Source of the DNA: Pseudomonas sp. CFBP 13711
Lineage (GTDB): Bacteria > Pseudomonadota > Gammaproteobacteria > Pseudomonadales > Pseudomonadaceae
Length of the DNA stretch: 64,000 nt
Reading direction: 5' to 3'
Assembly: GCF_014842265.1 (NCBI RefSeq)
Contig: NZ_JACYVI010000002.1
Span: 62,001 to 126,000 of the forward strand
Shown: positions 1 through 64,000 of the stretch, one piece after another
How positions within the stretch are numbered: the stretch's first letter is position 1
Layout of the letters: each line of letters starts with the position of its first letter
Position numbers and translations under genes: made by a program
Notes under the pieces: model-generated
Seen by the model: the letters and a program-made list of their open reading frames with translations, nothing else
Database searches by the model: none
What the model was told of the DNA's origin: nothing

Positions 1-321
1 ACTTTCAAATTATCCAACCAGTTGGATCTCATCGCCTTTTAACCTTTGATTTTTTCGTAATGCTCTGTTATCGACTCCTTATATAAAAAGTTAATCAAAA
101 GGATCATCGTTAAAACTGATGATTTAGTTCGAATTTCTCTATCGATCGTCGTTGATCACCCTCGGCCCCCGGCCAGGCTTCAGAACCCGGGCTCTTCGTT
201 CGGGAGGGTTGAAGGGCACGCCCAACCTCATTCGAATGGCTGATTTTCGCCATTCGGGAGCGGGTGCCACGGTGGAATTAAGGGAAACCACGTGCAACGC
301 TCGTTTCTGACAGCGATGACC
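1..321. other. Intergenic, AT-rich stretch downstream of rulB
   Basis: This stretch lies 3' of the rulB remnant. I see no convincing gene, tRNA or inverted repeat here. An 87-codon reading frame starting at 292 runs antisense into rulB and looks like a shadow. Confidence 0.6.
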
Positions 322-1490
322 CTAATTGCACCTCACGATCCACAGCTGACCGATTTGTGTCGTAAAGCTTTGACTCATCAGATCCCGCCGCATGGCCCAC
401 TCAGGGACAGCCGGCACACTCGCCGCGCGCAGCGTTCCACGCCCCCACTTGGCATTGATCTCATCCAGCACGTTCATCACCTTCTCGGCTTCCACGGGTT
501 GCGAATGGGCGAACAGGTCGTCGGTAAATTCGCCGGGCTGCCGCAGGTCCATTAAGAGGACTTCGGCCTTGCTGTATTTGAAGCCTTCCCGGAATAACCG
601 GTTGACCGCTTCCGTTGCCGCTTTCGTCATCAAGCGCACGTCATTGGTGGGGTACGGCAATTCGACCAGAGCGCCGTTGGCATATTTGGCCTCCTCAGGA
701 TTGAACATCCCCGTTCGGATACTGACCCGGATTTTTTTGCACAACGAGTTCTGTGCCCGGAGCTTTTCCGCGGCGCGCTGGGTATAGGTGGCGACGGCTT
801 CCCTGATGGGCTCGATAGTCGTCAAACGGCTTCCAAACATTCGGCTGCAGCAGATCTCCTGCTTCGGCGGATCGACCTCCCCCAACTCCAGGCATGGAGT
901 GCCGGACAACTCGCGCGCAGTCTTCTCGATCACAACGCTGAATTTCTGCCGCAGCGTCCAGGGATCGGCCTTCGCCAGATCCATCGCGGTCTTGATCCCC
1001 ATGACTTCGAGATGGGCCTTCATGCGCTTGCCCACGCCCCACACTTCGCCGACGTCCGTGTTACGCAACGTCCAGTCACGGTTGAACGGATCGCAGATAT
1101 CGACCACCCCGCCGGTCTTCGCCAGCAAGCGTTTTGCCGTGTGATTGGCGAGTTTTGCCAGTGTTTTGGTGCGAGCGATCCCCACGCCCACCGGAATGCC
1201 GGTGCGCTTGTAGAGGGTCGTCCGAATCTGCCTGCCGAACGCCGTCAGGTCGCCGGGGATGCCAGAAAGGTCGGCGAAGGCCTCGTCGATGCTGTACACC
1301 TCCAGCGCGGGGACCATCGATTCGATAATGCTCATGACCCGCTCGCTCATGTCGCCATACAGCGCGTAATTGCTGCTGAACGCGATCACACCGTCTCGGC
1401 GTAATTGGTCCTTGATCTGAAAGTAAGGCGCACCCATCTTCACGAAGGGCTTTGCGTCATAGCTTCGGGCAATCACGCAACCGTCGTTAT
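322..1490 (-). pseudogene. rulB: rulB (umuC-like Y-family DNA polymerase), 3' portion, cut at codon 41
   Basis: This is the error-prone polymerase subunit of the SOS-induced rulAB operon. In full form it performs translesion synthesis together with processed RulA/UmuD'. The fragment reads continuously from NDGCVIARSYDAK to the stop and keeps the palm acidic motif (YSIDEAFADLSG), the helix-hairpin-helix region (GEVWGVGKRM) and the little-finger domain, ending in PEWAMRRDLM. The first 40 codons are missing. Homology stops sharply at 1490, in the NND codons, where the element 1 terminal repeat begins. The missing codons are at 27669-27748 and 48224-48265, in the same orientation. A start at the first internal Met (1476) would give 384 residues without the first catalytic acidic residue, so the product should be inactive. 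Confidence 0.93.
1484..1490. repeat. Attachment core TCGTTAT, left copy (element 1)
   Basis: TCGTTAT occurs exactly at the left rulB/element 1 junction and again at 27669-27675 at the right junction. On the rulB sense strand it is ATAACGA, part of the NND codons. Direct core repeats at both edges are what tyrosine-recombinase integration leaves. Seen directly; the role is inferred. Confidence 0.75.
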
Positions 1491-1491
1491 A

Positions 1492-1516
1492 TCTGAATGA
1501 CCCTAACTATTAGTAA
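1492..1516 (+). repeat. Element 1 left terminal inverted repeat
   Basis: It reads TCTGA, 13 bases, then TTAGTAA. The same pattern with the same spacing occurs on the minus strand at 27668-27644. The outer 5 and inner 7 bases are identical and the middle is not conserved. Confidence 0.7.
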
Positions 1517-2203
1517 GCTATAAGATTATGATTTATATAGTTTTTATTGCGCTAACATTTTTCCTTTTTTTTCGCCTGATCTTGTGTGTCCTGATGCGAT
1601 TTGGGAAACCTGAGATGGCGGCTTGTGCAATACATACATATGGATATGCGGATATTAAATTGCGCATATCAACAGGCTTTCCCGATGATCCGGAGCGTTG
1701 CGATCGTTTTGAGGAAATGGAATCACTTCGCATAAGCGAACCAGGATCATCCCACTGCGCAGTCTCAAGAACCGGATCAAGCGCGGACAGCCCCCTCATA
1801 GTGGAAGAAAGCGCCCGCCTCATCTGGTCAGCGCACATTATGGCGATGGCTGAAGTCATCTTCTATGACTAACCAGACGGTGGCTGTCGAAGCCCAAGAA
1901 GCGTTTCTTTGGTTTGATGCCAATGCAGTTGCCCACAACTCAGCAAGGGACAAGCCAAGTTGGAGAAATTTTTTCAAGTCTCTGAAGGCTTAGCGCCGCG
2001 AGTCCGTGAGTAAGCGACCGGTGAACACGCCTACCAATCTCTCTAAATAAGGGCGATGGTGGCAACAAGAGTGAGGGAGAGAGATTACAAGCTTGGGCGC
2101 GGTCGCAGATTACGCCGTGGGTTACCAACGGCGTGCTGCTTGATTGATACCAATAATTCCTACGGCAATTGGCCACGCTGCTGCGGTGCACGGCAAATGC
2201 TGT
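1517..2203. other. Stretch without a convincing gene
   Basis: Overlapping reading frames at 1528-1872 (+, 114 codons) and 1533-1859 (-, 108 codons) exist. Neither has a clear ribosome binding site or a recognisable motif, and they exclude one another. The only recognisable content is an IS66 end relic at 2010-2064. Confidence 0.5.
2010..2064 (+). mobile_element. IS66-family terminal relic
   Basis: The sequence starts GTAAGCGACCGGTGAACACG and continues into an AGGGCGATGGTGG block. Read inward, it matches the right terminus of IS66 copy 1 (7224 downwards) over about 50 bases. No transposase follows, so only the end survives. Confidence 0.65.
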
Positions 2204-3106
2204 TTAATGAGTGGATCGCTTAACTTTCTTTTTGCTGCGAGAGCTTGCGTACCTCAGGTTGGCGGTGCTTGCTATATCTTTAGTAATCGAGTCGAGGCTG
2301 GGATAGATAAAGCTTTGGTTAATACCTATTCTCGCCAAGCTTGCCAAAATATCTCTTGTAGCCGTGTAGGGTATGAAAATCTTTATAATGAGGTCTTGCA
2401 AGGCGGTGTAGTAATCAAGCGGCGGGATCTGTGCGCCGTGTAGAGTAAATGCACCGCTTTGCGCTCGGATGCGAGTTGTCATGTGTGGGGCGGTGATGCA
2501 GACCGGAAGCGTTGTGGAGTCCTTGGACATCGGGGCGATGTATTTTCCCCAGTCTTCTGCGTACGAGGCGATATCTATCGTTCTGGCAGTCAAAACTGTT
2601 TTTTCGTTGATCTTCGATGGCTCGATAGAGAACACAGCGAAGCCTTCATCACTCAGATGTTCTTCCTCAAAACGCTCACATTCTGCGATCCCATTACCCT
2701 TACGTGCTGGAGCACCTTGGGCCGCGAAAAACAGGGCAACCAGAGCGTTGGTTGACCAGTCAAGCAGTCTAGTCGGTAAGCCGTGATGCTGGGCGATAAA
2801 CATCCATTCGAAGTCGTTCAAGGGTTGTTGCTCAAGGAAGGGTCTTGCGAGCTGTTTGAATTCTTGCAGCATCCTTTCTGAGTCCGGGCCCGAATAAATC
2901 CCGCCACTGCTAATTCTTACTACCGAGTCGTCAATCTCTTCGCCGAGGTGGTCGTGAGACGGATGGATATTCCGCAAGGCACCTGGTATGAGCTGGTGAC
3001 TGGCATTAGATTGGCCTCGATACCACAACGAATTGGGTTCATCGGCCTTCAGCCCGTCAATGATTTTTACAAATTCTACGAGCGTCCGAGCTGTAAATGT
3101 CTTCAC
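2204..3106 (-). CDS. FRG domain-containing protein
   Basis: A protein of 300 residues with the hallmark FRG-domain motifs: LWYRGQ near residues 27-32 and HHGLPTRLLDWS near 107-118, followed by a hydrophobic ALVALFFAAQG helix. FRG proteins are single-domain, often basic-tailed proteins of unknown biochemistry, found frequently in bacterial defence and mobile regions; the fold has been proposed to bind RNA or to act as a toxin. The C-terminus here is lysine/arginine rich (RSKKKVKR). The start is GTG at 3106, preceded by AGAGG at 5-bp spacing. It stands alone, with no partner in the same orientation nearby. Family assignment is firm; function is unknown. Confidence 0.85.
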   Translation of the reverse strand: MKTFTARTLVEFVKIIDGLKADEPNSLWYRGQSNASHQLIPGALRNIHPSHDHLGEEIDDSVVRISSGGIYSGPDSERMLQEFKQLARPFLEQQPLNDFEWMFIAQHHGLPTRLLDWSTNALVALFFAAQGAPARKGNGIAECERFEEEHLSDEGFAVFSIEPSKINEKTVLTARTIDIASYAEDWGKYIAPMSKDSTTLPVCITAPHMTTRIRAQSGAFTLHGAQIPPLDYYTALQDLIIKIFIPYTATRDILASLARIGINQSFIYPSLDSITKDIASTANLRYASSRSKKKVKRSTH

Positions 3107-3589
3107 GTTAGCCTCTTGCTAAGGGGGGAACAGTTTCTGTATGAAGCGCGTGTGGCTGTACGACAATCGCTCGATGAGGTGCGCCAGAGTCTGACGAATC
3201 CACTCCGGCTGCTCAACGACTACTACCAGCCTAGGCCGACACCGAGTGTGGCTGCGCAGCAAGGAAAGACCTTAACTTGCCGATCACGATGCACAGCACC
3301 ACGGCGGCGCCATGCGGAATGCCTGTGAACAGCCCGGTCTTGGTAATGGTCAGGTGCCGTATTTCCTGCAGATAACTTGGCAGCTAGGTAAGAGACAAAT
3401 ACTGGGCGGAGATGTTGCAACCTTGAGCGATGGCCGACCCTCAGAGCATTGGCGTCTTCAGCAGTTTTTTGTAGCACACCTGCGACGGTGGGCAATATGA
3501 GCGGCACCCTACTGGATTTCAGCTACTGGTCGATGCGCAGGCGCGCAACGAAATTGACGGCGGCAGGGACTTCAGACTAACAATGCGAA
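3107..3589. other. Degenerate stretch, no intact gene
   Basis: Short overlapping frames occur on both strands (for example 3223-3507 minus) and look like worn remains of a coding sequence; one minus-strand frame around 3300-3370 reads like a membrane-protein segment. I cannot assign a family or show an intact gene. Confidence 0.4.
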
Positions 3590-4047
3590 CCTGCGTCGCT
3601 GCGCTCCGACTGCCTGGCCGGATGAGCGTGGAATAGGTGGCCGGATGTTGGCGGGCTGGGTGGCCGGATGGTGTGGAATGCGCACCCTCGACACGCTTTC
3701 GGAATGAAGTGCAGTAATCCCACGAGATGCCGTCGCCTCGACTGCATGTAGCCCATCATAGTCGCGAGAGTCTGAAAGCCACTCGCCGCCTCAGTCGGAC
3801 CATGGAGCATAAACGCCATACCGATGGCAGCCCCCTGAAGGATCAACATTATGAGTCTATCGACGAGGGGCTGCTCTAGCCGGGTTGCCAGACTCTTGCG
3901 AATGCTCTTGAGCAGAAGCATGCTCTCGGCACTCCGTATGACAGGGAACCCAAAAAGCTGCAGCTCGAATTTATCGTCATCCCAGTCAATCGTGTGTAAG
4001 TTGATCAGCTCCTCGACAGCACGCAACATGTCCAGCAGACAGCACAT
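3577..4047 (-). CDS. Hypothetical protein, 3' end replaced by an IS21-type terminus
   Basis: This 156-codon frame begins MCCLLDMLRAVEELINLHTI and contains a plausible folded segment (DDDKFELQLFGFPVIRSAESMLLLKSIRKSL) followed by a hydrophobic stretch. I do not recognise a family. From about codon 120 onward the translation (HTIRPPSPPTSGHLFHAHPA) is simply the reverse of the repeated IS21-type end at 3600-3690, so the native C-terminus is lost. No clear ribosome binding site precedes the ATG. It is probably a truncated, possibly inactive gene. Confidence 0.4.
   Translation of the reverse strand: MCCLLDMLRAVEELINLHTIDWDDDKFELQLFGFPVIRSAESMLLLKSIRKSLATRLEQPLVDRLIMLILQGAAIGMAFMLHGPTEAASGFQTLATMMGYMQSRRRHLVGLLHFIPKACRGCAFHTIRPPSPPTSGHLFHAHPARQSERSDAGSHC
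3600..3690. mobile_element. Solo IS21-family terminus (three spaced TGGCCGGATG repeats)
   Basis: TGGCCGGATG occurs at 3615-3624, 3638-3647 and 3661-3670, exactly 23 bp apart each time. Multiple short direct repeats at the ends are typical of IS21-family elements, where they bind the transposase, and this motif is common at pseudomonad IS21-like ends. No istA or istB gene is present, so only one end remains. Confidence 0.6.
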
Positions 4048-4284
4048 TGCTGAGCTCGCGTCGTATGCGCCCGGTTAACCCACCTTGCGTGATTTTACGC
4101 GGCCTGCTGACACAAACTTTCGCCTTTATTAGTGGTTGTGTATTATCAGGGCTGGCCGATGCTGCCAGCCGCTCGCTCCGTAAAGGAAAGGTGAAAGCAT
4201 ATTTTTACAAACCACATCGTATCTCTCTTGATGGTCGAGGTTTGGCAAGGCGAGCACCAAAATGCTTCGACTCCAGGAGAAATA

Positions 4285-4815
4285 ATGTCTTCAATCCAGA
4301 AAGCCAAACAGATGGCCAAGAGCCTGCGTGCTTCGTTGGAGAAGCGCAATCAGGAAGTGTCGCACTCCGTTGCACTCGAACTGGTGGCACAGCAACTGGG
4401 CTATAAGGACTGGAACGTAGCATCAGCGATGCTCCCGGATGAAAATCCTCAACCCGCTGTCACATTCGACAAAGCAATTCCCATATTGCGAATATTTGAC
4501 GAAACCAAGGCCCGCGAGTTTTATATTGATTTTCTGGGCTTTAGCGTCGAGTTTGAGCACCGATTCGAAGCGGATCTACCGCTGTATTTAGGGATCAATC
4601 GAAACGGGTTACAGCTCCACTTGTCCGAACATCATGGTGATGCCAGTCCAGGGTCGACGATATTTGTTCCGATGCAAAATATCGAAATGCTTCGTGATGA
4701 GCTACTTTGCAAACGGTATGGATACGGTCGTCCGGATATTGTCCAGCAGGGATGGGGGCAGGTTCTGGAGGTTTATGACCCTTTCGGTAATCGGATAAGA
4801 TTCTGCCAAAGCTGA
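4285..4815 (+). CDS. Glyoxalase/bleomycin-resistance (VOC) protein with helical N-terminal extension
   Basis: From the ATG at 4285 (AGGAG 6 bp upstream) the product is 176 residues. Residues 1-50 form a helical, charged segment (MSSIQKAKQMAKSLRASLEK ... LGYKDWNVASAML) as seen in 'glyoxalase superfamily' proteins on plasmids and islands. The rest is a single VOC domain: a strand with AIPILRIFDETKAREFYID, a metal-site-type histidine in LQLHLSEHHGD, and the closing glutamate strand VYDPFGNRIRFCQ. VOC proteins of this size bind or modify small electrophiles or antibiotics; the substrate here is unknown. An upstream in-frame ATG at 4228 lacks a binding site. It stands alone on the plus strand between the IS21 relic and IS66 copy 1. 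Confidence 0.8.
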   Translation: MSSIQKAKQMAKSLRASLEKRNQEVSHSVALELVAQQLGYKDWNVASAMLPDENPQPAVTFDKAIPILRIFDETKAREFYIDFLGFSVEFEHRFEADLPLYLGINRNGLQLHLSEHHGDASPGSTIFVPMQNIEMLRDELLCKRYGYGRPDIVQQGWGQVLEVYDPFGNRIRFCQS

Positions 4816-4898
4816 ATCCGCTGGACGCTAGATTGGATCTGATCCGTCTCGGATCCTATAGCTAGCGGAATAGCGCCTACCTAAATCCACTTACGTGG

Positions 4899-6425
4899 TT
4901 AGGTAGGCGTCCACCAATGTGGCAACAACTGATCAACCTCACTCGCCCGTTGCGTCGGCAGGCGTGTAAGAACATCCTTCAGGTATGCATATGGATCATG
5001 CCCATTGAGCCGCGCAGACTGGATCAGACTCATGATCGCCGCCGCCCGCTTGCCGCTGCGTAGCGACCCGGCAAATAACCAGTTCGACCTCCCAAGCGCC
5101 CAAGGCCGGATTAGGTTCTCGATTTGATTGTTGTCGATGGGCACAGCACCATCTTCCAGGTAGCGCGTCAGCGCTACCCAGCGTTTGAGGCTGTAATCCA
5201 GAGCCTTGGCCGTGGCCGAACCCTCGGGCACAAGTTCGCGTTGGGCCAGCATCCACTCATGCAGTTTTTCGGCGATGGGCACCGCTGTTTCCTGGCGTAA
5301 TCGCCAGCGATCTTTGTCGCTCATTTCCTTCGCGTTTCGCTCGACTTCGTACAGTCCGCCAATCGAGTGAAGCGCCTGCTCCGCCAACTGGCTTTTATTG
5401 GCGATATGCAAGTCGAAGAACTTGCGGCGCGCATGGGCCATACAGCCGATTTCGGTGATGCCCAGCTCGAAGCTGGCCTTGTAGCCGGCGAAGTCGTCAC
5501 ATACCAGCTTGCCGTTCCAGGTGCCCAAGAAGTTACGCGCATGTTCGCCGGCACGGCTGGGGCTGAAGTCGTAGACCACGGCTTTGAGTGCCGAAAACGG
5601 CGTCGTGCTGTAGGCCCAGACATAGGCGCGGTGGGTTTTCTTCTCGCCTGGCGCCAGCATTTGTACCGGCGTTTCATCGGCGTGAACCACGCGCTGGGCC
5701 AACACCACTTCGCGCAGCGCATCGACCAGGGGCTGAAGCTGCACGCCAGCTTGGCCCACCCACTGTGCCAGGGTCGAACGCGGGATGGCCAGACCGGCAC
5801 GACCGAAGATCTTTTCCTGTCGATACAGCGGCAGGTGGTCGGCGAACTTGGCCACCATCACATGGGCCAGCAGGCCCGCCTTGGGGATACCCTTGTCGAT
5901 TACCTGCGGCGGCACCGGCGCCTGGATCAGCGTTTCGCATTGGCGGCAGGCCCATTTCCCACGAACGTGCTGTTCGACAGTGAACACCCCCGGCGTGTAG
6001 TCCAGCTTCTCACTGACATCTTCGCCGATGCGCTGAAGTTGGCAGCCGCAGGTGCATTGGGTGTTGTCTGGCTCGTGATGGATCACGGTACGCGGGAACT
6101 GCGGCGGTAACTGTGCACGCTTGGGTTGCTGGCGTGGTTCTGTCTGCGCAGGTGCAGGACGAAGTGCTCTTAACTCCGCCTCGATGGCTTCTAGGTCGGT
6201 ATTGAGCAGGTCGTCGAGCAGGCTGCCTTGCGCCGGGCTGATCTGCTCGCTGCGCTTGGCGAACTTGTGGCGTTTGAGAATGGCGATTTCGTGAGTGAGT
6301 TGCTCGATGATCGTCTCATCACGATGAATCTTTCTGTCCTGCGTGTCGATCTTGGACATCAACTGCGCAGCCAGTGCGCGCAGTTGTTCAGGAGTCATTT
6401 GGTCTAGATCGGGCAAGGAAGTCAT
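4899..6425 (-). CDS. tnpC: IS66 family transposase TnpC, copy 1
   Basis: A 508-residue DDE transposase. It has an N-terminal leucine-zipper-like coiled coil (about 1-60), a zinc-binding CTCGCQL...CRQC segment (about 124-160), and the catalytic core with HADETPVQ (first Asp), VCDDFAGYK (second Asp) and the PIDNNQIENLIRPWALGR glutamate block near 435. It ends with the IS66 C-terminal tail (LLPHWWTPT). It is about 85% identical by eye to copies 2 and 3, so the three are related but not recent duplicates. Full length, presumably active together with TnpA and TnpB. Confidence 0.95.
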   Translation of the reverse strand: MTSLPDLDQMTPEQLRALAAQLMSKIDTQDRKIHRDETIIEQLTHEIAILKRHKFAKRSEQISPAQGSLLDDLLNTDLEAIEAELRALRPAPAQTEPRQQPKRAQLPPQFPRTVIHHEPDNTQCTCGCQLQRIGEDVSEKLDYTPGVFTVEQHVRGKWACRQCETLIQAPVPPQVIDKGIPKAGLLAHVMVAKFADHLPLYRQEKIFGRAGLAIPRSTLAQWVGQAGVQLQPLVDALREVVLAQRVVHADETPVQMLAPGEKKTHRAYVWAYSTTPFSALKAVVYDFSPSRAGEHARNFLGTWNGKLVCDDFAGYKASFELGITEIGCMAHARRKFFDLHIANKSQLAEQALHSIGGLYEVERNAKEMSDKDRWRLRQETAVPIAEKLHEWMLAQRELVPEGSATAKALDYSLKRWVALTRYLEDGAVPIDNNQIENLIRPWALGRSNWLFAGSLRSGKRAAAIMSLIQSARLNGHDPYAYLKDVLTRLPTQRASEVDQLLPHWWTPT

Positions 6426-6474
6426 GCCGTGGATTTTACCAAAGCAGCCCGAGTGCTACAGCTGAAAGGAGCGT

Positions 6475-6810
6475 TTAAAGCAATGTGATTGCGCCGCCCG
6501 CACCGACTCGTTGCCAGGGCAATCCAAGTACCAGTGCCTGAAGTTGTTCGGGGTCGAGTTCGACCTCCGTCCCCCGATGGATGCCTGGCCAATGAAACTT
6601 ACCTTGGTTCAAGCGCCGCGCCGCCAGCCAGATACCGACGCCGTCGTGCACCAAGACTTTTATCCGGTTCGCCCGGCGGTTGGCAAAGAGGTAAGCGCAG
6701 TGCGGCTTCGCCGCACCGAACACCGCGACCACTCTGGCCAACGCGGTCTCAGTGCCGGCGCGCATGTCCATGGGCTCGGTGGCGAGCCAGATGAAATCGA
6801 CACGAATCAT
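6475..6810 (-). CDS. tnpB: IS66 family accessory protein TnpB, copy 1
   Basis: A 111-residue TnpB from ATG 6810, with the family signature WLATEPMDMRAGTETALA near the start and KVLVHDGVGIWLAARRLNQGKF centrally. An upstream in-frame Met at 6864 would add a non-family extension. The start overlaps the tnpA stop by 4 bp (ATGA), indicating translational coupling. TnpB is needed for IS66 transposition; its biochemical role is unsettled. Confidence 0.93.
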   Translation of the reverse strand: MIRVDFIWLATEPMDMRAGTETALARVVAVFGAAKPHCAYLFANRRANRIKVLVHDGVGIWLAARRLNQGKFHWPGIHRGTEVELDPEQLQALVLGLPWQRVGAGGAITLL

Positions 6811-7124
6811 TGGGCCAGGCCACGAATAAAACACGCGCAGCCGTCCGGATCCGAGGCTGGCCATTTAACGGTGATGAATTTATCGCCCAGAGGCAGCGAG
6901 ATAATCACCATCTCTTCTGTTGCTCGTCTTGGTACCGCTTTTACCGGAACGAAAGCCGGCAAGGTTGCAGGAGATTGATGCCGGTAAATCGGTAGCCACT
7001 TGCGGATCACGTTGGCATTGATGCCGTGATGGATGGCTACGCTGGAAATCGTCGCTCCAGGTTGCAGGCATTCCTGGACGACCTGGGCTTTGAACGGTTT
7101 GGGGTAAGAGCTGCGTTGGCGCAT
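6807..7124 (-). CDS. tnpA: IS66 family TnpA, copy 1
   Basis: A 105-residue DNA-binding protein. The N-terminal helix-turn-helix of IS3/IS911-type TnpA is visible (SYPKPFKAQVVQECLQPGAT ... HHGINANVIRKWLPIYR), followed by a variable proline-rich linker and the C-terminal strand VKWPASDPDGCACFIRGLAQ. It is the first gene of the tnpABC unit. Confidence 0.92.
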   Translation of the reverse strand: MRQRSSYPKPFKAQVVQECLQPGATISSVAIHHGINANVIRKWLPIYRHQSPATLPAFVPVKAVPRRATEEMVIISLPLGDKFITVKWPASDPDGCACFIRGLAQ

Positions 7125-7224
7125 GGAAATCCTGGCGATAAGGGTGATCGCGTCCGCTTAAAAATACGCGGACACCATCGCCCTAAATACTGGAGTTCGG
7201 TAGGTGTGTTCGCCATCCGCTTAC

Positions 7225-7294
7225 CTCCGGGTTGCAGACATTCCTGGACGACCTGGGCTTTGAATGGTTTGGGGTAAGAGCTTCGTTGGCGCAT
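7225..7294 (-). pseudogene. tnpA: tnpA 5' fragment of another IS66 copy
   Basis: Reading from 7294, the sequence encodes MRQRSSYPKPFKAQVVQECL plus a few residues, almost identical to the start of tnpA at 7124. It is then cut by the right end of IS66 copy 1. This is a fragment of a second, closely related IS66 into or beside which copy 1 inserted. Confidence 0.8.
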
Positions 7295-7547
7295 GAAAGT
7301 CCTAGCGATAAGGGGGCTAGTGCTATGCCGACACGCGACTGTAGTTCAGCGAGACTGCATTCGATTTCGTTGCGGGAAAATGACTCGGTCATTTGCTGGG
7401 CCTAGCTCTCGTCGATATTCCGATCTTATAGGCTAAGGTTAGCATGGTCTTTTGCCATCATGATTTGGATATAAACAGTCGTAACGCTTAGCCACTAGGT
7501 TACGGTGAGGTCGCACCGCTCAGGTACGAAAGCATTTAGAGCGGGCC
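7295..7547. other. Intergenic, IS66 upstream residue then unassigned
   Basis: The first part is the upstream region of the tnpA fragment. The remainder up to the hamB stop shows no gene or clear terminator. Confidence 0.45.
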
Positions 7548-10500
7548 TCAGCTATTTGCGCGTGGCCAGCGCAACCTTCCACGACCCACGCGAATTACTT
7601 CGACTAGTCGGTCGTCTCCATGCACTCTGCCCCAGAAGAGACTAGGTTTGGGATCAAGCGCCGGCTTTTTGAAAGTAGAGACCAGTTTATAGTCAGGTGT
7701 TGCTAGCCAAGTCCGTCCATCACCTTCGTCGGTTATTATTCGATAAAGACCCGCCGATGGGATATTCCCATGATCGAGCAGGCGCTTGTAGCGAGTTATA
7801 GACCATCGTTGAATGTTGCCACTAAGTGCCTCGGTTCGGAATCTTGTCCAGAGTGCGGCGGTATCGGGGGTCGGCCAACTCCCGGCATCGGTATAGGCAA
7901 CGACCTCATCAGACTCAAGCCAAGCCCGCATCTCGGCGGGGGTGACGAAGACGGGGGCAGTGTCTTCAACTGACGCTATTGCTGCGCGCCGTGATGGCAG
8001 GCCTGCGCGAATCAGCATAGCCATCATGAACCTTGGTACTCCTGTATCGATTGCAGCAGCAGCGCCGCCTGCCACGATATCTGGGGACCATCCAAGGCAT
8101 ATGCGGCGGGTTCGGATCGCTTCTAACGCCCAGACCATGCGATACGTGAATGCATCCTCCACGATTCGCATGTTCTCTGGCCCTATCTCACCTACATCGC
8201 CGCCCGAAACCCAGCTACGAAGAATGTCTCTCCAATTCACAGGAAGCGCGTTTGCTTTGTCTGGTATGAATGGCCGTATCACCAGCAACCGTTCTCCCAA
8301 GCCGCAAAGCGCGCCAGCAAGAGTATCGACGTCCCCGTTGAGCGCTGCCAAGTCTGCTTGGTCGAGCATTACTGCTAACTCGGCTGCCATGGCATCGATA
8401 GCCAAGCCTGCTTCGAGCCCGACGCCCATGGCAAAATGGCCGCGCCGAGTTTGCGCTGAGGTGGACTTCCAAATAAGGGCCGCGCGCGCTCGAAATATTC
8501 GAGCATGCAATTGGGCCTCACCGTCGTCTTCTCGTTTAATTTGGCGAGCCCACAGAGACCCTTGGAGCGCTTGATCCAGAAGCACTGGGAGATCTTCTTC
8601 CTCGGCGTCCAGCGATTCTATTAAGCCGAATACGACTGCATCAAGGCGCTCGACAAGTTGGGAGAGAGGCTCCTTACCTAGGCTCGTGCTTTCCTCGTCC
8701 GCGCTGTCTTGGCCCTCAAAGGTTTCATCGCCGTCATCAGCCCCGAGTTCTGTAGGGAAACCCAGATGCTCAGTTACGTTGCTCTGCTCATCGGGCGACC
8801 GCCAAGCCTCGCGGGAATTGGCGAGGTACTCCCAAGCGTCTGTGCGGCCCAAAACGCCATCGCTCGCAAGTCTATCGATGATCTCGGCGACGATTTGGAT
8901 CAGGCCGCTCTTCAGCGTCCGCGCTTTGGCGGAGGCAACCAGGTGGCGCCAGGCGCGCATGCGCTCGGTCGGTTTGTCAAACATTGTATGGACAATCAAT
9001 CCTTCGACATCAACAAAGGCACGGCCTGCGCGACCGGCAACATTGGCGAATTCCTCGCCTTTGATCTTTACCCCCGACCTGTAAAGCGCGGGAACGAGGA
9101 GAACAGCGGCATTCAGGTTCAGCCCTTGTGACAGAGTGGGTGAAGCAATGATGACCTTGAGGACACCCGCAGACAGGAGGATTTCGAGTTCTCGAAGGAA
9201 TGGGCTCGGCAGCCGGCCGTGGTGCACCGCTACTCCCCACTTGAGGCAGTCAACAGCGGGATGGCCCTCACCTAACCATTCTTTGCCCACTTCCATTGCA
9301 CGAGCGATTGGAGCCTCGGCGTCCAGCAATGACTCCAGATAACCCCGCTTGCAGAGATCCACTATTTGGCTCCCATAACCTTCCACCCAATTCGCTTGCG
9401 TGGAAAAAATGAGAGTGCGTTTGCCCTGGCTCGCAAATTCCCATGCTGCGAACAAAGTGAGGTGGGAGTTTTTGCGAGGATAAGGGATTTTCTCCCTTCC
9501 TCGTGCTGGTTTTTCCGAAACGAACTTATCTAAAAATGGACCTCTTCTGTTGAGATCCAATCTCAAAATTGCATTTTTGCTAGAACCGCGCCACGTGAGC
9601 GCCCCGAAACGTTGGCGCGTAGGGCGCCAGTTGCTACGTACAGGTTGACCTTCTTTGTCTGAGCGGATCCATGCTGTGAGGTCATCAAGCTCGTCACCAC
9701 TGGGCAAGATCGCTGAAAGGCATACGATTCGGCGGTCCTCTGCGTCTGACCGGCGCAGTAGCCGCTGCACTAAAGTTTCATAGCGGATTTCCCGTTCACT
9801 CGGACCGATCATGTGGCCCTCATCTAGGACGATTAGCCCGACGTCGTTGATGAGATCTGCATCACTGCGCAAAGCGAAATCAAGCTTTTCAGGGGTGGCG
9901 ATGATGATATGCCGAGTCCTTAGAGCATCATCGTCACTCGCTGAAACGCCACTGGCGCCGTAGAGCGACGAAACGGTAAATCCCAGTGGAGCGAAGGTCT
10001 TCTTGAATTCGCGTTCGGTCTGAGCAGACAACGCACGAAGTGGCGTGACGATCAAAACCCGTTGTCCTAAACATAAATTCATGAGTGCTGCTATTTCAGC
10101 AATTCGTGTCTTGCCGGCACTGGTTGGTAACGCGACAACCAGATCATCAGTGACGTCAGTTGATCTTAAAGCGGCTTCACGCTGAGAAGGCCATAGTTCG
10201 ACCTCTGACGTTTTGCGGGCATAGAGCGAGGAAATAAACATTTGCCGCAAATCCAGAAAACTTTCTTCAGGAGCGCCTGGTAGCTCAGATGGAATGGTGT
10301 TGTGGAGTGAGTGCTTCCATAAGTCATCGATCAAATGGCTGCAGAGGCTGCAGGTCCACCAAAGCGGAATGTTCCCGGCGTTATCAGCAAGTCTGACGGC
10401 GGTCTCTAGCATTGAGCGCGCCTTATCCATGGGTTCGCCTTCACCGGTTTCAAGCGCAAAATCGAAGTACGCCAGCGCTCTGCATATAGTCGAATTCAGA

Positions 10501-11087
10501 ACTATGGCCAAGGTGTCGTCGACGTCAGATTCCTCGGTTCGCAGCATCTCGGCAACGTGTTCGTCGCCATGCAACGGATCTCCAAGCCAATCGCGTACGA
10601 AGTCTTGGAGTTCATTGAGATCACGAAGTATGAGGTGACGTAAGGCCGTCTCGCCCGGAGTCATGTTGAGGTCGTTGTCAGACTCATTGAAGAGAGAGTA
10701 GGCGACTGCGGAGAAGCCCGCGAGATGGTATGCAGCAGCTGCAATCGTACGACGGAATCCGCGCTCGTGCGCCTCTAGGTCCCCGTTTCGAATCAGTGCT
10801 TCGAACGCATTCGCCGCACGCTCGAAACCTTTGGAGGTTAGATCTGAACTCCCATTACGAGCCCGTAGAGCCATTGCTCCCCTAAGCAGGGCGAACCCGT
10901 GCTCAGCGAGATCGGTCTCGAGGCTTGAGGCGAAACTCGGGGCGGTGGGAGCCAACACGCCGCGATCACGCATTAACGACCATGCTTCGCCACGATAGAG
11001 GAGGCGACCGAATATGCCTTCCTCGGTCGCAGCTCGTAAGAATGTGGTCAGTTCGTCAATCGTTTCCAAGGTCTTCCGCTCCTTCAT
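7548..11087 (-). CDS. hamB: Hachiman anti-phage system helicase HamB
   Basis: A 1179-residue superfamily 2, Ski2-like helicase. A long helical N-terminal region (about 1-290) precedes the helicase core: Walker A LPTSAGKT near 320-327, motif Ia TPLRALSAQTE, motif Ib ATPEKLDFALRS, Walker B LDEGH near 421-425, motif III SAILPSG, then motifs of the second RecA lobe (HHGRLPSPFLRELE, ASPTLSQGLNL, EFANVAGRAGR). In known Hachiman systems HamB is an ATP-driven helicase that senses aberrant DNA and restrains the HamA nuclease until phage infection. The gene starts 32 bp inside the end of hamA, so the two are translationally coupled. Length and order fit the family. No frameshift is visible. Confidence 0.9.
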   Translation of the reverse strand: MKERKTLETIDELTTFLRAATEEGIFGRLLYRGEAWSLMRDRGVLAPTAPSFASSLETDLAEHGFALLRGAMALRARNGSSDLTSKGFERAANAFEALIRNGDLEAHERGFRRTIAAAAYHLAGFSAVAYSLFNESDNDLNMTPGETALRHLILRDLNELQDFVRDWLGDPLHGDEHVAEMLRTEESDVDDTLAIVLNSTICRALAYFDFALETGEGEPMDKARSMLETAVRLADNAGNIPLWWTCSLCSHLIDDLWKHSLHNTIPSELPGAPEESFLDLRQMFISSLYARKTSEVELWPSQREAALRSTDVTDDLVVALPTSAGKTRIAEIAALMNLCLGQRVLIVTPLRALSAQTEREFKKTFAPLGFTVSSLYGASGVSASDDDALRTRHIIIATPEKLDFALRSDADLINDVGLIVLDEGHMIGPSEREIRYETLVQRLLRRSDAEDRRIVCLSAILPSGDELDDLTAWIRSDKEGQPVRSNWRPTRQRFGALTWRGSSKNAILRLDLNRRGPFLDKFVSEKPARGREKIPYPRKNSHLTLFAAWEFASQGKRTLIFSTQANWVEGYGSQIVDLCKRGYLESLLDAEAPIARAMEVGKEWLGEGHPAVDCLKWGVAVHHGRLPSPFLRELEILLSAGVLKVIIASPTLSQGLNLNAAVLLVPALYRSGVKIKGEEFANVAGRAGRAFVDVEGLIVHTMFDKPTERMRAWRHLVASAKARTLKSGLIQIVAEIIDRLASDGVLGRTDAWEYLANSREAWRSPDEQSNVTEHLGFPTELGADDGDETFEGQDSADEESTSLGKEPLSQLVERLDAVVFGLIESLDAEEEDLPVLLDQALQGSLWARQIKREDDGEAQLHARIFRARAALIWKSTSAQTRRGHFAMGVGLEAGLAIDAMAAELAVMLDQADLAALNGDVDTLAGALCGLGERLLVIRPFIPDKANALPVNWRDILRSWVSGGDVGEIGPENMRIVEDAFTYRMVWALEAIRTRRICLGWSPDIVAGGAAAAIDTGVPRFMMAMLIRAGLPSRRAAIASVEDTAPVFVTPAEMRAWLESDEVVAYTDAGSWPTPDTAALWTRFRTEALSGNIQRWSITRYKRLLDHGNIPSAGLYRIITDEGDGRTWLATPDYKLVSTFKKPALDPKPSLFWGRVHGDDRLVEVIRVGRGRLRWPRANS

Positions 11088-11904
11088 ACGCTGCTGTGAT
11101 GAAGTTTTGGTGGTCCTCGATACGAACGTTGACTACGTACTGGTCCCTGGTAGTTTCCGTGGCGTCTAGGTCTGACTTAAGAGATGGGTGAGGGCCGTTT
11201 CCGGAGAGGGTAAACAGCATGTGGCTGATTTGATTGGCGTGCAGCAATTCCAGACCAACCTCATCACGGATGCAACGGCCCAGCCGTACGTCGGCGGCAT
11301 CGGAGCTTTCAAGCAGACGGTTGGCTATGAACAACAGAGAATCAGGTGTACACCTGCCACTGTCACGGTTTAGCACTTTGCGAGCGCTAGTAACCGTCGT
11401 CTTCCCGAGCGCTTTGTTGCTCTTGGCTTCGCCTTTCAACAAAGAAAGCTCGCCGTTTTTGTCGTAGCCTGCGCCGATGAAGTCGTCACCGCGCATTGCC
11501 ATGTTTCGGCCATCTTTATAGCGAAGACGCCGGACGGGAACTCGCAGTCCTACCTCTTCCTCAACCAGTTCAGTGGCCAAAATTTCACCTAGGTCTCCAG
11601 AGCGGCCCTTTTTGTCTTGCGGCATTCCTTTGCTCAAGATTTTTCCAGCGACCTCGAAACCCAATCGTTTGACATCATCGGCTATTCGTTCGAGGTGATC
11701 GTAGTGCGAACGTATGGTTTCGCAGAGATCATCATGGATATCAGCACGTCCGCCAGCCCTCTCCACATACGTCCAATAGAATTTACGTTTGGCTTTGGTT
11801 TTACTGGACTTGCACCATCGCTTGTATAGCGGCACGTCAATCCCTCGACAAATTAGCTCTGATCCATAGGCGTACAGCGCCACTTGAAGCTGTCCAGTAT
11901 GCAT
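11056..11904 (-). CDS. hamA: Hachiman anti-phage system nuclease HamA (DUF1837)
   Basis: A 282-residue protein with the DUF1837 signature: GRSGDLGEILATELVEEE (about 100-117), then RRLRYKDGRNMAMRGDDFIG (about 125-144) and LLKGEAKSNKAL (about 155-166). The order Glu107, Asp140/141, Glu159-x-Lys161 is a PD-(D/E)xK nuclease core. HamA is the effector that degrades DNA when HamB releases it, giving abortive protection. It lies directly upstream of hamB with a 32-bp overlap. Paired with the adjacent Ski2 helicase, the assignment is strong. Confidence 0.9.
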   Translation of the reverse strand: MHTGQLQVALYAYGSELICRGIDVPLYKRWCKSSKTKAKRKFYWTYVERAGGRADIHDDLCETIRSHYDHLERIADDVKRLGFEVAGKILSKGMPQDKKGRSGDLGEILATELVEEEVGLRVPVRRLRYKDGRNMAMRGDDFIGAGYDKNGELSLLKGEAKSNKALGKTTVTSARKVLNRDSGRCTPDSLLFIANRLLESSDAADVRLGRCIRDEVGLELLHANQISHMLFTLSGNGPHPSLKSDLDATETTRDQYVVNVRIEDHQNFITAAYEGAEDLGND

Positions 11905-12417
11905 GCTGCACGCAGTTACTGAAATTGGCTGAGGGCTGGTTTCTTTTGCATTTCAGCCTTTCACGGTGTTCAGTAGCGTTGTTTCCCCAGTCAATCTACG
12001 ATGGAAATGACTGCGGACGCTACTATCCTGCTCGAAGCGAGCGCTGTGTAGGGGGCGCTCGGGAAATTCCGGTAGAGCGAAGGGCCTCGGTTTTGATCGA
12101 GCGCCTGTAAACACTGTGAAATGCAACGCTCAACTGCTCACGGTTGTCTGTAGACCTTCTCTCTAGAGGATGGAGTGCCACGCCTTCGGGTTTATACCAG
12201 ACCTGGCATGCAGCCTCTTTAGGACTGAGTTTCAGAGGTTTCACCTAGCCGGCATAGGCTTATGCTAGATGACGTTGCCGGACGCTTACAGTAAGGCAAT
12301 TTAGCCATGCTTTTGACTTCTAATGACGGTACAAATACACAGCGTGCCGACACCAGGATGGCATAGCCACAAAAGCCAGATCGATGGATAGTCCTTGATT
12401 AGGGAGCGGTAGAAGGC
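11905..12417. other. Intergenic between hamA and the PIN gene
   Basis: These 513 bp hold the divergent promoters of hamAB (minus) and the PIN gene (plus). A 73-codon minus frame at 12023-12244 has no motif or ribosome binding site. I see no RNA gene. Confidence 0.5.
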
Positions 12418-13614
12418 ATGGCAACAATGCAGTTGTTCATAGATACGAACATTTTTTTGAATCTGTATACGTATCCCGACGACGACGACGGCGTGGTCGA
12501 CGAGCTTCTTGATCACATCGGAGCGGACAAGATAGTCCTACACCTGCCAAAACAGGTGGAAAACGAATTCGAGCGCAACCGAGAGTCGAAACTGCATGAT
12601 GCAGTTAGAGAATTTCAGTCACGTCAATTTCCTACTGCCGTACCCAATCATATGCGGGGTACCGACGCGGCAAAGCGGTATCAGGCTGCAATTGATGGTG
12701 CAAAAGAAGCGCGTAAACAGCTGATTGCGAATGCTACGAGCCTGGCCTTACAAAACGTACTACCCATGGATGAGAAGATAATCGGGTTGTTTGCCAAGGC
12801 GGCTCGATACGAGGAAGACGACGTGGTTTTTCGCCTTGCAGTGGAACGGTCGCAGAGAGGCAATCCACCAGGTAAAGGCGATGGCGTTGGGGACAGGTAT
12901 AATTGGGAGACGCTTCTAATGCATGTCCCTGCGGGCGATCTGTACGTTATATCTAAGGATGGAGATTACGCGTCGCCATTTTCCAGCTTTGACAAAACGA
13001 CTGTGCGCCCTAAAAAGTACCTTTCCGAGGAATGGTCCAAGCTCAAAGAGGGCGGCTCACTTCACATCTATACGACTATTAAAGCGGTGATGAGTCGGTT
13101 TAGGCAGCTGGTCCAACAAGAGCAGTTAGAGGTCGTGGCCATCGAGCAGGCGCCTCCTGTCATACCGATGGCGCCGGTTTCGCAAGTGCCCATTCCGACA
13201 GCAACAACTACGACAGCATCAATGCCACCGACATTGACCGCTGCGCCGCAGCCCCCCACCAAGGATCCCGCCTTAGCGGCGCAGATCCGAGAAGCAATCG
13301 GATATCTTGAAAACAGTGGAAGTTTCGCAACAACGCACGCAGCGATCGCGAATTTAGAACCTTATCTGGATGTGTTGGATTACACCGATGCCACGCTGTT
13401 ATTCAATGCCGCGGTTGATAACTCACAGGTGAGGTGGGTTCTGTCGGATGATGATGTCAATAATTTCTACCTGAAATTGACCAGTAGATTCTTGGCCGCA
13501 GTTGATCCAGCGCTAGCCAGTCAGGTCGTCGACCTGATGGATTTGGCGCCGTCTTCCGGTGAAGAGGACAATGAGGCTGAGCTACGGGACTATTGGGAAG
13601 GGGGTGTCGAATGA
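12418..13614 (+). CDS. PIN-domain (DUF4935-type) ribonuclease-like protein
   Basis: A 398-residue protein. The N-terminal half is a PIN nuclease fold: MQLFIDTNIFLNLY gives the first acidic residue, KQVENEFERN a conserved glutamate, and GDLYVISKDGDYAS the C-terminal aspartates. The middle (about residues 245-285) is a proline/threonine-rich linker with repeated P, A and T. The C-terminal part is helical. PIN proteins of this type with long C-terminal extensions are found in defence regions; the target RNA is unknown. Its stop overlaps the next ATG by 4 bp. The ATG at 12427 could also serve as the start. Family assignment is good; the role in defence is inferred from its place beside Hachiman. 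Confidence 0.8.
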   Translation: MATMQLFIDTNIFLNLYTYPDDDDGVVDELLDHIGADKIVLHLPKQVENEFERNRESKLHDAVREFQSRQFPTAVPNHMRGTDAAKRYQAAIDGAKEARKQLIANATSLALQNVLPMDEKIIGLFAKAARYEEDDVVFRLAVERSQRGNPPGKGDGVGDRYNWETLLMHVPAGDLYVISKDGDYASPFSSFDKTTVRPKKYLSEEWSKLKEGGSLHIYTTIKAVMSRFRQLVQQEQLEVVAIEQAPPVIPMAPVSQVPIPTATTTTASMPPTLTAAPQPPTKDPALAAQIREAIGYLENSGSFATTHAAIANLEPYLDVLDYTDATLLFNAAVDNSQVRWVLSDDDVNNFYLKLTSRFLAAVDPALASQVVDLMDLAPSSGEEDNEAELRDYWEGGVE

Positions 13615-13865
13615 ATTGGTGTTCCATCGTCGGCGATGTCACGTCCGACATAGAAATCGAGGCGTTTCCGGATGTCACTCTTTGTGACCAGTGCGTGGCC
13701 GAAGAACAGCAGCGCGTTGCCGAGAGCATCGAAAAATACCCAGGCTCATGGATAAGGGACGTTGGCCTAGCAGATCCGGACTTTGACACCTGTTACAACT
13801 GCGGTAAGACAGTCGAAATGGAAGAAGTGGAAAATCAATTACAAGGGAAGGATGTCGGGTCGTGA
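13611..13865 (+). CDS. Small zinc-ribbon-like protein coupled to the PIN gene
   Basis: An 84-residue acidic protein starting MNWCSIVGDVTSDIEIEAFP, with CDQC and CYNCGK motifs about 37 residues apart, a four-cysteine zinc site. The ATG overlaps the PIN stop (ATGA), so the two genes are translationally coupled and the products probably work together, for example as inhibitor or specificity factor. I do not recognise a named family. Confidence 0.7.
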   Translation: MNWCSIVGDVTSDIEIEAFPDVTLCDQCVAEEQQRVAESIEKYPGSWIRDVGLADPDFDTCYNCGKTVEMEEVENQLQGKDVGS

Positions 13866-14042
13866 AGAAGTTTTTGCCGGTTTGCTCTCAAAAGAGACCC
13901 TGAGCAAAATCATCCAGGTGCAGATCATTGGTTAGCGTCTGCTCAACACGTCTTGCTTAATGATCAGCGTTTGTCTGGAAGCGAGAAGTCTACCTCGTAG
14001 ACAACCAAGGCCGCAATTTATGGACTAGAGCTGATTTAACAG
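13866..14042. other. Unassigned stretch before the second rulB remnant
   Basis: No gene or repeat recognised. It ends where homology to rulB begins, so a recombination junction probably lies at about 14042. Confidence 0.4.
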
Positions 14043-14091
14043 CATGGATTCGCCTTCAGTAAGGCGGAGATTCTGCTATTGGAGATTTGCC
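14043..14091 (+). pseudogene. rulB: Second rulB, internal fragment (GFAFSKAEILLLEIC)
   Basis: In frame from 14046 it reads GFAFSKAEILLLEIC, matching the little-finger region of the other rulB (GFKYSKAEVLLMDLR). It is cut immediately by an IS66 end at 14092. The following rulB codons resume at 22315 in the same orientation (EYTPDLFAETQ). Very short, but the matching position and orientation of both halves support it. Confidence 0.65.
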
Positions 14092-14200
14092 GTAAGCGTC
14101 CGGCCAACACACCTTCCTGGCCCCAACGCTTAGGGCGATGGTGGACACCTATTTAAGTGGACACCATTTCTAGCCCTACGTAAGCGTCCGGCGAAGTGAC
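14092..14200 (+). mobile_element. IS66-family end relics, two in tandem
   Basis: GTAAGCGTCCGGCCAACACA begins at 14092 and GTAAGCGTCCGGCGAAGTGA at 14180, both reading inward on the plus strand. Between them lies the IS66 subterminal AGGGCGATGGTGGACACC block and its inverted partner. No transposase gene follows directly. The first end interrupts the second rulB. Confidence 0.65.
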
Positions 14201-14397
14201 CTACCTCGAATTGTCATTTAGGCAAGATAGTGATTGTTGATCGAATCGCCGACTATTCATGTTCGAGCATGCTGCACAGGGAGAGCATTATTGATTGCCA
14301 ACACCTTTGCTCTCCACTATCGTAGGCCTTTCTGGGTACCGCTGACATACAGCTCTTGGCAAGGCATTCGGTATAAATGCCTGCCTTGGAGCCGGCT
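14201..14397. other. Upstream region of the DMT exporter gene
   Basis: No separate gene recognised. Presumably holds the promoter of the exporter gene. Confidence 0.4.
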
Positions 14398-15276
14398 ATG
14401 TCATACCGAACCCTTTGGTCAATTGCGCTTTTTGCTGTCACGGCTGTGTGGGGCTGGAGCTTCGTTGCTAAGCACGAAACGCTGGCAATCATGGCCGCAT
14501 CCACGCTGAACGCCTGGATGTTCAGCTTAGCGGCTTTAGCGCTTCTTCCCTTTTCAATCCGCTCATTTCGATATCTGAAGCCGCGCGAGTGGGTAGGCGC
14601 TGTAGTTGCAGGAACAGTGCTCTTTGCAGCCTTTTCAATGCAAACGTCAGGTGCAGCCCTCACTACTCCTTCCAATGCCGGGTTCATTACGGGTTTATGT
14701 ACCGTGTTTACACCGTTGTTTGTGTATCTTATAGGCGGAGGACGCCCTAGTCCAAGACAGGCAGGAGGAACAGCAATTGCCGTGGTCGGGCTCGGCTTAC
14801 TGAGCCTTGACGGGTTCGCGCTGCACTACGGAGACCTTCTAATTCTGGGTTGTGCAGCGTGCTTCGCAGTACATATAGTGATTATCTCGACTTTCACAAC
14901 GCCTGCCGTGTCCATGGCATCAGCGTCTGTACAGCTGGCGATCGTTGGCTTGCTTTCTATGGCATGGAGCTTGGCTAGTAACCAGTTTTCTTTACCAAGC
15001 TCACTGCCTACGACGGTCACTATTTTATTACTAGCGCTGTTCGCTACGGCCTTGGCTTACGCAATTCAAAATCACGCTCAGGCTGTGCTAGCTCCTGAAA
15101 AGGTCGCCCTGATACTTATCTGCGAACCTCTCTTCAGTGGTTTTTTTGGCTATTGTCTAGCTGGAGATCGCTTGCCCCCTGAAAGACTTGCAGGGGCGGT
15201 GCTAATCCTTCTCGGGCTTGCAGTAACTGAGCTTCGAATCGCGAGTACCGTGCATGCCCCCCGGCGCAGATCGTAG
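14398..15276 (+). CDS. DMT-superfamily (EamA) transporter
   Basis: From ATG 14398 (GGAG 7 bp upstream) the product is 292 residues with about ten hydrophobic helices in two EamA halves. The first begins LWSIALFAVTAVWGWSFVAKHE and carries TTPSNAGFITGLCTVFTPL; the second contains FATALAYAIQNHAQAVLAPEKVALILICEPLF and the GERLP-like GDRLPPERLAGAVLILLG. EamA proteins export amino acids and other metabolites across the inner membrane; the substrate is unknown. The stop codon TAG (15274-15276) lies inside the left terminus of IS66 copy 2, so the last residues (HAPRRRS) may be slightly altered from the native end. The gene is otherwise full length. Confidence 0.87.
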   Translation: MSYRTLWSIALFAVTAVWGWSFVAKHETLAIMAASTLNAWMFSLAALALLPFSIRSFRYLKPREWVGAVVAGTVLFAAFSMQTSGAALTTPSNAGFITGLCTVFTPLFVYLIGGGRPSPRQAGGTAIAVVGLGLLSLDGFALHYGDLLILGCAACFAVHIVIISTFTTPAVSMASASVQLAIVGLLSMAWSLASNQFSLPSSLPTTVTILLLALFATALAYAIQNHAQAVLAPEKVALILICEPLFSGFFGYCLAGDRLPPERLAGAVLILLGLAVTELRIASTVHAPRRRS

Positions 15277-15306
15277 GGTCGCGTCAGTTCAACACACCTT
15301 GCGCTA

Positions 15307-16854
15307 TTAAACGGGCGCCCATTTATGTGGAAGCAGCTCGGTAATATCACTTGCCCGCTGCGTCGGCAGGCGCATGAGGACATCCTTCAGATACGCGTAA
15401 GGATCATGGCCATTCAGCAGCGCAGACTGGATCAAGCTCATGATCGCTGCCGCCCGTTTTCCGCTTCGCAACGAACCTGCAAAGAGCCAGTTCTTGCGCC
15501 CCAGTGCCCATGGCCGGATCTGGTTTTCTGCCCAATTGTTATCAATGGGCACGGCCCCGTCATCGAGGTAGCGCGACAGCGCTGCCCAGCGTTTCAGGCT
15601 GTAATCCAGCGCTCTGCTGATAGCCGAACCTTCGGGCACGAGATCCCGCTGGGCGATCATCCAGGCATGCAGAGCATCCATCACCGGTACAGCTTTTTCT
15701 TGCCGTATTCGGCGGCGTAAATCCGGTTCAAGGTCGCGGACTTCACTCTCGATTTTGTAAAGCAACTGGATGTAGCGCAAGGCCTGTTCGGCGAGCAGGC
15801 TCTTGTTGGTGGCGTGCAACTCGAAGAACTTGCGACGCGCATGGGCCATGCAGCCGATCTCGGTGACGCCGAGTTCAAAGCTGGCCTTGTAGCCACCAAA
15901 ATCGTCGCATACCAGCTTGCCCTTCCAGCCTTGCAGGAAGTTACGTGCGTGCTCTCCGGCGCGGCTGGGGCTGAAGTCGTAAACGACCGCCGCCAAGTCC
16001 GAGAACTGGCTAGTGGCGTAGGCCCAGGCATAGGCGCGATGGATTTTCTTTGCGCCCGGCGTAAGCATCTGCACCGGCGTTTCATCGGCATGGATTACGC
16101 CATGTTCGAGAACAGCATCGCGCAGGGCATCGACCAGCGGCTGCAACTGCACACCACAGCGGCCGACCCATTGCGCCAAGGTGGAGCGGGCGATGGCCAA
16201 ACCGGCCCGACCAAAAATCGACTCCTGACGATAGAGCGGTAAATGGTCGGCGAACTTCGCAATCATGACATGGGCCAGCAGGCCGGCGGTTGGGATACCT
16301 TTGTCGATGACCTGCGCCGGAACCGGTGCCTGGATCAGCGTTTCGCACTGACCGCAGACCCACTTGCCACGGATATGACGCTCGACGGTGAACACGCCTG
16401 GCGTGTAGTCAAGTTTCTCGCTGACGTCCTCGCCGATACGCTTGAGGGCGCAGCCGCACTGGCAGTGGCTGTTGTCGGGTTCGTGGTGGATCAAGGTGCG
16501 CGGAAACTGCGGCGGCAAGGCAGTGCGTTTAGGTTTTTGCCGAGCCTCGGTCGAAACAGGAGCGGGTTGCAGCGCCTCAAGTTCGGCTTCGATGGCCGCG
16601 ATATCGGTGTCGATCAGGTCATCGAGTAGGCTGGCTTGATCCGGGCTCAGTTGCTCGCTGCGCGTGGCAAACTTGAAGCGCTTGAGCTGCGCGATCTCGT
16701 AGGCCAGTTTCTCGTTGACCGTTTTGTGGTGGTGGATTTGCTTGCCCATTGTCTCGACTTTCTGATCGAGACTCTCGACACGCTGCAGCAACTGCGCCGC
16801 CAGAGCGCGCAGTTGTTCAGGGTTTAAGTGGTCGAGATTAGGAAGCGAAGTCAT
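15307..16854 (-). CDS. tnpC: IS66 family transposase TnpC, copy 2
   Basis: A 515-residue IS66 DDE transposase with a slightly longer N-terminal coiled coil than copy 1 (SLDQKVETMGKQIHHHKTVN). Catalytic HADETPVQ, VCDDFGGYK and the PIDNNWAENQIRPWALGRKN block are intact. It resembles copy 3 more than copy 1. No frameshift. Confidence 0.95.
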   Translation of the reverse strand: MTSLPNLDHLNPEQLRALAAQLLQRVESLDQKVETMGKQIHHHKTVNEKLAYEIAQLKRFKFATRSEQLSPDQASLLDDLIDTDIAAIEAELEALQPAPVSTEARQKPKRTALPPQFPRTLIHHEPDNSHCQCGCALKRIGEDVSEKLDYTPGVFTVERHIRGKWVCGQCETLIQAPVPAQVIDKGIPTAGLLAHVMIAKFADHLPLYRQESIFGRAGLAIARSTLAQWVGRCGVQLQPLVDALRDAVLEHGVIHADETPVQMLTPGAKKIHRAYAWAYATSQFSDLAAVVYDFSPSRAGEHARNFLQGWKGKLVCDDFGGYKASFELGVTEIGCMAHARRKFFELHATNKSLLAEQALRYIQLLYKIESEVRDLEPDLRRRIRQEKAVPVMDALHAWMIAQRDLVPEGSAISRALDYSLKRWAALSRYLDDGAVPIDNNWAENQIRPWALGRKNWLFAGSLRSGKRAAAIMSLIQSALLNGHDPYAYLKDVLMRLPTQRASDITELLPHKWAPV

Positions 16855-16936
16855 GCCGCCGATTTTGCCAGAACAGCCTAAAAAGCGACGATAGGCTCAT
16901 CGGACAATTGCACGGCCTGGCTGGTCGTGGCAGGCG

Positions 16937-17272
16937 TTATATGACGGAAATCGCGCTGCCTGGCCCAACTCTTTGCCAAGGCAAACCCAGTACCAGGGCA
17001 TGCAGTTGTTCGGCACCTAGTTCCATCTGAGAGCCGTGTCGAGAACCCGGCCAGAAGAACTTGCCTTGATGCAGGCGGCGCGCCGCCAGCCAGATACCCA
17101 ACCCGTCGTGCACCAGCACTTTCATGCGATTGGCGCGGCGGTTGGCAAACAAATAAGCACAGTGCGGCTGCGCCGCACCGAACACGGCGACCACACGCGC
17201 CAGAGCGGTTTCGGTGCCGGCGCGCATGTCCATGGGCTCAGTGGCGAGCCAGATGGAGTCGATGCGGATCAT
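16937..17272 (-). CDS. tnpB: IS66 family accessory protein TnpB, copy 2
   Basis: 111 residues beginning MIRIDSIWLATEPMDMRAGT, with the central LVHDGLGIWLAARRLHQGKF segment. The start overlaps the tnpA stop by 4 bp. Complete. Confidence 0.93.
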   Translation of the reverse strand: MIRIDSIWLATEPMDMRAGTETALARVVAVFGAAQPHCAYLFANRRANRMKVLVHDGLGIWLAARRLHQGKFFWPGSRHGSQMELGAEQLHALVLGLPWQRVGPGSAISVI

Positions 17273-17601
17273 CGCAACAGGTCTCGAAGAAAGGTCGCGC
17301 AGGCAGACGCGCTTTCGGTCGGCCAGTTCACTTTGACAGTGCCACGCGGGTGTGGGATTTCAACGCAGATATTCGATGATGCAGCTTGCGAATTTGCTCC
17401 GGCTAGCTGCATGGGTAACGGAATAAAAGCAGGTTGCAGCTCCGTGTTTTTTTGCGTTTGCACCCGAATCCATTTGTGGACGAGGTTCGCGTTGAGGCTA
17501 TGGCTCAGCGCGACGCTGGCAATCGAGGCACCGGGCTGGGCGCACTCTTGAATGACTTGGACTTTGAAGGATTTGGAGTAGGAACGGCGTTGTGGCTGCA
17601 T
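17269..17601 (-). CDS. tnpA: IS66 family TnpA, copy 2
   Basis: From ATG 17601 it is a 110-residue helix-turn-helix protein (RRSYSKSFKVQVIQECAQPG, then HSLNANLVHKWIRVQ). The C-terminus carries the family strand VEIPHPRGTVKVNWP. An in-frame Met at 17637 would add a tail lying in the IS terminus. Confidence 0.9.
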   Translation of the reverse strand: MQPQRRSYSKSFKVQVIQECAQPGASIASVALSHSLNANLVHKWIRVQTQKNTELQPAFIPLPMQLAGANSQAASSNICVEIPHPRGTVKVNWPTESASACATFLRDLLR

Positions 17602-17704
17602 GAAATACCCGCTTAAAAGGCTAGAACTGGTGCCCACTTAAATTTAAGTGCACACCATGTCTTGTCTTTGCGGGGCCGGGTAGATGACTTGGCCGGACGG
17701 ATAC

Positions 17705-17908
17705 GATTTGCCAACCGGGTGAATACAGTAACCGTCCAGCGAAGTCGCCTTCCCTATCCCAACTGTTCGCCCAGGGTCTTTGCCCAGTTCTTCCGTCGTG
17801 CGCGACAGCGGCGGCGACTCGATGGGCAGTTTCTCCGCTGCGCAGCCAAAGAAGTTCTTCAGCCTCGGACAGATAGCAACATAGGTATGGACATTCTGTA
17901 CCGATCAC
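17705..17908. other. Unassigned stretch between IS66 copy 2 and the SDR gene
   Basis: No gene recognised on either strand; a 95-codon minus frame here has no motif. Confidence 0.4.
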
Positions 17909-18871
17909 TCATTTCCTTTCAAAAGCGTCAATTCCTGTAAGTTGAGCGGATAGTGCCCATAGGCGTTCGGCTTGATCAGGGTCGGCGGCATAAGGCCGAA
18001 CGCCGACAAAGGATGGTGGTTCGCTTGCATCCAGCGAAGCGATCTCACAGTCCTCACAATATAAGCCTCCCATGCCATTCAACTGTGGAGCTGTTGCGGC
18101 CCAAACTTGGGTTGCCGCACCTTGCTGCGTCGTCTTGAACGTCGGATCGGCAAGGTGGCCGTTGACGTCTAGCCAGCCGGCGGCAATCATTTCATCCTGC
18201 GCCAGATGACGCTGGAGCGGAGTGAGAATCTTGCCGGGGTGAAGGGAGAAAGCCCGGACACCCTCGTGTTGACCAAGCCGATCAAGGTGGACAGCAAACA
18301 ATGCATTGGCCGTCTTCGACTGCCCATATGCCAACCACTTGTCGTAGCCCTGCGTAAATTGCACATCGTTCCAGCGGATACCCGATTGGTGATGCCCCGC
18401 CGATGACACTACTACCACCCTTGCTCGACCCTTGAGCGCAGGCCATAGCAAATTCACGAGGGCGTAGTGCCCCAGATGATTGATGGCGAACTGTGACTCC
18501 CAACCCGCTCCTACTCGGATTTCCGGGCAAGCCATGATTCCCGCGCTGCCGATCAGGATGTCGACGTGTCGGTCGCTTGCCAAGAAACGCTGAGCGAAGT
18601 CGCGTACGCTGGTCAGATCGGAAAGATCAAGTCGCTCGATTTCTACATTGGAGATTCCGCTAGTCTTTGCGCGAGCAGCGTCTACATCACGCGCTGCGAC
18701 AACGACACGCGCGCCCGCCTTCGTCAGTGCTCTTGTCGTCTCCAGGCCCAGGCCGGAATGCCCCCCGGTGACAATGGCGGTGGTGTTGGAAAGATCGCAC
18801 CCTTCAAGTACCTCTGCGGCGGTGGTTACCGCTCCGTAACCCGAGTGGATGGGAGACTGTTTGCTGGTCAT
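17909..18871 (-). CDS. Short-chain dehydrogenase/reductase (SDR)
   Basis: From ATG 18871 (AGGA upstream) the product is 320 residues. It has an N-terminal Rossmann fold with TGGHSGLG (NAD(P)-binding glycine motif, about residues 35-42), a NNAG-like position reading GSAGIM, the active-site serine in VVVSSAGHH and the catalytic YGQSK pair. It belongs to the retinol-dehydrogenase-like SDRs that reduce or oxidise small alcohols and carbonyls; the substrate is unknown. It is divergent from an AraC-family gene 124 bp away, a common regulator/SDR arrangement in pseudomonads, so control by that regulator is likely. Confidence 0.87.
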   Translation of the reverse strand: MTSKQSPIHSGYGAVTTAAEVLEGCDLSNTTAIVTGGHSGLGLETTRALTKAGARVVVAARDVDAARAKTSGISNVEIERLDLSDLTSVRDFAQRFLASDRHVDILIGSAGIMACPEIRVGAGWESQFAINHLGHYALVNLLWPALKGRARVVVVSSAGHHQSGIRWNDVQFTQGYDKWLAYGQSKTANALFAVHLDRLGQHEGVRAFSLHPGKILTPLQRHLAQDEMIAAGWLDVNGHLADPTFKTTQQGAATQVWAATAPQLNGMGGLYCEDCEIASLDASEPPSFVGVRPYAADPDQAERLWALSAQLTGIDAFERK

Positions 18872-18995
18872 GGCGTGTCCTTGTGAATCTGACATGGAAT
18901 AGGGGCAAAACCCATGGCCACCATTGTCTAGACTAGACTTGGGACTGTGAATGCAGCAAAGTCCAATTATCTGTCGAGATCGTCCTACGCACCTT

Positions 18996-19916
18996 ATGGA
19001 TCCCCTTTCCGAAACCCTCTCTCTTCTACATACTCATAACTCCTTTTTTGCAGGTCTGAAGGCTGGTGGAGATTGGGCCATCGATTTTCCACCACCCGAC
19101 GGCATCAAGTTCAATGCAATCGTTGAAGGGACTTGTTGGCTTATGGTGGAAGGCGTGGAGCAACCTATCCGACTGAGTGCCGGAGACTGCTTTCTTTTGC
19201 CACGCAAGCGGGCGTTTTCACTCCTCAGCGACTTGTCATTTCCGGCCATCCACTCGGATGCGATTTATCGCCATGCCGTCAATGGCATCGCCAGTTGTGG
19301 GACAGCCGATGAGTTTTTCCTGATCGGGGGACGTTTTGAGTTCGGTGAGGAGGCTCGCCTTCTATTTGACGGATTGCCTCCCGTCGCCGTCATCAAAAGT
19401 GGTTCGGATCAAGCTTCCGTGCTGAATTGGGCCTTGCAGCGTATTGCTCATGAACTTACCAATCCGGCTCTTGGTAACTCGATTGTGGTTCAGCATCTCG
19501 GCCACATCATGCTAGTGCAGGTTCTACGAATTTATTTGATCCAAGAAGGAAATACCGCACCGAGCTGGTTGCTTGCTATATCTGATCCACGTATCGGGGC
19601 AACCATTCAAGCCATTCATGCCGATCCGGCGCGTTCTTGGTCAGTAGAGAACCTTGCCAAAATCGCGGGTGTTTCTCGCTCGACCTTCGCTTTGCGATTC
19701 AAGCAAAAATCTGGTGTCGCCCCTTTAGAGTACGTCTTGCGCTGGCGCATGCAATTAGCTACGAGATTGTTGAAAACAAACCGCACTACCATTTCCTCCA
19801 TAGCACAAAAGCTGGGCTATGACTCCGACAGTGCTTTTAGTCACGCTTTCAAGCGCATTATGACGTGTTCGCCTCGTGAATACAGAGAGAGAGTGGCCCT
19901 CATATCCCAGCAGTAG
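18996..19916 (+). CDS. AraC-family transcriptional regulator with cupin sensor domain
   Basis: From ATG 18996 it is a 306-residue protein starting MDPLSETLSLL, the usual start of the cupin_6 AraC group. The N-terminal cupin (to about 180) has GTCWLMVEG and LSAGDCFLLPRKRAF. The C-terminal half carries two helix-turn-helix motifs: WSVENLAKIAGVSRSTFALRF and ISSIAQKLGYDSDSAFSHAF. It is divergent from the SDR gene, which it probably activates in response to a small ligand. The upstream Met at 18951 has no binding site and is less likely. Confidence 0.87.
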   Translation: MDPLSETLSLLHTHNSFFAGLKAGGDWAIDFPPPDGIKFNAIVEGTCWLMVEGVEQPIRLSAGDCFLLPRKRAFSLLSDLSFPAIHSDAIYRHAVNGIASCGTADEFFLIGGRFEFGEEARLLFDGLPPVAVIKSGSDQASVLNWALQRIAHELTNPALGNSIVVQHLGHIMLVQVLRIYLIQEGNTAPSWLLAISDPRIGATIQAIHADPARSWSVENLAKIAGVSRSTFALRFKQKSGVAPLEYVLRWRMQLATRLLKTNRTTISSIAQKLGYDSDSAFSHAFKRIMTCSPREYRERVALISQQ

Positions 19917-19958
19917 GGCTGATCTTCAGTAGGCTGACGAGGTACATACTTTGATAAG

Positions 19959-21485
19959 TCAGGCAGGTATCCATTGATGTGGCAACAACTTGCCGATTTC
20001 ACTCGCCCGCTGCGTCGGCAGGCGTGTAAGAACGTCCTTCAAATAAGCATAGGGATCATGCCCGTTGAGCCGCGCAGATTGGATCAAACTCATAATTGCA
20101 GCCGCCCGTTTTCCGCTGCGTAACGACCCTGCAAAGAGCCAATTCTTGCGTCCAAGAGCCCATGGTCGGATCTGGTTCTCGCACCAGTTGTTGTCAATGG
20201 GGACGGCACCGTCATCGAGGTAGCGCGACAGCGCTGCCCAGCGTTTCAGGCTGTAATCCAACGCTCTGCTGATAGCCGAACCTTCGGGCACGAGGTCGCG
20301 CTGGGCGATCATCCAGGCATGCAGCATCTCCATCACCGGTACGGCTTTTCCTTGCCGTATTCGGCACCGTAGATCTGGCTCCAGGTCGCGGGCTTCGCTC
20401 TCGATTTCGTAAAGCAACTGGATATAGCACAATGCTTGTTCGGCGAGCGTGCTCTTGTTGGTAGCATGCAATTCGAAGAACTTGCGCCGCGCATGGGCCA
20501 TACAGCCGATCTCGGTCACGCCGAGTTCGAAGCTGGCTTTGTAGCCACCAAAATCATCACAGACCAACTTGCCCTTCCAGTCTTGCAGGAAGTTGCGAGC
20601 ATGCTCACCGGCACGGCTGGGGCTGAAGTCGTAAACCACCGCTGCCAAGTCCGAGAACTGGCTGGTGGTGTAGGCCCAAACATAGGAACGGTGGGTTTTC
20701 TTCGAGCCTGGCGCAAGCATCTGCACCGGTGTTTCATCGGCGTGGATGACATGCTCGCCAAGCACCACATCGCGTAGCGCGTCGACCAGAGGCTGTAACT
20801 GCACGCCAGTCATGCCAACCCACTGAGCCAATGTTGAACGTGGAATCGCCAAGCCCGCTCGACCGAAAATCGACTCCTGGCGGTAAAGCGGAAGATGGTC
20901 GGCAAACTTGGCAATTATGACGTGGGCAAGGAGCCCAGCGGTCGGGATGCCCTTATCAATGACCTGTGCCGGAACCGGCGCCTGGATCAGCGTTTCGCAG
21001 TCATCACAGACCCACTTGCCACGGACATGGCGCTCAACTCTAAACACGCCGGGCGTGTAGTCCAGCTTCTCGCTGACGTCTTCACCGATGCGTTTGAGTG
21101 CGCAGCCGCATGGGCAGTGAGTATTGTCCGGTTCGTGATGGATCATCGTGCGTGGAAAATCTGCCGGCAATGCAGTGCGCTTGGGCTTTTGCTTTTTCTC
21201 GGTTGCCGCTGGCACTGTTTGCAATGCCTGAAGCTCTGCTTCAATCGCCGCGATATCGGTATCGATCAGATCATCTAGCAGGCTGGCCTGCTCGGGATTC
21301 ATCTGCTCGCTGCGCTTGGCAAACTTGAACCGCTTGAGCTGTGCGATTTCGTGGGTCAGTTTCTCGATCACCGTTTGGTCGCGGTTGATCTTCTTGCCCA
21401 TGGTGTCGACTTGCGCCAACAACTGTTCTGCCAGAACACGCAGTTGGTCGGGGGACATTAAGTCGAGATTGGGCGAAGAAGTCAT
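19959..21485 (-). CDS. tnpC: IS66 family transposase TnpC, copy 3
   Basis: A 508-residue IS66 transposase with intact HADETPVQ, VCDDFGGYK and PIDNNWCENQIRPWALGRKN motifs. It has the zinc-type CPCGCAL...CDDC segment. Closest by eye to copy 2. No disruption. Confidence 0.95.
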   Translation of the reverse strand: MTSSPNLDLMSPDQLRVLAEQLLAQVDTMGKKINRDQTVIEKLTHEIAQLKRFKFAKRSEQMNPEQASLLDDLIDTDIAAIEAELQALQTVPAATEKKQKPKRTALPADFPRTMIHHEPDNTHCPCGCALKRIGEDVSEKLDYTPGVFRVERHVRGKWVCDDCETLIQAPVPAQVIDKGIPTAGLLAHVIIAKFADHLPLYRQESIFGRAGLAIPRSTLAQWVGMTGVQLQPLVDALRDVVLGEHVIHADETPVQMLAPGSKKTHRSYVWAYTTSQFSDLAAVVYDFSPSRAGEHARNFLQDWKGKLVCDDFGGYKASFELGVTEIGCMAHARRKFFELHATNKSTLAEQALCYIQLLYEIESEARDLEPDLRCRIRQGKAVPVMEMLHAWMIAQRDLVPEGSAISRALDYSLKRWAALSRYLDDGAVPIDNNWCENQIRPWALGRKNWLFAGSLRSGKRAAAIMSLIQSARLNGHDPYAYLKDVLTRLPTQRASEIGKLLPHQWIPA

Positions 21486-21546
21486 ACCCCGGATTTTGCC
21501 AGGGCAGGCGGTTCCCTGCGATAGACCGATAGGCTAATGGCAGCCG

Positions 21547-21882
21547 TTAAAGCAGTGTGATCGCGCCGCCGGAGCCTGCTCGTTGCCATGGCAGGCCCAA
21601 CACCAAAGCCTGGAGTTGCTCGGAATCCAACTGCATTTCAGAGCCATGGCGAATGCCTGGCCAGTGGAATTTACCCTGGTTCAACCGGCGAGCCGCCAGC
21701 CAGACGCCGAACCCGTCATGCACCAGAACTTTCATGCGTGTGGCGCGGCGGTTGGCGAAGAGGTAGGCACAGTGCGGCTTCGCCGCACCGAACACCGCTA
21801 TCACCCTGGCTAATGCAGTCTCGGTGCCTGCGCGCATGTCCATCGGCTCGGTGGCGAGCCAGATGGAGTCGATGCGGATCAT
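21547..21882 (-). CDS. tnpB: IS66 family accessory protein TnpB, copy 3
   Basis: 111 residues, MIRIDSIWLATEPMDMRAGT, ending in GSGGAITLL. Overlaps tnpA by 4 bp. Complete. Confidence 0.93.
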   Translation of the reverse strand: MIRIDSIWLATEPMDMRAGTETALARVIAVFGAAKPHCAYLFANRRATRMKVLVHDGFGVWLAARRLNQGKFHWPGIRHGSEMQLDSEQLQALVLGLPWQRAGSGGAITLL

Positions 21883-22211
21883 CGCAGTAGGTCTCGAAGA
21901 AAGGTCGCGCAGGCAACGGCATTGTCGGTTGGCCAGTTCACTTTGACGGTGCCACGCGGGTGCTGGATCTCAACGCAGATGTTCGACGATGTCGCTTGAG
22001 AGTTTGCTCCGGCCGACGGTAGGGGTAACGGAATAAATGCAGGTTGCAGCGCGGTACTGTTCTGCGTGTGTACCCGAATCCATTTATGGACGAGATTTGC
22101 GTTGAGGCTATGGCCGAGTGCGATGCTGGCAATCGACGCGCCGGGCTGGACACACTCTTGAATGACTTGGGCCTTGAAGGATTTTGAATAGGAACGGCGT
22201 GTTGGCTGCAT
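21879..22211 (-). CDS. tnpA: IS66 family TnpA, copy 3
   Basis: 110 residues from ATG 22211 with the RRSYSKSFKAQVIQECVQPG helix-turn-helix start. Nearly identical to copy 2 tnpA, including the upstream terminal region, so copies 2 and 3 share a recent ancestor. Confidence 0.9.
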   Translation of the reverse strand: MQPTRRSYSKSFKAQVIQECVQPGASIASIALGHSLNANLVHKWIRVHTQNSTALQPAFIPLPLPSAGANSQATSSNICVEIQHPRGTVKVNWPTDNAVACATFLRDLLR

Positions 22212-22314
22212 GAAATACCCGCTTAAAAGGCTAGAACTGGTGCCCACTTAAATTTAAGTGCACACCATGTCTTAGCTTTGCGAGGCTGGGTAGATGACTT
22301 GGCCAGACGCATAC

Positions 22315-22522
22315 TGAATACACACCCGACCTCTTTGCCGAAACGCAACCCGCAGCATCGCAGAAGGTCATGCAGGTGATGGATCAAATCAATGCGAAAT
22401 GGGGCCGGAGCACGATGCGACCGGGTCGTGTCCCAGTGCCCCCTGAGTGGGGAATGAAGCGCGAGATGCTCAGCCCCAGCTACACAACTCGGGTAGATGA
22501 ACTTTGGAGGATCAAGTGCTGA
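22315..22522 (+). pseudogene. rulB: Second rulB, C-terminal fragment
   Basis: In frame from 22316 it reads EYTPDLFAETQPAASQKVMQ and continues to the rulB end (VPPEWGMKREML ... DELWRIKC, stop 22520-22522). It aligns with the C-terminus of the first rulB (EFTDDLFAHSQ ... PEWAMRRDLM) at roughly 60% identity, so it comes from a different lineage. The 5' side is cut by IS66 copy 3. The preceding rulB codons are at 14043-14091. Its stop lies only 5 bp from the end of the convergent recombinase-module gene. Confidence 0.9.
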
Positions 22523-22527
22523 TAGGG

Positions 22528-22959
22528 CTATCTGCCAGGTTTCTTCGGCAAGGCCACAACCTTGCCGCTAGAGACTGCTTTCAACTCAGCCATTTCAAAT
22601 ATCAGTCGTTGGTTTACAGAGGCAATTCGGGCCAACTCCTCTAAGATTTTTTCGTTTTCTGCGCGGAGAACCCTATTTTTCTCCTTCTCACTCATCAGCG
22701 CCTGGTGCTTCGAATCCCGCTGGGCACGCACCGACTTTCCAGTCAAAGTGCGAATTTTCTCCGCCACCGCAGGGTAAGTATTATGGATGAGACCTGGCGT
22801 AACCCCCGCAGCTCGGGCAACCGAAGCGATGGAGACCTTTTCGTTTGCTGCGACCAAGCTTTCAATGACCTTATTAAGAGTTTCCAAGGTCTTTGATCTT
22901 GAACGACTCGGGGCCTGCTCTTGGGACAACTTAGTCACCATTTTCGTCAACCTTATCAT
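22528..22959 (-). CDS. Small HTH/coiled-coil protein of recombinase module 1 (TnpC-like)
   Basis: 143 residues (137 if the second Met at 22941 is used). A TetR-like helix-turn-helix, VSIASVARAAGVTPGLIHNT (about 42-61), is followed by a long coiled coil (HQALMSEKEKNRVLRAENEK) and a basic tail. It resembles the fourth gene of trio recombinase elements and the small TnpC of Tn554, which influences orientation and efficiency of transposition. It overlaps the end of the third recombinase gene. A paralogue occupies the same place in module 2 (32541-32948). Confidence 0.82.
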   Translation of the reverse strand: MIRLTKMVTKLSQEQAPSRSRSKTLETLNKVIESLVAANEKVSIASVARAAGVTPGLIHNTYPAVAEKIRTLTGKSVRAQRDSKHQALMSEKEKNRVLRAENEKILEELARIASVNQRLIFEMAELKAVSSGKVVALPKKPGR

Positions 22960-24772
22960 CGTTTATAGGAGAAAGGCCCAGGCTGGTGATGACGTCGAAC
23001 GCGATTTGCAAATCGCGCTCTGCCCGCTGCTTCACTGCAGGGCCAGCATCCACGATCTTGATCAGCTCCTGCTGCTGGCCGTAAATGTCCTGCCAAGTGG
23101 CGGCAAAAAATTCGTCGATCACTGAATTTTTGCATCCTGGACACCGTGTGGCTTCGTATAGGCCTGCGCCGCCACAACCACGTTCAGTAGCAATGCACCA
23201 ACCATGTCCAGTTGCACGAATGTTGGCATGTGGGGCTGTCTGAGCAAGCAAAGAGGACCTGTCTTTGATAGGAATTGCCCTCATCTCCACAATCTTTTCG
23301 CCGGCTCCGCCTGCCAGCGGCTGATCATCGAGCCATGATTCGATCAAGTCGATTTTAAACTCCGTCATCTGTTGGAAGATCTCATCAAAAAGGGTCAGAT
23401 CTTGCTGCGGATTGGATGCATAAAGTTGGGTCATACTCATGCTGCTGTGCTTGAATTGCCATTTAAGGTAGATGAGCGAAGTACGGCCCATTCGGGACTC
23501 TACAAAAGTTCTTGCATATGTTCGCCTGCATTGGTGAGTCCTCAATCGCCAATCGCTCCCAGCGGCCTTCGCTAAACTATCAAACGCAGCATTGGAAGCA
23601 CTTCCACTAAGGGCCTGAACGTATTGATTCTCAATTCTTCCACATGGAGCATGCCGTTCAAGAAATAGCTTTTTCGAATCGGTTCGAGCTTTTTCAAGCC
23701 GCAGAAGATGCTCAGCGGGATTATCAGGATTGGCAATTCTCGAAAGATATCTGATCTCTTGCTCTAACTCCTTTCTAATTGTCACCGAATATTTGCCCAA
23801 GAGCTCCAACGCATCAAGAGTAAGCTCTGGGACAAGGTACTCTACTCGTCCCTTGCCCGTCTTATGCTCGATTGTGGAAACCCAGCAAAATAAGACTCCA
23901 TCTTTCAGTTCTCTGCGCCAAGCACCCACTTCAATACCAATGGCCTCATCGTTGCGCATACCACTGGTGATTGAAACCATGAAAAGAACAGCATCCCTAC
24001 AAATAGCTGAGACTTGATCATTACTAGGGTGATATCCAATGCCATTTACTGCCACCTCAGACTTCATCGCTAAAACAATGCTTTCGCTGTGATTAAATAT
24101 CTTAGACAGCTCATCCGGTGGAATGATATCGGTCCGACCAACGTTTTTGTTAGTAGCATCCATTCCCTTTATTTTTCCAATGCCGCAAATCCTCCACAAT
24201 GTAGAATTACCCCATGGATAGTTTTTAAGCGGAAACATCGTATCGACAGCAAACACCCAAAGAAAATCGATAACTCGCAGGCGCCCGTACAACGGAAGCG
24301 GCCTTAACTTAAGCTCATTCTTGCAATGATGGACATAATTACTGATATGGATCGGACGAACATCTGAAAAGCGAAAAATCCCAAGCTTGTCCAGCCACCT
24401 CATAAACGGCATCATACTCGCAACGGAAAAAGTAGTAAGCCCACGTGCGATTGGAGGTTTGGAGCGAGGCATACCTCTCTTAAACCAAGCATATGCAACC
24501 GCCTTGCAGTCATCAACAAGCGCTTTGGGCATGCTCATATCCCAGCTGATGAACTTAAAGGACTGAGAAACATTGGCCTGGTCAAAGAAGGGTCGAAAGT
24601 CCCACTGCGCATCGCCAAATCGGCTGAGAACCAGCGTCTCCCCTTGCTCATTAATGATTGCGCTGATCACAATAGCATCGCGCTCTTGAGGAGTTAGGCC
24701 GCTGGCCGTAACAGGTTGGGCAACAAGAACGTCATATGCCTTCAAAACTGCGTTCGCGCTTCTGGCGTTCAA
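22931..24772 (-). CDS. Tyrosine recombinase 3 of module 1 (613 aa)
   Basis: A phage-integrase-type recombinase. Catalytic residues in the C-terminal domain: Arg in ITSGMRNDEAIG, HxxR in LRTHQCRRTYART, His/Lys region in WQFKHSSMSMTQ and the nucleophile in TQLYASNP. The C-terminal 150 residues hold a cysteine-containing segment (CIATERGCGGAGLYEATRCP) that may bind zinc. The gene is coupled to recombinase 2 by a 4-bp overlap. Such trios integrate and excise elements with all three proteins required in the characterised cases. Confidence 0.9.
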   Translation of the reverse strand: MNARSANAVLKAYDVLVAQPVTASGLTPQERDAIVISAIINEQGETLVLSRFGDAQWDFRPFFDQANVSQSFKFISWDMSMPKALVDDCKAVAYAWFKRGMPRSKPPIARGLTTFSVASMMPFMRWLDKLGIFRFSDVRPIHISNYVHHCKNELKLRPLPLYGRLRVIDFLWVFAVDTMFPLKNYPWGNSTLWRICGIGKIKGMDATNKNVGRTDIIPPDELSKIFNHSESIVLAMKSEVAVNGIGYHPSNDQVSAICRDAVLFMVSITSGMRNDEAIGIEVGAWRRELKDGVLFCWVSTIEHKTGKGRVEYLVPELTLDALELLGKYSVTIRKELEQEIRYLSRIANPDNPAEHLLRLEKARTDSKKLFLERHAPCGRIENQYVQALSGSASNAAFDSLAKAAGSDWRLRTHQCRRTYARTFVESRMGRTSLIYLKWQFKHSSMSMTQLYASNPQQDLTLFDEIFQQMTEFKIDLIESWLDDQPLAGGAGEKIVEMRAIPIKDRSSLLAQTAPHANIRATGHGWCIATERGCGGAGLYEATRCPGCKNSVIDEFFAATWQDIYGQQQELIKIVDAGPAVKQRAERDLQIAFDVITSLGLSPINDDKVDENGD

Positions 24773-26388
24773 ATTTGGCCGTCCCGTTTCTTCTTCATAA
24801 ATTCGATCTTCTTAGCCCAGAATAAATGTGGTGATAATTTGGCCTTATTTCGCGCTTCCGCAATCAGATTCGGATCAAACTTCTTCAGTGTAAATTCATC
24901 AATCAGTCGAATGTAATCAAACTGCCGTCTGCGCCATGCCTCCCACTCATCCGTAAGGAAATATTCAACTTCTTCATACAGAAATTGTTGATAGCTAAAC
25001 AGTCGATATAGATCCTCCAGCGTGCCGACGATTGCATAGCTAGGACAGCCGAGGCAGTGAACAAACTCAGAACAGTGATTCACGCCATCCTTAGGCGCTA
25101 GGCTGCCGTAAAGGCTGTCCTTGCAGCCGCCTGGCGGCGTCGGTATGACATGGATGCCCCTAAGCTTGTCCGGGAAAGCTTCCCCAACAAATCTCGCGCC
25201 TTCGGCCTTGATCTCATCATTTATCCTCAAATAATGATTATCTGCGACACTTGGGGTATGCCCCATAACTGATGAGACTTCGAGAATGTCGCCTCCACTC
25301 AATTTCCATAAGCGGCTTTCCATGGTCTTTCGGAGTCGGCTCAGCGTTACATTCAGCCGATTACCTCTATCGTCCTGAAGCGCGTGACGCTCACAAATAC
25401 TTTTTCCACTAACATATAGAGCAGTGTTTGAGAGGCTCACAATGTTGCTTTCACCGCCACGCTGCCCTGAGCGATACAACCATACATATGAACTAATATC
25501 ATCTGATGCCAATGCCACAAGCGGCTTGCTGATCTCAAGCGCCTTGTTTAAGACTGCAACGCCATCAAGTGGAATTGCACTGTATTCATCCAGCAAGTTT
25601 GTTTGACGTATTGTTTTGCTCTGAGCACCTTTTCCCCGACGCTTCACAGTATTTATTAATCTTAGATTTGGCACAAACGGATGAGGCTGTAGCGCATCTC
25701 TAGTCATTTCAAGTAGCGGTGTGGTGTTGATACCAGATCTCGCTGCCGTAATCAGTAGCATCACCGTCATCGCCTCTGCCCCATTACCGAGGAATTTACC
25801 CTTGTGAATGGCAACAAGGTCAGACCTTAATGCAGTAAGCAGCCGTTGCATTTCCCCCATAGTAAGCGGATCCGCATCCTTGGTGTTTTGTGCGTTGTTG
25901 GGAAATGGATTGGGCGGCATTAGATTATCAATATCGGCTTCTACAAATCCATAATCAGCCAGAACAATCACTAGGGACTTTAAGCTGGTGTAGTAATTTT
26001 TGGCTGTCGTACCATTAGGGTATTTCAGCTTCAGCCAAGAGACGTAGCGTTCCAAATGACGTTTTGTGAGGCAGTTCGGTGTTGCAGGCGGCGACTCTAT
26101 GGAACCTCCAGTTAAGAAACCCATAAAGCACTTCAACCCATTCGTGGAGTATCCAATCAAAGTGGAGACGGAGAAATTTCCTCCTTGCAGCAGCGTCCGA
26201 ATAACATAAATGCTTTGGATAGCCCAAGCGTCAAAGCCAAGGCCTAAGTAGGGAGAATGGTCGATCTGCCGATATTTTCTCGGATTTCTGGGCAAGTCAA
26301 TTTTAATACTGTCATCAACTCCCTCGAATCCCTTGGTAACGGATGGTAGAACAGCTCTGTAGTTTTTTTGCCGAGCCAAACTAGCCAC
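24769..26388 (-). CDS. Tyrosine recombinase 2 of module 1 (539 aa)
   Basis: The middle recombinase. Conserved Arg in TAARSGINTTPLLEM; the box II motif reads SRLRKTMESRL, with Ser where His is usual; GHTPSVADNHYLR supplies the His and the tyrosine. A CSEFVHCLGCPSY cysteine cluster follows the catalytic domain. Overlaps recombinase 3 by 4 bp; 11 bp from recombinase 1. Its counterpart at 28983-30659 has the same altered box, so this is a property of the family. Confidence 0.9.
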   Translation of the reverse strand: MASLARQKNYRAVLPSVTKGFEGVDDSIKIDLPRNPRKYRQIDHSPYLGLGFDAWAIQSIYVIRTLLQGGNFSVSTLIGYSTNGLKCFMGFLTGGSIESPPATPNCLTKRHLERYVSWLKLKYPNGTTAKNYYTSLKSLVIVLADYGFVEADIDNLMPPNPFPNNAQNTKDADPLTMGEMQRLLTALRSDLVAIHKGKFLGNGAEAMTVMLLITAARSGINTTPLLEMTRDALQPHPFVPNLRLINTVKRRGKGAQSKTIRQTNLLDEYSAIPLDGVAVLNKALEISKPLVALASDDISSYVWLYRSGQRGGESNIVSLSNTALYVSGKSICERHALQDDRGNRLNVTLSRLRKTMESRLWKLSGGDILEVSSVMGHTPSVADNHYLRINDEIKAEGARFVGEAFPDKLRGIHVIPTPPGGCKDSLYGSLAPKDGVNHCSEFVHCLGCPSYAIVGTLEDLYRLFSYQQFLYEEVEYFLTDEWEAWRRRQFDYIRLIDEFTLKKFDPNLIAEARNKAKLSPHLFWAKKIEFMKKKRDGQI

Positions 26389-26399
26389 CTCAGATGCGT

Positions 26400-27548
26400 T
26401 TAGTACGCGTTAGCCGTAAACATCATATCAATCTCATCCTCATGCGCGAGGACGGATTGGGCCTCAAGCTGATTAATAAGATGCAGATAAATCATAGTTG
26501 TTTGAACATCGGAATGCCCCATTCTGTCCCTGACATACAGCAATGGCTCACCATTAAAATCTTTACTTTTCCTCAGAGCCATCAGAGTGTAAGTCCCATA
26601 TGTATGGCGTAACATGTGAGCCCTTACATAAAACCCGCACTTCCGTTCATAGGACCTCATAATGTCCACCACAGAATCTTTTGAGTAATACCTCCCTTCA
26701 TTAGTAAGCAGAAGAGCGGTAACACGTCCGTTGCCACGCGACTTACGCAACTCGCGCTGGTGAAGGGAATATGACCACATGCGCTCCATAAGCGACCAAG
26801 GCACGTCAATAATCCGGGGCCGGTCATACTTGATATGCATGTCTGAAGGATCGAGAGCAACGCTGATCATCTGCCCTGGCCGTAGTCCTTTCCTCAACCT
26901 AGGATTGAAAACGTATTTTAGGGGGAATGACCTAGCCTCACAGGAGCGAAGGCCCGTACGCACCATGAGATTGAACATGATGTGGTGGCTTGCATCAGTA
27001 TCCAACGCAAGGCATACCTTGACTTGATCCTTGGTTAAGAATTTGGTCAGGCGATTTCGCTCACGCACCATCACTGAAGCCTTTGTGCTCTCAGCTCCCG
27101 GTTGAGCGACATGACTGAGAAGGCCTGTATGTCGGTGCGCTCTGGCGCGTTTCTCGCCGAACGGCAGAACGCTGATCATGTTGAGCTCTTTGGCCCATCG
27201 GTAGAGCCTAACAATCAAGGTGAGGCGACTGTTCACCGTTTTGGGATCAAGTGCTAACTCCCCGCTAGACCAATCCCTGTATCTGGACAGGATGCTCAGA
27301 CCATGGGCTGTGCTTTCCTCATTCCAGGCCAACCCATTGGCTTCCAGAAAGGCGAAGTAATCGTACAGACGTCGTCCATATGCCTCCCACGTCAGATCAC
27401 TGAGAGACTCACCATATTCGACAAGCGTGTGCCAGAGAAAGGTTTGCGCTGGTTCGACAGGCCACCCATCTGCACCAATCAACAACGGAAAGCCTTCGAA
27501 GGATCGACCTGCCATAGCGAGGTCTTTTGTTGCGAATACAAGCCTCAT
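26400..27548 (-). CDS. Tyrosine recombinase 1 of module 1 (382 aa)
   Basis: A canonical integrase: SAM-like N-terminal core-binding domain (about 20-130), Arg in MVRTGLRSCEARSFPL, HMLRHTYGTYTL (HxxR), and MGHSDVQTTMIYLH with the His and nucleophilic Tyr. It is the first gene of the module and begins 120 bp inside the right end of element 1, reading inward. An upstream GC-poor leader holds the likely promoter and end-binding sites. Confidence 0.92.
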   Translation of the reverse strand: MRLVFATKDLAMAGRSFEGFPLLIGADGWPVEPAQTFLWHTLVEYGESLSDLTWEAYGRRLYDYFAFLEANGLAWNEESTAHGLSILSRYRDWSSGELALDPKTVNSRLTLIVRLYRWAKELNMISVLPFGEKRARAHRHTGLLSHVAQPGAESTKASVMVRERNRLTKFLTKDQVKVCLALDTDASHHIMFNLMVRTGLRSCEARSFPLKYVFNPRLRKGLRPGQMISVALDPSDMHIKYDRPRIIDVPWSLMERMWSYSLHQRELRKSRGNGRVTALLLTNEGRYYSKDSVVDIMRSYERKCGFYVRAHMLRHTYGTYTLMALRKSKDFNGEPLLYVRDRMGHSDVQTTMIYLHLINQLEAQSVLAHEDEIDMMFTANAY

Positions 27549-27643
27549 TCCGCTGCCTCAAACCAATATGAATGGATTGTCCCCTGACGGCTCTAGACTG
27601 CTGATCCAGAGCGCTTCAGAAGGTGGTGCGGACTCTACAGGTT

Positions 27644-27668
27644 TTACTAACGGTTTCCACCCCTCAGA
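27644..27668 (-). repeat. Element 1 right terminal inverted repeat
   Basis: Read inward on the minus strand: TCTGA, 13 bases, TTAGTAA. It matches 1492-1516 in end sequence and spacing and abuts rulB at 27669. Confidence 0.7.
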
Positions 27669-27675
27669 TCGTTAT
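27669..27675. repeat. Attachment core TCGTTAT, right copy (element 1)
   Basis: Second copy of the 7-bp direct repeat that flanks element 1; it lies in the rulB slice. Confidence 0.75.
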
Positions 27676-27748
27676 TCGACAACACCACGATGGGCGTTTT
27701 GGCGAGGTCAGGCCGAAAGACGCGCTCGCAACTCGCATAAAAGCTGTT
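27669..27748 (-). pseudogene. rulB: rulB middle slice (codons 14-40) between the two elements
   Basis: These 80 bp encode NSFYASCERVFRPDLAKTPI followed by VVLSNND, the conserved N-terminal palm region of RulB/UmuC. The upstream side is cut by the end of element 2 and the downstream side by the end of element 1. Orientation and reading frame agree with the other two rulB pieces, so the three assemble into one gene. Confidence 0.93.
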
Positions 27749-27749
27749 G

Positions 27750-27772
27750 TTCTGGGGCTTGCGAAGAGTTAG
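27750..27772 (+). repeat. Element 2 left terminal inverted repeat
   Basis: TTCTGGGGCTT, then GCGAAGAGTTAG. The outer 11 bp are identical to the right end (48221 downwards) and both share AGTTAG further in. Confidence 0.8.
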
Positions 27773-27837
27773 GAGAAAAGTATCATCCTGCCAACAAATT
27801 AGAAATCGCTTTGTTGAAGCGCGGTTGGAGGAAAGAG

Positions 27838-28983
27838 ATGGAGCTGCTTCGGGCCACTGAGTCCTTGGTGATAGGAGGTCGTCCATACCCTGGATTCCCG
27901 ATCTTGCTGTGGGACACCATGGCTAGTTGTGTGCACGCGAACGAGTTTATGCGCCACTATCTCCTCCGAGGAGCCATAGGATCTAAGAAGTCTTGGCCAA
28001 GCACGGGGCGTGCTTTATACGACTATTTCAGCTTCCTCCAGGCGCACGAACTCGACTGGCAGGATGTAGATCGAGGTGAGGCCAAGAGCATAGTCATGGG
28101 CTACCGAGATTACTGCTTGGTAGAGTGTCAGTTGGCACGTTCTACCACCCGCCAAAGGCTTCATTATGTGTGCAAGTTCTACGAGTTTGCTCAGCGCCAG
28201 GGATGGGTGACCAAGCTTCCGTTCGGACTTGAGGAGCGGAAAATAAATGGCGAGTCAGGTTTTCTGGCTCACGTTGCTGCCAATGGTGGAAAAGCACTGG
28301 TGAACGACATCATGCCGGTGCAGCACCGAGTGCTGCCCAAATTTCTCAGCATGAACGAGATTAAGGCGCTGCTGGCAGAAGCAGAGAATCCGCATCACCG
28401 AATGATGATCCGTCTGGGTCTTCATACTGGGCTGAGGCGGGAAGAAATCGCATCTTTTCCCTTGTCCTATGTCTTCGATCCCGACAAAGCCGGCAAATCT
28501 GAGCGAAACATTCGGATTCATCTCGATCCGCAAGATGGTAGCGGTATGCGCACCAAGGGGAGCAAGCCGCGTGAGATTTACATAAGTCGGCATTTCCTCA
28601 TGGAGCTCCATCGATACGCAGTGCAAGTTCGTGGAGAGCGGGCTTCGCTGAGCCATAACCAGTACAAACCATTGTTTCTGAATCAGCTTGGTGAGCCCTA
28701 CGCCGATGACGGAAAGCGCATTGAACGCATTGTCCGTGACATTGGAAAACGAGCGAACCTCAGAGTACATCCGCACATGCTTCGCCACACCTATGCAACT
28801 CATACGCTGGTCGCTCTTCAGCGCAATGGCCGAGAGGTGGAGCCGCTCGTGTTCTTGCAGCGGCAACTCGGTCACAGCTCCATCCAAACGACGATGATAT
28901 ACCTGCACCTGATCAATGAACTCGCTGACAACGCGGTACTGGCTTACGATGACGAGCTTGCAGATGGCATGGACGCAGTTTAA
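27838..28983 (+). CDS. Tyrosine recombinase 1 of module 2 (381 aa)
   Basis: From ATG 27838 (GGAGGAAAGAG just upstream) it is 381 residues, starting MELLRATESLVIGGRPYPGF. Catalytic residues: Arg in HTGLRREEIASFPL, HMLRHTYATHTL, LGHSSIQTTMIYLH. It is clearly paralogous to the first recombinase of module 1 (same length, same motifs). A longer reading frame back to 27427 runs through the rulB slice and element ends and is not real. Its stop overlaps the next ATG (TAATG). Confidence 0.92.
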   Translation: MELLRATESLVIGGRPYPGFPILLWDTMASCVHANEFMRHYLLRGAIGSKKSWPSTGRALYDYFSFLQAHELDWQDVDRGEAKSIVMGYRDYCLVECQLARSTTRQRLHYVCKFYEFAQRQGWVTKLPFGLEERKINGESGFLAHVAANGGKALVNDIMPVQHRVLPKFLSMNEIKALLAEAENPHHRMMIRLGLHTGLRREEIASFPLSYVFDPDKAGKSERNIRIHLDPQDGSGMRTKGSKPREIYISRHFLMELHRYAVQVRGERASLSHNQYKPLFLNQLGEPYADDGKRIERIVRDIGKRANLRVHPHMLRHTYATHTLVALQRNGREVEPLVFLQRQLGHSSIQTTMIYLHLINELADNAVLAYDDELADGMDAV

Positions 28984-30659
28984 TGGGTAAGCGAAAGATT
29001 TTTGTTAAGACCGACCTCAGCGTGCCCCAAGTGGAACATAGTCGTGACTCAGTGGGTGCAGTTTTCGTACTTCCTGAAGCGCTTCCACCTATAACTACGA
29101 ATGTCGATTTTGGGAGGAACGCTACCGGCTCTAGAAACTACGATTTCGCGTCGTGGTACGGGGTTGGTATCGATTCAATCACCTATGCCTGCCAGCGACA
29201 GATTGAGCGATATCTCGCCAAGCAAGACAGCGAAATCGAGCCAAGTACCGTAGCGAGCATCTGTAAAGGTGGCCTACGTCACTTTCTCAATTTTATGACT
29301 TTGCGAGCCACTGCGCTTGAGCGTGAGCTAGTGCTTGGAGACATTAATCGCTCCTTAGTCGACGATTTTCTCGGGCACCTCGCGGGCCTTGGCATCGCTA
29401 CCCTCAGTCAGCGAAGTCACTACACGTCTGCGAAATCCGTCCTGAACGCGCTAGGTAGCAGAGGGATAATTTCTCTGATCACCTCAGGGGACGACGCAAC
29501 CTTCCCAAGAAATCCCTTCCCGAGTAGTGGTAGAAGCAAAGGGGAAACGTCACTGCCCAAGCGCCAACGGCAGGCGTTTGCTTCAGCATTGAAGCAAGCA
29601 GTTGCACCGATATGGAAAGATGACGCTGTACTAAGTGGTGAGCTTTTGGCCTACGTACTGTTGACCATCGCACTGCATACAGGGCGCAACTCCACCCCTC
29701 TTCTAGAGATGGGGCGCGACTGCTTGCGGGCGCATCCCAAAGACGGCAGTGTATTTTTGGTTTTGTGGAAGCGCCGTGGACACACCACAAACAAGGTTGC
29801 TCTACGAACAGAAAGCGCTGACGAACGCCTCCTTGAATCTACTCCGACCATCAGAACCAATATTGAGCGCCTGATCCGCCGAATCCTGACCCTTAGTGAA
29901 CCACTACGGCCAGAAGCGCCTGACAGCATCAAAGATCTTGTATGGCTCTACCGCGTACAGCGAGGGCCAGGGCTTGGGAGCATTATTGAATTGACAGACG
30001 GGGCGCTGAAGGTAGCGACCAGAAAACTGGTAACCGACTACAAGCTTATTGACACAGATGGTAAGCCGCTTCGCATCAATATCTCACGCCTGCGCAAAAC
30101 GTTTGCCAATCGAGTATTTGAATTGCTAGATGGCGATTTGACGACGACATCAATCGCGCTCGGAAATACACCTCAGGTGGCCGACAGAAATTATCTAGCA
30201 CCGAGCACTGAAGCAAGGCGCAAATGGCGCTTCATGGGAGAGATCTTGGTGCAGGAATTACTCAGCCGGACTATAGGCGCAACATACCAAAAAACTCCCA
30301 TGGGCCAGTGCGAAGACCCAGTAAATGGTCAGTACGCGCCAAAACGCCAGGGTATCGCGTGCTTCTCATTTCTCAACTGCCTACATTGCAAGCACTACGC
30401 GATTACTGGCGAGGATTTGCACCGACTATTCAGTTTCTATTTCCGAGTATTTGCGGAGCGTGTACGGATGGGGAAGCGGCGTTGGAGTCAGCAATACGCC
30501 CACATTCCCAGATTGATAGACGACTATATTATCGCCGAAGGCCTGCGGCGAGGAGCCTTCAAACCAGAAGCTGTCGAGGCAGCCCGCGAACAAGCTCGCC
30601 TGAGTCCGCATCCCTTCTGGTCAGTGGATGTCCTAGATAGCCTTGAGATTTTCTCGTGA
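28983..30659 (+). CDS. Tyrosine recombinase 2 of module 2 (558 aa)
   Basis: The middle recombinase: Arg in ALHTGRNSTPLLEMGRDCL, SRLRKTFANRV (Ser in place of the box II His), and ALGNTPQVADRNYLAP with Asn where His is usual before the Tyr. The C-terminal cysteine cluster CFSFLNCLHCKHY matches that of its paralogue. Starts on the overlapping TAATG and ends overlapping a GTG start by 4 bp. Confidence 0.9.
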   Translation: MGKRKIFVKTDLSVPQVEHSRDSVGAVFVLPEALPPITTNVDFGRNATGSRNYDFASWYGVGIDSITYACQRQIERYLAKQDSEIEPSTVASICKGGLRHFLNFMTLRATALERELVLGDINRSLVDDFLGHLAGLGIATLSQRSHYTSAKSVLNALGSRGIISLITSGDDATFPRNPFPSSGRSKGETSLPKRQRQAFASALKQAVAPIWKDDAVLSGELLAYVLLTIALHTGRNSTPLLEMGRDCLRAHPKDGSVFLVLWKRRGHTTNKVALRTESADERLLESTPTIRTNIERLIRRILTLSEPLRPEAPDSIKDLVWLYRVQRGPGLGSIIELTDGALKVATRKLVTDYKLIDTDGKPLRINISRLRKTFANRVFELLDGDLTTTSIALGNTPQVADRNYLAPSTEARRKWRFMGEILVQELLSRTIGATYQKTPMGQCEDPVNGQYAPKRQGIACFSFLNCLHCKHYAITGEDLHRLFSFYFRVFAERVRMGKRRWSQQYAHIPRLIDDYIIAEGLRRGAFKPEAVEAAREQARLSPHPFWSVDVLDSLEIFS

Positions 30660-32575
30660 GTGCGAATGTTGCTGACGCGCCGCAGTGGGGCGAGTTGGGA
30701 CTGCAGCCAGGGGATGCTCGCGAACTCTCTGTGAGCGAACGTGAAGCACTCATCATTAGCGCCACTCGGGTAGGAAGCGAGTGGGTCATCCTCAGTCGAT
30801 ACCGTGACATGACTTGGCGGTTAGAGGGGTTCACCAGCAACGTGCCAGACGGTGTACGGGAGATCGACTTCGGTCGCGTCCCCATTGAATTTGTTCTTGT
30901 GATGAAGTCCGTCATGTATCGGTATCTACGCCGGGGCCGTGCCGGACAAAAACGCCCATCGGCGAGTACAGTGCGCAACGTTTTTGAAAACAGCCTGCCG
31001 TTTTTGCGGCACATAAGCACGTTCAAGATCAATCACTTCGGTGCGATAACACCAATGATCTGTGCAAATTATGTCTCTGAGTGCCGGGCTATCCGTCAAA
31101 CACGGCGAAGCAAGGGAAAGCCCTTATCTGCCAGTGCGCTTGAACGGCGCTTTATGGCTGTGGAGGCCCTCTATGAGCTGAGCCAATACACCCACGACCC
31201 AATACCTAGAAACCCTTGGCCTGATACGTCGGCGCGCGCAATGTCGGGGGAGCGTTCGCGGAGCGAAGAGGCCGGCAAGACCCCATTATTACCCGACGAT
31301 GTATTTTGCGCTCTATTCAATAAGGCCCATGAGCAGATTCGGCGTGGTAATGCCTTGCTCGACATCTACGATGATCTAGAGCGCGTCTCTGCGGAGCGTC
31401 ATGGGCAAGTAACCAGAAGCATTCAAGAGGCGAAAACTCGTCGACTTGTTGCTCTTGGCTGGGGCGAAGGGCTTGGGGAGTTTAACCAAGCGATCCAGAG
31501 CCTCAGAACTGCATCTTACATTGTCATAGCTAGCACTTCCGGCTGCCGAAACCATGAGTTGGCGAACGTTATGGCCGGAGCTCACCACAGCACTGAAGAC
31601 GATGAAGGCACCGTCTACCATTGGCTTCGCTCAAGGTCGGAAAAAACCGACGCGGGCCTCCATGATTGGATGATTCCTGAAAGCACAGTATCTGCGGTGC
31701 GCCTAATGGAGCGTTGGGCAGCTCCCTACCAGGCGATGATTACCGACGAAATCGCTAGGCGATGCAGCGTCAATCCGGCTGACCCGCAAATCACCGAAGC
31801 GCAAAAGCATAGGCACGCGCTCTTTCTGGGCGTAACTTCCACGAAAAACAACCTAGTCAGAACTCTCTCGGGCTCGTCCTGGAACAAGTGTCTGAAAGCC
31901 TTCGCAAAGAGTTGTGGCCTCAGTTGGAATCTCGCGAGCCATCAATTCCGCCGAAAATTTGCGAACTACGCTGCGCATAGCAAATTCGGCGACCTGCGCT
32001 ACCTCCGAGAACACTTCGCTCATTGGTCGATGGATATGACGTTAGGTTACGCCATGGATCAGGAATGGGGTCAGCATCTCGATATCGAGCTTTTTGAAGA
32101 TATCCAGTTCGAACTCGAGGACATCAAGTCTGGTGTGGTTAGCGGCTGGTTGGGCAAGTCACCTCTAGGGGGCGGTTACGGAAGATCAATCAAGCAATGG
32201 CACCGAGATCCTAAAAATCTCGCCATTTTCAAAAGCCATGCCTCGATGGTTAAGTCGATTGCCGAGAGCACCTCGATCCGAAGTAATGGCCACTCCTGGT
32301 GTACTGCTGATGATGACGGTTGCGTCGGCAATACAATGGAAAGAACGCGCTGTAGCGGCTGCGACAGCTCTGTGATTGGTGTCCAGCATGCTGGGGTCTA
32401 CCAAGGACTCTTCGACAACCTAAAAGGCTTGTTGGATTGTAAAGACATCGGCGAAGGTGGCCGCCAGCGCGTTCTGCGTGATTTGGATCGCTGTCGGAAT
32501 GTACTGGAACAGCTTGAATTTAAACCGGAGACCATGACGAATGAAAACAACACGCAAGACATCCGACAGTCGTGA
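30656..32575 (+). CDS. Tyrosine recombinase 3 of module 2 (639 aa)
   Basis: Starts with GTG at 30656, overlapping the previous stop (GTGA). Catalytic Arg in ASTSGCRNHELANV, HQFRRKFANY, and FAHWSMDMTLGYAMD with His and Tyr. The C-terminal extension has CTADDDGCVGNTMERTRCSG, a cysteine set like that of recombinase 3 in module 1. Same order and similar size as module 1. Confidence 0.9.
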   Translation: MSANVADAPQWGELGLQPGDARELSVSEREALIISATRVGSEWVILSRYRDMTWRLEGFTSNVPDGVREIDFGRVPIEFVLVMKSVMYRYLRRGRAGQKRPSASTVRNVFENSLPFLRHISTFKINHFGAITPMICANYVSECRAIRQTRRSKGKPLSASALERRFMAVEALYELSQYTHDPIPRNPWPDTSARAMSGERSRSEEAGKTPLLPDDVFCALFNKAHEQIRRGNALLDIYDDLERVSAERHGQVTRSIQEAKTRRLVALGWGEGLGEFNQAIQSLRTASYIVIASTSGCRNHELANVMAGAHHSTEDDEGTVYHWLRSRSEKTDAGLHDWMIPESTVSAVRLMERWAAPYQAMITDEIARRCSVNPADPQITEAQKHRHALFLGVTSTKNNLVRTLSGSSWNKCLKAFAKSCGLSWNLASHQFRRKFANYAAHSKFGDLRYLREHFAHWSMDMTLGYAMDQEWGQHLDIELFEDIQFELEDIKSGVVSGWLGKSPLGGGYGRSIKQWHRDPKNLAIFKSHASMVKSIAESTSIRSNGHSWCTADDDGCVGNTMERTRCSGCDSSVIGVQHAGVYQGLFDNLKGLLDCKDIGEGGRQRVLRDLDRCRNVLEQLEFKPETMTNENNTQDIRQS

Positions 32576-32948
32576 ACGAGATCTGCGACTTGCGTTAGCT
32601 CGCATTCAACGTGGCCGAGCCCATACGGGGGAGTCCAAAGTCACTATTGCCGCAGTAGCTCGTGAGGCCGGAGTCTCAACGGCGTTGATCCATAACCACT
32701 ACCCGAATGTGGCCGAGGCAGTCCGCGAAGCTCAGGGCCGTTCTAGTCGCGCCCAACGCGACGTAAAGCATCAGGATCTCATAGCGGAACGCGAGAAAAA
32801 TAAACTGCTCCGCCAAGAGCTCGAAGAGCTACGCCTGAAAACCGCTGACCTGGCCTCGATTAATGAAGTTCTGATGGCAGAACTGCGAGCCCTAAAAGCA
32901 AGGAGCGGTGACCTTAAAATAGTAGCCCTGCCCTCCCATAAAACGTGA
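32541..32948 (+). CDS. Small HTH/coiled-coil protein of recombinase module 2 (TnpC-like)
   Basis: 135 residues: helix-turn-helix VTIAAVAREAGVSTALIHNH (about 34-53), then a coiled coil rich in Glu/Lys/Leu (EREKNKLLRQELEELRLKTA). Overlaps recombinase 3 by 35 bp. Paralogous to 22528-22959, sharing the SRAQRD-KHQ-L motif just after the HTH. Confidence 0.82.
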   Translation: MKTTRKTSDSRERDLRLALARIQRGRAHTGESKVTIAAVAREAGVSTALIHNHYPNVAEAVREAQGRSSRAQRDVKHQDLIAEREKNKLLRQELEELRLKTADLASINEVLMAELRALKARSGDLKIVALPSHKT

Positions 32949-33480
32949 CCCATAGATAAAACGGTCTGTAATTTTTGTTCCGAGCCGCCAGATGCAAATT
33001 GCACTTCACTTGACCACCTGTCTGCATTCGACCTGACTACCGTTTGCATCGGATTTGACCAGCACGCTTTGTGGCCGTGACCGACAGAGAACGTCCGATT
33101 CTGTTGAAAAAGTCGGCCATGGTTTCCGCGGCAGAAAAGTAAGCGCTTGAGATTGAAATCTTTACTTTGTGCAGAGGATTTCGGGCTCAGATTTCGCGTA
33201 GCTGCGCGCAAAAAATGCATTTTAAGCAGTCAGTACGCGGGCAGTCTGGAAGTACCGACTTTTTCAACACAATCGGCCAAAAGCAGCCGGTCGCATGCGT
33301 CAATAATACCGGTATACAGCTGAGCCACAGTAACCTCCTCAAAATCCACCTCTAATGAGGGTTAGGAGAACAAGCGCTTGGATCAGTGAATAGTCAGCCG
33401 TTGGGTCAGTTGTGCTCCGGCAGTAACCACGTATGGTGTAGAGCTCTTTCCCTATAGGCAAGGTAGATTATCCCTAATCG
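32949..33480. other. Gene-free stretch holding a small palindromic element
   Basis: No protein gene. It contains the 182-bp inverted-repeat element at 33095-33276 and separates the recombinase module from the 3' end of the convergent peptide operon. Confidence 0.6.
33095..33276. mobile_element. MITE-like element or IS relic with 22-bp terminal inverted repeats
   Basis: The left end starts CCGATTCTGTTGAAAAAG at 33095 and the right end reads the same inward from 33276 with a single mismatch over 22 bp (core TGTTGAAAAAGTCGG perfect). The 182 bp between hold no reading frame of note. GTTGAAAAAGTCGG-type ends are common in pseudomonad intergenic elements, so this is probably a non-autonomous derivative of an insertion sequence. 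Confidence 0.7.
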
Positions 33481-35061
33481 TCAAGATGAGCGAAGGCTAG
33501 GGCGGCACAACGAATCGCCCAGAATCATTAGGGTTTCATGGAGAACATCTATATCAGAACAGATACTGGAGAAATCCCAGTGTCGGTTGAATGTGTCGGA
33601 GGTGCGGTGATAAGTATTCGAGTCATAAAAGTCATGCCGTTTCATTCCTTCTTGCACTCCCCCCTTTAGGAGATTGCTTCCGGTACTTACTTGGACTGCA
33701 GGGATGCCGATCTTGGCAAAGCTAGCCTGGTCGGATCGGTAAAAATAGCCCGCGCGAGGATCATCATCTAGGGTGATATGCCGGTCTAGAGCCCTGGCTG
33801 CGCGTATGAAAGTTTCGGGCAGGTCTGACTGATCACCATCCACTAGGCTTAGGTCGCGGGTTTTGCCGATAGGTACAAATCCATCAACGTTGAGCGCAGC
33901 GACCACTTCCAGCCCGGTGCTGCTTATCAATTGTGCTGCTCGCGCGGAACCGAGCATTCCGACTTCTTCTGCAGAAGTCCAAGCAAAAAGTACAGTTCGA
34001 CGTAAAGGAGCGCCTGTAGTTAATCGTCTGGCTAGCTCTAGCAATACGGAAACGCCGACAGCATTGTCGACGGCACCAGGATAGTAACCTCGGGGTTGCG
34101 CTCTGTCTGAACTCTTGCCTAGATGATCCCAATGCGCGCATAGCAATATGCATTGACGGGGAAACAACCTCCCTTTTTTCATGGCCAGTACATTTCGACA
34201 ATGTCTAATATCGATGTTGAAATCTAAACGCACTTTTAAGTAGGCGTTTAGCCAAGATGAGCGATTGCCGGTAGGATAGGGCGCTGCCAAGAACGCATCT
34301 AGGTCGACGCCTGACGTCGCTAACAACTCCCGTCCGAGGCGCTCACTGCAAATGCTCTCAAATGCTAAACCGCCGCGCACTGCCCCCGGCAAAAAACGAA
34401 ACGCACGATGCATCTCGTCTATGACCAATGAAAAGGCGCTGCCAAATAATTCATCAGTGTGGACGATAATCACACCTGCTGCACCTTGCCGAGCGGCCTC
34501 TTCATACTTGTATTCCCAGCGGCCGTAGTAGGTCATTCGCTCACCTAAGAAGCGCTCGCCTCCGGGGTCATTGGGCAGTACCACTACTATCTTACCTGCG
34601 ACATCAATCCCGGCGTAGTCGTCCCACATGTATTGCGGTGCAACGATTCCGTAACCGACGAACACCAGAGGCGTGTTGTCTAAATTAACGCTGATATGCT
34701 GGGATCGAATTAGTAACTCATCCTGATGTAAAAAATCATGCTTCGCTCCGCTCCCAAAGCTGAGCATCTTTAAACTATTCGGTCCAGGCCTGGCAATGGA
34801 ACAGCCCAACGGTACCGATTGGAAGAGGCTCTGGCGCCCGTGCCAACAGGCCAGTCCTAACGCTTTAGCCTTCCTCGCAATCCATCTCGACGCGCGCCAC
34901 CCGCCGTGTTCACCGGCACCGCGCCCTGCGTAAAGCGCACCTGACAAAGTTTTGCAGTGAGCGGCTAGCTCTGCAGCATAGGTCTTGTTTTTGAGGTAGC
35001 CACCAAATGCCGAAGCCTGCTTCGATTTTTGTTTCGTCTTTTTCGGCAACGACCGACGCAT
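33481..35061 (-). CDS. M28-family zinc peptidase with PA domain
   Basis: 526 residues. A protease-associated domain (about 130-220, VFVGYGIVAPQYMWDDYAGI, GKIVVVLPNDPGG, GAAGVIIVHTDELFG) lies before the M28 catalytic domain. The di-zinc ligands are recognisable: CAHWDHLG (His, Asp), GAVDNAVG (bridging Asp), SAEEVGMLGS (Glu base and Glu ligand), NVDGF (Asp) and YHRTSDTF (His). M28 enzymes are aminopeptidases or carboxypeptidases; no signal peptide is visible (basic N-terminus MRRSLPKKTKQKSKQ), suggesting cytoplasmic action. It is the last gene of the peptide operon, 9 bp after the amidohydrolase, so trimming or degrading the operon peptide is a reasonable inference. Confidence 0.87.
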   Translation of the reverse strand: MRRSLPKKTKQKSKQASAFGGYLKNKTYAAELAAHCKTLSGALYAGRGAGEHGGWRASRWIARKAKALGLACWHGRQSLFQSVPLGCSIARPGPNSLKMLSFGSGAKHDFLHQDELLIRSQHISVNLDNTPLVFVGYGIVAPQYMWDDYAGIDVAGKIVVVLPNDPGGERFLGERMTYYGRWEYKYEEAARQGAAGVIIVHTDELFGSAFSLVIDEMHRAFRFLPGAVRGGLAFESICSERLGRELLATSGVDLDAFLAAPYPTGNRSSWLNAYLKVRLDFNIDIRHCRNVLAMKKGRLFPRQCILLCAHWDHLGKSSDRAQPRGYYPGAVDNAVGVSVLLELARRLTTGAPLRRTVLFAWTSAEEVGMLGSARAAQLISSTGLEVVAALNVDGFVPIGKTRDLSLVDGDQSDLPETFIRAARALDRHITLDDDPRAGYFYRSDQASFAKIGIPAVQVSTGSNLLKGGVQEGMKRHDFYDSNTYHRTSDTFNRHWDFSSICSDIDVLHETLMILGDSLCRPSLRSS

Positions 35062-35070
35062 ACGAGCCCC

Positions 35071-35844
35071 TTAGTCTTTGATGACTTTGAAGAATTTGGT
35101 CGCATTCTCGAAAAACACCTGAGAGTGACACTGCGGATCTATTGCCTTGGCGCACGCGGCGACATAGTGTGGATAGTCGACAGATGGCCATCCGGAGCCG
35201 AAGATGAGCCTGTCCGGCTTGTCGGTGTAGTCGAGCATCCATCTGATGGGCTGGATCATCAATTTGTCCAGCTTCGCTGGAGAGACTTGGCTCAATGGCC
35301 CTTCGACGATTGAGCTGATATCGAGCCATACATTATTATTTTTTGCTGCGACAACTGCCGCGTCGGTAAACCATGGGTTGCCGCTGTGCACCAAAAGAAA
35401 ACTCACCTGTGGATGGTCGACGATGACCTCGTCCATACTCAACGGATGAGCGTACTTGAGCTTGGAACGATGCCAACCAGTGTCGCCAGTATGTAGGAGC
35501 ACTGGGACATTAAACTCGTGGGCGAGCGAGTACAGCCGCATGAGTCTGGGGTCGTCGGCATAGACAGGCATGAATCCCAAATTGATTTTGATCGCCACGT
35601 AAACGCCGCTTACTAACCCCTGCACCAAAGAATCGTGACACCAATCAGGCTTGGCAATGACCGCGCATCTGCCCACGCCCAGCGTCTGTAACGTCTGGGT
35701 GTTGCAAGCGGGTGCGTGCGAGTCTGTTATAGATGCACGAATATCGAATCGCGACTTCAGAGCCTTGAACGTCTCTAGATCGCCAGCCGTGGCAAACTCG
35801 GTATGCACATGTGCGTCGAAAATTGGTCCGGAATAATTGCTCAT
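35071..35844 (-). CDS. Amidohydrolase-2 family TIM-barrel protein
   Basis: 257 residues with the metal-binding HxH in IFDAHVHTEF near the N-terminus, a second histidine in LLHTGDTGWH, HSGNPW in the next barrel strand and FGSGWPSVDYP at the C-terminal strand where the catalytic Asp usually lies (FGSDWP in relatives; here Ser-Gly replaces Ser-Asp). Family members hydrolyse or decarboxylate small ring compounds. The Asp-to-Gly change may mean altered or lost hydrolytic chemistry. It sits 62 bp after the second ABC permease and 9 bp before the M28 gene. Confidence 0.82.
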   Translation of the reverse strand: MSNYSGPIFDAHVHTEFATAGDLETFKALKSRFDIRASITDSHAPACNTQTLQTLGVGRCAVIAKPDWCHDSLVQGLVSGVYVAIKINLGFMPVYADDPRLMRLYSLAHEFNVPVLLHTGDTGWHRSKLKYAHPLSMDEVIVDHPQVSFLLVHSGNPWFTDAAVVAAKNNNVWLDISSIVEGPLSQVSPAKLDKLMIQPIRWMLDYTDKPDRLIFGSGWPSVDYPHYVAACAKAIDPQCHSQVFFENATKFFKVIKD

Positions 35845-35906
35845 CGAAAACTTCCCTGTGAGTCGATCATTACCAAGGCGTTCTAATTCTGCCGTGTCTC
35901 GAAACG

Positions 35907-36695
35907 CTAGCTACTTGCACTGCTGTAGGATCTGAGGGCAAAAAGCCAAAACACTCGGGAAAGGCAAAGAAACGCCACCGCGAATAAAAGCGCGCCCATA
36001 ACAGCCTGCCATTCGACCAGCCCCATAGCCGCAGCTACCGGCACATTGGAGACGAAATATACCGGAACGAGGAACGTCAAAACCGTGCGAATTGTTTGTG
36101 GGAAAGCCGTTACGGGGAACCGTGCGATCTCCATCAAGGTGTAACTGATGATCCAGACGTCACCGATTTTTACGAACCATATCGACAAGGTGCAGGTTAT
36201 TAAGAATAGCGAGTAAAAAATTGCGACTCCCGCAGCCATAAGCCCGACGAAGGCCATCAGATTGCCTATCCCCAGAGTACCCTCGCTTTGCATGGCGTAA
36301 ATCACTACCGCTCCACCAATCAATACGCGCGGTAATTCCCAAAGGCTTATCTTGGAACAGGAGACCAGAAATTGGCTGTCGACCGGGCGCACAAGCAGAT
36401 AATCTAAGTCTCCGGTACGTACCTGTTCCGAAAGAGCGTGCAGGCTTGGAAACAACCAGACCTCAAGTAAGCCCTCCAGTATTAGAGCCACACCGAACAG
36501 TGCCAGCACTTGGTATAGGTTCCAGCCGCCCAAGCTGCCAACTTCGGTGAACATGGCATCAAGGAAGTACAGAGCCAGAAGCATCCCAACCACAGTATTC
36601 AACGCGTTGGTAAGGGCATTAATGCGAAACTCCAGTTCGGCGAGCATTGAGTGCCTGATCAATGCGAATAGAACTTTCAATGTTCTAAGTCTCAT
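35907..36695 (-). CDS. ABC-2 type exporter permease, second subunit
   Basis: From ATG 36695, overlapping the previous stop as ATGA, it is 262 residues with six hydrophobic helices. It fits the uncharacterised ABC-2 permease family usually encoded beside a partner permease and a 325-residue ATPase, as here. Expected to form the transmembrane channel as a heterodimer with the product of 36692-37495. Substrate unknown; the operon suggests the modified peptide or a derived metabolite. Confidence 0.85.
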   Translation of the reverse strand: MRLRTLKVLFALIRHSMLAELEFRINALTNALNTVVGMLLALYFLDAMFTEVGSLGGWNLYQVLALFGVALILEGLLEVWLFPSLHALSEQVRTGDLDYLLVRPVDSQFLVSCSKISLWELPRVLIGGAVVIYAMQSEGTLGIGNLMAFVGLMAAGVAIFYSLFLITCTLSIWFVKIGDVWIISYTLMEIARFPVTAFPQTIRTVLTFLVPVYFVSNVPVAAAMGLVEWQAVMGALLFAVAFLCLSRVFWLFALRSYSSASS

Positions 36696-37495
36696 ATGCC
36701 TGCTCCGGAATACTGCTTCAAGCCCCGTCGCCATAGGCCCCGGCGAAATGCGACCAGCATCACCACCCAGAACAACTGAACCGCAAATCCATATAACAGG
36801 TCGACACCGACAACCTTGCCGATCAATACCTTGACGGGAAAATCCAGCGACGCGGAAAACGGCAGCATCGCCACCAGGTATCTTGAGGTCTCAGGAAACA
36901 AATCGACGGGAATCAGCATACCGCCCAGGACGGTGTACATTGACCAGACCATCGCATCCAGAGCAAGGGAGTTCGCCATCCAGAATGCCAGCAGCCCGAC
37001 ACAGTAATAGATATGAAAAATGATGATCCAAGCGAGGATGAGCGAGATTAGGAAGAAAGGCATTCGCCAGGCAATAGCCGTCAGGTCGATGGCGAACATC
37101 GCGGCACCAACACAGAACACCGTCACTACGATCGGCGCGCGAACCAGCATCTGCCCCAAATGCTCAGCCACATGAAACCAGAATGGTGCGACCGGTTTAA
37201 GTAGGCGGCTCGACAGGGTTCCTTGGCGTATCTCATCGTTGAGAACGAAGATGACCCAGACTGCAGTCAGTTGCCTGACCAAGTAGATACCCAGAAAATA
37301 CGCCACAAAATCATTTGCGGAATAGCCACCGATTACCTTTTCCCTCGAGAGCTCCCACCAGATCATCATCATGAACAGTGGTGCAACGCCGCTAATGAGC
37401 CACACGAACAACTGAGCGCGGTATACCAAGGTCACCAGCACGCTTGTACGGATTAGGCGCTTGGCGATACCAGACCAAGAAACTAGAGTGAGCAT
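36692..37495 (-). CDS. ABC-2 type exporter permease, first subunit
   Basis: 267 residues, about six membrane helices, starting MLTLVSWSGIAKRLIRTSVL. The start overlaps the ATPase stop by 1 bp (TGATG) and the end overlaps the next permease, so all three exporter genes are translationally coupled. Confidence 0.85.
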   Translation of the reverse strand: MLTLVSWSGIAKRLIRTSVLVTLVYRAQLFVWLISGVAPLFMMMIWWELSREKVIGGYSANDFVAYFLGIYLVRQLTAVWVIFVLNDEIRQGTLSSRLLKPVAPFWFHVAEHLGQMLVRAPIVVTVFCVGAAMFAIDLTAIAWRMPFFLISLILAWIIIFHIYYCVGLLAFWMANSLALDAMVWSMYTVLGGMLIPVDLFPETSRYLVAMLPFSASLDFPVKVLIGKVVGVDLLYGFAVQLFWVVMLVAFRRGLWRRGLKQYSGAGI

Positions 37496-38481
37496 CAGGC
37501 ATGCTCCTTTGGCAATAGTAAGCGCGGGAATGCCTGCTCCAAGGACGGGCTCTGAATCGAGATGTCTGTCACCGGAAAGCTGGTCAGCAGCTGAGCTAGG
37601 GTGTTAGCGAACTGCTCCTCTGCTACCAGCAGTTCAGCGCTTTCGCTGTCCAGGTTAATCAACTTGCCATAAGCAGCGAGTTCTTCGCTCTCGACCGTGC
37701 GGGAAAAGCGCAGGCTGACCCGCCGCTCATTTACATGTGCTTTCACCAGCGCATGCCGGCCACCGTCGAATACTACATGGCCGTGATCAAGCACAATAAC
37801 CCGGTTGGCCAATGCCTCGATGTCCGCCATGTAATGGGAGGTAAGGATGATCGTTGCACCAAATTTCCGATTGTAGTCGGCAAGGAATTCACGAATCGCG
37901 ACTTGCATTTCTAGGTCTAGGCCAATGGTCGGTTCGTCAAGAAACAGAACGCTCGGGCGATGAAGCAATGAAAGGATAAGCTCACACTTCATCCGCTCAC
38001 CCAGGGACAGTTTTCTAACCGGACGACGAATGATGTCATCCGCCGACAGCAGCGTACACAACTCGTCGATCCGCCTTCTGCACTCGATAGGCGGAATATC
38101 GTAAATGGCGCCATGCAAGTGAAAGGACTCCAAAGCGGGGAGGTCCCAGGTCAGTTGTTGCTTTTGCCCCATGACCAGTGCGATTGATTTAAGGAATTCC
38201 GCTCTTCTTTTGAAAGGGTCGTGGCCAAGCACCGATAAGTGCCCGCCGCTAGGTCGTACAATGCCCGAAAGCATTTTCAACGTCGTCGTTTTACCCGCCC
38301 CGTTACCGCCGAGAAAGCCTACGACCTCACCGGCCTCGATTGAAAAGGAGACGTCCTGCACTGCGGGGATATATGCCTTCTCACGACGAAAATATCCGAG
38401 CAAGCTGCGCGAATGGCCGTCACGGGCGCGGTATACTTCGTATACTTTGCTGATATCACACAGCTCAATTGCTTTTGACAT
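37495..38481 (-). CDS. ABC exporter ATP-binding protein
   Basis: 328 residues. Walker A GGNGAGKTT, Q-loop MGQKQQLTWD, signature LSLGERMKCELILSLL, Walker B VLFLDEPTIGLDLEM, and switch His in TSHYMADIEAL. The C-terminal 90 residues form the extra domain of this ATPase group. It energises the two downstream permeases. Self-protection by efflux or secretion of the operon product is the likely role. Confidence 0.92.
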   Translation of the reverse strand: MSKAIELCDISKVYEVYRARDGHSRSLLGYFRREKAYIPAVQDVSFSIEAGEVVGFLGGNGAGKTTTLKMLSGIVRPSGGHLSVLGHDPFKRRAEFLKSIALVMGQKQQLTWDLPALESFHLHGAIYDIPPIECRRRIDELCTLLSADDIIRRPVRKLSLGERMKCELILSLLHRPSVLFLDEPTIGLDLEMQVAIREFLADYNRKFGATIILTSHYMADIEALANRVIVLDHGHVVFDGGRHALVKAHVNERRVSLRFSRTVESEELAAYGKLINLDSESAELLVAEEQFANTLAQLLTSFPVTDISIQSPSLEQAFPRLLLPKEHA

Positions 38482-38562
38482 ACCTCTCCTTGAAATTTCG
38501 CATTCCAGTCATCCAAAACGCCAGGCAAGCGCATGGCGCGCGATGATATTTGCTTGCAATAT

Positions 38563-39396
38563 TTACTGGCTGCGGGCCAAAAGCCGTGCCTGATGCCACT
38601 CAGGGTCCAAACCTGTGCAAAGCACAAGACAGAACGATGGTGCGAGCTGCGACTGCGCCAGCAAACCTACGCCCGCCACTTCATCCAATATGAAGTCGGC
38701 CGCCTTAAGCATAGACATTGTCCGGTCCAAGTTGATCGTAGCCATATGTACTAGGCACGATGCTTGGGACAGAACCAACGGTCCATCGTAGCGTGGCGCA
38801 TGGCTATTTAGAAAAGCCAGCCACTGATGTCCGATGGTAAAGCCCCCCTCTTTCATTGCACTCGCGCCTGTAAGTGCGCCGAGGCTGGTGAGGTAATGAT
38901 GTTGCTCCAGCTCAGGCAGGTTGCAGCACAGCGACACCGCGATGATCGCAAACAAGCCATTGTCTGGTACTCGAAGAGTAAGATCTCCACCGATGCCGCG
39001 TAGGTATTCTATCAGCGACACTCTCACGTCTTCCCCGCAGCGAGTAGGTAAGTGTGTGATCAACCACGCTGGTTCATCGTCCCCTAGCGGTGACTTCTCT
39101 ATTATTTCCAGAGCCTCACGCTGCAAGATTGGCAAGCTTTCAACCTCTGCCACTAGATCCTTTGAACAGAGCCAGATCGAGCAAGAGCTTTCGTAGTGCT
39201 CCCTGCCAGGGCGCGAGCCATCAGAGCAAAATTCTAAATAACCCCCAGTAACTCTGAAGAAGGCGCTGATCCGGCCATCGCTATGGTGCACTCGTCGGGT
39301 GTGCTCCATGAAACCGGCACGTACCATCTGCTCGATTACATCATTGAGCTGGTCTGTTGGTACCAGGTAGACGATATGATCCAGGCGCGATATCAC
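38563..39396 (-). CDS. VOC/glyoxalase-like protein, two-lobe
   Basis: The start is GTG at 39396, preceded by GGAGGGG at 4-bp spacing, giving 277 residues (VISRLDHIVYLVPTDQLNDV). The N-terminal half is a VOC-type module (strand LDHIVYLV, GGYLEFCSD). The second half is a more diverged module ending LAPSFCLVLCTGLDPEWHQ. No clear catalytic metal triad can be assigned. It may be an enzyme or a binding protein for the operon product. Confidence 0.6.
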   Translation of the reverse strand: MISRLDHIVYLVPTDQLNDVIEQMVRAGFMEHTRRVHHSDGRISAFFRVTGGYLEFCSDGSRPGREHYESSCSIWLCSKDLVAEVESLPILQREALEIIEKSPLGDDEPAWLITHLPTRCGEDVRVSLIEYLRGIGGDLTLRVPDNGLFAIIAVSLCCNLPELEQHHYLTSLGALTGASAMKEGGFTIGHQWLAFLNSHAPRYDGPLVLSQASCLVHMATINLDRTMSMLKAADFILDEVAGVGLLAQSQLAPSFCLVLCTGLDPEWHQARLLARSQ

Positions 39397-39456
39397 CAGT
39401 CCCCTCCTTAATTGCGGGCAACCCATCAAAGGAGCTATAACTTCGCCCTGCTTCGG

Positions 39457-40104
39457 TTACTCATGAACAATTTCCGATGGACTTCGTCCTCGCGTACAGA
39501 GGGTCAGACCGTGCTCGTGAACGCCACCGCTTTTTATTTCTTGTGTAACCCCTTGCAAACCCACAGCCTTAAATGCGTCCAGGTAACGGCTTTGCGGCCA
39601 ACGTGTAAGCTTCACGCCTAGCTCCTCCGACCAGTCTCGCGATTCTTCACTCTCTTCGTAATAGTCCACCATGACGATCAGTTCACCGCCAGGCGCGAGT
39701 AGGCCTGAGGCTTTTTTGATTGCGGCGGAAATGTCTTGGAAGTAATAGAACACCTCCATAGAAAAGATCAGGTCGAATTTCACGTCTTTCGGTGCATGCC
39801 AGTTCAGAAAGCTTCCGACATCAATGGAGACGTTGTCCAAGTCCTGAACTCTAGCGGCGCTCATGTTCGCCATTTCCTGGCTGAGCTCCACCGCCCGGAC
39901 TCTGCCGTTGGCGAACTTTAATCTGGCTATGTACTCGAGTGCATAACCATTGCCCGGCCCAATTTCTAGATACCAGCCTTCACTAGGCGTCAGTGCAGAC
40001 AATACTGGCTCGACGCGAGCCCAATGTTCTCGGGCCATATCCACAGCCCCATCTTCGATTGCCCATTCGTCGAAAAGCGCTTCGACTTCCAGTTCGTGAC
40101 TCAT
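39457..40104 (-). CDS. Class I SAM-dependent methyltransferase
   Basis: From ATG 40104 (AGGAG 8 bp upstream) it is 215 residues. Motif I is YLEIGPGNGYALEYIA, motif II acidic residue in VRAVELSQEM, motif IV FDLIFSMEVFYYFQD, and post-motif LAPGGELIVMVDYYEE. A small-molecule or peptide methyltransferase of the UbiE-like fold. In this operon it may methylate the precursor peptide or a metabolite. The substrate cannot be predicted. Confidence 0.87.
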   Translation of the reverse strand: MSHELEVEALFDEWAIEDGAVDMAREHWARVEPVLSALTPSEGWYLEIGPGNGYALEYIARLKFANGRVRAVELSQEMANMSAARVQDLDNVSIDVGSFLNWHAPKDVKFDLIFSMEVFYYFQDISAAIKKASGLLAPGGELIVMVDYYEESEESRDWSEELGVKLTRWPQSRYLDAFKAVGLQGVTQEIKSGGVHEHGLTLCTRGRSPSEIVHE

Positions 40105-40140
40105 CCGATACTCCTGTTTGCTGCAAGGATTCAACCCTTA

Positions 40141-41286
40141 CTAGGGGACCCATTGATAAAAATGCACTGCATTACGATGCGAGCCGATCACTAGATGGCC
40201 ATCGTCCGTCAGCAACGGCGAAGAATGAAAGCCTCCCCTGTGTTCGAGGCACCACAGAGTCTCTCCTGTGTGTTGTGCGAGACAATGCAGACGCTCATCG
40301 GTGCCTACAAACAACGCATCGCCACTTGGAAGCACAGTAAAGGGCGTGTACCTAAACTCGCACTTTAGGTTTACCCGCCACAGCACTTCCAGTGTTTGAA
40401 GGTCAATACCGTGAACATACCCATCGTTGCTGCCGACATACGCCACCCCCTGGGGGGACAGGCTCGGGCATGAAACTACGAAGCCGTCCGTTGTGAATTG
40501 CTTGAGAACTTCACCGTTTCTAGTATCAAATACAATAATTTTTCCATCTATTTCTGTGCCAATGATTCCACGCCCAGAGGGATAATCGATCGCCGCAGTC
40601 CCTTCGAACCTGCTTGTCTCGGTTATTCTCCAACGCTCTTCGCCTGTTGGACTTAAGCACATCAGAATATTGTCCGTGCCCACAATGATGTTGCCGTCCG
40701 CGTTCAGCGCCGGTGAGCTATAAAGGTCATCCTCGACCTGTTCGTCGAACGATCGCTTCCATAATAATGTGCCGGTGGCGAGGTCAAGAGCGTAAAGCGT
40801 GTGGTCATAGCTGCCTGCGTACACAATGTTCTTCGCACAGTCGATTGTCGCACTCGCATGAAACGCCCCTTGTGCCTCAAAGGTCCAGAGACATTGGCCT
40901 TCACGGCTTATCCGACGCAATACATAATCTTCGCAGCCCACGACGAAGCTGCCATCTTCAGATACAGCTGGGGAGCTATAAACCGGGCCTTGAGTGGTAA
41001 AGCGCCAAAGGCTTGCGCCATCACTCAGGCGCACGCATTGCAGGCTATTGTCCCAACAACCAAATACAATACGATCATCCGCGATTCGGCATGGAATGCT
41101 CCATACCCTTTCTTCGCAGGAAATAGTGCGCTGATAAGAGGGTGGCAATTGCCAGTCCACTGACGAGGTATTTCGCCATGGGCGGTGACAGCGAAGCGCC
41201 TGATTATTCTTGTACCAAGTGGTCTGCAAGTGCTTTGCGTAATCCGCCTCTGCGCTCCGGCCCAGGAATTTTTCATCCATCAACAT
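40141..41286 (-). CDS. PQQ-type beta-propeller protein
   Basis: 381 residues built of about seven repeats with the PQQ-propeller signature (GASLWRFTTQGPVYSSPAVS, LYALDLATGTLLWKRSF, VHGIDLQTLEVLWRVNL, and so on). There is no signal peptide, so it is probably cytoplasmic, unlike the periplasmic PQQ dehydrogenases, and probably acts as a scaffold or binding protein. Its start overlaps the VOC gene stop. No PQQ biosynthesis genes are present. Confidence 0.82.
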   Translation of the reverse strand: MLMDEKFLGRSAEADYAKHLQTTWYKNNQALRCHRPWRNTSSVDWQLPPSYQRTISCEERVWSIPCRIADDRIVFGCWDNSLQCVRLSDGASLWRFTTQGPVYSSPAVSEDGSFVVGCEDYVLRRISREGQCLWTFEAQGAFHASATIDCAKNIVYAGSYDHTLYALDLATGTLLWKRSFDEQVEDDLYSSPALNADGNIIVGTDNILMCLSPTGEERWRITETSRFEGTAAIDYPSGRGIIGTEIDGKIIVFDTRNGEVLKQFTTDGFVVSCPSLSPQGVAYVGSNDGYVHGIDLQTLEVLWRVNLKCEFRYTPFTVLPSGDALFVGTDERLHCLAQHTGETLWCLEHRGGFHSSPLLTDDGHLVIGSHRNAVHFYQWVP

Positions 41287-41714
41287 AGTATCCGTCCGGC
41301 CGGCTCAATGCCGCCGCCATATTTTTCGGATATTTCGACCTTGTAGCCATTCGGGTCTAGAAAATAAACAGAGCGAGAGGAGTGGTAGTTAACCTCATAA
41401 TCAGGAAGTAATTTGACGCCATGGTCGCGCAGCTGTGACAGAACACTATCAAAGTCTTTAACCAAAATTCCAAAATGGGTTATTTCCAGACCGTCATTTT
41501 TTACGCCACGACCTTCGGCATATTCGTGCATACATAAATAAAGTGCTTGGTTGGTACCGATTACCATCCAGCGCGTAAATGCGCGAATACCTACTTCTTT
41601 AACTTCAAAGCCAAATACTCGCGCATAAAAATCTAGGCTTTCCTCAATATTTGCAACGTCGAGTTGAATATGATCGACACCCAAAATATTGATTTTATCA
41701 AGCGGTGTACTCAT
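41280..41714 (-). CDS. VOC-family enzyme
   Basis: 144 residues, single VOC fold: ILGVDHIQLDVANIEESLDF (metal His), LEITHFGILVKD (second His), and VYFLDPNGYKVEISEKYGG (closing Glu). All ligands of a glyoxalase/dioxygenase-type metal site are present, so catalytic activity is plausible. It overlaps both neighbours (ATGA with the upstream gene). Confidence 0.85.
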   Translation of the reverse strand: MSTPLDKINILGVDHIQLDVANIEESLDFYARVFGFEVKEVGIRAFTRWMVIGTNQALYLCMHEYAEGRGVKNDGLEITHFGILVKDFDSVLSQLRDHGVKLLPDYEVNYHSSRSVYFLDPNGYKVEISEKYGGGIEPAGRILC

Positions 41715-42964
41715 CGGATCATCTCCCGATATTCTTCCGTCATCAGCCCGGCCGCTTCCCAGTCGTCAATGTAAGACTTGAAGAAAGACATGTGCTCGGG
41801 TAGATGCGCACGTGCCACTCCATATCCGGAAATTCCAGCTGATATGTTTGTAGCATCCAGTAAAAGAGTATTTTTAAACGCATCCAGTGCCAGGTCAAAC
41901 TTCCCAAGTTGCTGGTTACAAGCGCCGATCATGTACTGAGAGTAAGTCCGTCGCGGGAAACCGATATCGTAAGCCTCCTGAAAACGCTGAGAAGCACGCT
42001 GCCACTGCCCATCTTTCATTTCCACCTCTGCGGCTTCATGATAGGAAATGCTCCAGTGTGGATCGAAGTGAATCAGTTCTTCCGCTACTTCCCTGGCATT
42101 CTCAACATCTCGGGCAACGTAGAGCATTTCCTTCAGCTTCGACTCGTAGACGGTCTTGCGTGCTTCTCTCGCAGGGATACTTCGTCCCTTTTCGCTGTTA
42201 ATTACCGCCTCGGCATAGTTTTCCGCTAGCAGCATGTATTGCCGCGTGGCCGAGATATCACCTTTAGCAGCAGGCACCATGGCCAATCCGCGATAAAACG
42301 AAGAAAGTGAAACCAGATCAACCGGTTCGTAGCTCGATGCTATTTGCTTAGCAGCTGCCTCACCGGTGTCAATGAACCACCTATTCAATTCGTCATTGAT
42401 CGCGTTGCCTTTCAGTTTCCAGACAATAGCCTGCGAGCATACGTCCAACACCCTAGCGGGGGCTGTTTGATTTGATTGTATGAGCGCTCTTAGCGCGGTG
42501 AAATCTTCTTGATGTGATGAAGTGATTTCTAGGCGATTCTGAATGGCAAACCGGGTGAGATGGTAGGTCAACCGTTGATCGGGGAAGAGTCTCTCATACG
42601 GTACCTTCGCCAGCACTTCATTGGCGAAGCGGTACCTGCAGCTGGCGGCCAAACATTGGGCCAAGCTAAGCATCTGTACGGGGGGCGCCCAATCCAGCAT
42701 GTCCGCCAGCCACTTAACTTTGGCCACCGGACCATCCATGGGATACGAGAAATATTCGAGTTCATCAATTCCGATTGAGTGTCTTTGGGCTACCTCAAAC
42801 AGCGTTGAGGGTTCAAGCAGCTGAGGAACCCGATAAGGCACTTCGTCAAAGTTCTGTTCGGCCAAGCCTGCGCATACGGAGCGAGACCAGTTTGTCTGAT
42901 GCGCACCTGCATCTTCGTAAAAAAACACGGCGCGTGAAAATGCGTCATCCAATTTGCTGTGCAT
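41711..42964 (-). CDS. Helical-repeat (TPR-like) protein, first large gene of the peptide operon
   Basis: 417 residues, all-helical by composition. The C-terminal half has TPR-like units (WSISYHEAAEVEMKDGQWQR, YSQYMIGACNQQLGKFDLAL, then DAFKNTLLLDATNISAGISG). I find no helix-turn-helix, so it is not a classical RRNPP regulator, but TPR proteins are well-known binders of short peptides, and this gene directly follows two 18-residue peptide genes. Possible roles: peptide recognition, a scaffold for the modifying enzymes, or sensing. No named family recognised. Confidence 0.65.
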   Translation of the reverse strand: MHSKLDDAFSRAVFFYEDAGAHQTNWSRSVCAGLAEQNFDEVPYRVPQLLEPSTLFEVAQRHSIGIDELEYFSYPMDGPVAKVKWLADMLDWAPPVQMLSLAQCLAASCRYRFANEVLAKVPYERLFPDQRLTYHLTRFAIQNRLEITSSHQEDFTALRALIQSNQTAPARVLDVCSQAIVWKLKGNAINDELNRWFIDTGEAAAKQIASSYEPVDLVSLSSFYRGLAMVPAAKGDISATRQYMLLAENYAEAVINSEKGRSIPAREARKTVYESKLKEMLYVARDVENAREVAEELIHFDPHWSISYHEAAEVEMKDGQWQRASQRFQEAYDIGFPRRTYSQYMIGACNQQLGKFDLALDAFKNTLLLDATNISAGISGYGVARAHLPEHMSFFKSYIDDWEAAGLMTEEYREMIR

Positions 42965-43007
42965 ATCACTTCCCTAATGACATGTAGAAAACGTTATCGA
43001 GTTTAAA

Positions 43008-43034
43008 TACGGCCGAAGCAACGCCTCGGCCGTA
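43008..43034 (-). promoter_or_regulatory. Hairpin upstream of the TPR gene (possible leaky terminator)
   Basis: Perfect 9-bp stem TACGGCCGA/TCGGCCGTA with a 9-base loop, followed on the minus strand by TTTAAAC. The T run is too short for a strong terminator, so read-through into the operon is expected. Confidence 0.6.
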
Positions 43035-43037
43035 CCT

Positions 43038-43059
43038 CACAAGACACCGGTATCTTGTG
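43038..43059 (-). promoter_or_regulatory. Second hairpin downstream of peptide gene A
   Basis: 7-bp stem CACAAGA/TCTTGTG with an 8-base loop, 13 bp past the stop of peptide A. With the hairpin at 43008-43034 it could stabilise or attenuate the transcript so that peptide mRNA exceeds operon mRNA. Confidence 0.55.
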
Positions 43060-43071
43060 TACAGCGGACAA

Positions 43072-43128
43072 TCAGAGGATGAACAGTGCCGACAAGATTC
43101 GATTCTGTACGCTAGTGAACTTAATCAT
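43072..43128 (-). CDS. 18-residue peptide A, MIKFTSVQNRILSALFIL
   Basis: A tiny gene, ATG 43128 to TGA 43072, with AAAAGGAG 7 bp before the ATG. The product is 18 residues: a polar front (MIKFTSVQNR) and a hydrophobic end (ILSALFIL). No cysteine, no leader-type cleavage site. Sixteen of 18 residues match peptide B, while nine codons differ only synonymously. Hairpins follow the stop. It stands as the second gene of the operon ahead of the TPR protein. It could be a precursor of a modified peptide, a secreted leaderless peptide, a signal, or (less likely) a leader peptide. Pseudo-symmetry with peptide B and the conserved ribosome site make chance unlikely. Confidence 0.8.
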   Translation of the reverse strand: MIKFTSVQNRILSALFIL

Positions 43129-43152
43129 GTTGAATCTCCTTTTAGTAGTCAT

Positions 43153-43170
43153 GGATAACTCACGTTATCC
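43153..43170 (-). promoter_or_regulatory. Hairpin between the two peptide genes
   Basis: Perfect 7-bp stem GGATAAC/GTTATCC with a 4-base loop, downstream of peptide B and upstream of the ribosome binding site of peptide A. A possible processing or stability element. Confidence 0.5.
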
Positions 43171-43224
43171 GTTATTTCAGGCCTAGCCAAACAACTCTAG
43201 TTCGGTAGGCAAAAAATTACTGCT

Positions 43225-43281
43225 TCAGAGGATGAACAGCGCGGAAAGCATCCGGTTTTGTACACTATGAAATTTAATCAT
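43225..43281 (-). CDS. 18-residue peptide B, MIKFHSVQNRMLSALFIL
   Basis: ATG 43281 to TGA 43225, with GGAG 8 bp upstream. It differs from peptide A only at residue 5 (His for Thr) and 11 (Met for Ile). Codons for Lys3, Phe4, Ser6, Gln8, Asn9, Arg10, Leu12, Ser13 and Ala14 differ without changing the residue. It is the promoter-proximal gene of the operon, about 50 bp after a candidate promoter. The two copies may give a two-component product or simply raise dose. Confidence 0.8.
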   Translation of the reverse strand: MIKFHSVQNRMLSALFIL

Positions 43282-43332
43282 TTCACGATCTCCATGTGAT
43301 TTAAGGTCTGCTGCATAACTGCAGCGCTTTAA

Positions 43333-43361
43333 GATTTAGTCCCAGGCCAAAAACCAGTCAA
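43333..43361 (-). promoter_or_regulatory. Candidate sigma-70 promoter of the peptide operon
   Basis: TTGACT (43361-43356) and TAAATC (43338-43333) are separated by 17 bp, and the site lies about 50 bp upstream of peptide B. The -35 is good and the -10 is weak, which may call for an activator. Inference from sequence only. Confidence 0.45.
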
Positions 43362-43569
43362 GCCCTTCCACATAAAATTTTCCATACGCGGGGTTAACGC
43401 CGAGATTAGTTAGATTTTAGTTTTTCCCTCTATCCCATTGAGTTGCCGTGAAAAATCATAGAGGTGACAGCTTTTTGTCAGAAGGTCATATACAGCGGCA
43501 AAGCCTTTGATTTCGCGGCCTCAAGCGTAAACAGACTCTCTGAAACAATTTGTTACATTTTTTAGCTGT

Positions 43570-43598
43570 TTGACGTCTTTTCAAACGTCGGATAGGTT
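43570..43598 (+). promoter_or_regulatory. Candidate promoter of the ribosomal protection gene
   Basis: TTGACG (43570-43575), 17 bp, then TAGGTT. A short inverted repeat GACGT/ACGTC overlaps the -35. It leaves about a 100-base leader before the ATG at 43701. Confidence 0.35.
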
Positions 43599-43700
43599 AA
43601 ATGTGTCCCTGACGGATACATCCACAAAAGCGCTTTATAGGAACTTGTAATCGAAGGATTTCGGTTGGTTTTCCAGCCGTAAGATCAGGAGCGATCAATA

Positions 43701-45674
43701 ATGAAATCCCTGAATCTGGGTATTCTCGCGCATGTCGATGCAGGCAAAACCAGCCTCACTGAGCGGATTCTTTTCGAAGCTGGAGCCCGGGTCTGTTTGG
43801 GCAGCGTAGATACAGGCAGCACATTCACTGACAGCCTTCTGCTTGAGCGTGAACGAGGCATTACGATCAAGTCGGCAGTTGCCTCTTTCGAGCTGAATGG
43901 GGTGCTTATAAATTTATTGGATACCCCTGGGCACCCGGATTTCATCGCCGAGGTGGAACGCGCGCTTGTCTTGTTGGACATTGCGATCATAGTGGTATCG
44001 GCGGTTGAACGCGTCCAAGCTCAAACCCGAGTTTTAGTAAACGCGCTAGAGCGAATGGAGATACCGTACGTATTCTTCATTAACAAAATTGATCGCAAAG
44101 GGGCAAGTTTTCAGCAAACCTTGGAAGCGCTCGGCACGCAGCTCAAGTGCCATCCGCTTGCCCTATGCGATGTGAAGAGTGCTGGGTCCAGCATGGCAGT
44201 CGTTGAGTACGACATGCCGCTCAGTTCGTGGATGCTGTCTCAATGGCTGGATGTACTTTGCGAGCATGATGATGTGTTGCTGCACGAATATGTCACAACC
44301 CCCAAACTCATCAATAAGGAGCGCCTTGAACAGGCGTTACGTACGCAGCTTGGCGATAACCTAGTAAATCCCGTGTTCGCTGGATCAGCTATCACTGGGG
44401 CTGGTGTCGCAGCAATGATCGAAGCGATCACGTATCTGGGGCCAATTAGGCATTGCAACGCTAATGCCCCCCTGAACGCATCAGTCTTCAAGATCGATAG
44501 AGGTTGGGGTGGTCACAAGCGCTTTCACCTAGTGATTCTTGCAGGGACGTTGCATCTAAGGCAAACCGTCGAAACTCCGCATGGCTCCTGCAGAGTCACC
44601 GGAATTTATGTGTCTGCAAGTGGTGGCCTACAATCCGCGAGGGAAGCCACTGCAGGTCAGATCGCATGTGTTATCGGGCTTGACGGCGTTCGCATTGGTG
44701 ATCGTATAGGCGTTTGCAGCGCGCGGGACGAAGGAGTGCATACCTTTACACCTCCTGCAATCGAAACACATGTATACGCAGCGTTGTCGATTCAGACCAA
44801 AGCACTTTGGGAAGCTCTGATCGCCCTGGCCGAGCAGGATCCGCTAATTGACCTGCGAAGGAATACTGCAGGTCAGATGTTCGTCTCGCTGTACGGAGAA
44901 GTACAGAAAGAGATCATCCAAGCTATCTTGCAGGATGAATATGCTATCCAGGCTAAGTTCGAAGAGAGCTCTGCAATCTGCGTCGAAGCATTGCTTGGCA
45001 CGGGGGAAGGACTTGAATCGCTTGGTGACCCTTCTAACCCATTTTTGGCTACGGTAGGGTTACATGTCACTCCGAGAGCACCTGGATCGGGACAAATATT
45101 TACCCGCAAGGTCCATGCCGGTTTAATGCCCGCGAGCTTTTACAAGGCGATCGAGGAGTCTGTTATCAAAACTCTCGGTGAAGGAAGACATGGATGGCCG
45201 GTATGCGACTGCGAGGTCACCCTGACGATGGTGGATTATGAATCCCCTTCAAGCACGGCTGCTGACTTTAGGCATCTCACGCCGCTCGTGCTAGCTGCAG
45301 CGATCGAACAGGCGGGCACCACAGTATGCGAGCCGCGAAGCCAGTTTCATATCGAGGTCCCCATAGCTCAGAGTGCATCGATCCAAACGCTACTGGCCAG
45401 GGCAGGGGCCATCACTACTGGCGCGACGATAAGCGAAGGAACGGTTCGGATCAAAGGCTCAATCGTCACAACTAAAATTTACAAACTGCAACATGAAATT
45501 CCCAACGTCACCAGCGGTCTCGGATTCATTGAAAGTGAATTCGCGGCTTATGCACCTGTTCCCGGAGCACCTCCTAGCCGTGATCGCAGCATGTCCAACC
45601 CTTACCATAGGCATGAATACCTGCGCCATATTAGGCTTGGGACTCGCATTGGCCAACCGGTTAACAGCGCCTGA
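43701..45674 (+). CDS. EF-G-like ribosomal protection protein (Tet(M)/OtrA type)
   Basis: 657 residues, ATG 43701 with AGGAG 9 bp upstream. The GTPase domain is complete: AHVDAGKT (10-17), RGIT (52-55), DTPGH (74-78), NKID (128-131). The opening LNLGILAHVDAGKTSLTERI and LGSVDTGSTFTDSLLLERER is typical of tetracycline ribosomal-protection proteins rather than housekeeping EF-G, and domains III-V (QTLLARAGAITTGATISEG, GLGFIESEFAAYAPVPG) follow. Such proteins use GTP to dislodge ribosome-bound inhibitors. It diverges from the peptide operon across a shared 420-bp control region, so the simplest reading is self-resistance against a ribosome-directed product; resistance to tetracyclines is the alternative. 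Confidence 0.88.
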   Translation: MKSLNLGILAHVDAGKTSLTERILFEAGARVCLGSVDTGSTFTDSLLLERERGITIKSAVASFELNGVLINLLDTPGHPDFIAEVERALVLLDIAIIVVSAVERVQAQTRVLVNALERMEIPYVFFINKIDRKGASFQQTLEALGTQLKCHPLALCDVKSAGSSMAVVEYDMPLSSWMLSQWLDVLCEHDDVLLHEYVTTPKLINKERLEQALRTQLGDNLVNPVFAGSAITGAGVAAMIEAITYLGPIRHCNANAPLNASVFKIDRGWGGHKRFHLVILAGTLHLRQTVETPHGSCRVTGIYVSASGGLQSAREATAGQIACVIGLDGVRIGDRIGVCSARDEGVHTFTPPAIETHVYAALSIQTKALWEALIALAEQDPLIDLRRNTAGQMFVSLYGEVQKEIIQAILQDEYAIQAKFEESSAICVEALLGTGEGLESLGDPSNPFLATVGLHVTPRAPGSGQIFTRKVHAGLMPASFYKAIEESVIKTLGEGRHGWPVCDCEVTLTMVDYESPSSTAADFRHLTPLVLAAAIEQAGTTVCEPRSQFHIEVPIAQSASIQTLLARAGAITTGATISEGTVRIKGSIVTTKIYKLQHEIPNVTSGLGFIESEFAAYAPVPGAPPSRDRSMSNPYHRHEYLRHIRLGTRIGQPVNSA

Positions 45675-45688
45675 TAGGTGTATGACGA

Positions 45689-46657
45689 TCATATTGTAGA
45701 GGCGTTACTGATTTCATTCAGTTGGCACAGTGCGTGCTGCGATAGTTGCAGCTGCGCGGCCCCCATGATCTCTAGCAATTGCTCAACAGTACTAGCGCCA
45801 ACCACTGGCGCAATTACAGCCGGACGTGAGAGCAACCAAGCGAGTGAGACTTGCGTACATGTCTTGCCGTATTCCTGAGCAACTCCACGCACGACCTCAA
45901 GAGTCCGCCAGTTCCTCTCATTGAAGTAGACGCTGCGCACTCCCTCCGCCCGTGGCGATCCCGGCAACTTCGCGTCGGGGTAATACTGACCGCAAAGAAA
46001 CCCCTTGGCCAATGGGTTGTATGGCAATAAACCTACACCCTCCGCAGCGCATAGCGATTGTAGTTCAGCCTCGACCCGGACGCGTTCAAGCAGGTTATAG
46101 CGTTCTTGGATGCTAACGTAACTGCTCCATCCGCAGTGTTCGCTGATCCCGAGCGACTTCATCAGTCGCCAAGCCTTGAAGTTGGAACATCCAGTGTAAC
46201 GAACCAGCCCTCGCTGGACGAGGTTGTCGAACGCCCGCAAGGTCTCTTCGACTGGAACGTCGTCATAATCATCATGCGCTTGATACAAATCGATGCAGTC
46301 GACCTGCAACCGGCGCAGCGAACCCTCAACTGCCTTTGTGATATGCCGCCAAGATAGTCCCTCTTCGTTTGGTCCGGGACCCATCCGCCCAGATACTTTT
46401 GTTGCCAACAACACATCGTGACGTTTGGCCGTGGTTTTCAACCAGCGTCCGACGAACTCCTCTGAAGCTCTGCCACCCACGCCATCGCCCAAAACTGGAT
46501 AGACGTCTGCGGTATCGATCAAATTGCCGCCTGCGTCGACATATGCGTCGAATAAACGATGTGATGTCGCTTCATCTACCCACCAATCACATTGAGCCGT
46601 TCCTAGCGCGATGGTGGAAACTTTCAGCCCCGAGTGGCCAAGGCGCCTGAAATTCAT
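45689..46657 (-). CDS. Aldo/keto reductase
   Basis: 322 residues, (beta/alpha)8 fold. Catalytic tetrad positions are visible: Asp in LIDTADVYP, Tyr in DVYPVLG, Lys in LLATKVSGR and His in YQAHDDYDD. It uses NADPH for reduction of aldehydes or ketones. It is convergent with the resistance gene (14-bp gap). It may be part of the cargo pathway or an independent passenger. Confidence 0.85.
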   Translation of the reverse strand: MNFRRLGHSGLKVSTIALGTAQCDWWVDEATSHRLFDAYVDAGGNLIDTADVYPVLGDGVGGRASEEFVGRWLKTTAKRHDVLLATKVSGRMGPGPNEEGLSWRHITKAVEGSLRRLQVDCIDLYQAHDDYDDVPVEETLRAFDNLVQRGLVRYTGCSNFKAWRLMKSLGISEHCGWSSYVSIQERYNLLERVRVEAELQSLCAAEGVGLLPYNPLAKGFLCGQYYPDAKLPGSPRAEGVRSVYFNERNWRTLEVVRGVAQEYGKTCTQVSLAWLLSRPAVIAPVVGASTVEQLLEIMGAAQLQLSQHALCQLNEISNASTI

Positions 46658-47106
46658 TGCTCACCTTCCTTGTCGCAGAGACTCCTAATGTTTGGCTGCA
46701 TTATAGCTGATACTTTTTCGTAGCCTTCTTTAGAGGGGTGCTAAAGCGAGAGGAAAAAAAGCGAGAGGCCCCTAGATTGCTTATGTAATTTACGCGGCGC
46801 TGGAACGAGAGCAACGCCAAACCATAGTGAGTTAGCCGCCTTCAAGAAGTCAGAGGGCGACGATGTCCCATCTTCTCTGGCCCCGACCTTGAGCCGCACT
46901 GGACCTTGGCCGATCAGCCCGGAGCAACCGGGCAGAGTTTAAAACCCTCCTAGCCACCGTTCGCGGATGCGTAAGCGCCGTTCTTACGTTTTGCAACTGA
47001 GGACCATAACCGCTGAATAGCACAAAGCTGAACTGAACTGAACGCATCGATTCGCGTTGAAGAGCCGTCTATGCTGTGACTGTTTGGTACATTTATAGGA
47101 GTTTAT
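46658..47106. other. Gene-free stretch between the reductase and arsH
   Basis: 449 bp with no convincing gene. It holds the divergent promoter regions of both genes. A 65-codon minus frame at 46850-47047 has no motif. Confidence 0.5.
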
Positions 47107-47820
47107 ATGCAAGACGCATTGCCGAACGTACACACCTCCCTGATCGATATTCCTTCGTTGGATCGACTGACGCCACGTGCACCCTCACTTCATAAACCTC
47201 GAATTCTTCTTCTTTACGGATCGACGCAAGATCACTCAATTAGCCGGTTAGCCACGCAAGAAGCAGCACGCCTACTGGAGGAGTTTGGAGCTGAAACCGA
47301 AATTTTCGATCCTTCAGGTCTTCCGTTACCGGACGAGGCGCTCGAGACCCATCCGAAAGTAACGAAGTTACGCGAGCTGATGGAGTGGTCTGAAGGACAG
47401 GTGTGGTGTTCTCCTGAGATTCACGGTGCTATGAGCGCGGTCTTCAAGGCCCAGATTGACTGGGTTCCTCTGGAGATAGGTACGGTACGACCGACCCAGG
47501 GAAAGACTCTCGCGGTGATGCAGGTATGCGGTGGCTCCCAATCATTTAACGTGGTGAATCAGCTACGAGTATTAGGCCGATGGATGCGGATGTTCACTAT
47601 TCCGAATCAGTCTTCCGTTGCCAGGGCGTTTACTGAGTTCGATGAAATAGGGCGTATGAAGCCGTCCTCGCACTACGACCGTTTAGTAGATCTTATGGAG
47701 GAGTTGATGAAGTTCACACTTCTCCTACGAGACAGGCAGGACTACCTCATTGATTGTTACTCCGGAAGAAAAGAGTCCGCTGAAGAGCTATCTAGGTTGC
47801 AGGCTGACAGGGATTGCTGA
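47107..47820 (+). CDS. arsH: Arsenical resistance flavoprotein ArsH
   Basis: 237 residues. An NADPH-dependent FMN reductase with the flavodoxin-like [20 protein letters not shown] phosphate-binding loop and the ArsH signatures [40 protein letters not shown] and [17 protein letters not shown]. It oxidises trivalent organoarsenicals or reduces quinones/metal ions. Here it lacks arsR, arsB and arsC neighbours. GGAG lies 6 bp before the ATG. It is the last gene before the right end of element 2. Confidence 0.92.
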
Positions 47821-48197
47821 AAGACGACTGGCATACTGAAACGACCCAGATATCTAAACGAACCTAAGTGATCTCTCTTGGCCGGCTGCTGCCGTTCACC
47901 AGAGGCAGCTTTGGGTCGTCTTCTGCCGGTGATGATCAAGAAGCGTGCTGGTCGAATCCAGCCCAAAGGACTGGTCAGGTCGAATGCAAACGGGCGGGCA
48001 AGTCTGTGCAACTACCCGGCCAGAAACTCGATTGCCGCGTGGAGTCCTGCGATGCCCCTCCATGCCTGATCCTTGGAGCCACATGGATAGCGGATGTGCA
48101 GAGCCCGATTAACGTGGTCGACGACCACCTCAAAAACAAAAAAACGTGAAAAAAGTTACCTAGCCTAACCACCTGTATTCTCAAGAAAAAATCTTAT
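47821..48197. other. Gene-free stretch at the right end of element 2
   Basis: No convincing gene. A GGCAG...CTGCC pair near 47901-47925 resembles intergenic palindromes of pseudomonads but is single. Confidence 0.45.
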
Positions 48198-48221
48198 CTA
48201 ACTGTTAGTAAAGCCCCAGAA
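48198..48221 (-). repeat. Element 2 right terminal inverted repeat
   Basis: Read inward on the minus strand: TTCTGGGGCTT, then TACTAACAGTTAG. It abuts rulB codon 14. Confidence 0.8.
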
Positions 48222-48223
48222 GA

Positions 48224-48265
48224 ATTGCAGTCGATCAGCGCAAAGACGGGCTCAGGCTTTGTCAT
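48224..48265 (-). pseudogene. rulB: rulB 5' fragment (codons 1-14)
   Basis: MTKPEPVFALIDCN, the conserved N-terminus of RulB with the first catalytic aspartate. The ATG overlaps the rulA stop (ATGA), the usual umuDC coupling. It is cut by element 2 and continues at 27748. Confidence 0.93.
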
Positions 48266-48381
48266 GATCGCGAACGCTGAATCACCACGCCCCAGATCAC
48301 CCGATCGGCCGGTACGTGAAAGAAGTAAAGACGCAGCTTTTCGGCGCCGGCCGACGATGGGCCAAGAAAGGTGACGCTCAT
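48262..48381 (-). pseudogene. rulA: rulA (umuD-like) with internal deletion
   Basis: A 39-codon frame starting MSVTFLGP and ending DRVIWGVVIQRSRS. RulA/UmuD is normally about 140 residues with a Ser/Lys self-cleavage dyad; both catalytic residues and the cleavage site are absent. The first roughly 26 and last roughly 13 residues are joined in frame, so an internal deletion of about 100 codons has occurred. The start and the coupling to rulB are preserved. Confidence 0.8.
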
Positions 48382-48404
48382 GATGCAAGCCTTGCCGTGA
48401 ATAA

Positions 48405-48420
48405 CTGTACATATATACAG
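48405..48420. promoter_or_regulatory. LexA-binding SOS box of rulAB
   Basis: CTGTACATATATACAG, a perfect CTG-N10-CAG LexA operator, 23 bp before the rulA ATG. It still drives a now broken operon. Confidence 0.85.
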
Positions 48421-48738
48421 TTAACGTTCTAGCCTGCCTCCGGTCAATGTACTGTGTAGGAATTTTCGACGGGTGACCGTAGGTGCGGACGCTACTCGAT
48501 CTACGAGTCTGCGGACCGTTGCTCTGAGGGGCTTGTGCCAGAGCAGTTGGTCATTAATGGATACGACTTTTGGCTGATCGAGCTTACGATGTCGCGCCGG
48601 CGGCTCGTATTGAGGGTATGGCGATGTGCGGCACGCCGGCGGGACAATTCGCTGGGTTCGAAGTGTGACGGAAGTGGGAAATGTGAGGAATCAGGGGTTG
48701 CGAATACAAGTCAAACTTACACATATAGGGAAAACAAG
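48421..48738. other. Stretch between the SOS box and the small lipoprotein gene
   Basis: 318 bp with no recognised gene. A frame from 48535 runs into the lipoprotein in phase but has no family-like start. Confidence 0.5.
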
Positions 48739-48888
48739 ATGAAATCTGGGATGCTGGCTTTACTGGTCATTGCAGTCGCTATGCTGTCGGGGTGTAACCA
48801 CTTTAGCCAAGGCGATTATCGGGGCATACACAGAGCCGGAACCATTCCTTGCAATGGCACACCGCCGAATCAGCCAGGATGTTATTGA
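48739..48888 (+). CDS. Small putative lipoprotein
   Basis: 49 residues: a signal with lipobox LSGC (MKSGMLALLVIAVAMLSGCN), then a short polar tail GIHRAGTIPCNGTPPNQPGCY. A GGGAAAACAAG leader precedes ATG 48739. Envelope-associated by inference; no family recognised. An 8-bp hairpin (GAAGGCAC/GTGCCTTC) follows the stop. Confidence 0.55.
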   Translation: MKSGMLALLVIAVAMLSGCNHFSQGDYRGIHRAGTIPCNGTPPNQPGCY

Positions 48889-49140
48889 AGGCACACGTGG
48901 TGCCTTCATTCGCAGCAAGATGAATGCATTCAACCGGCTCATGCAACTCATGTCGACGAGCTCGTCGAGGTTTTACTGCAATATCGTTTCGACGAGCCTC
49001 GGCGCTTTCATCGGGGAGGCTATACCCAGCTCGGCAGAACAACTAGCCTGCCGCTGGGAAAGGATAAGGCAATTTCGGCCACGATGAGTACCGAGCCTGA
49101 AGTTCAGCTCATCACAGCAGACTCTCCCTGTTCAGGATAA
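48889..49140. other. Intergenic, hairpin then nothing recognised
   Basis: Begins with the GAAGGCAC/GTGCCTTC hairpin near 48887-48907. No further gene seen. Confidence 0.45.
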
Positions 49141-49560
49141 TTAGTACAGATTGTCGACTTTTCGCTTTTCCAGGGTGTAGGTTTTCAGATCAATCTCGTT
49201 AGCTGAAAGCTTGGCGTCAAGACGATCCATGTCCCGGCGCTTCAAGCTGGCTACATGAGCTTTTGATGCCTGATAGTTGATGGACTCAGCTGCGTCGTAG
49301 CCACTGACAGGATCCCAGATAATGGACAATGGCCACAGCAGCAGGTTGACAACGCCGTAGCCGTAAGCGCGCCCGTAGAACGATCCACCGCCAGGCAGGA
49401 GGCCCAGTCCTGCGGCCAGGCCTGGACTTTTTTCTTGAACGTCAAGATGGTTGGCGCGATAGCCAGCCAGTTCAGATTCCTGCGTGTGATCCAAACCGGA
49501 GGCACAGCCAGCAGTCAAAACTAACAGAACGGCTGCTGACAAGTTGCGAAGAGCGTACAT
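49141..49560 (-). CDS. Putative lipoprotein, conserved hypothetical
   Basis: 139 residues. Signal peptide with lipobox LTAGC (about residue 19), a glycine-rich hydrophobic segment (SPGLAAGLGLLPGGGSFYGR, then YGYGVVNLLLWPLSIIWDP) that could insert in a membrane, and a helical charged C-terminus. I do not recognise a named family. Monocistronic. Confidence 0.7.
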   Translation of the reverse strand: MYALRNLSAAVLLVLTAGCASGLDHTQESELAGYRANHLDVQEKSPGLAAGLGLLPGGGSFYGRAYGYGVVNLLLWPLSIIWDPVSGYDAAESINYQASKAHVASLKRRDMDRLDAKLSANEIDLKTYTLEKRKVDNLY

Positions 49561-49942
49561 CTGAATTCCCTATATAAATAATGCTCAGCCAGAGCTGGAA
49601 CTGAGCGCCGCGCATTGTACACACTTAAATCGCCCATAGATGGCCTAATGCTACATTTCTCTTACTGCTCATATAAGGTGCGATCCCCCCTGCCCGTCCG
49701 CGCATCGAAAAGGGGGTGTCCGTTAAGTGCCAACTCTCTGTATGGGGTACATCGCCCTCTGAACCATTGCAAGCAGTCGGAGCAACAGGCTGGCCCCAGT
49801 TTCCAACTTGCTGGCGGTTCAGGTGCACTGCGCGGGTCATGAAGCAGAAGAGAAGCGGCCTGGCCCTGGCTGGCCATGACGATAAAGTTCTTGTGTACCT
49901 CGCCGATAGGTACACATTCCCCCGTAAGCCATGGAGCATTGG
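49561..49942. other. Intergenic, no gene recognised
   Basis: About 380 bp; frames on both strands overlap each other and lack motifs. Presumably the promoters of the flanking divergent genes. Confidence 0.45.
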
Positions 49943-50443
49943 ATGTTTAATCCACGTGAGGCAGAACTAGACCATCTGTACAACCGGGTCGTCCTGCTAA
50001 CTATCGCATGCTGTGTTTTATTAGCATTTGCCGCGATGGCTAGAAACGAAGGTTTCACCTACGCAGCCCTTCAGTGGAATGGGGCCCAAGTGACCGGCAC
50101 GGTGACGCAGCTGGAGGAAATCCCGAGAAACCGACTTGCTAACATCGTCCACTACCGTTACGTGGACCAAGATAACCGACCTCACGAAGGGCAATACCTG
50201 GACACTGGATGCGGCGAGAGGGAAAACTGCGGAGTAGACGAAGGCGTCACCCTGATCTATTCGCGTTGGTTTCCGGAGTACAGCGCCGTCGCAGCCAACG
50301 TCCGTAGCTTTCGGCCGGGTTTTTACATCATGAGCGGCGGCGTACTGATTTCGCTGCTCTTCTTCGGAATTTCCTTCTGGACGCTCGGTCGCATCAGCGC
50401 CATGAAGCGAGATGACGCACAGCACCTCCATACGAAATACTGA
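49943..50443 (+). CDS. DUF3592 membrane protein
   Basis: From ATG 49943 (GGAG 6 bp upstream; an ATG at 49931 adds four residues) it is 166 residues. One N-terminal helix (VVLLTIACCVLLAFAAMA), a beta-rich extracytoplasmic domain with the DUF3592 pattern VTGTVTQLEE...VHYRYVDQDNRPHEGQYLDT...IYSRWFPEYSAV, and a C-terminal helix (YIMSGGVLISLLFFGISFW). Function unknown. Confidence 0.75.
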   Translation: MFNPREAELDHLYNRVVLLTIACCVLLAFAAMARNEGFTYAALQWNGAQVTGTVTQLEEIPRNRLANIVHYRYVDQDNRPHEGQYLDTGCGERENCGVDEGVTLIYSRWFPEYSAVAANVRSFRPGFYIMSGGVLISLLFFGISFWTLGRISAMKRDDAQHLHTKY

Positions 50444-50506
50444 GCGTCAGCCTCGAATACTGAGCAACGATCTCGGTGATTTTCGGGTGCGCTGCGGTGG
50501 AACTGA

Positions 50507-50848
50507 CTATTTCGAGCCGTAATTCTTGCACATGTCTTTGGCGACATACGCCCCCATTGGGGAGTGCATCAAGTTGTCGGCCATGCTGCTAACCTTGAAT
50601 TTATAGGCAGGGTCAGATTTGATTTTTCTCACTTCCGCCTTTGTTGCCTCATCAATGGTGGAATCCGATGCCATGGCGTTCTCAACATCGCTCTTCATGC
50701 CAGGATTCGCGTTATTGCAGACCTGCTCCATTGCAACCAGCACTACAAGGCCTTGCTGCTTTTCATCTTCCGGGCTCGCGAAAGAGTTGCCGGCATAGCC
50801 CAACAGGGCCAGACAAAGCGGCAGAGCAGACATTCTGATCGACGACAT
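50507..50848 (-). CDS. Exported hypothetical protein
   Basis: 113 residues with a cleavable signal (MSALPLCLALLGYAGNSFAS) and a small helical domain with two cysteines (QVCNNA and KDMCKNYG) likely to form a disulfide in the periplasm. Family not recognised. Confidence 0.65.
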   Translation of the reverse strand: MSSIRMSALPLCLALLGYAGNSFASPEDEKQQGLVVLVAMEQVCNNANPGMKSDVENAMASDSTIDEATKAEVRKIKSDPAYKFKVSSMADNLMHSPMGAYVAKDMCKNYGSK

Positions 50849-50975
50849 TCAAAAACTCCCTATTGATAGAAACTTCGGCCCGCACGCTGGCAGCCAAAGC
50901 GACTCGCACCTTATCGCGCACCAAAACCCGTCAGACCAAGCTATCCGCCACCGTCGGAAACAATCATCAGGCTAA

Positions 50976-51347
50976 CTACTCAGGCTTGGCGTCCGGTATC
51001 CACAATGAGCACGCTGATGCAGATTGTGCGATCAACCAGTCGTGATCCCGTTTCCCGAATGGTCGCGGCATTCCCGCAGATATCCGAAGCGCCATATTGT
51101 AGGAGCCCGACACCTCAGTGGGTATAGGGGTCGCCTCACCCAACTTCGAATTGGTTTTAAGTCCGTTTATCGCGCCTTGAAGGGCGAGCGCTTGCTTGAA
51201 CGTATCGGAGGTTTCTTCGATTATCGAAACAACGACGGACGCTGCGTTTGAGCAGCGATCCATTTTTGCCCATTGTTTCATCTGTGCTTCATCAGCCCAT
51301 GCAGCGGCAGAGGCCGCGAGCAGCATAAAACCAATCCAGTAGCGCAT
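50976..51347 (-). CDS. Exported hypothetical protein
   Basis: 123 residues. Signal peptide MRYWIGFMLLAASAAAWADE, then a helical domain with two cysteines (DRCSNAASV and SASACSLW). It resembles the neighbouring exported protein in size and layout, but sequence similarity is low. Function unknown. Confidence 0.65.
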   Translation of the reverse strand: MRYWIGFMLLAASAAAWADEAQMKQWAKMDRCSNAASVVVSIIEETSDTFKQALALQGAINGLKTNSKLGEATPIPTEVSGSYNMALRISAGMPRPFGKRDHDWLIAQSASACSLWIPDAKPE

Positions 51348-51603
51348 AGCTCGAATCCTTTCAGTAAGCAGGCCGCTTTAATACCTTAATTCAGCCCCTA
51401 TCGCCACCGGCCCTTCGGAAGCAAATCGTCGAGGCCTCCGCGAAGATGCTGTCTGGTGAGCCTGAAACCTGCGCATCAGAAAATCATGGGCGGGGCTGTA
51501 AAAAAGCCTCGCCGAGCATCGACCGAATTGCCAGTTCAGTGAGCTCAGAGATGACGTGTCTGCAACAATGAAGTCAGGATGAGCCCCGAAAATCTCCAGA
51601 CAT
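51348..51603. other. Intergenic between the exported protein and tRNA-Pro
   Basis: No gene recognised. No copy of the tRNA 3' end is present here or elsewhere in the window. Confidence 0.5.
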
Positions 51604-51632
51604 GAAAAAGCCCAACCTGAGAAGATTGGGCT
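51604..51632 (-). terminator. Rho-independent terminator of tRNA-Pro
   Basis: Stem AGCCCAA/TTGGGCT followed by TTTTT on the minus strand, 17 bp past the tRNA 3' end. Confidence 0.8.
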
Positions 51633-51648
51633 AAGTCATTGAAAAATA

Positions 51649-51725
51649 TGGTCGGGACGGAGTGATTCGAACACTCGACCCCTAGCACCCCATGCTAGTG
51701 CGCTACCGGACTGCGCTACGCCCCG
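51649..51725 (-). tRNA. tRNA-Pro (anticodon GGG)
   Basis: 77 nt from CGGGGCGTAGCGC to the encoded CCA. Acceptor stem CGGGGCG/CGTCCCG (one G-T pair), anticodon stem CTAGC/GCTAG with loop ATGGGGT, so the anticodon is GGG, and TTCGAAT T-loop. It reads CCC and CCU proline codons. The order tRNA-Pro, MerR, ihfA, pheT is conserved in pseudomonads, and the 3' side of this tRNA is a known island insertion site. Confidence 0.96.
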
Positions 51726-51833
51726 ACTAGGCGTTACTCACTGCTACTTCTGTGTTAAGGGTTCTTGCGAAAGCGTCGAGGAATATACCCTAAGCTTTTG
51801 AATGATGGAAGTATTTCGGCTTACCACGTGAAG

Positions 51834-52190
51834 TCATTTACGCAGCACGACCAGCACATCTTCCAGCTCGACAATCATCTGTTTGATCAGCTGCTTGTAC
51901 TGCAGCGAATCATCCTTGACCTCATCGCTGGACATGCGCAACCGCGCGCCGCCAATGGTGAAGCCCTGATCGTAAAGCAGCGCGCGGATCTGGCGGATCA
52001 TCAGCACGTCCTGTCGCTGATAATACCGACGGTTTCCGCGGCGCTTGACCGGGTTGAGTTGAGGAAACTCCTGCTCCCAATAACGCAGAACGTGCGGTTT
52101 GACCGCGCAGAGCTCGCTGACTTCACCAATGGTGAAGTAGCGTTTGCCGGGGATAGGCGGTAGCTCGTCGTTATGACTTGGTTCCAGCAT
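51834..52190 (-). CDS. MerR-family transcriptional regulator
   Basis: 118 residues from ATG 52190 (GAGG upstream). [23 protein letters not shown] (about 17-36), wing [20 protein letters not shown], then a short helical dimer segment. No effector domain or metal cysteines. It overlaps the ihfA end and is co-transcribed with the translation operon. Conserved in Pseudomonas; target unknown. Confidence 0.9.
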
Positions 52191-52473
52191 AAGCCTCAAC
52201 TCGGGCCTTCAGTTTCTGCCCTGGGCGAAAGGTGACCACACGGCGAGCGGTAATCGGGATTTCTTCCCCTGTCTTGGGATTTCGACCCGGTCGCTGGCGT
52301 TTATCGCGCAGATCAAAATTGCCGAATCCGGACAATTTGACCTGCTCGTTATCTTCCAGAGCGTGCCTGATTTCCTCAAAGAACAGCTCGACCAGTTCCT
52401 TGGCTTCTCGTTTGTTCAGGCCTAGCTCTTCGTACAGACGTTCGGCCATCTCAGCTTTCGTCAGAGCCCCCAT
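52171..52473 (-). CDS. ihfA: Integration host factor subunit alpha
   Basis: 100 residues. DNA-bending HU/IHF fold with [20 protein letters not shown] at the start and the beta-arm [20 protein letters not shown] containing the intercalating proline. Forms the IHF heterodimer with IhfB; shapes the chromosome and assists recombination. Directly downstream of pheT (3-bp gap), the conserved proteobacterial arrangement. Confidence 0.97.
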
Positions 52474-52476
52474 ACG

Positions 52477-54855
52477 CTACATCCTTAACGTGGCGTTTAA
52501 CCTTGCCTCTAGCGAGGTGAGAATTTGCTGCGTCGAAGCGTTTACCTCATCGTCGGTAAGAGTGCGCGATGGATGTTGCCAGGTCAAGCCAACTGCAAGG
52601 CTTTTTCTAAGCGGATCAATGCCTTTACCCTGGTAAACATCAAACAGCCTGAGGTCTGTGAGCCATTCCCCTGCATTCTCACGAATAACGTCCAGCACGG
52701 CGGTCGCGGAAACATCACGATTGGCAAGCAGCGCCAGGTCGCGACGCACTTCCGGGAAGCGTGAAAGCTCATGGAATTTCGGCAGGCGACCGGTCGCCAC
52801 TTCAGCCAGAACCAGCTCGAAGACGAACACGGGACGATCAAGGCCCAGGGTCTTCGACAGTTCCGGGTGCAGTGCGCCGATGTAGCCCACTTCTCGCCCG
52901 TCACGCTCGATACGTGCGGTCTGACCCGGGTGCAACGCGGGGTGGCTTCCGGGTACGAAACGGAAATCATCTTGCGCACCGGCAAAGCCCAGCACGGCTT
53001 CAACGTCAGCCTTGACGTCGAAGAAGTCGACGACATCGCGGCCTTGCGCCCAGCCTTCCGGCAGACGGCTGCCACAGATCACGCCGGCCAGCATCGGCTC
53101 TTGCTTCAAGCCTTCCAGTTGACCGACAAAACGCAGCCCGCTCTCGAACAGGCGCACGCGGTCCTGCTGGCGATTGAGGTTGTGCTGCAGCGACTTCACC
53201 AGACCCGGCCACAGGGACGAGCGCATTGCCGACATGTCAGCCGAGATCGGATTGGCCAGCAGCAGCGGCTCAACACCCGGGCTGAACAGCTCGAACCATT
53301 TCTGATCGATGAAGCTGTAGGTAATTGCTTCCTGATAACCGCGAGCCACCAGCAGACGACGCAACGCTGGCAGATCACTCCGAGCCTCGGCACGCGGTTG
53401 CGGTGCCAGACGCGCCTGCGGGTAACGAACCGGCAGACGGTTGTAACCATGGAGGCGGGCCAGCTCTTCAATCAGATCGACTTCGAGGGTGATATCGAAG
53501 CGGTGGCTCGGCACTTCGACGCGCCACTGCTCGATGGCGTGAGGCGCGACGGTGAGACCGAGCGCTGTGAGCAGACGCTCGATTTCCGCTGCGTCCATCT
53601 TCATGCCCAGCATCTGCTCGATACGCTCGGCACGCAGAATGATCGGCTCAACCGAAGGCAGGTGCTGATCGCTGACGGTTTCGATGACCGGACCAGCTTC
53701 ACCGCCCGTGATCTCCAGAAGCAGGCCAGTGGCACGCTCCATGGCTTCACGAGCGAGCTGCCAGTTAACGCCGCGCTCATAGCGATGGGACGCGTCGGTG
53801 TGCAGGCCATAGGACCGTGCCTTGCCGGCAACGGCAATTTGATCGAAAAAAGCGCTCTCAAGGAAAATATCGCGAGTGGTCGCGGACACGCCGCTGTGCT
53901 CGCCACCCATGACACCGGCGATGGCCAGGGCACGCTGGTGATCGGCGATGACCAGAGTATCAGCGCGCAGGCTGACTTCCTGTCCATCCAGAAGCACGAG
54001 CTTTTCGCCCTCTTCCGCCATGCGCACACGAATGCCGCCGTTGATCTCGGCAAGGTCGAACGCGTGCAGCGGCTGACCCAGCTCAAGCATCACGTAGTTG
54101 GTGATGTCGACTGCGGCGTCGATGCTGCGGACGTCCGAGCGACGCAGGCGCTCAACCATCCACAACGGCGTAGGACGCGACAGGTCGACATTGCGGATGA
54201 CGCGACCCAGATAACGTGGGCATGCCGCAGACGCGATCACGTCTACAGGACGCACTTCATCGTGCACGGCCGGAACCACTGCCACCTGTGGACGCGTGAC
54301 GACTGCGTCATAGAGCGCCCCCACTTCACGGGCCAGACCGGCCACGGACAGGCAGTCACCACGGTTGGGCGTCAGGTCGACTTCGATGCTTGCGTCGTCC
54401 AGCTCGAGATAAAATCGCACGTCTTGGCCCACCGGCGCGTCGGCCGGCAGCTCCATCAGGCCGTCATTGCCCTCGCCCACCTGCAGCTCGGCTTGGGAGC
54501 ACAGCATGCCGTTGGACTCGACGCCCCGCAGCTTGGCCTTCTTGATCTTGAAATCGCCCGGCAATTCGGCGCCGATCATGGCGAATGGAATCTTCAGACC
54601 GGGACGTACGTTTGGCGCGCCACACACAACCTGAAAGGTTTCGGCGCCATTGCTGACCTGGCAAACGCGCAGCTTGTCAGCGTCCGGGTGTTGCTCGGTG
54701 CTCAACACCTCGCCCACCACAACACCGCTGAAGACGCCCGCTGCCGGGGTGACGCTGTCTACTTCAAGGCCGGCCATCGACAGACGAGCAACCAGCTCGT
54801 CGCGGGACACTTGCGGGCTTACCCAGCCACGCAGCCATTGTTCACTGAATTTCAT
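52477..54855 (-). CDS. pheT: Phenylalanine-tRNA ligase beta subunit
   Basis: 792 residues, normal family length. Starts MKFSEQWLRGWVSPQVSRDE; EMAP-like tRNA-binding domain (VVGEVLSTEQHPDADKLRVC), B3/4 editing domain in the middle, B5 domain and C-terminal ferredoxin-fold anticodon-binding domain. It forms the alpha2-beta2 enzyme with PheS that charges tRNA-Phe. 32 bp after pheS. Confidence 0.98.
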   Translation of the reverse strand: MKFSEQWLRGWVSPQVSRDELVARLSMAGLEVDSVTPAAGVFSGVVVGEVLSTEQHPDADKLRVCQVSNGAETFQVVCGAPNVRPGLKIPFAMIGAELPGDFKIKKAKLRGVESNGMLCSQAELQVGEGNDGLMELPADAPVGQDVRFYLELDDASIEVDLTPNRGDCLSVAGLAREVGALYDAVVTRPQVAVVPAVHDEVRPVDVIASAACPRYLGRVIRNVDLSRPTPLWMVERLRRSDVRSIDAAVDITNYVMLELGQPLHAFDLAEINGGIRVRMAEEGEKLVLLDGQEVSLRADTLVIADHQRALAIAGVMGGEHSGVSATTRDIFLESAFFDQIAVAGKARSYGLHTDASHRYERGVNWQLAREAMERATGLLLEITGGEAGPVIETVSDQHLPSVEPIILRAERIEQMLGMKMDAAEIERLLTALGLTVAPHAIEQWRVEVPSHRFDITLEVDLIEELARLHGYNRLPVRYPQARLAPQPRAEARSDLPALRRLLVARGYQEAITYSFIDQKWFELFSPGVEPLLLANPISADMSAMRSSLWPGLVKSLQHNLNRQQDRVRLFESGLRFVGQLEGLKQEPMLAGVICGSRLPEGWAQGRDVVDFFDVKADVEAVLGFAGAQDDFRFVPGSHPALHPGQTARIERDGREVGYIGALHPELSKTLGLDRPVFVFELVLAEVATGRLPKFHELSRFPEVRRDLALLANRDVSATAVLDVIRENAGEWLTDLRLFDVYQGKGIDPLRKSLAVGLTWQHPSRTLTDDEVNASTQQILTSLEARLNATLRM

Positions 54856-54887
54856 CCTGCTCTCCTAAAGAATTCGTTACGGGCGAC

Positions 54888-55959
<1,072 letters not shown>

Positions 55960-55971
55960 ATGACGTTTAAC

Positions 55972-55995
55972 ACCGAACCCCGAGCGGGGTCCGGT
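55972..55995 (-). promoter_or_regulatory. Second hairpin in the rplT-pheS gap
   Basis: 10-bp stem with one mismatch (ACCGaACCCC/GGGGTcCGGT) and a GAGC loop, upstream of the pheS terminator hairpin. Possible part of the same attenuation region. Confidence 0.5.
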
Positions 55996-56008
55996 GATTG
56001 CCGGGGAC

Positions 56009-56365
56009 TTAGGCCAAAGTGGCTTTAGCTTTCTCGACAATCGCAGCAAACGCCGCTTTTTCGTTCACTGCCAGATCAGCCAGAACCTTGCGGTCGATCT
56101 CGATCGACGCTTTTTTCAGGCCAGCGATGAAACGGCTGTAGGACAGACCGTTGATACGCGCACCAGCGTTGATACGAGCGATCCACAGAGCGCGGAACTG
56201 ACGTTTTTTCTGACGACGGTCACGGTAGGCGTATTGGCCAGCCTTGATTACCGCTTGCTTGGCAACACGGAATACGCGTGAACGCGCGCCGTAGTAGCCT
56301 TTAGCAAGTTTCAGAATTTTTTTGTGACGCTTACGGGCAATGACGCCACGCTTTACACGAGCCAT
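56009..56365 (-). CDS. rplT: 50S ribosomal protein L20
   Basis: 118 residues, [20 protein letters not shown], normal L20 length. Binds 23S rRNA during 50S assembly. In enterobacteria L20 also represses its own operon by binding the leader of rpmI. Confidence 0.98.
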
Positions 56366-56393
56366 GAGTTAATTCCTCTGTTCTTGATCAAAA

Positions 56394-56588
56394 TTAGCAA
56401 AGGCGCAGCATGCGCTTGACTTTTGCCACGTCGGACGGATGCAGCAAGCTGCTTCCACGCAATTGACGCTTACGCTTTGTCGACATTTTGGTCAGGATGT
56501 GGCTCTTGAAAGCGTGCTTGTGCTTGATGCCATTCGCGGTTTTCAAAAACCGTTTAGCTGCACCACTTTTAGTCTTCATCTTTGGCAT
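56394..56588 (-). CDS. rpmI: 50S ribosomal protein L35
   Basis: 64 residues, [20 protein letters not shown]. 28 bp before rplT in the conserved infC-rpmI-rplT order. Confidence 0.98.
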
Positions 56589-56648
56589 GTTCGGATACTC
56601 CGCATTCAGTTGATAAACATAACCGCAAGGCCTGCCGTGCCCTGGTGG

Positions 56649-57200
56649 TTATTTCTTCTTTTTCGGGGCGATGACCATGATCAGCTGGCGTCCTTCCATC
56701 TTAGGATGCTGTTCGACCGAACCGTATTCGAGCAGGTCAGCTTCAACCCGCTTCAACAGCTCCATCCCCAGCTCCTGGTGGGCCATCTCACGACCGCGAA
56801 ATCTCAAGGAAATCTTGGCCCTGTCCCCGTCACTCAGGAAACGTACCAGGTTGCGTAGTTTTACCTGGTAATCCCCTTCCTCCGTCCCTGGACGAAACTT
56901 GATTTCTTTAACCTGGATCTGCTTCTGATTTTTCTTGGCGGCAGCAACCTGTTTCTTCTTCTCGAAGATCGATTTGCCGTAGTCCATCAGTTTGCAAACA
57001 GGGGGTACTGCATCGGCGGAAATTTCCACCAGATCCAGTTTGGCCTCTTCAGCCTTAAGAAGCGCGTCTTCAATTGACACAATCCCAAGCTGCTCACCCT
57101 CAGCCCCAATTAAACGAACCTCACGTGCCGAGATATTCTCGTTGATCGGGGCTTTCGGTGCAGCTCGTTTATCTTGTCTCATTTCACGCTTAATAATAAT
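56649..57200 (-). CDS. infC: Translation initiation factor IF-3, ATT start
   Basis: IF-3 with [20 protein letters not shown] at the N-domain and [20 protein letters not shown] in the C-domain. Three in-frame ATT codons at 57200-57192 precede the first ATG (57182); counting from the first gives 183 residues ([13 protein letters not shown]), the usual pseudomonad length. The rare ATT start is how IF-3 represses its own translation. GGAG at 57206-57203 is best spaced for the second or third ATT, so the exact codon is uncertain by two residues. The gene starts at the thrS stop. Confidence 0.93.
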
Positions 57201-59122
57201 TACTCCGAATCTTGGCGACCACGCCGGGAAACCGCTTGTGCAAGGAACTCCGAGAACTGGGCGACCGTCATCGAGCCAAGGTCTGCGCCTTCACGTGTAC
57301 GCACAGCGACAGTTTGTGTTTCAACCTCCCGATCCCCAATCACCAGGAGATACGGAATTTTGAGCAACGTATGCTCGCGGATTTTAAAGCCGATCTTTTC
57401 ATTTCTCAAGTCGGACTTGGCACGGAATCCGCTTTGCGCCAATGTTTTTTCCACCTCAAGGGCAAAATCAGCCTGTTTATCAGTGATATTCATGATCACT
57501 GCTTGAGTTGGAGCAAGCCACGCAGGGAAGGCGCCTTCGTAATGCTCGATCAGGATTCCGATGAAGCGCTCGAAGGAGCCAAGGATTGCGCGGTGCAACA
57601 TGACCGGGTGCTTGCGACCGTTGTCTTCCGACACGAATTCGGCGCCCAGACGGATCGGCAGGTTGAAATCGAGCTGCAGAGTACCGCATTGCCAGACGCG
57701 ACCCAAGCAATCCTTGAGAGAAAATTCGATCTTCGGACCGTAGAACGCGCCCTCGCCCGGTTGCAGATCGTACGGCAGACCCGCGCTGTCAAGGGCTGCA
57801 GCCAGTGCAGACTCGGCGCGATCCCACAATTCATCGGAACCGACACGCTTCTCAGGACGGGTCGACAGCTTCATTTCGATGTCTTTGAAACCGAAATCGG
57901 CGTAGACGGCCATGGTCAGCTTGATGAATGCGGCTGATTCAGCCTGCATCTGTTCTTCGGTGCAGAAGATATGCGCGTCATCCTGGGTGAACGCCCGCAC
58001 GCGCATGATGCCGTGCAGCGCACCCGAAGGTTCGTTGCGGTGGCAGGCGCCGAATTCGGCCAGACGCAGCGGCAACTCGCGGTAGCTTTTCAGGCCCTGA
58101 TTGAACACCTGCACGTGGCACGGGCAATTCATCGGCTTGATGGCGTAGTCGCGGTTTTCCGACTCGGTGGTGAACATGTTCTCGGCGTAGTTCGCCCAGT
58201 GCCCGGACTTCTCCCACAGGGAGCGGTCGACAACCTGCGGCGTCTTGATCTCGAGGTAGCCGTTTTCGCGCTGGGTCTTGCGCATGTATTGCTCAAGAAC
58301 CTGGTAGAGCGTCCAGCCGTTCGGGTGCCAGAACACCATGCCCGGCGCTTCTTCCTGGGTATGGAACAGGCCCAGGCGCTTGCCGATCTTGCGGTGATCG
58401 CGTTTTTCGGCTTCTTCGATGCGCTGGATGTAAGCCGCCAGCTGCTTCTTGTCCGCCCACGCCGTGCCGTAAACGCGCTGCAACTGCTCGTTCTTGGCAT
58501 CGCCGCGCCAGTACGCACCGGACAGCTTGGTCAATTTGAATGACTTCAGAAAACGGGTGTTCGGCACGTGCGGACCGCGGCACATGTCGACGTATTCTTC
58601 GTGGTAGTACAGGCCCATGGCCTGCTCGTTCGGCATGTCTTCGACCAGACGCAGCTTGTAGTCTTCGCCACGGGCCGTGAACACTTCGATCACTTCCGCG
58701 CGCGGCGTGACCTTCTTGATGACGTCGTAATACTTTTCGATCAGCTGCTGCATGCGCTGCTCGATCGCCGCCATGTCGTCCGGCGTGAAAGGACGCTCAT
58801 AAGCGATGTCGTAATAGAAGCCATCATCGATGACCGGGCCGATCACCATCTTTGCAGTCGGATAGAGCTGCTTGACGGCATGGCCGACCAGGTGCGCGCA
58901 TGAGTGACGAATGATCTCCAGGCCTTCCTGATCCTTGGGGGTGATGATTTGCAGGCTCGCATCGGTATCGATGATGTCGCTGGCGTCAACCAGTTGACCG
59001 TTGACCTTGCCGGCCACGGTGGCTTTGGCCAGGCCCGCACCAATGGATGCTGCGACCTCGGCAACGGATACCGGGTGATCGAAAGAACGTTGACTGCCGT
59101 CGGGAAGAGTAATAGTTGGCAT
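57200..59122 (-). CDS. thrS: Threonine-tRNA ligase
   Basis: 640 residues from ATG 59122 (GGAGGCGCC upstream), starting [23 protein letters not shown] domain, editing domain ([16 protein letters not shown] with its HxxxH), class II catalytic core with zinc Cys/His ([10 protein letters not shown]), and C-terminal anticodon domain. First gene of the thrS-infC-rpmI-rplT-pheST-ihfA cluster. Confidence 0.98.
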
Positions 59123-59511
59123 GGCGCCTCCTCTCCTAGTGGTGACCCCTACCAAAGGTCACGTGGGTGGGATAGAGCCAGTACGCGATTCGGTGGTATG
59201 CCTGCCTCACAGTGGCAGGAGCCCGAAGGCCAACCTGAAGACCGAACCAGAGTGACTGGAACTTACGAAATCGACAGAACTTGCAGCAGGGCAACGGGGC
59301 CCCGCGAGATGCGAGCTAATCTGCAGGCGCGCATGCTATCACAGCGTTACCGCAGGGTCAGCTAAACGGTGGTGGGCGCTGCACGGGGATCGGCAAATGA
59401 ACCGAGACGCAGCGGCGCCACGGAACTGGTGCGCTTCAGGGGCCTCAGATTATCGGTAGTACCTGTTCAAGGCCTGACACCTCGACGGCCACCGACAAAA
59501 AGGAATCCACC
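59123..59511. other. Leader of thrS and upstream intergenic region
   Basis: 389 bp holding the thrS promoter and leader. I see no tRNA-like operator that I could support, and no gene. Confidence 0.5.
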
Positions 59512-59826
59512 ATGAAGCTTCTACGCGTTGCCGCCCTTCTCGCCCCGCTTGCCCTGACACTGCCCCTCAGCGCTCATGCCGCGATGGATGCGAAAACCAA
59601 GACCAGCTACATGAACGAATGCACCACCGCAGCCACCCAGAGCAATCCATCGATGGACGCCAGTGCAGTGAAGGCGCATTGCGAGTGCGGCGCTCAACAA
59701 ATCAACCAGAACTTCTCGGACAAGGAGATCGCGTCGCTCAATGACAAAACGACGCCTCCCAGTACCGATATGACCTCTCGTCTGCAGGCGGCGGTGAGCA
59801 AAAATTGCCTGAATGGCAAAAAATAA
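59512..59826 (+). CDS. Exported hypothetical protein
   Basis: 104 residues with a classical signal (MKLLRVAALLAPLALTLPLS, AHA site). The mature part has three cysteines (NECTTAA, HCECGAQ, KNCLNG) and resembles short pseudomonad periplasmic proteins of unknown function. AAAGGAATCC upstream of the ATG. Confidence 0.75.
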   Translation: MKLLRVAALLAPLALTLPLSAHAAMDAKTKTSYMNECTTAATQSNPSMDASAVKAHCECGAQQINQNFSDKEIASLNDKTTPPSTDMTSRLQAAVSKNCLNGKK

Positions 59827-60123
59827 AAAATTTACATTTCCTTGATGCCCCAGACCGGGGCGTAAAGAAGGACCTATCGACCGACACCCTGAAGCCCGCG
59901 AATTCAGCGGGTTTCAGGAGTTGAAGAAGGGTTCGCCGCTGAACGCGCCGACCGGGCTAAACAGGCCTACGGGGCCCATTTGGGGCGTTATATCGAAGAT
60001 GCTGACGCAAAGTTCTAATCGAAAAAGTCCAGCATTCACACAATTCGACTATGATAGCGCTCGTGTGCCCAGTTGGCCTGAGCAACACAGCACTACTGAA
60101 AATTATGTTCCTGGAGATACACC
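59827..60123. other. Leader region of the cold-shock gene
   Basis: Contains a hairpin near 59847-59862 (GCCCC/GGGGC) and one near 59890-59915 (CTGAAgCCCGC/GCGGGtTTCAG). The last roughly 100 bases are AT rich and form the 5' leader of the cold-shock gene. Confidence 0.5.
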
Positions 60124-60336
60124 ATGTCTAATCGCCAATCCGGCACCGTAAAATGGTTCAACGATGAAAAAGGCTTCGGCTTCATCACCCCACAGGGTGG
60201 CGGCGACGACCTTTTTGTACATTTCAAAGCCATTGAATCCGACGGTTTCAAAAGCTTGAAAGAAGGCCAGACTGTTTCCTTCGTGGCTGAGAAAGGCCAA
60301 AAGGGCATGCAAGCTGCTCAGGTTCGCGCGGAGTAA
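60124..60336 (+). CDS. Cold-shock protein (CspA family)
   Basis: 70 residues, a single cold-shock domain with RNP1 KGFGFITP and RNP2 DLFVHF. A single-stranded nucleic-acid chaperone induced on cooling or constitutive, depending on paralogue; which one cannot be told from sequence alone. Confidence 0.96.
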
Positions 60337-60349
60337 TCCCAGCGATCTG

Positions 60350-60379
60350 AAAAAACCCCGTCACTGACGGGGTTTTTTT
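60350..60379 (+). terminator. Rho-independent terminator after the cold-shock gene
   Basis: AAAAAACCCCG/CGGGGTTTTTT stem with a TCACTGA loop and a long T run; works on both strands. Confidence 0.9.
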
Positions 60380-60407
60380 ATGCCTGCAGTTCCGTAATGC
60401 GCTGACG

Positions 60408-60746
60408 TTAACCGCAATTGACGCGGTTCACTTTCCCTGAATCATCGGTGTTCAGGTTCAGACGGTCCGAGCGGTATTCCAGTGTCACGATGTCGTTGGG
60501 CCCGAGCACTCTGGCGGTCTGCGCGCCTGCCTTGGCCTTCGCCTGGTCCAGCAATGCCGCTGACGCCGGCTTGCCGACAGCGAACTGCACCGCTGCCGTG
60601 TCACAACGGGCATAACCATCAGCGGAACTGGCCGGGGAACTGGCGACGCTCTCCTCAGGCTGGCTCGAAGACTCCGACGTGCTGCTGCAACCGGCCAGCA
60701 GCGCTACGGCGAGCACCAGACCCGATGATGCGTATTTCCAGGGCAT
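60408..60746 (-). CDS. I78-family peptidase-inhibitor lipoprotein
   Basis: 112 residues. Lipobox LLAGC, a Ser-rich linker, then an I78-type fold with CDTAAVQFAVGKPASAALLD and the closing RSDRLNLNTDDSGKVNRVNCG strand and cysteine. Related proteins inhibit serine peptidases. Periplasmic or outer-membrane anchored. Confidence 0.85.
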   Translation of the reverse strand: MPWKYASSGLVLAVALLAGCSSTSESSSQPEESVASSPASSADGYARCDTAAVQFAVGKPASAALLDQAKAKAGAQTARVLGPNDIVTLEYRSDRLNLNTDDSGKVNRVNCG

Positions 60747-60938
60747 ACAACCTCCTAACGTTTAACTAAAGCAGAACCTCTGCGACAGCGGTCCAGCGGC
60801 TTCGTTTCGCCACGCGCAAGCCAAGGCATGTCGAGTACAGCGCAGGAGTCTGCCCGAGGCATCGCCTGCCCGGCGCATTCAATCGTGACAAAACGTTTAA
60901 GGCACGCCCGCAGGACGGGCTAAACAGGCGGGCGCGAG

Positions 60939-61244
60939 TCAATAGACGTCGACGTAATCGGTGGTGGGATTGGCCCAGTTGTCCCGCAGGGCGTTGTAGA
61001 TCTGCGTCACCCATACGGCATCGCTGGCAGCCACCGGGCCCACGCACCCGGAACCGGCCGCCCAGGTCTCCAGACGAAACAGCAGTCCGCGGATGTCGAC
61101 GCCGCCCACCGCGTCACTGGAAACCCACGCACGGCCGTCGCGACCGACGCGCAGCTGGTTGTGCACGCCATCCCGCGCCGCCGCGATCATTTGCCGGACA
61201 GCGTCGTGGGTAAAGGAATCGGGACTATTGAGGTCGATAGACAC
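60939..61244 (-). CDS. Conserved hypothetical protein
   Basis: 101 residues, MSIDLNSPDSFTHDAVRQMI, soluble, with a strand-rich centre (NQLRVGRDGRAWVSSDAVGG) and a C-terminal TDYVDVY. No family recognised. It may share a transcript with the nucleoside hydrolase, whose coding end is 63 bp upstream. Confidence 0.65.
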   Translation of the reverse strand: MSIDLNSPDSFTHDAVRQMIAAARDGVHNQLRVGRDGRAWVSSDAVGGVDIRGLLFRLETWAAGSGCVGPVAASDAVWVTQIYNALRDNWANPTTDYVDVY

Positions 61245-61307
61245 AGTTTTGCACCTTGATTGCTCTGCGCCCCGCAGCGGGATGCCACGCGGCGCAGCAC
61301 TGCAGAT

Positions 61308-62336
61308 TTACTTCAAAAGACCAAGGCGCTGAGTCAACAGGTCAAAAAAGCCCTGGGCATCGCCGTTTTCGACCCAGAACACATTTTTGTTCTGAGCGAG
61401 GGTGTCGTACCAGTCGGCAATGGTCTGGCCGTGGGTCACACCCTCACGGTTATCGATCGCCAGATTGACCTGTCTGCCGCTAAACAGCTCCGGCTTGATC
61501 AGCCAGGCAATCACGCTCGCATCATGTACCGGCCCGCCGGGCAGGCCGTAATGGACCATATCAGCCTTGACGTACTCGTTGAGGATACCGCTGACCAGCT
61601 TGCCAGCCTGATTGTTCAGACCGTCGATCTGCTCGATGCGCGCTTCGCTGGTGAGGATCTTGTGGGTGACATCCAGCGGCACGTAGGTCAGCTTCACGCC
61701 GCTGTCCAGGACAACCTTCGCCGCATCGGGGTCGGCGTAGATATTGAATTCGGCCACTGGAGTGATGTTGCCACCGTTGAAGTGGGCGCCGCCCATCACC
61801 ACGACTTCCTTGATGCCCTGGGTGATCTCCGGCGCCTGACTCAGCGCGAGCGCCAGATTGGTCTGCGGCCCGAGCATGGCGATGGTGATGCTGTGGGGCG
61901 CAGCTTTCTTCAGGGTGTCGACCAGGTACTGCACGGCATTGCCTTCAGCCAACGGCTTCTTCGGCTCATGCACTTCCACGCCCGGCAGTCCTTCCTTGCC
62001 GTGGATGTTCTCGGCGTAGATCGGCGTGCGCACCAGTGGCTTGCCGGCACCGGCGTACACCGGCACTTCTTCCCGGCCAGCCCATTCCCGAGCCAGCCGG
62101 GCATTACGCGACGTCTTGTCGATGCGCACGTTGCCCGCCACGGTGGTGATCGCCATGACGTTGAGTTCTTGCGGCGACGCCAGCGCCAGGAGCAGTGCGA
62201 CGACGTCATCGGCGCCCGGGTCGGTGTCGATGATCACGTCGCGCTTCTCGGCGGCATGCACCGACGTGGCGGATAAAATGGCCAACAGCGCGGCACTCCT
62301 GATCAGTCCGGTGAAAAAATGACGGGTTGTATTCAT
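61308..62336 (-). CDS. Periplasmic nucleoside hydrolase
   Basis: 342 residues. Signal peptide (SAALLAILSATSVHAAEKRD), then the IUNH motif DVIIDTDPGADDVVALLLAL whose aspartates bind calcium, MAITTVAGNV, and the C-terminal calcium Asp in HDASVIAWL. It splits nucleosides to base and ribose. With rbsD and rbsK immediately upstream, the ribose released outside the cytoplasm would feed ribose uptake and phosphorylation. Confidence 0.93.
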   Translation of the reverse strand: MNTTRHFFTGLIRSAALLAILSATSVHAAEKRDVIIDTDPGADDVVALLLALASPQELNVMAITTVAGNVRIDKTSRNARLAREWAGREEVPVYAGAGKPLVRTPIYAENIHGKEGLPGVEVHEPKKPLAEGNAVQYLVDTLKKAAPHSITIAMLGPQTNLALALSQAPEITQGIKEVVVMGGAHFNGGNITPVAEFNIYADPDAAKVVLDSGVKLTYVPLDVTHKILTSEARIEQIDGLNNQAGKLVSGILNEYVKADMVHYGLPGGPVHDASVIAWLIKPELFSGRQVNLAIDNREGVTHGQTIADWYDTLAQNKNVFWVENGDAQGFFDLLTQRLGLLK

Positions 62337-62378
62337 GGGAACTCCTTGTTCCTGACGGCTGAAAATAAAAAACCGGCG

Positions 62379-62783
62379 CTAAAAAACCACGCCCGCCACG
62401 AGCGCGATGTTGGTGTAGGGCTGGCATTCGCCGGTGCGGATGATAGCCCGAGCGCCGCGGCTGAGCTGTTTCAATGCCTCATGACTCACCAGGCGTTGCT
62501 CACCGAGGCTGCCCGAGGCCTGCAAGCTCGAAACGGTGGCCAACGCTGGCGGTTGTTTCGACAGCATCTCTTCGGCGAGGACGTGACTCTCGACCTGCAT
62601 TTCAGTCAGCACCACATTCAGCACGCTGAGAAAATCGGGCACACCATGGGTCAGGGCCAGATCGATCAGCTCCACGCCAGCCGGGACGGGCATGCCCGCG
62701 TCGACGATCATCAGGATGTCGCCGTGGCCGAGAGACGCGATGGCGCGGGACAAGGCAATGTTGAGCAGTGGGTTTTTTTTCAT
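62379..62783 (-). CDS. rbsD: D-ribose pyranase
   Basis: 134 residues, [20 protein letters not shown] with the catalytic His, [15 protein letters not shown], and the C-terminal [13 protein letters not shown]. Interconverts pyranose and furanose forms of ribose for RbsK. Starts 4 bp inside the rbsK end. Confidence 0.96.
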
Positions 62784-63712
62784 GATGAATGCCCTTGTGC
62801 TGCAGAGGCCTGAACCTCGGCAAATGTCGGAATGGAAGGTTGGGCGCCGGAACGGGTCACGGACAGCGCCGCTGCGACCTGACCGAAGCGAATGGCGTCC
62901 GACTCGGATTTGCCATCGGCCAGCGCCGCCGCGAAGCCGCCGACAAAGGTATCGCCTGCCGCCGTGGTGTCAACGGGCTGCACTTTGGGTGCCGGGAAGT
63001 GCTCGGAGCGCGACGCGCTGGCGAACAAGGCGCCCTGCTCGCCCAGCGTCACGATCACCTTGCTGACGCCGGCTTTAAGCAGTGCTGATGCAGCGGCGTC
63101 TGCGCTGGCGGTGCTGTCGACGGGCAAACCGGTCAGCGCGGTGGCCTCGCTTTCATTCGGGATCAGGTAATCGATCCAGGCGAACCACTCGGCCGGCAGC
63201 GGGCCACTGGCCGGCGCCGGGTTGAGGATGACGGTCTTGCCCAGTTCGTGGCCGCGCTTGAGCACGTGGCCGACGGTGTCGAGCGGCACTTCAAGCTGGC
63301 AGATGATGACTTCGGCCCCGGACAACAACGCATCGAAGCTGTCCACCACGGACGCGGTGACGTGGCCGTTGCCGCCGGCCACGATCACGATAGCGTTCTG
63401 GCTGCTGTCATCGACGACGATCAGCGCAACGCCGGTGGACTCGCAGGAGACCGGGGTCACTGCCTGGCAATCGATGCCTTCGGCCAGCAGCGCGGTGCGA
63501 AGCTGTTCGCCGTAGGCATCATCGCCGACGCACCCGATCATGGCGACACTGGCGCCCAGTCGTGCCGCCGCTACCGCCTGATTGGCGCCCTTGCCGCCCG
63601 GCACGGTGACGAACGACTGCCCGGCCAGGGTTTCTCCGGCCCGGGGCAAACGCGGCGCGCGCGTCACCAGGTCCATGTTCAGGCTGCCCACTATCACTAC
63701 TTTTGCTTGCAT
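62780..63712 (-). CDS. rbsK: Ribokinase
   Basis: 310 residues, PfkB fold: [20 protein letters not shown], the [16 protein letters not shown] motif and the catalytic [17 protein letters not shown] near 255. Phosphorylates ribose with ATP. Confidence 0.97.
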
Positions 63713-63759
63713 GACGTCTACTCTTCAGAACGCTTTCTAGACCGGGCGGAGCGCTCGGC

Positions 63760-64000
63760 TTAACGAAATTCGGTAAATACCTGGGGTGGAGGCGCTGTGG
63801 ATTCGCGCAGCACGATACTCGGCGCAACGACCAGGTGTTCGACAGCGGTTTCGCCCCGCGAGGAGATCCGCCGCAGCAGCATCTCGGCAGCGCGCTCGCC
63901 CAGTTGCAGAATGGATTGGCCGACGGTGGTCAGGGCCGGGTAAACGTATTGGCTCATCTGGATGTCGTCGAAGCCGATGACCGATAGGTCCGCCGGGACC
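63760..64000 (-). CDS. rbsR: LacI-family regulator, C-terminal part (probably RbsR)
   Basis: Only the last 79 residues are in the window: VPADLSVIGFDDIQMSQYVY, TTVGQSILQLGERAAEMLLR and the closing strand. It is the sugar-binding lobe of a LacI/RbsR repressor. Its place next to rbsK points to RbsR; the HTH lies beyond the window. Confidence 0.85.
   Translation of the reverse strand, partial: VPADLSVIGFDDIQMSQYVYPALTTVGQSILQLGERAAEMLLRRISSRGETAVEHLVVAPSIVLRESTAPPPQVFTEFR

Follow-up and report, generated by a model that had tools for sequence, protein, structure and literature searches.

The two short genes and the operon they precede

At the head of a ten-gene operon of Pseudomonas sp. CFBP 13711 lie two very short open reading frames (ORFs) in tandem on the minus strand, each encoding 18 residues and each preceded by a GGAG-type Shine-Dalgarno site of its own. 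Coordinates refer to the window, which is the whole stretch of 64,000 nucleotides that was analysed. The operon runs along the minus strand from 42964 down to 33481, and the gaps between its genes do not exceed 81 nt. An earlier note on this DNA had claimed both the tandem pair and its place at the opening of a long operon with modifying enzymes and an exporter, and both were found. The features are the following.

45689..46657, minus strand: aldo/keto reductase, syntenic neighbour of the TetM-like gene in the window-type Pseudomonas loci
43701..45674, plus strand: divergent TetM/OtrA-like ribosomal protection GTPase, candidate for self-immunity (Rhizobium relative, 50%)
43310..43325, minus strand: palindrome GCTGCA-GTTA-TGCAGC, upstream of the Shine-Dalgarno site of ORF1, with the stem identified by eye in the alignment
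43225..43281, minus strand: ORF1, 18-residue peptide MIKFHSVQNRMLSALFIL, Shine-Dalgarno site TGGAGA
43072..43128, minus strand: ORF2, 18-residue peptide MIKFTSVQNRILSALFIL, Shine-Dalgarno site AAAGGAG
43039..43058, minus strand: hairpin 1 after ORF2, ACAAGATACCGGTGTCTTGT
43008..43034, minus strand: hairpin 2 after ORF2, TACGGCCGA..TCGGCCGTA, terminator-like with a weak T tract
41711..42964, minus strand: TPR superhelix protein, 417 aa, TPR models below the Pfam cut-offs, predicted structure with pLDDT 95, candidate peptide-binding partner
41280..41714, minus strand: VOC-fold protein (VOC144), 144 aa, with invariant H15, H80 and E127, candidate catalytic core
40141..41286, minus strand: PQQ/BamB-type beta-propeller, 381 aa, no signal peptide seen by eye
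39457..40107, minus strand: SAM-dependent methyltransferase (Rhizobium relative, 49.5%)
38563..39429, minus strand: 288-aa protein without a family match, weakly similar to a VOC protein of the Rhizobium cluster (20%, 2e-5)
37495..38481, minus strand: DrrA-like ATPase of an ABC exporter (TIGR01188, 212.6 bits, under the cut-off of 312)
36692..37495, minus strand: ABC-2 permease 1 (PF06182)
35907..36734, minus strand: ABC-2 permease 2 (PF06182)
35071..35844, minus strand: amidohydrolase (Rhizobium relative, 40%)
33481..35061, minus strand: M28 metallopeptidase (Rhizobium relative, 29%)

The predicted fold of the TPR protein resembles LGN, a subunit of the APC/C, Rap and NprR, with LGN, the APC/C subunit and others scoring above Rap, while the structure model of the 288-aa protein was unusable (mean pLDDT 41). 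Scans of the ten operon proteins against Pfam and NCBIfam detected no class-defining maturase of RiPPs (ribosomally made, post-translationally modified peptides). Anti-phage defence was considered as a function and rejected, the single PADLOC match among eight proteins (the methyltransferase, to mad2) being taken as generic.

The two ORFs differ at 13 of 57 nucleotides, and these differences change two amino acids and leave nine further codons altered only synonymously. The Nei-Gojobori estimates are pS 0.76 and pN 0.09, and when 13 substitutions were placed at random, two or fewer amino acid changes resulted in only 3 of 200,000 trials. Because of these two results, the constraint on the pair, as judged from its substitution pattern, is at the level of the peptide, in agreement with the selection on protein sequence that had been proposed earlier.

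Conservation of the pair in Pseudomonas

The earlier note had stated that its proposal would fall if no other genome had homologous 18-codon ORFs next to this operon. Such ORFs are present: five further Pseudomonas genomes carry orthologues of both ORF1 and ORF2 in front of the same TPR gene (loci L003, from P. neuropathica, L004, from Pseudomonas sp. AKS31, L017, L019 and L020), and locus L018 (genome G231) is a second copy of L004 with identical peptides. Across these window-type loci the peptides vary at residue 4 (Phe or Tyr), residue 5 (His, Gln, Asn or Thr) and residue 11 (Met or Ile) and are otherwise identical. A search of 398 Pseudomonas genomes with a degenerate pattern built on the 5′ half of the peptide gene gave two matches in each of 5 genomes, none of them more than 150 nt from the TPR gene, and the motif occurs nowhere else in this draw; the reversed pattern, used as a control in the same genomes, gave zero matches. 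Relatives of the TPR protein were detected in six of the 398 genomes, which are the five genomes with the peptide pattern and G396, the source of the divergent locus L021.

TPR relatives are rare in wider samples as well. Phylum-wide, the window's own genome was the single positive among 398, G396 itself was the single positive among 144 of its kin, and there was none in 385 genomes from the class of G554, an empty result that is uninformative as this sample held no known positive. Protein matches, which have no placed genome position, were also obtained in Marininema and Cytobacillus, and two Streptomyces plasmids match over only 41% of the TPR query; the one of these two plasmids that was inspected has no such cluster. 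A phage or viral origin was rejected, as no TPR relative was found in phage records or in 48 pattern-matched viral stretches, and no viral contig carrying the peptide pattern was found.

Distant members of the family

The peptide family extends beyond the window-type loci, where both its length and its position change. In the divergent Pseudomonas cluster of G396, the genes for an M3 peptidase and the TPR protein are preceded by an ORF of 55 residues with a Shine-Dalgarno site at 6798. The encoded peptide has an acidic tail, and its N-terminal 18 residues, MIKYESTEFAKVSAYFRS, form a gapless alignment with the 18-residue peptides, matching them at M1, I2, K3, F/Y4, S6, S13, A14 and F16. This longer form has three matches among database proteins (98, 82 and 75% identity), one of which is named from P. 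syringae, and a profile built on it retrieved the identical set. On plasmid pC5.7d of Rhizobium rhizogenes (L005), an 18-residue ORF, MVEFTSTKMEILSSLFII, starts at 15869, about 200 nt past the VOC gene; it does not head the TPR operon and has a different gene downstream. The Pseudomonas 18-residue peptides, the Rhizobium peptide and the 55-residue form share the motif M-x-x-[FY]-x-S-x6-S-[AS]-x-F. When 3150 short ORFs (ATG starts, 14-60 aa) from eight sequences were ranked, the window pair took the first two places, the Rhizobium ORF the third (score 47) and the 55-residue ORF the fourth (28), the best unrelated ORF scoring 21 against a background with mean -14 and standard deviation 9.1.

A plasmid of Macrococcus armenti (L006) has a 19-residue ORF with a similar ALF stretch in front of its cluster. 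It ranks 926th among the 3150 ORFs without gaps and 40th when one gap is allowed, neither of which is significant, and because of this the ORF is counted as a putative member by its position only. The TPR gene of this plasmid (L006, 14004-15257) is broken by an in-frame stop, and the cluster may be decaying there. A ThiF-family protein is encoded about 7 kb from the same TPR gene.

What the clusters of the window, Rhizobium, Macrococcus and G396 have in common is a core of three proteins, TPR, VOC144 and propeller. Identities to the window over the aligned part are, in the order Rhizobium, Macrococcus and G396, 38, 28 and 33% for the TPR protein, 61, 56 and 40% for VOC144 and 39, 27 and 24% for the propeller. 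The window and Rhizobium additionally share the methyltransferase, the amidohydrolase, the M28 peptidase, the TetM-like GTPase (50%) and, weakly, the 288-aa protein. The clusters of G396 and Macrococcus, for their part, have an arginase-family protein and a MATE exporter in common (about 22%), and G396 also encodes a JmjC protein and, by eye, an O-methyltransferase; the arginase-family and JmjC proteins are tailoring proteins and do not define a RiPP class. In Rhizobium, the phosphonate genes aepX and aepY and an AEP transaminase gene are dispersed between those for the amidohydrolase, the propeller and the M28 peptidase, and the stretches L005 3585-12829 and 16004-18265 hold, among cluster genes, phosphonate biosynthesis genes and a hydroxylase weakly similar to methylphosphonate hydroxylase. 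Because these genes are interleaved with the cluster, they suggest that the Rhizobium product contains a phosphonate.

Hairpins and the invariant 3′ ends

Two hairpins follow ORF2, the first identical and the second nearly identical across five aligned loci, and they fold jointly at -34.3 kcal/mol (z -4.0). The palindrome upstream of ORF1 has a stem of 6 bp in four of the five aligned loci and 5 bp in L020. Stable hairpins were also found 3′ of the peptide gene in L003 (z -4.9), L005 (z -3.7), L006 (z -9.7) and L021 (z -2.6). A stable fold alone is unspecific, since the spacer between ORF1 and ORF2 of the window, whose sequence is not conserved, folds stably too (z -3.7). A strict terminator scan accepted none of the hairpins after the peptide genes of the window, L005 and L021 and accepted only that of L006; the terminator that it reported in L005 lies before the peptide gene. 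There were no Rfam hits in the window at gathering thresholds.

Conservation at the 3′ ends of the ORFs reaches the nucleotide level. Across the eight distinct copies of the two ORFs in five loci, codons 15-18 and the stop codon are invariant, while codons 2-14 are all variable (permutation P 0.0003, a value that ignores codon degeneracy and relatedness). The invariant end, CTGTTCATCCTCTGA, occupies 43072-43086 and 43225-43239, and the DNA from the end of ORF2 through hairpin 1 is likewise unchanged in the five loci. Selection on the peptide does not account for this invariance, and a coupling of translation to hairpin formation would account for it.

A proposed role as minimal precursors

We consider it probable that the 18-residue peptides serve as minimal precursors for a RiPP that falls into an undescribed class. 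For its product, we predict export and an action on the ribosome. Favouring this reading is that it explains the constraint at the protein level, the strict co-occurrence with biosynthetic genes in the draw of 398 genomes, the hairpins, the existence of a longer form of 55 residues and the fact that the peptide gene is not always placed alike with respect to the TPR gene. The locus shows one general mark of a RiPP, as the small gene of the putative precursor stands among genes for enzymes that are presumed to modify it. Among the identities listed in the earlier note, a precursor of a modified peptide is best supported, by the conservation, by the relatives in Rhizobium and the divergent Pseudomonas and by the conserved gene set, whereas the leaderless secreted peptide and the intercellular signal, given there as alternatives, fit the gene set less well. 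That note does not speak of the hairpins that follow the peptide genes, of the TetM-like gene as a probable part of the cluster or of the invariance of the 3′ ends at the nucleotide level.

The genes allow a course of events to be sketched, whose order is conjectural throughout. The hairpins would let the short mRNA of the peptides accumulate over that of the enzymes, in the fashion of microcin C. The TPR superhelix, with its fold like those of LGN and Rap, would bind the precursor and thereby substitute for a long leader, and the VOC protein, with a putative H/H/E metal site, would perform the core modification with the propeller as its partner. The methyltransferase, the amidohydrolase and the M28 peptidase would finish and trim the product, the ABC transporter would export it, and the TetM-like GTPase would clear it from the ribosomes of the producer. 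The ribosome as target is suggested by this GTPase, which is one gene, present in two of the four lineages (the window type and Rhizobium). Only tentatively can the reading be widened to a new class of RiPP antibiotics, in which an 18-residue precursor lacking a classical leader would be presented by a TPR superhelix to a VOC-fold metalloenzyme that works with a PQQ-type propeller, the product would block the ribosome at a site cleared by a TetM-like GTPase, and in Rhizobium a fusion of the machinery with phosphonate biosynthesis would yield a phosphonopeptide.

The cluster follows the logic of RiPPs and of microcin C, and its core gene set could not be assigned to any described class. In microcin C, as described in PMC6495379, a terminator stands between mccA and mccB, and ribosome binding to mccA induces termination and leaves the peptide in excess. 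Judged by this paper and PMC7136475, the two systems are alike in the very short precursor gene, the exporter and peptidase, and the occurrence of longer and shorter precursors from one cluster to another. Where microcin C has its terminator hairpin between precursor and enzyme genes, the window has two stable hairpins, the second with a weak T tract, neither of which the strict scan accepted. The systems differ in that the Pfam and NCBIfam matches of the ten window operon proteins include no MccB-type ThiF adenylyltransferase, in precursor length (7 residues there and 18 here, without a C-terminal Asn) and in the core of TPR, VOC and propeller. Clusters of the biphenomycin type recall L021, with its arginase-family and JmjC proteins, for PMC12707348 gives the bip cluster an arginase, a JmjC protein and a TPR-annotated gene, BipC, which is itself the arginase; the ten window operon proteins, in contrast, have no Pfam match to an MNIO, a B12 radical SAM or an arginase-family protein. 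Biarylitides (PMC13417212) likewise derive from a gene of few codons missed by automatic annotation, but they combine a P450 with a 5-residue precursor, and no P450 is among the Pfam matches of the window operon.

Short ORFs followed by hairpins upstream of an operon are also known as leader peptides of the erm or tnaC type, and the layout of the window is similar to theirs. The two 18-residue peptides could accordingly be regulatory leaders, where a ribosome stalling or terminating near LFIL-stop sets the fold of the downstream hairpins, so that the operon is attenuated or induced, for instance by the cluster's own ribosome inhibitor. The position of the ORFs upstream of the operon in the window itself, the two stable hairpins conserved behind ORF2 and the adjoining gene for a translation-factor-like protein agree with this. 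The best argument for attenuation is the invariance of the final four sense codons and the stop codon in the DNA of both ORFs, where they are identical in all eight distinct copies. We nevertheless regard it as unlikely. Attenuation calls for an ORF immediately upstream of the regulated gene and for a motif anchored to the stop codon, and the family departs from both: the Rhizobium peptide gene sits after the VOC gene with another gene downstream, and the 55-residue form keeps the distance of S-A-x-F to the start codon, not to the stop. The strict scan, moreover, accepted no terminator in the window, and two leader peptides in tandem are unusual.

Peptide sensing is suggested by the TPR superhelix beside a short peptide, an arrangement shared with Rap/Phr and other RRNPP systems. 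The 18-residue peptides would then be signals, exported unmodified or trimmed by the ABC transporter, and the TPR protein, with a fold like that of the peptide sensors Rap and NprR, would be a Rap-like receptor, directly preceded by the peptide genes in the window-type Pseudomonas loci. Against this, Pfam detected in the TPR protein neither a DNA-binding (HTH) domain nor a Rap output domain, the fold similarity is that of a generic TPR superhelix, the neighbourhood is biosynthetic, and the company of VOC and propeller genes beside the TPR gene in all four lineages is left unexplained; we hold the signal very improbable. Still more doubtful is an unmodified two-peptide bacteriocin, that is, a pair of leaderless membrane-active peptides exported by the ABC transporter. 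Two small, hydrophobic, near-identical peptides with a dedicated ABC exporter would suit it, but the conserved VOC, propeller, methyltransferase, amidohydrolase and TetM-like genes would have no part in it, nor does it explain the 55-residue form with its acidic tail.

If the reading as RiPP precursors is true, this class has precursor genes so short that standard gene calling passes over them, and, as the VOC/TPR/propeller core did not come up as a RiPP marker in the literature searched, other clusters of this kind would at present go unnoticed. None of the titles and abstracts listed in the search of open-licence literature describes this peptide family, in line with the earlier note, which recognised no described family, and no paper was found there in which VOC, TPR and propeller proteins act on a RiPP; the main text of a paper on peptide arginases (PMC12703449) mentions neither Pseudomonas nor VOC nor propeller. 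The ribosomal protection GTPase encoded next to the cluster is a hint of an inhibitor of translation, and genes of its kind could, on this reading, help in finding related compounds. The nucleotide constraint at the 3′ ends raises the question of a coupling between precursor translation and operon expression.

Surroundings of the cluster

The TetM-like GTPase scores 597 bits with NF012153, below the cut-off of 775 for tetracycline ribosomal protection, and the Rhizobium copy scores 635. Related genes also occur on plasmids without the cluster. In Agrobacterium (L008, 6958-13947), a TetM-like gene with 51% identity to that of the window stands without the cluster and is adjoined by three tyrosine recombinase genes, and because of this arrangement this type of GTPase is taken, on genomic context, to travel alone as well.

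At the edge of the cluster lies arsH (47107-47820; TIGR02690, 385 bits, over the cut-off), with no other arsenic genes seen by eye nearby in the ORF list. Arsenic detoxification was rejected as a function of the cluster, and the gene, which is without a match in the L003 stretch, was left out of it. The Rhizobium cluster holds a weaker ArsH-like protein (209 bits, cut-off 292).

An imperfect inverted repeat of 90 nt (74%; 33008-33096 and 47914-48003) encloses the whole cluster and arsH, and has no counterpart in the eight other loci that served for comparison. It is possible that a mobile element carries the cluster in this genome. Three consecutive large genes at 27427-32948, the first encoding an integrase (PF00589) and the other two without a Pfam match, are followed by a small gene with a sub-cut-off DUF6262 match, a set that resembles the recombinase modules of the Tn554 or trio type.
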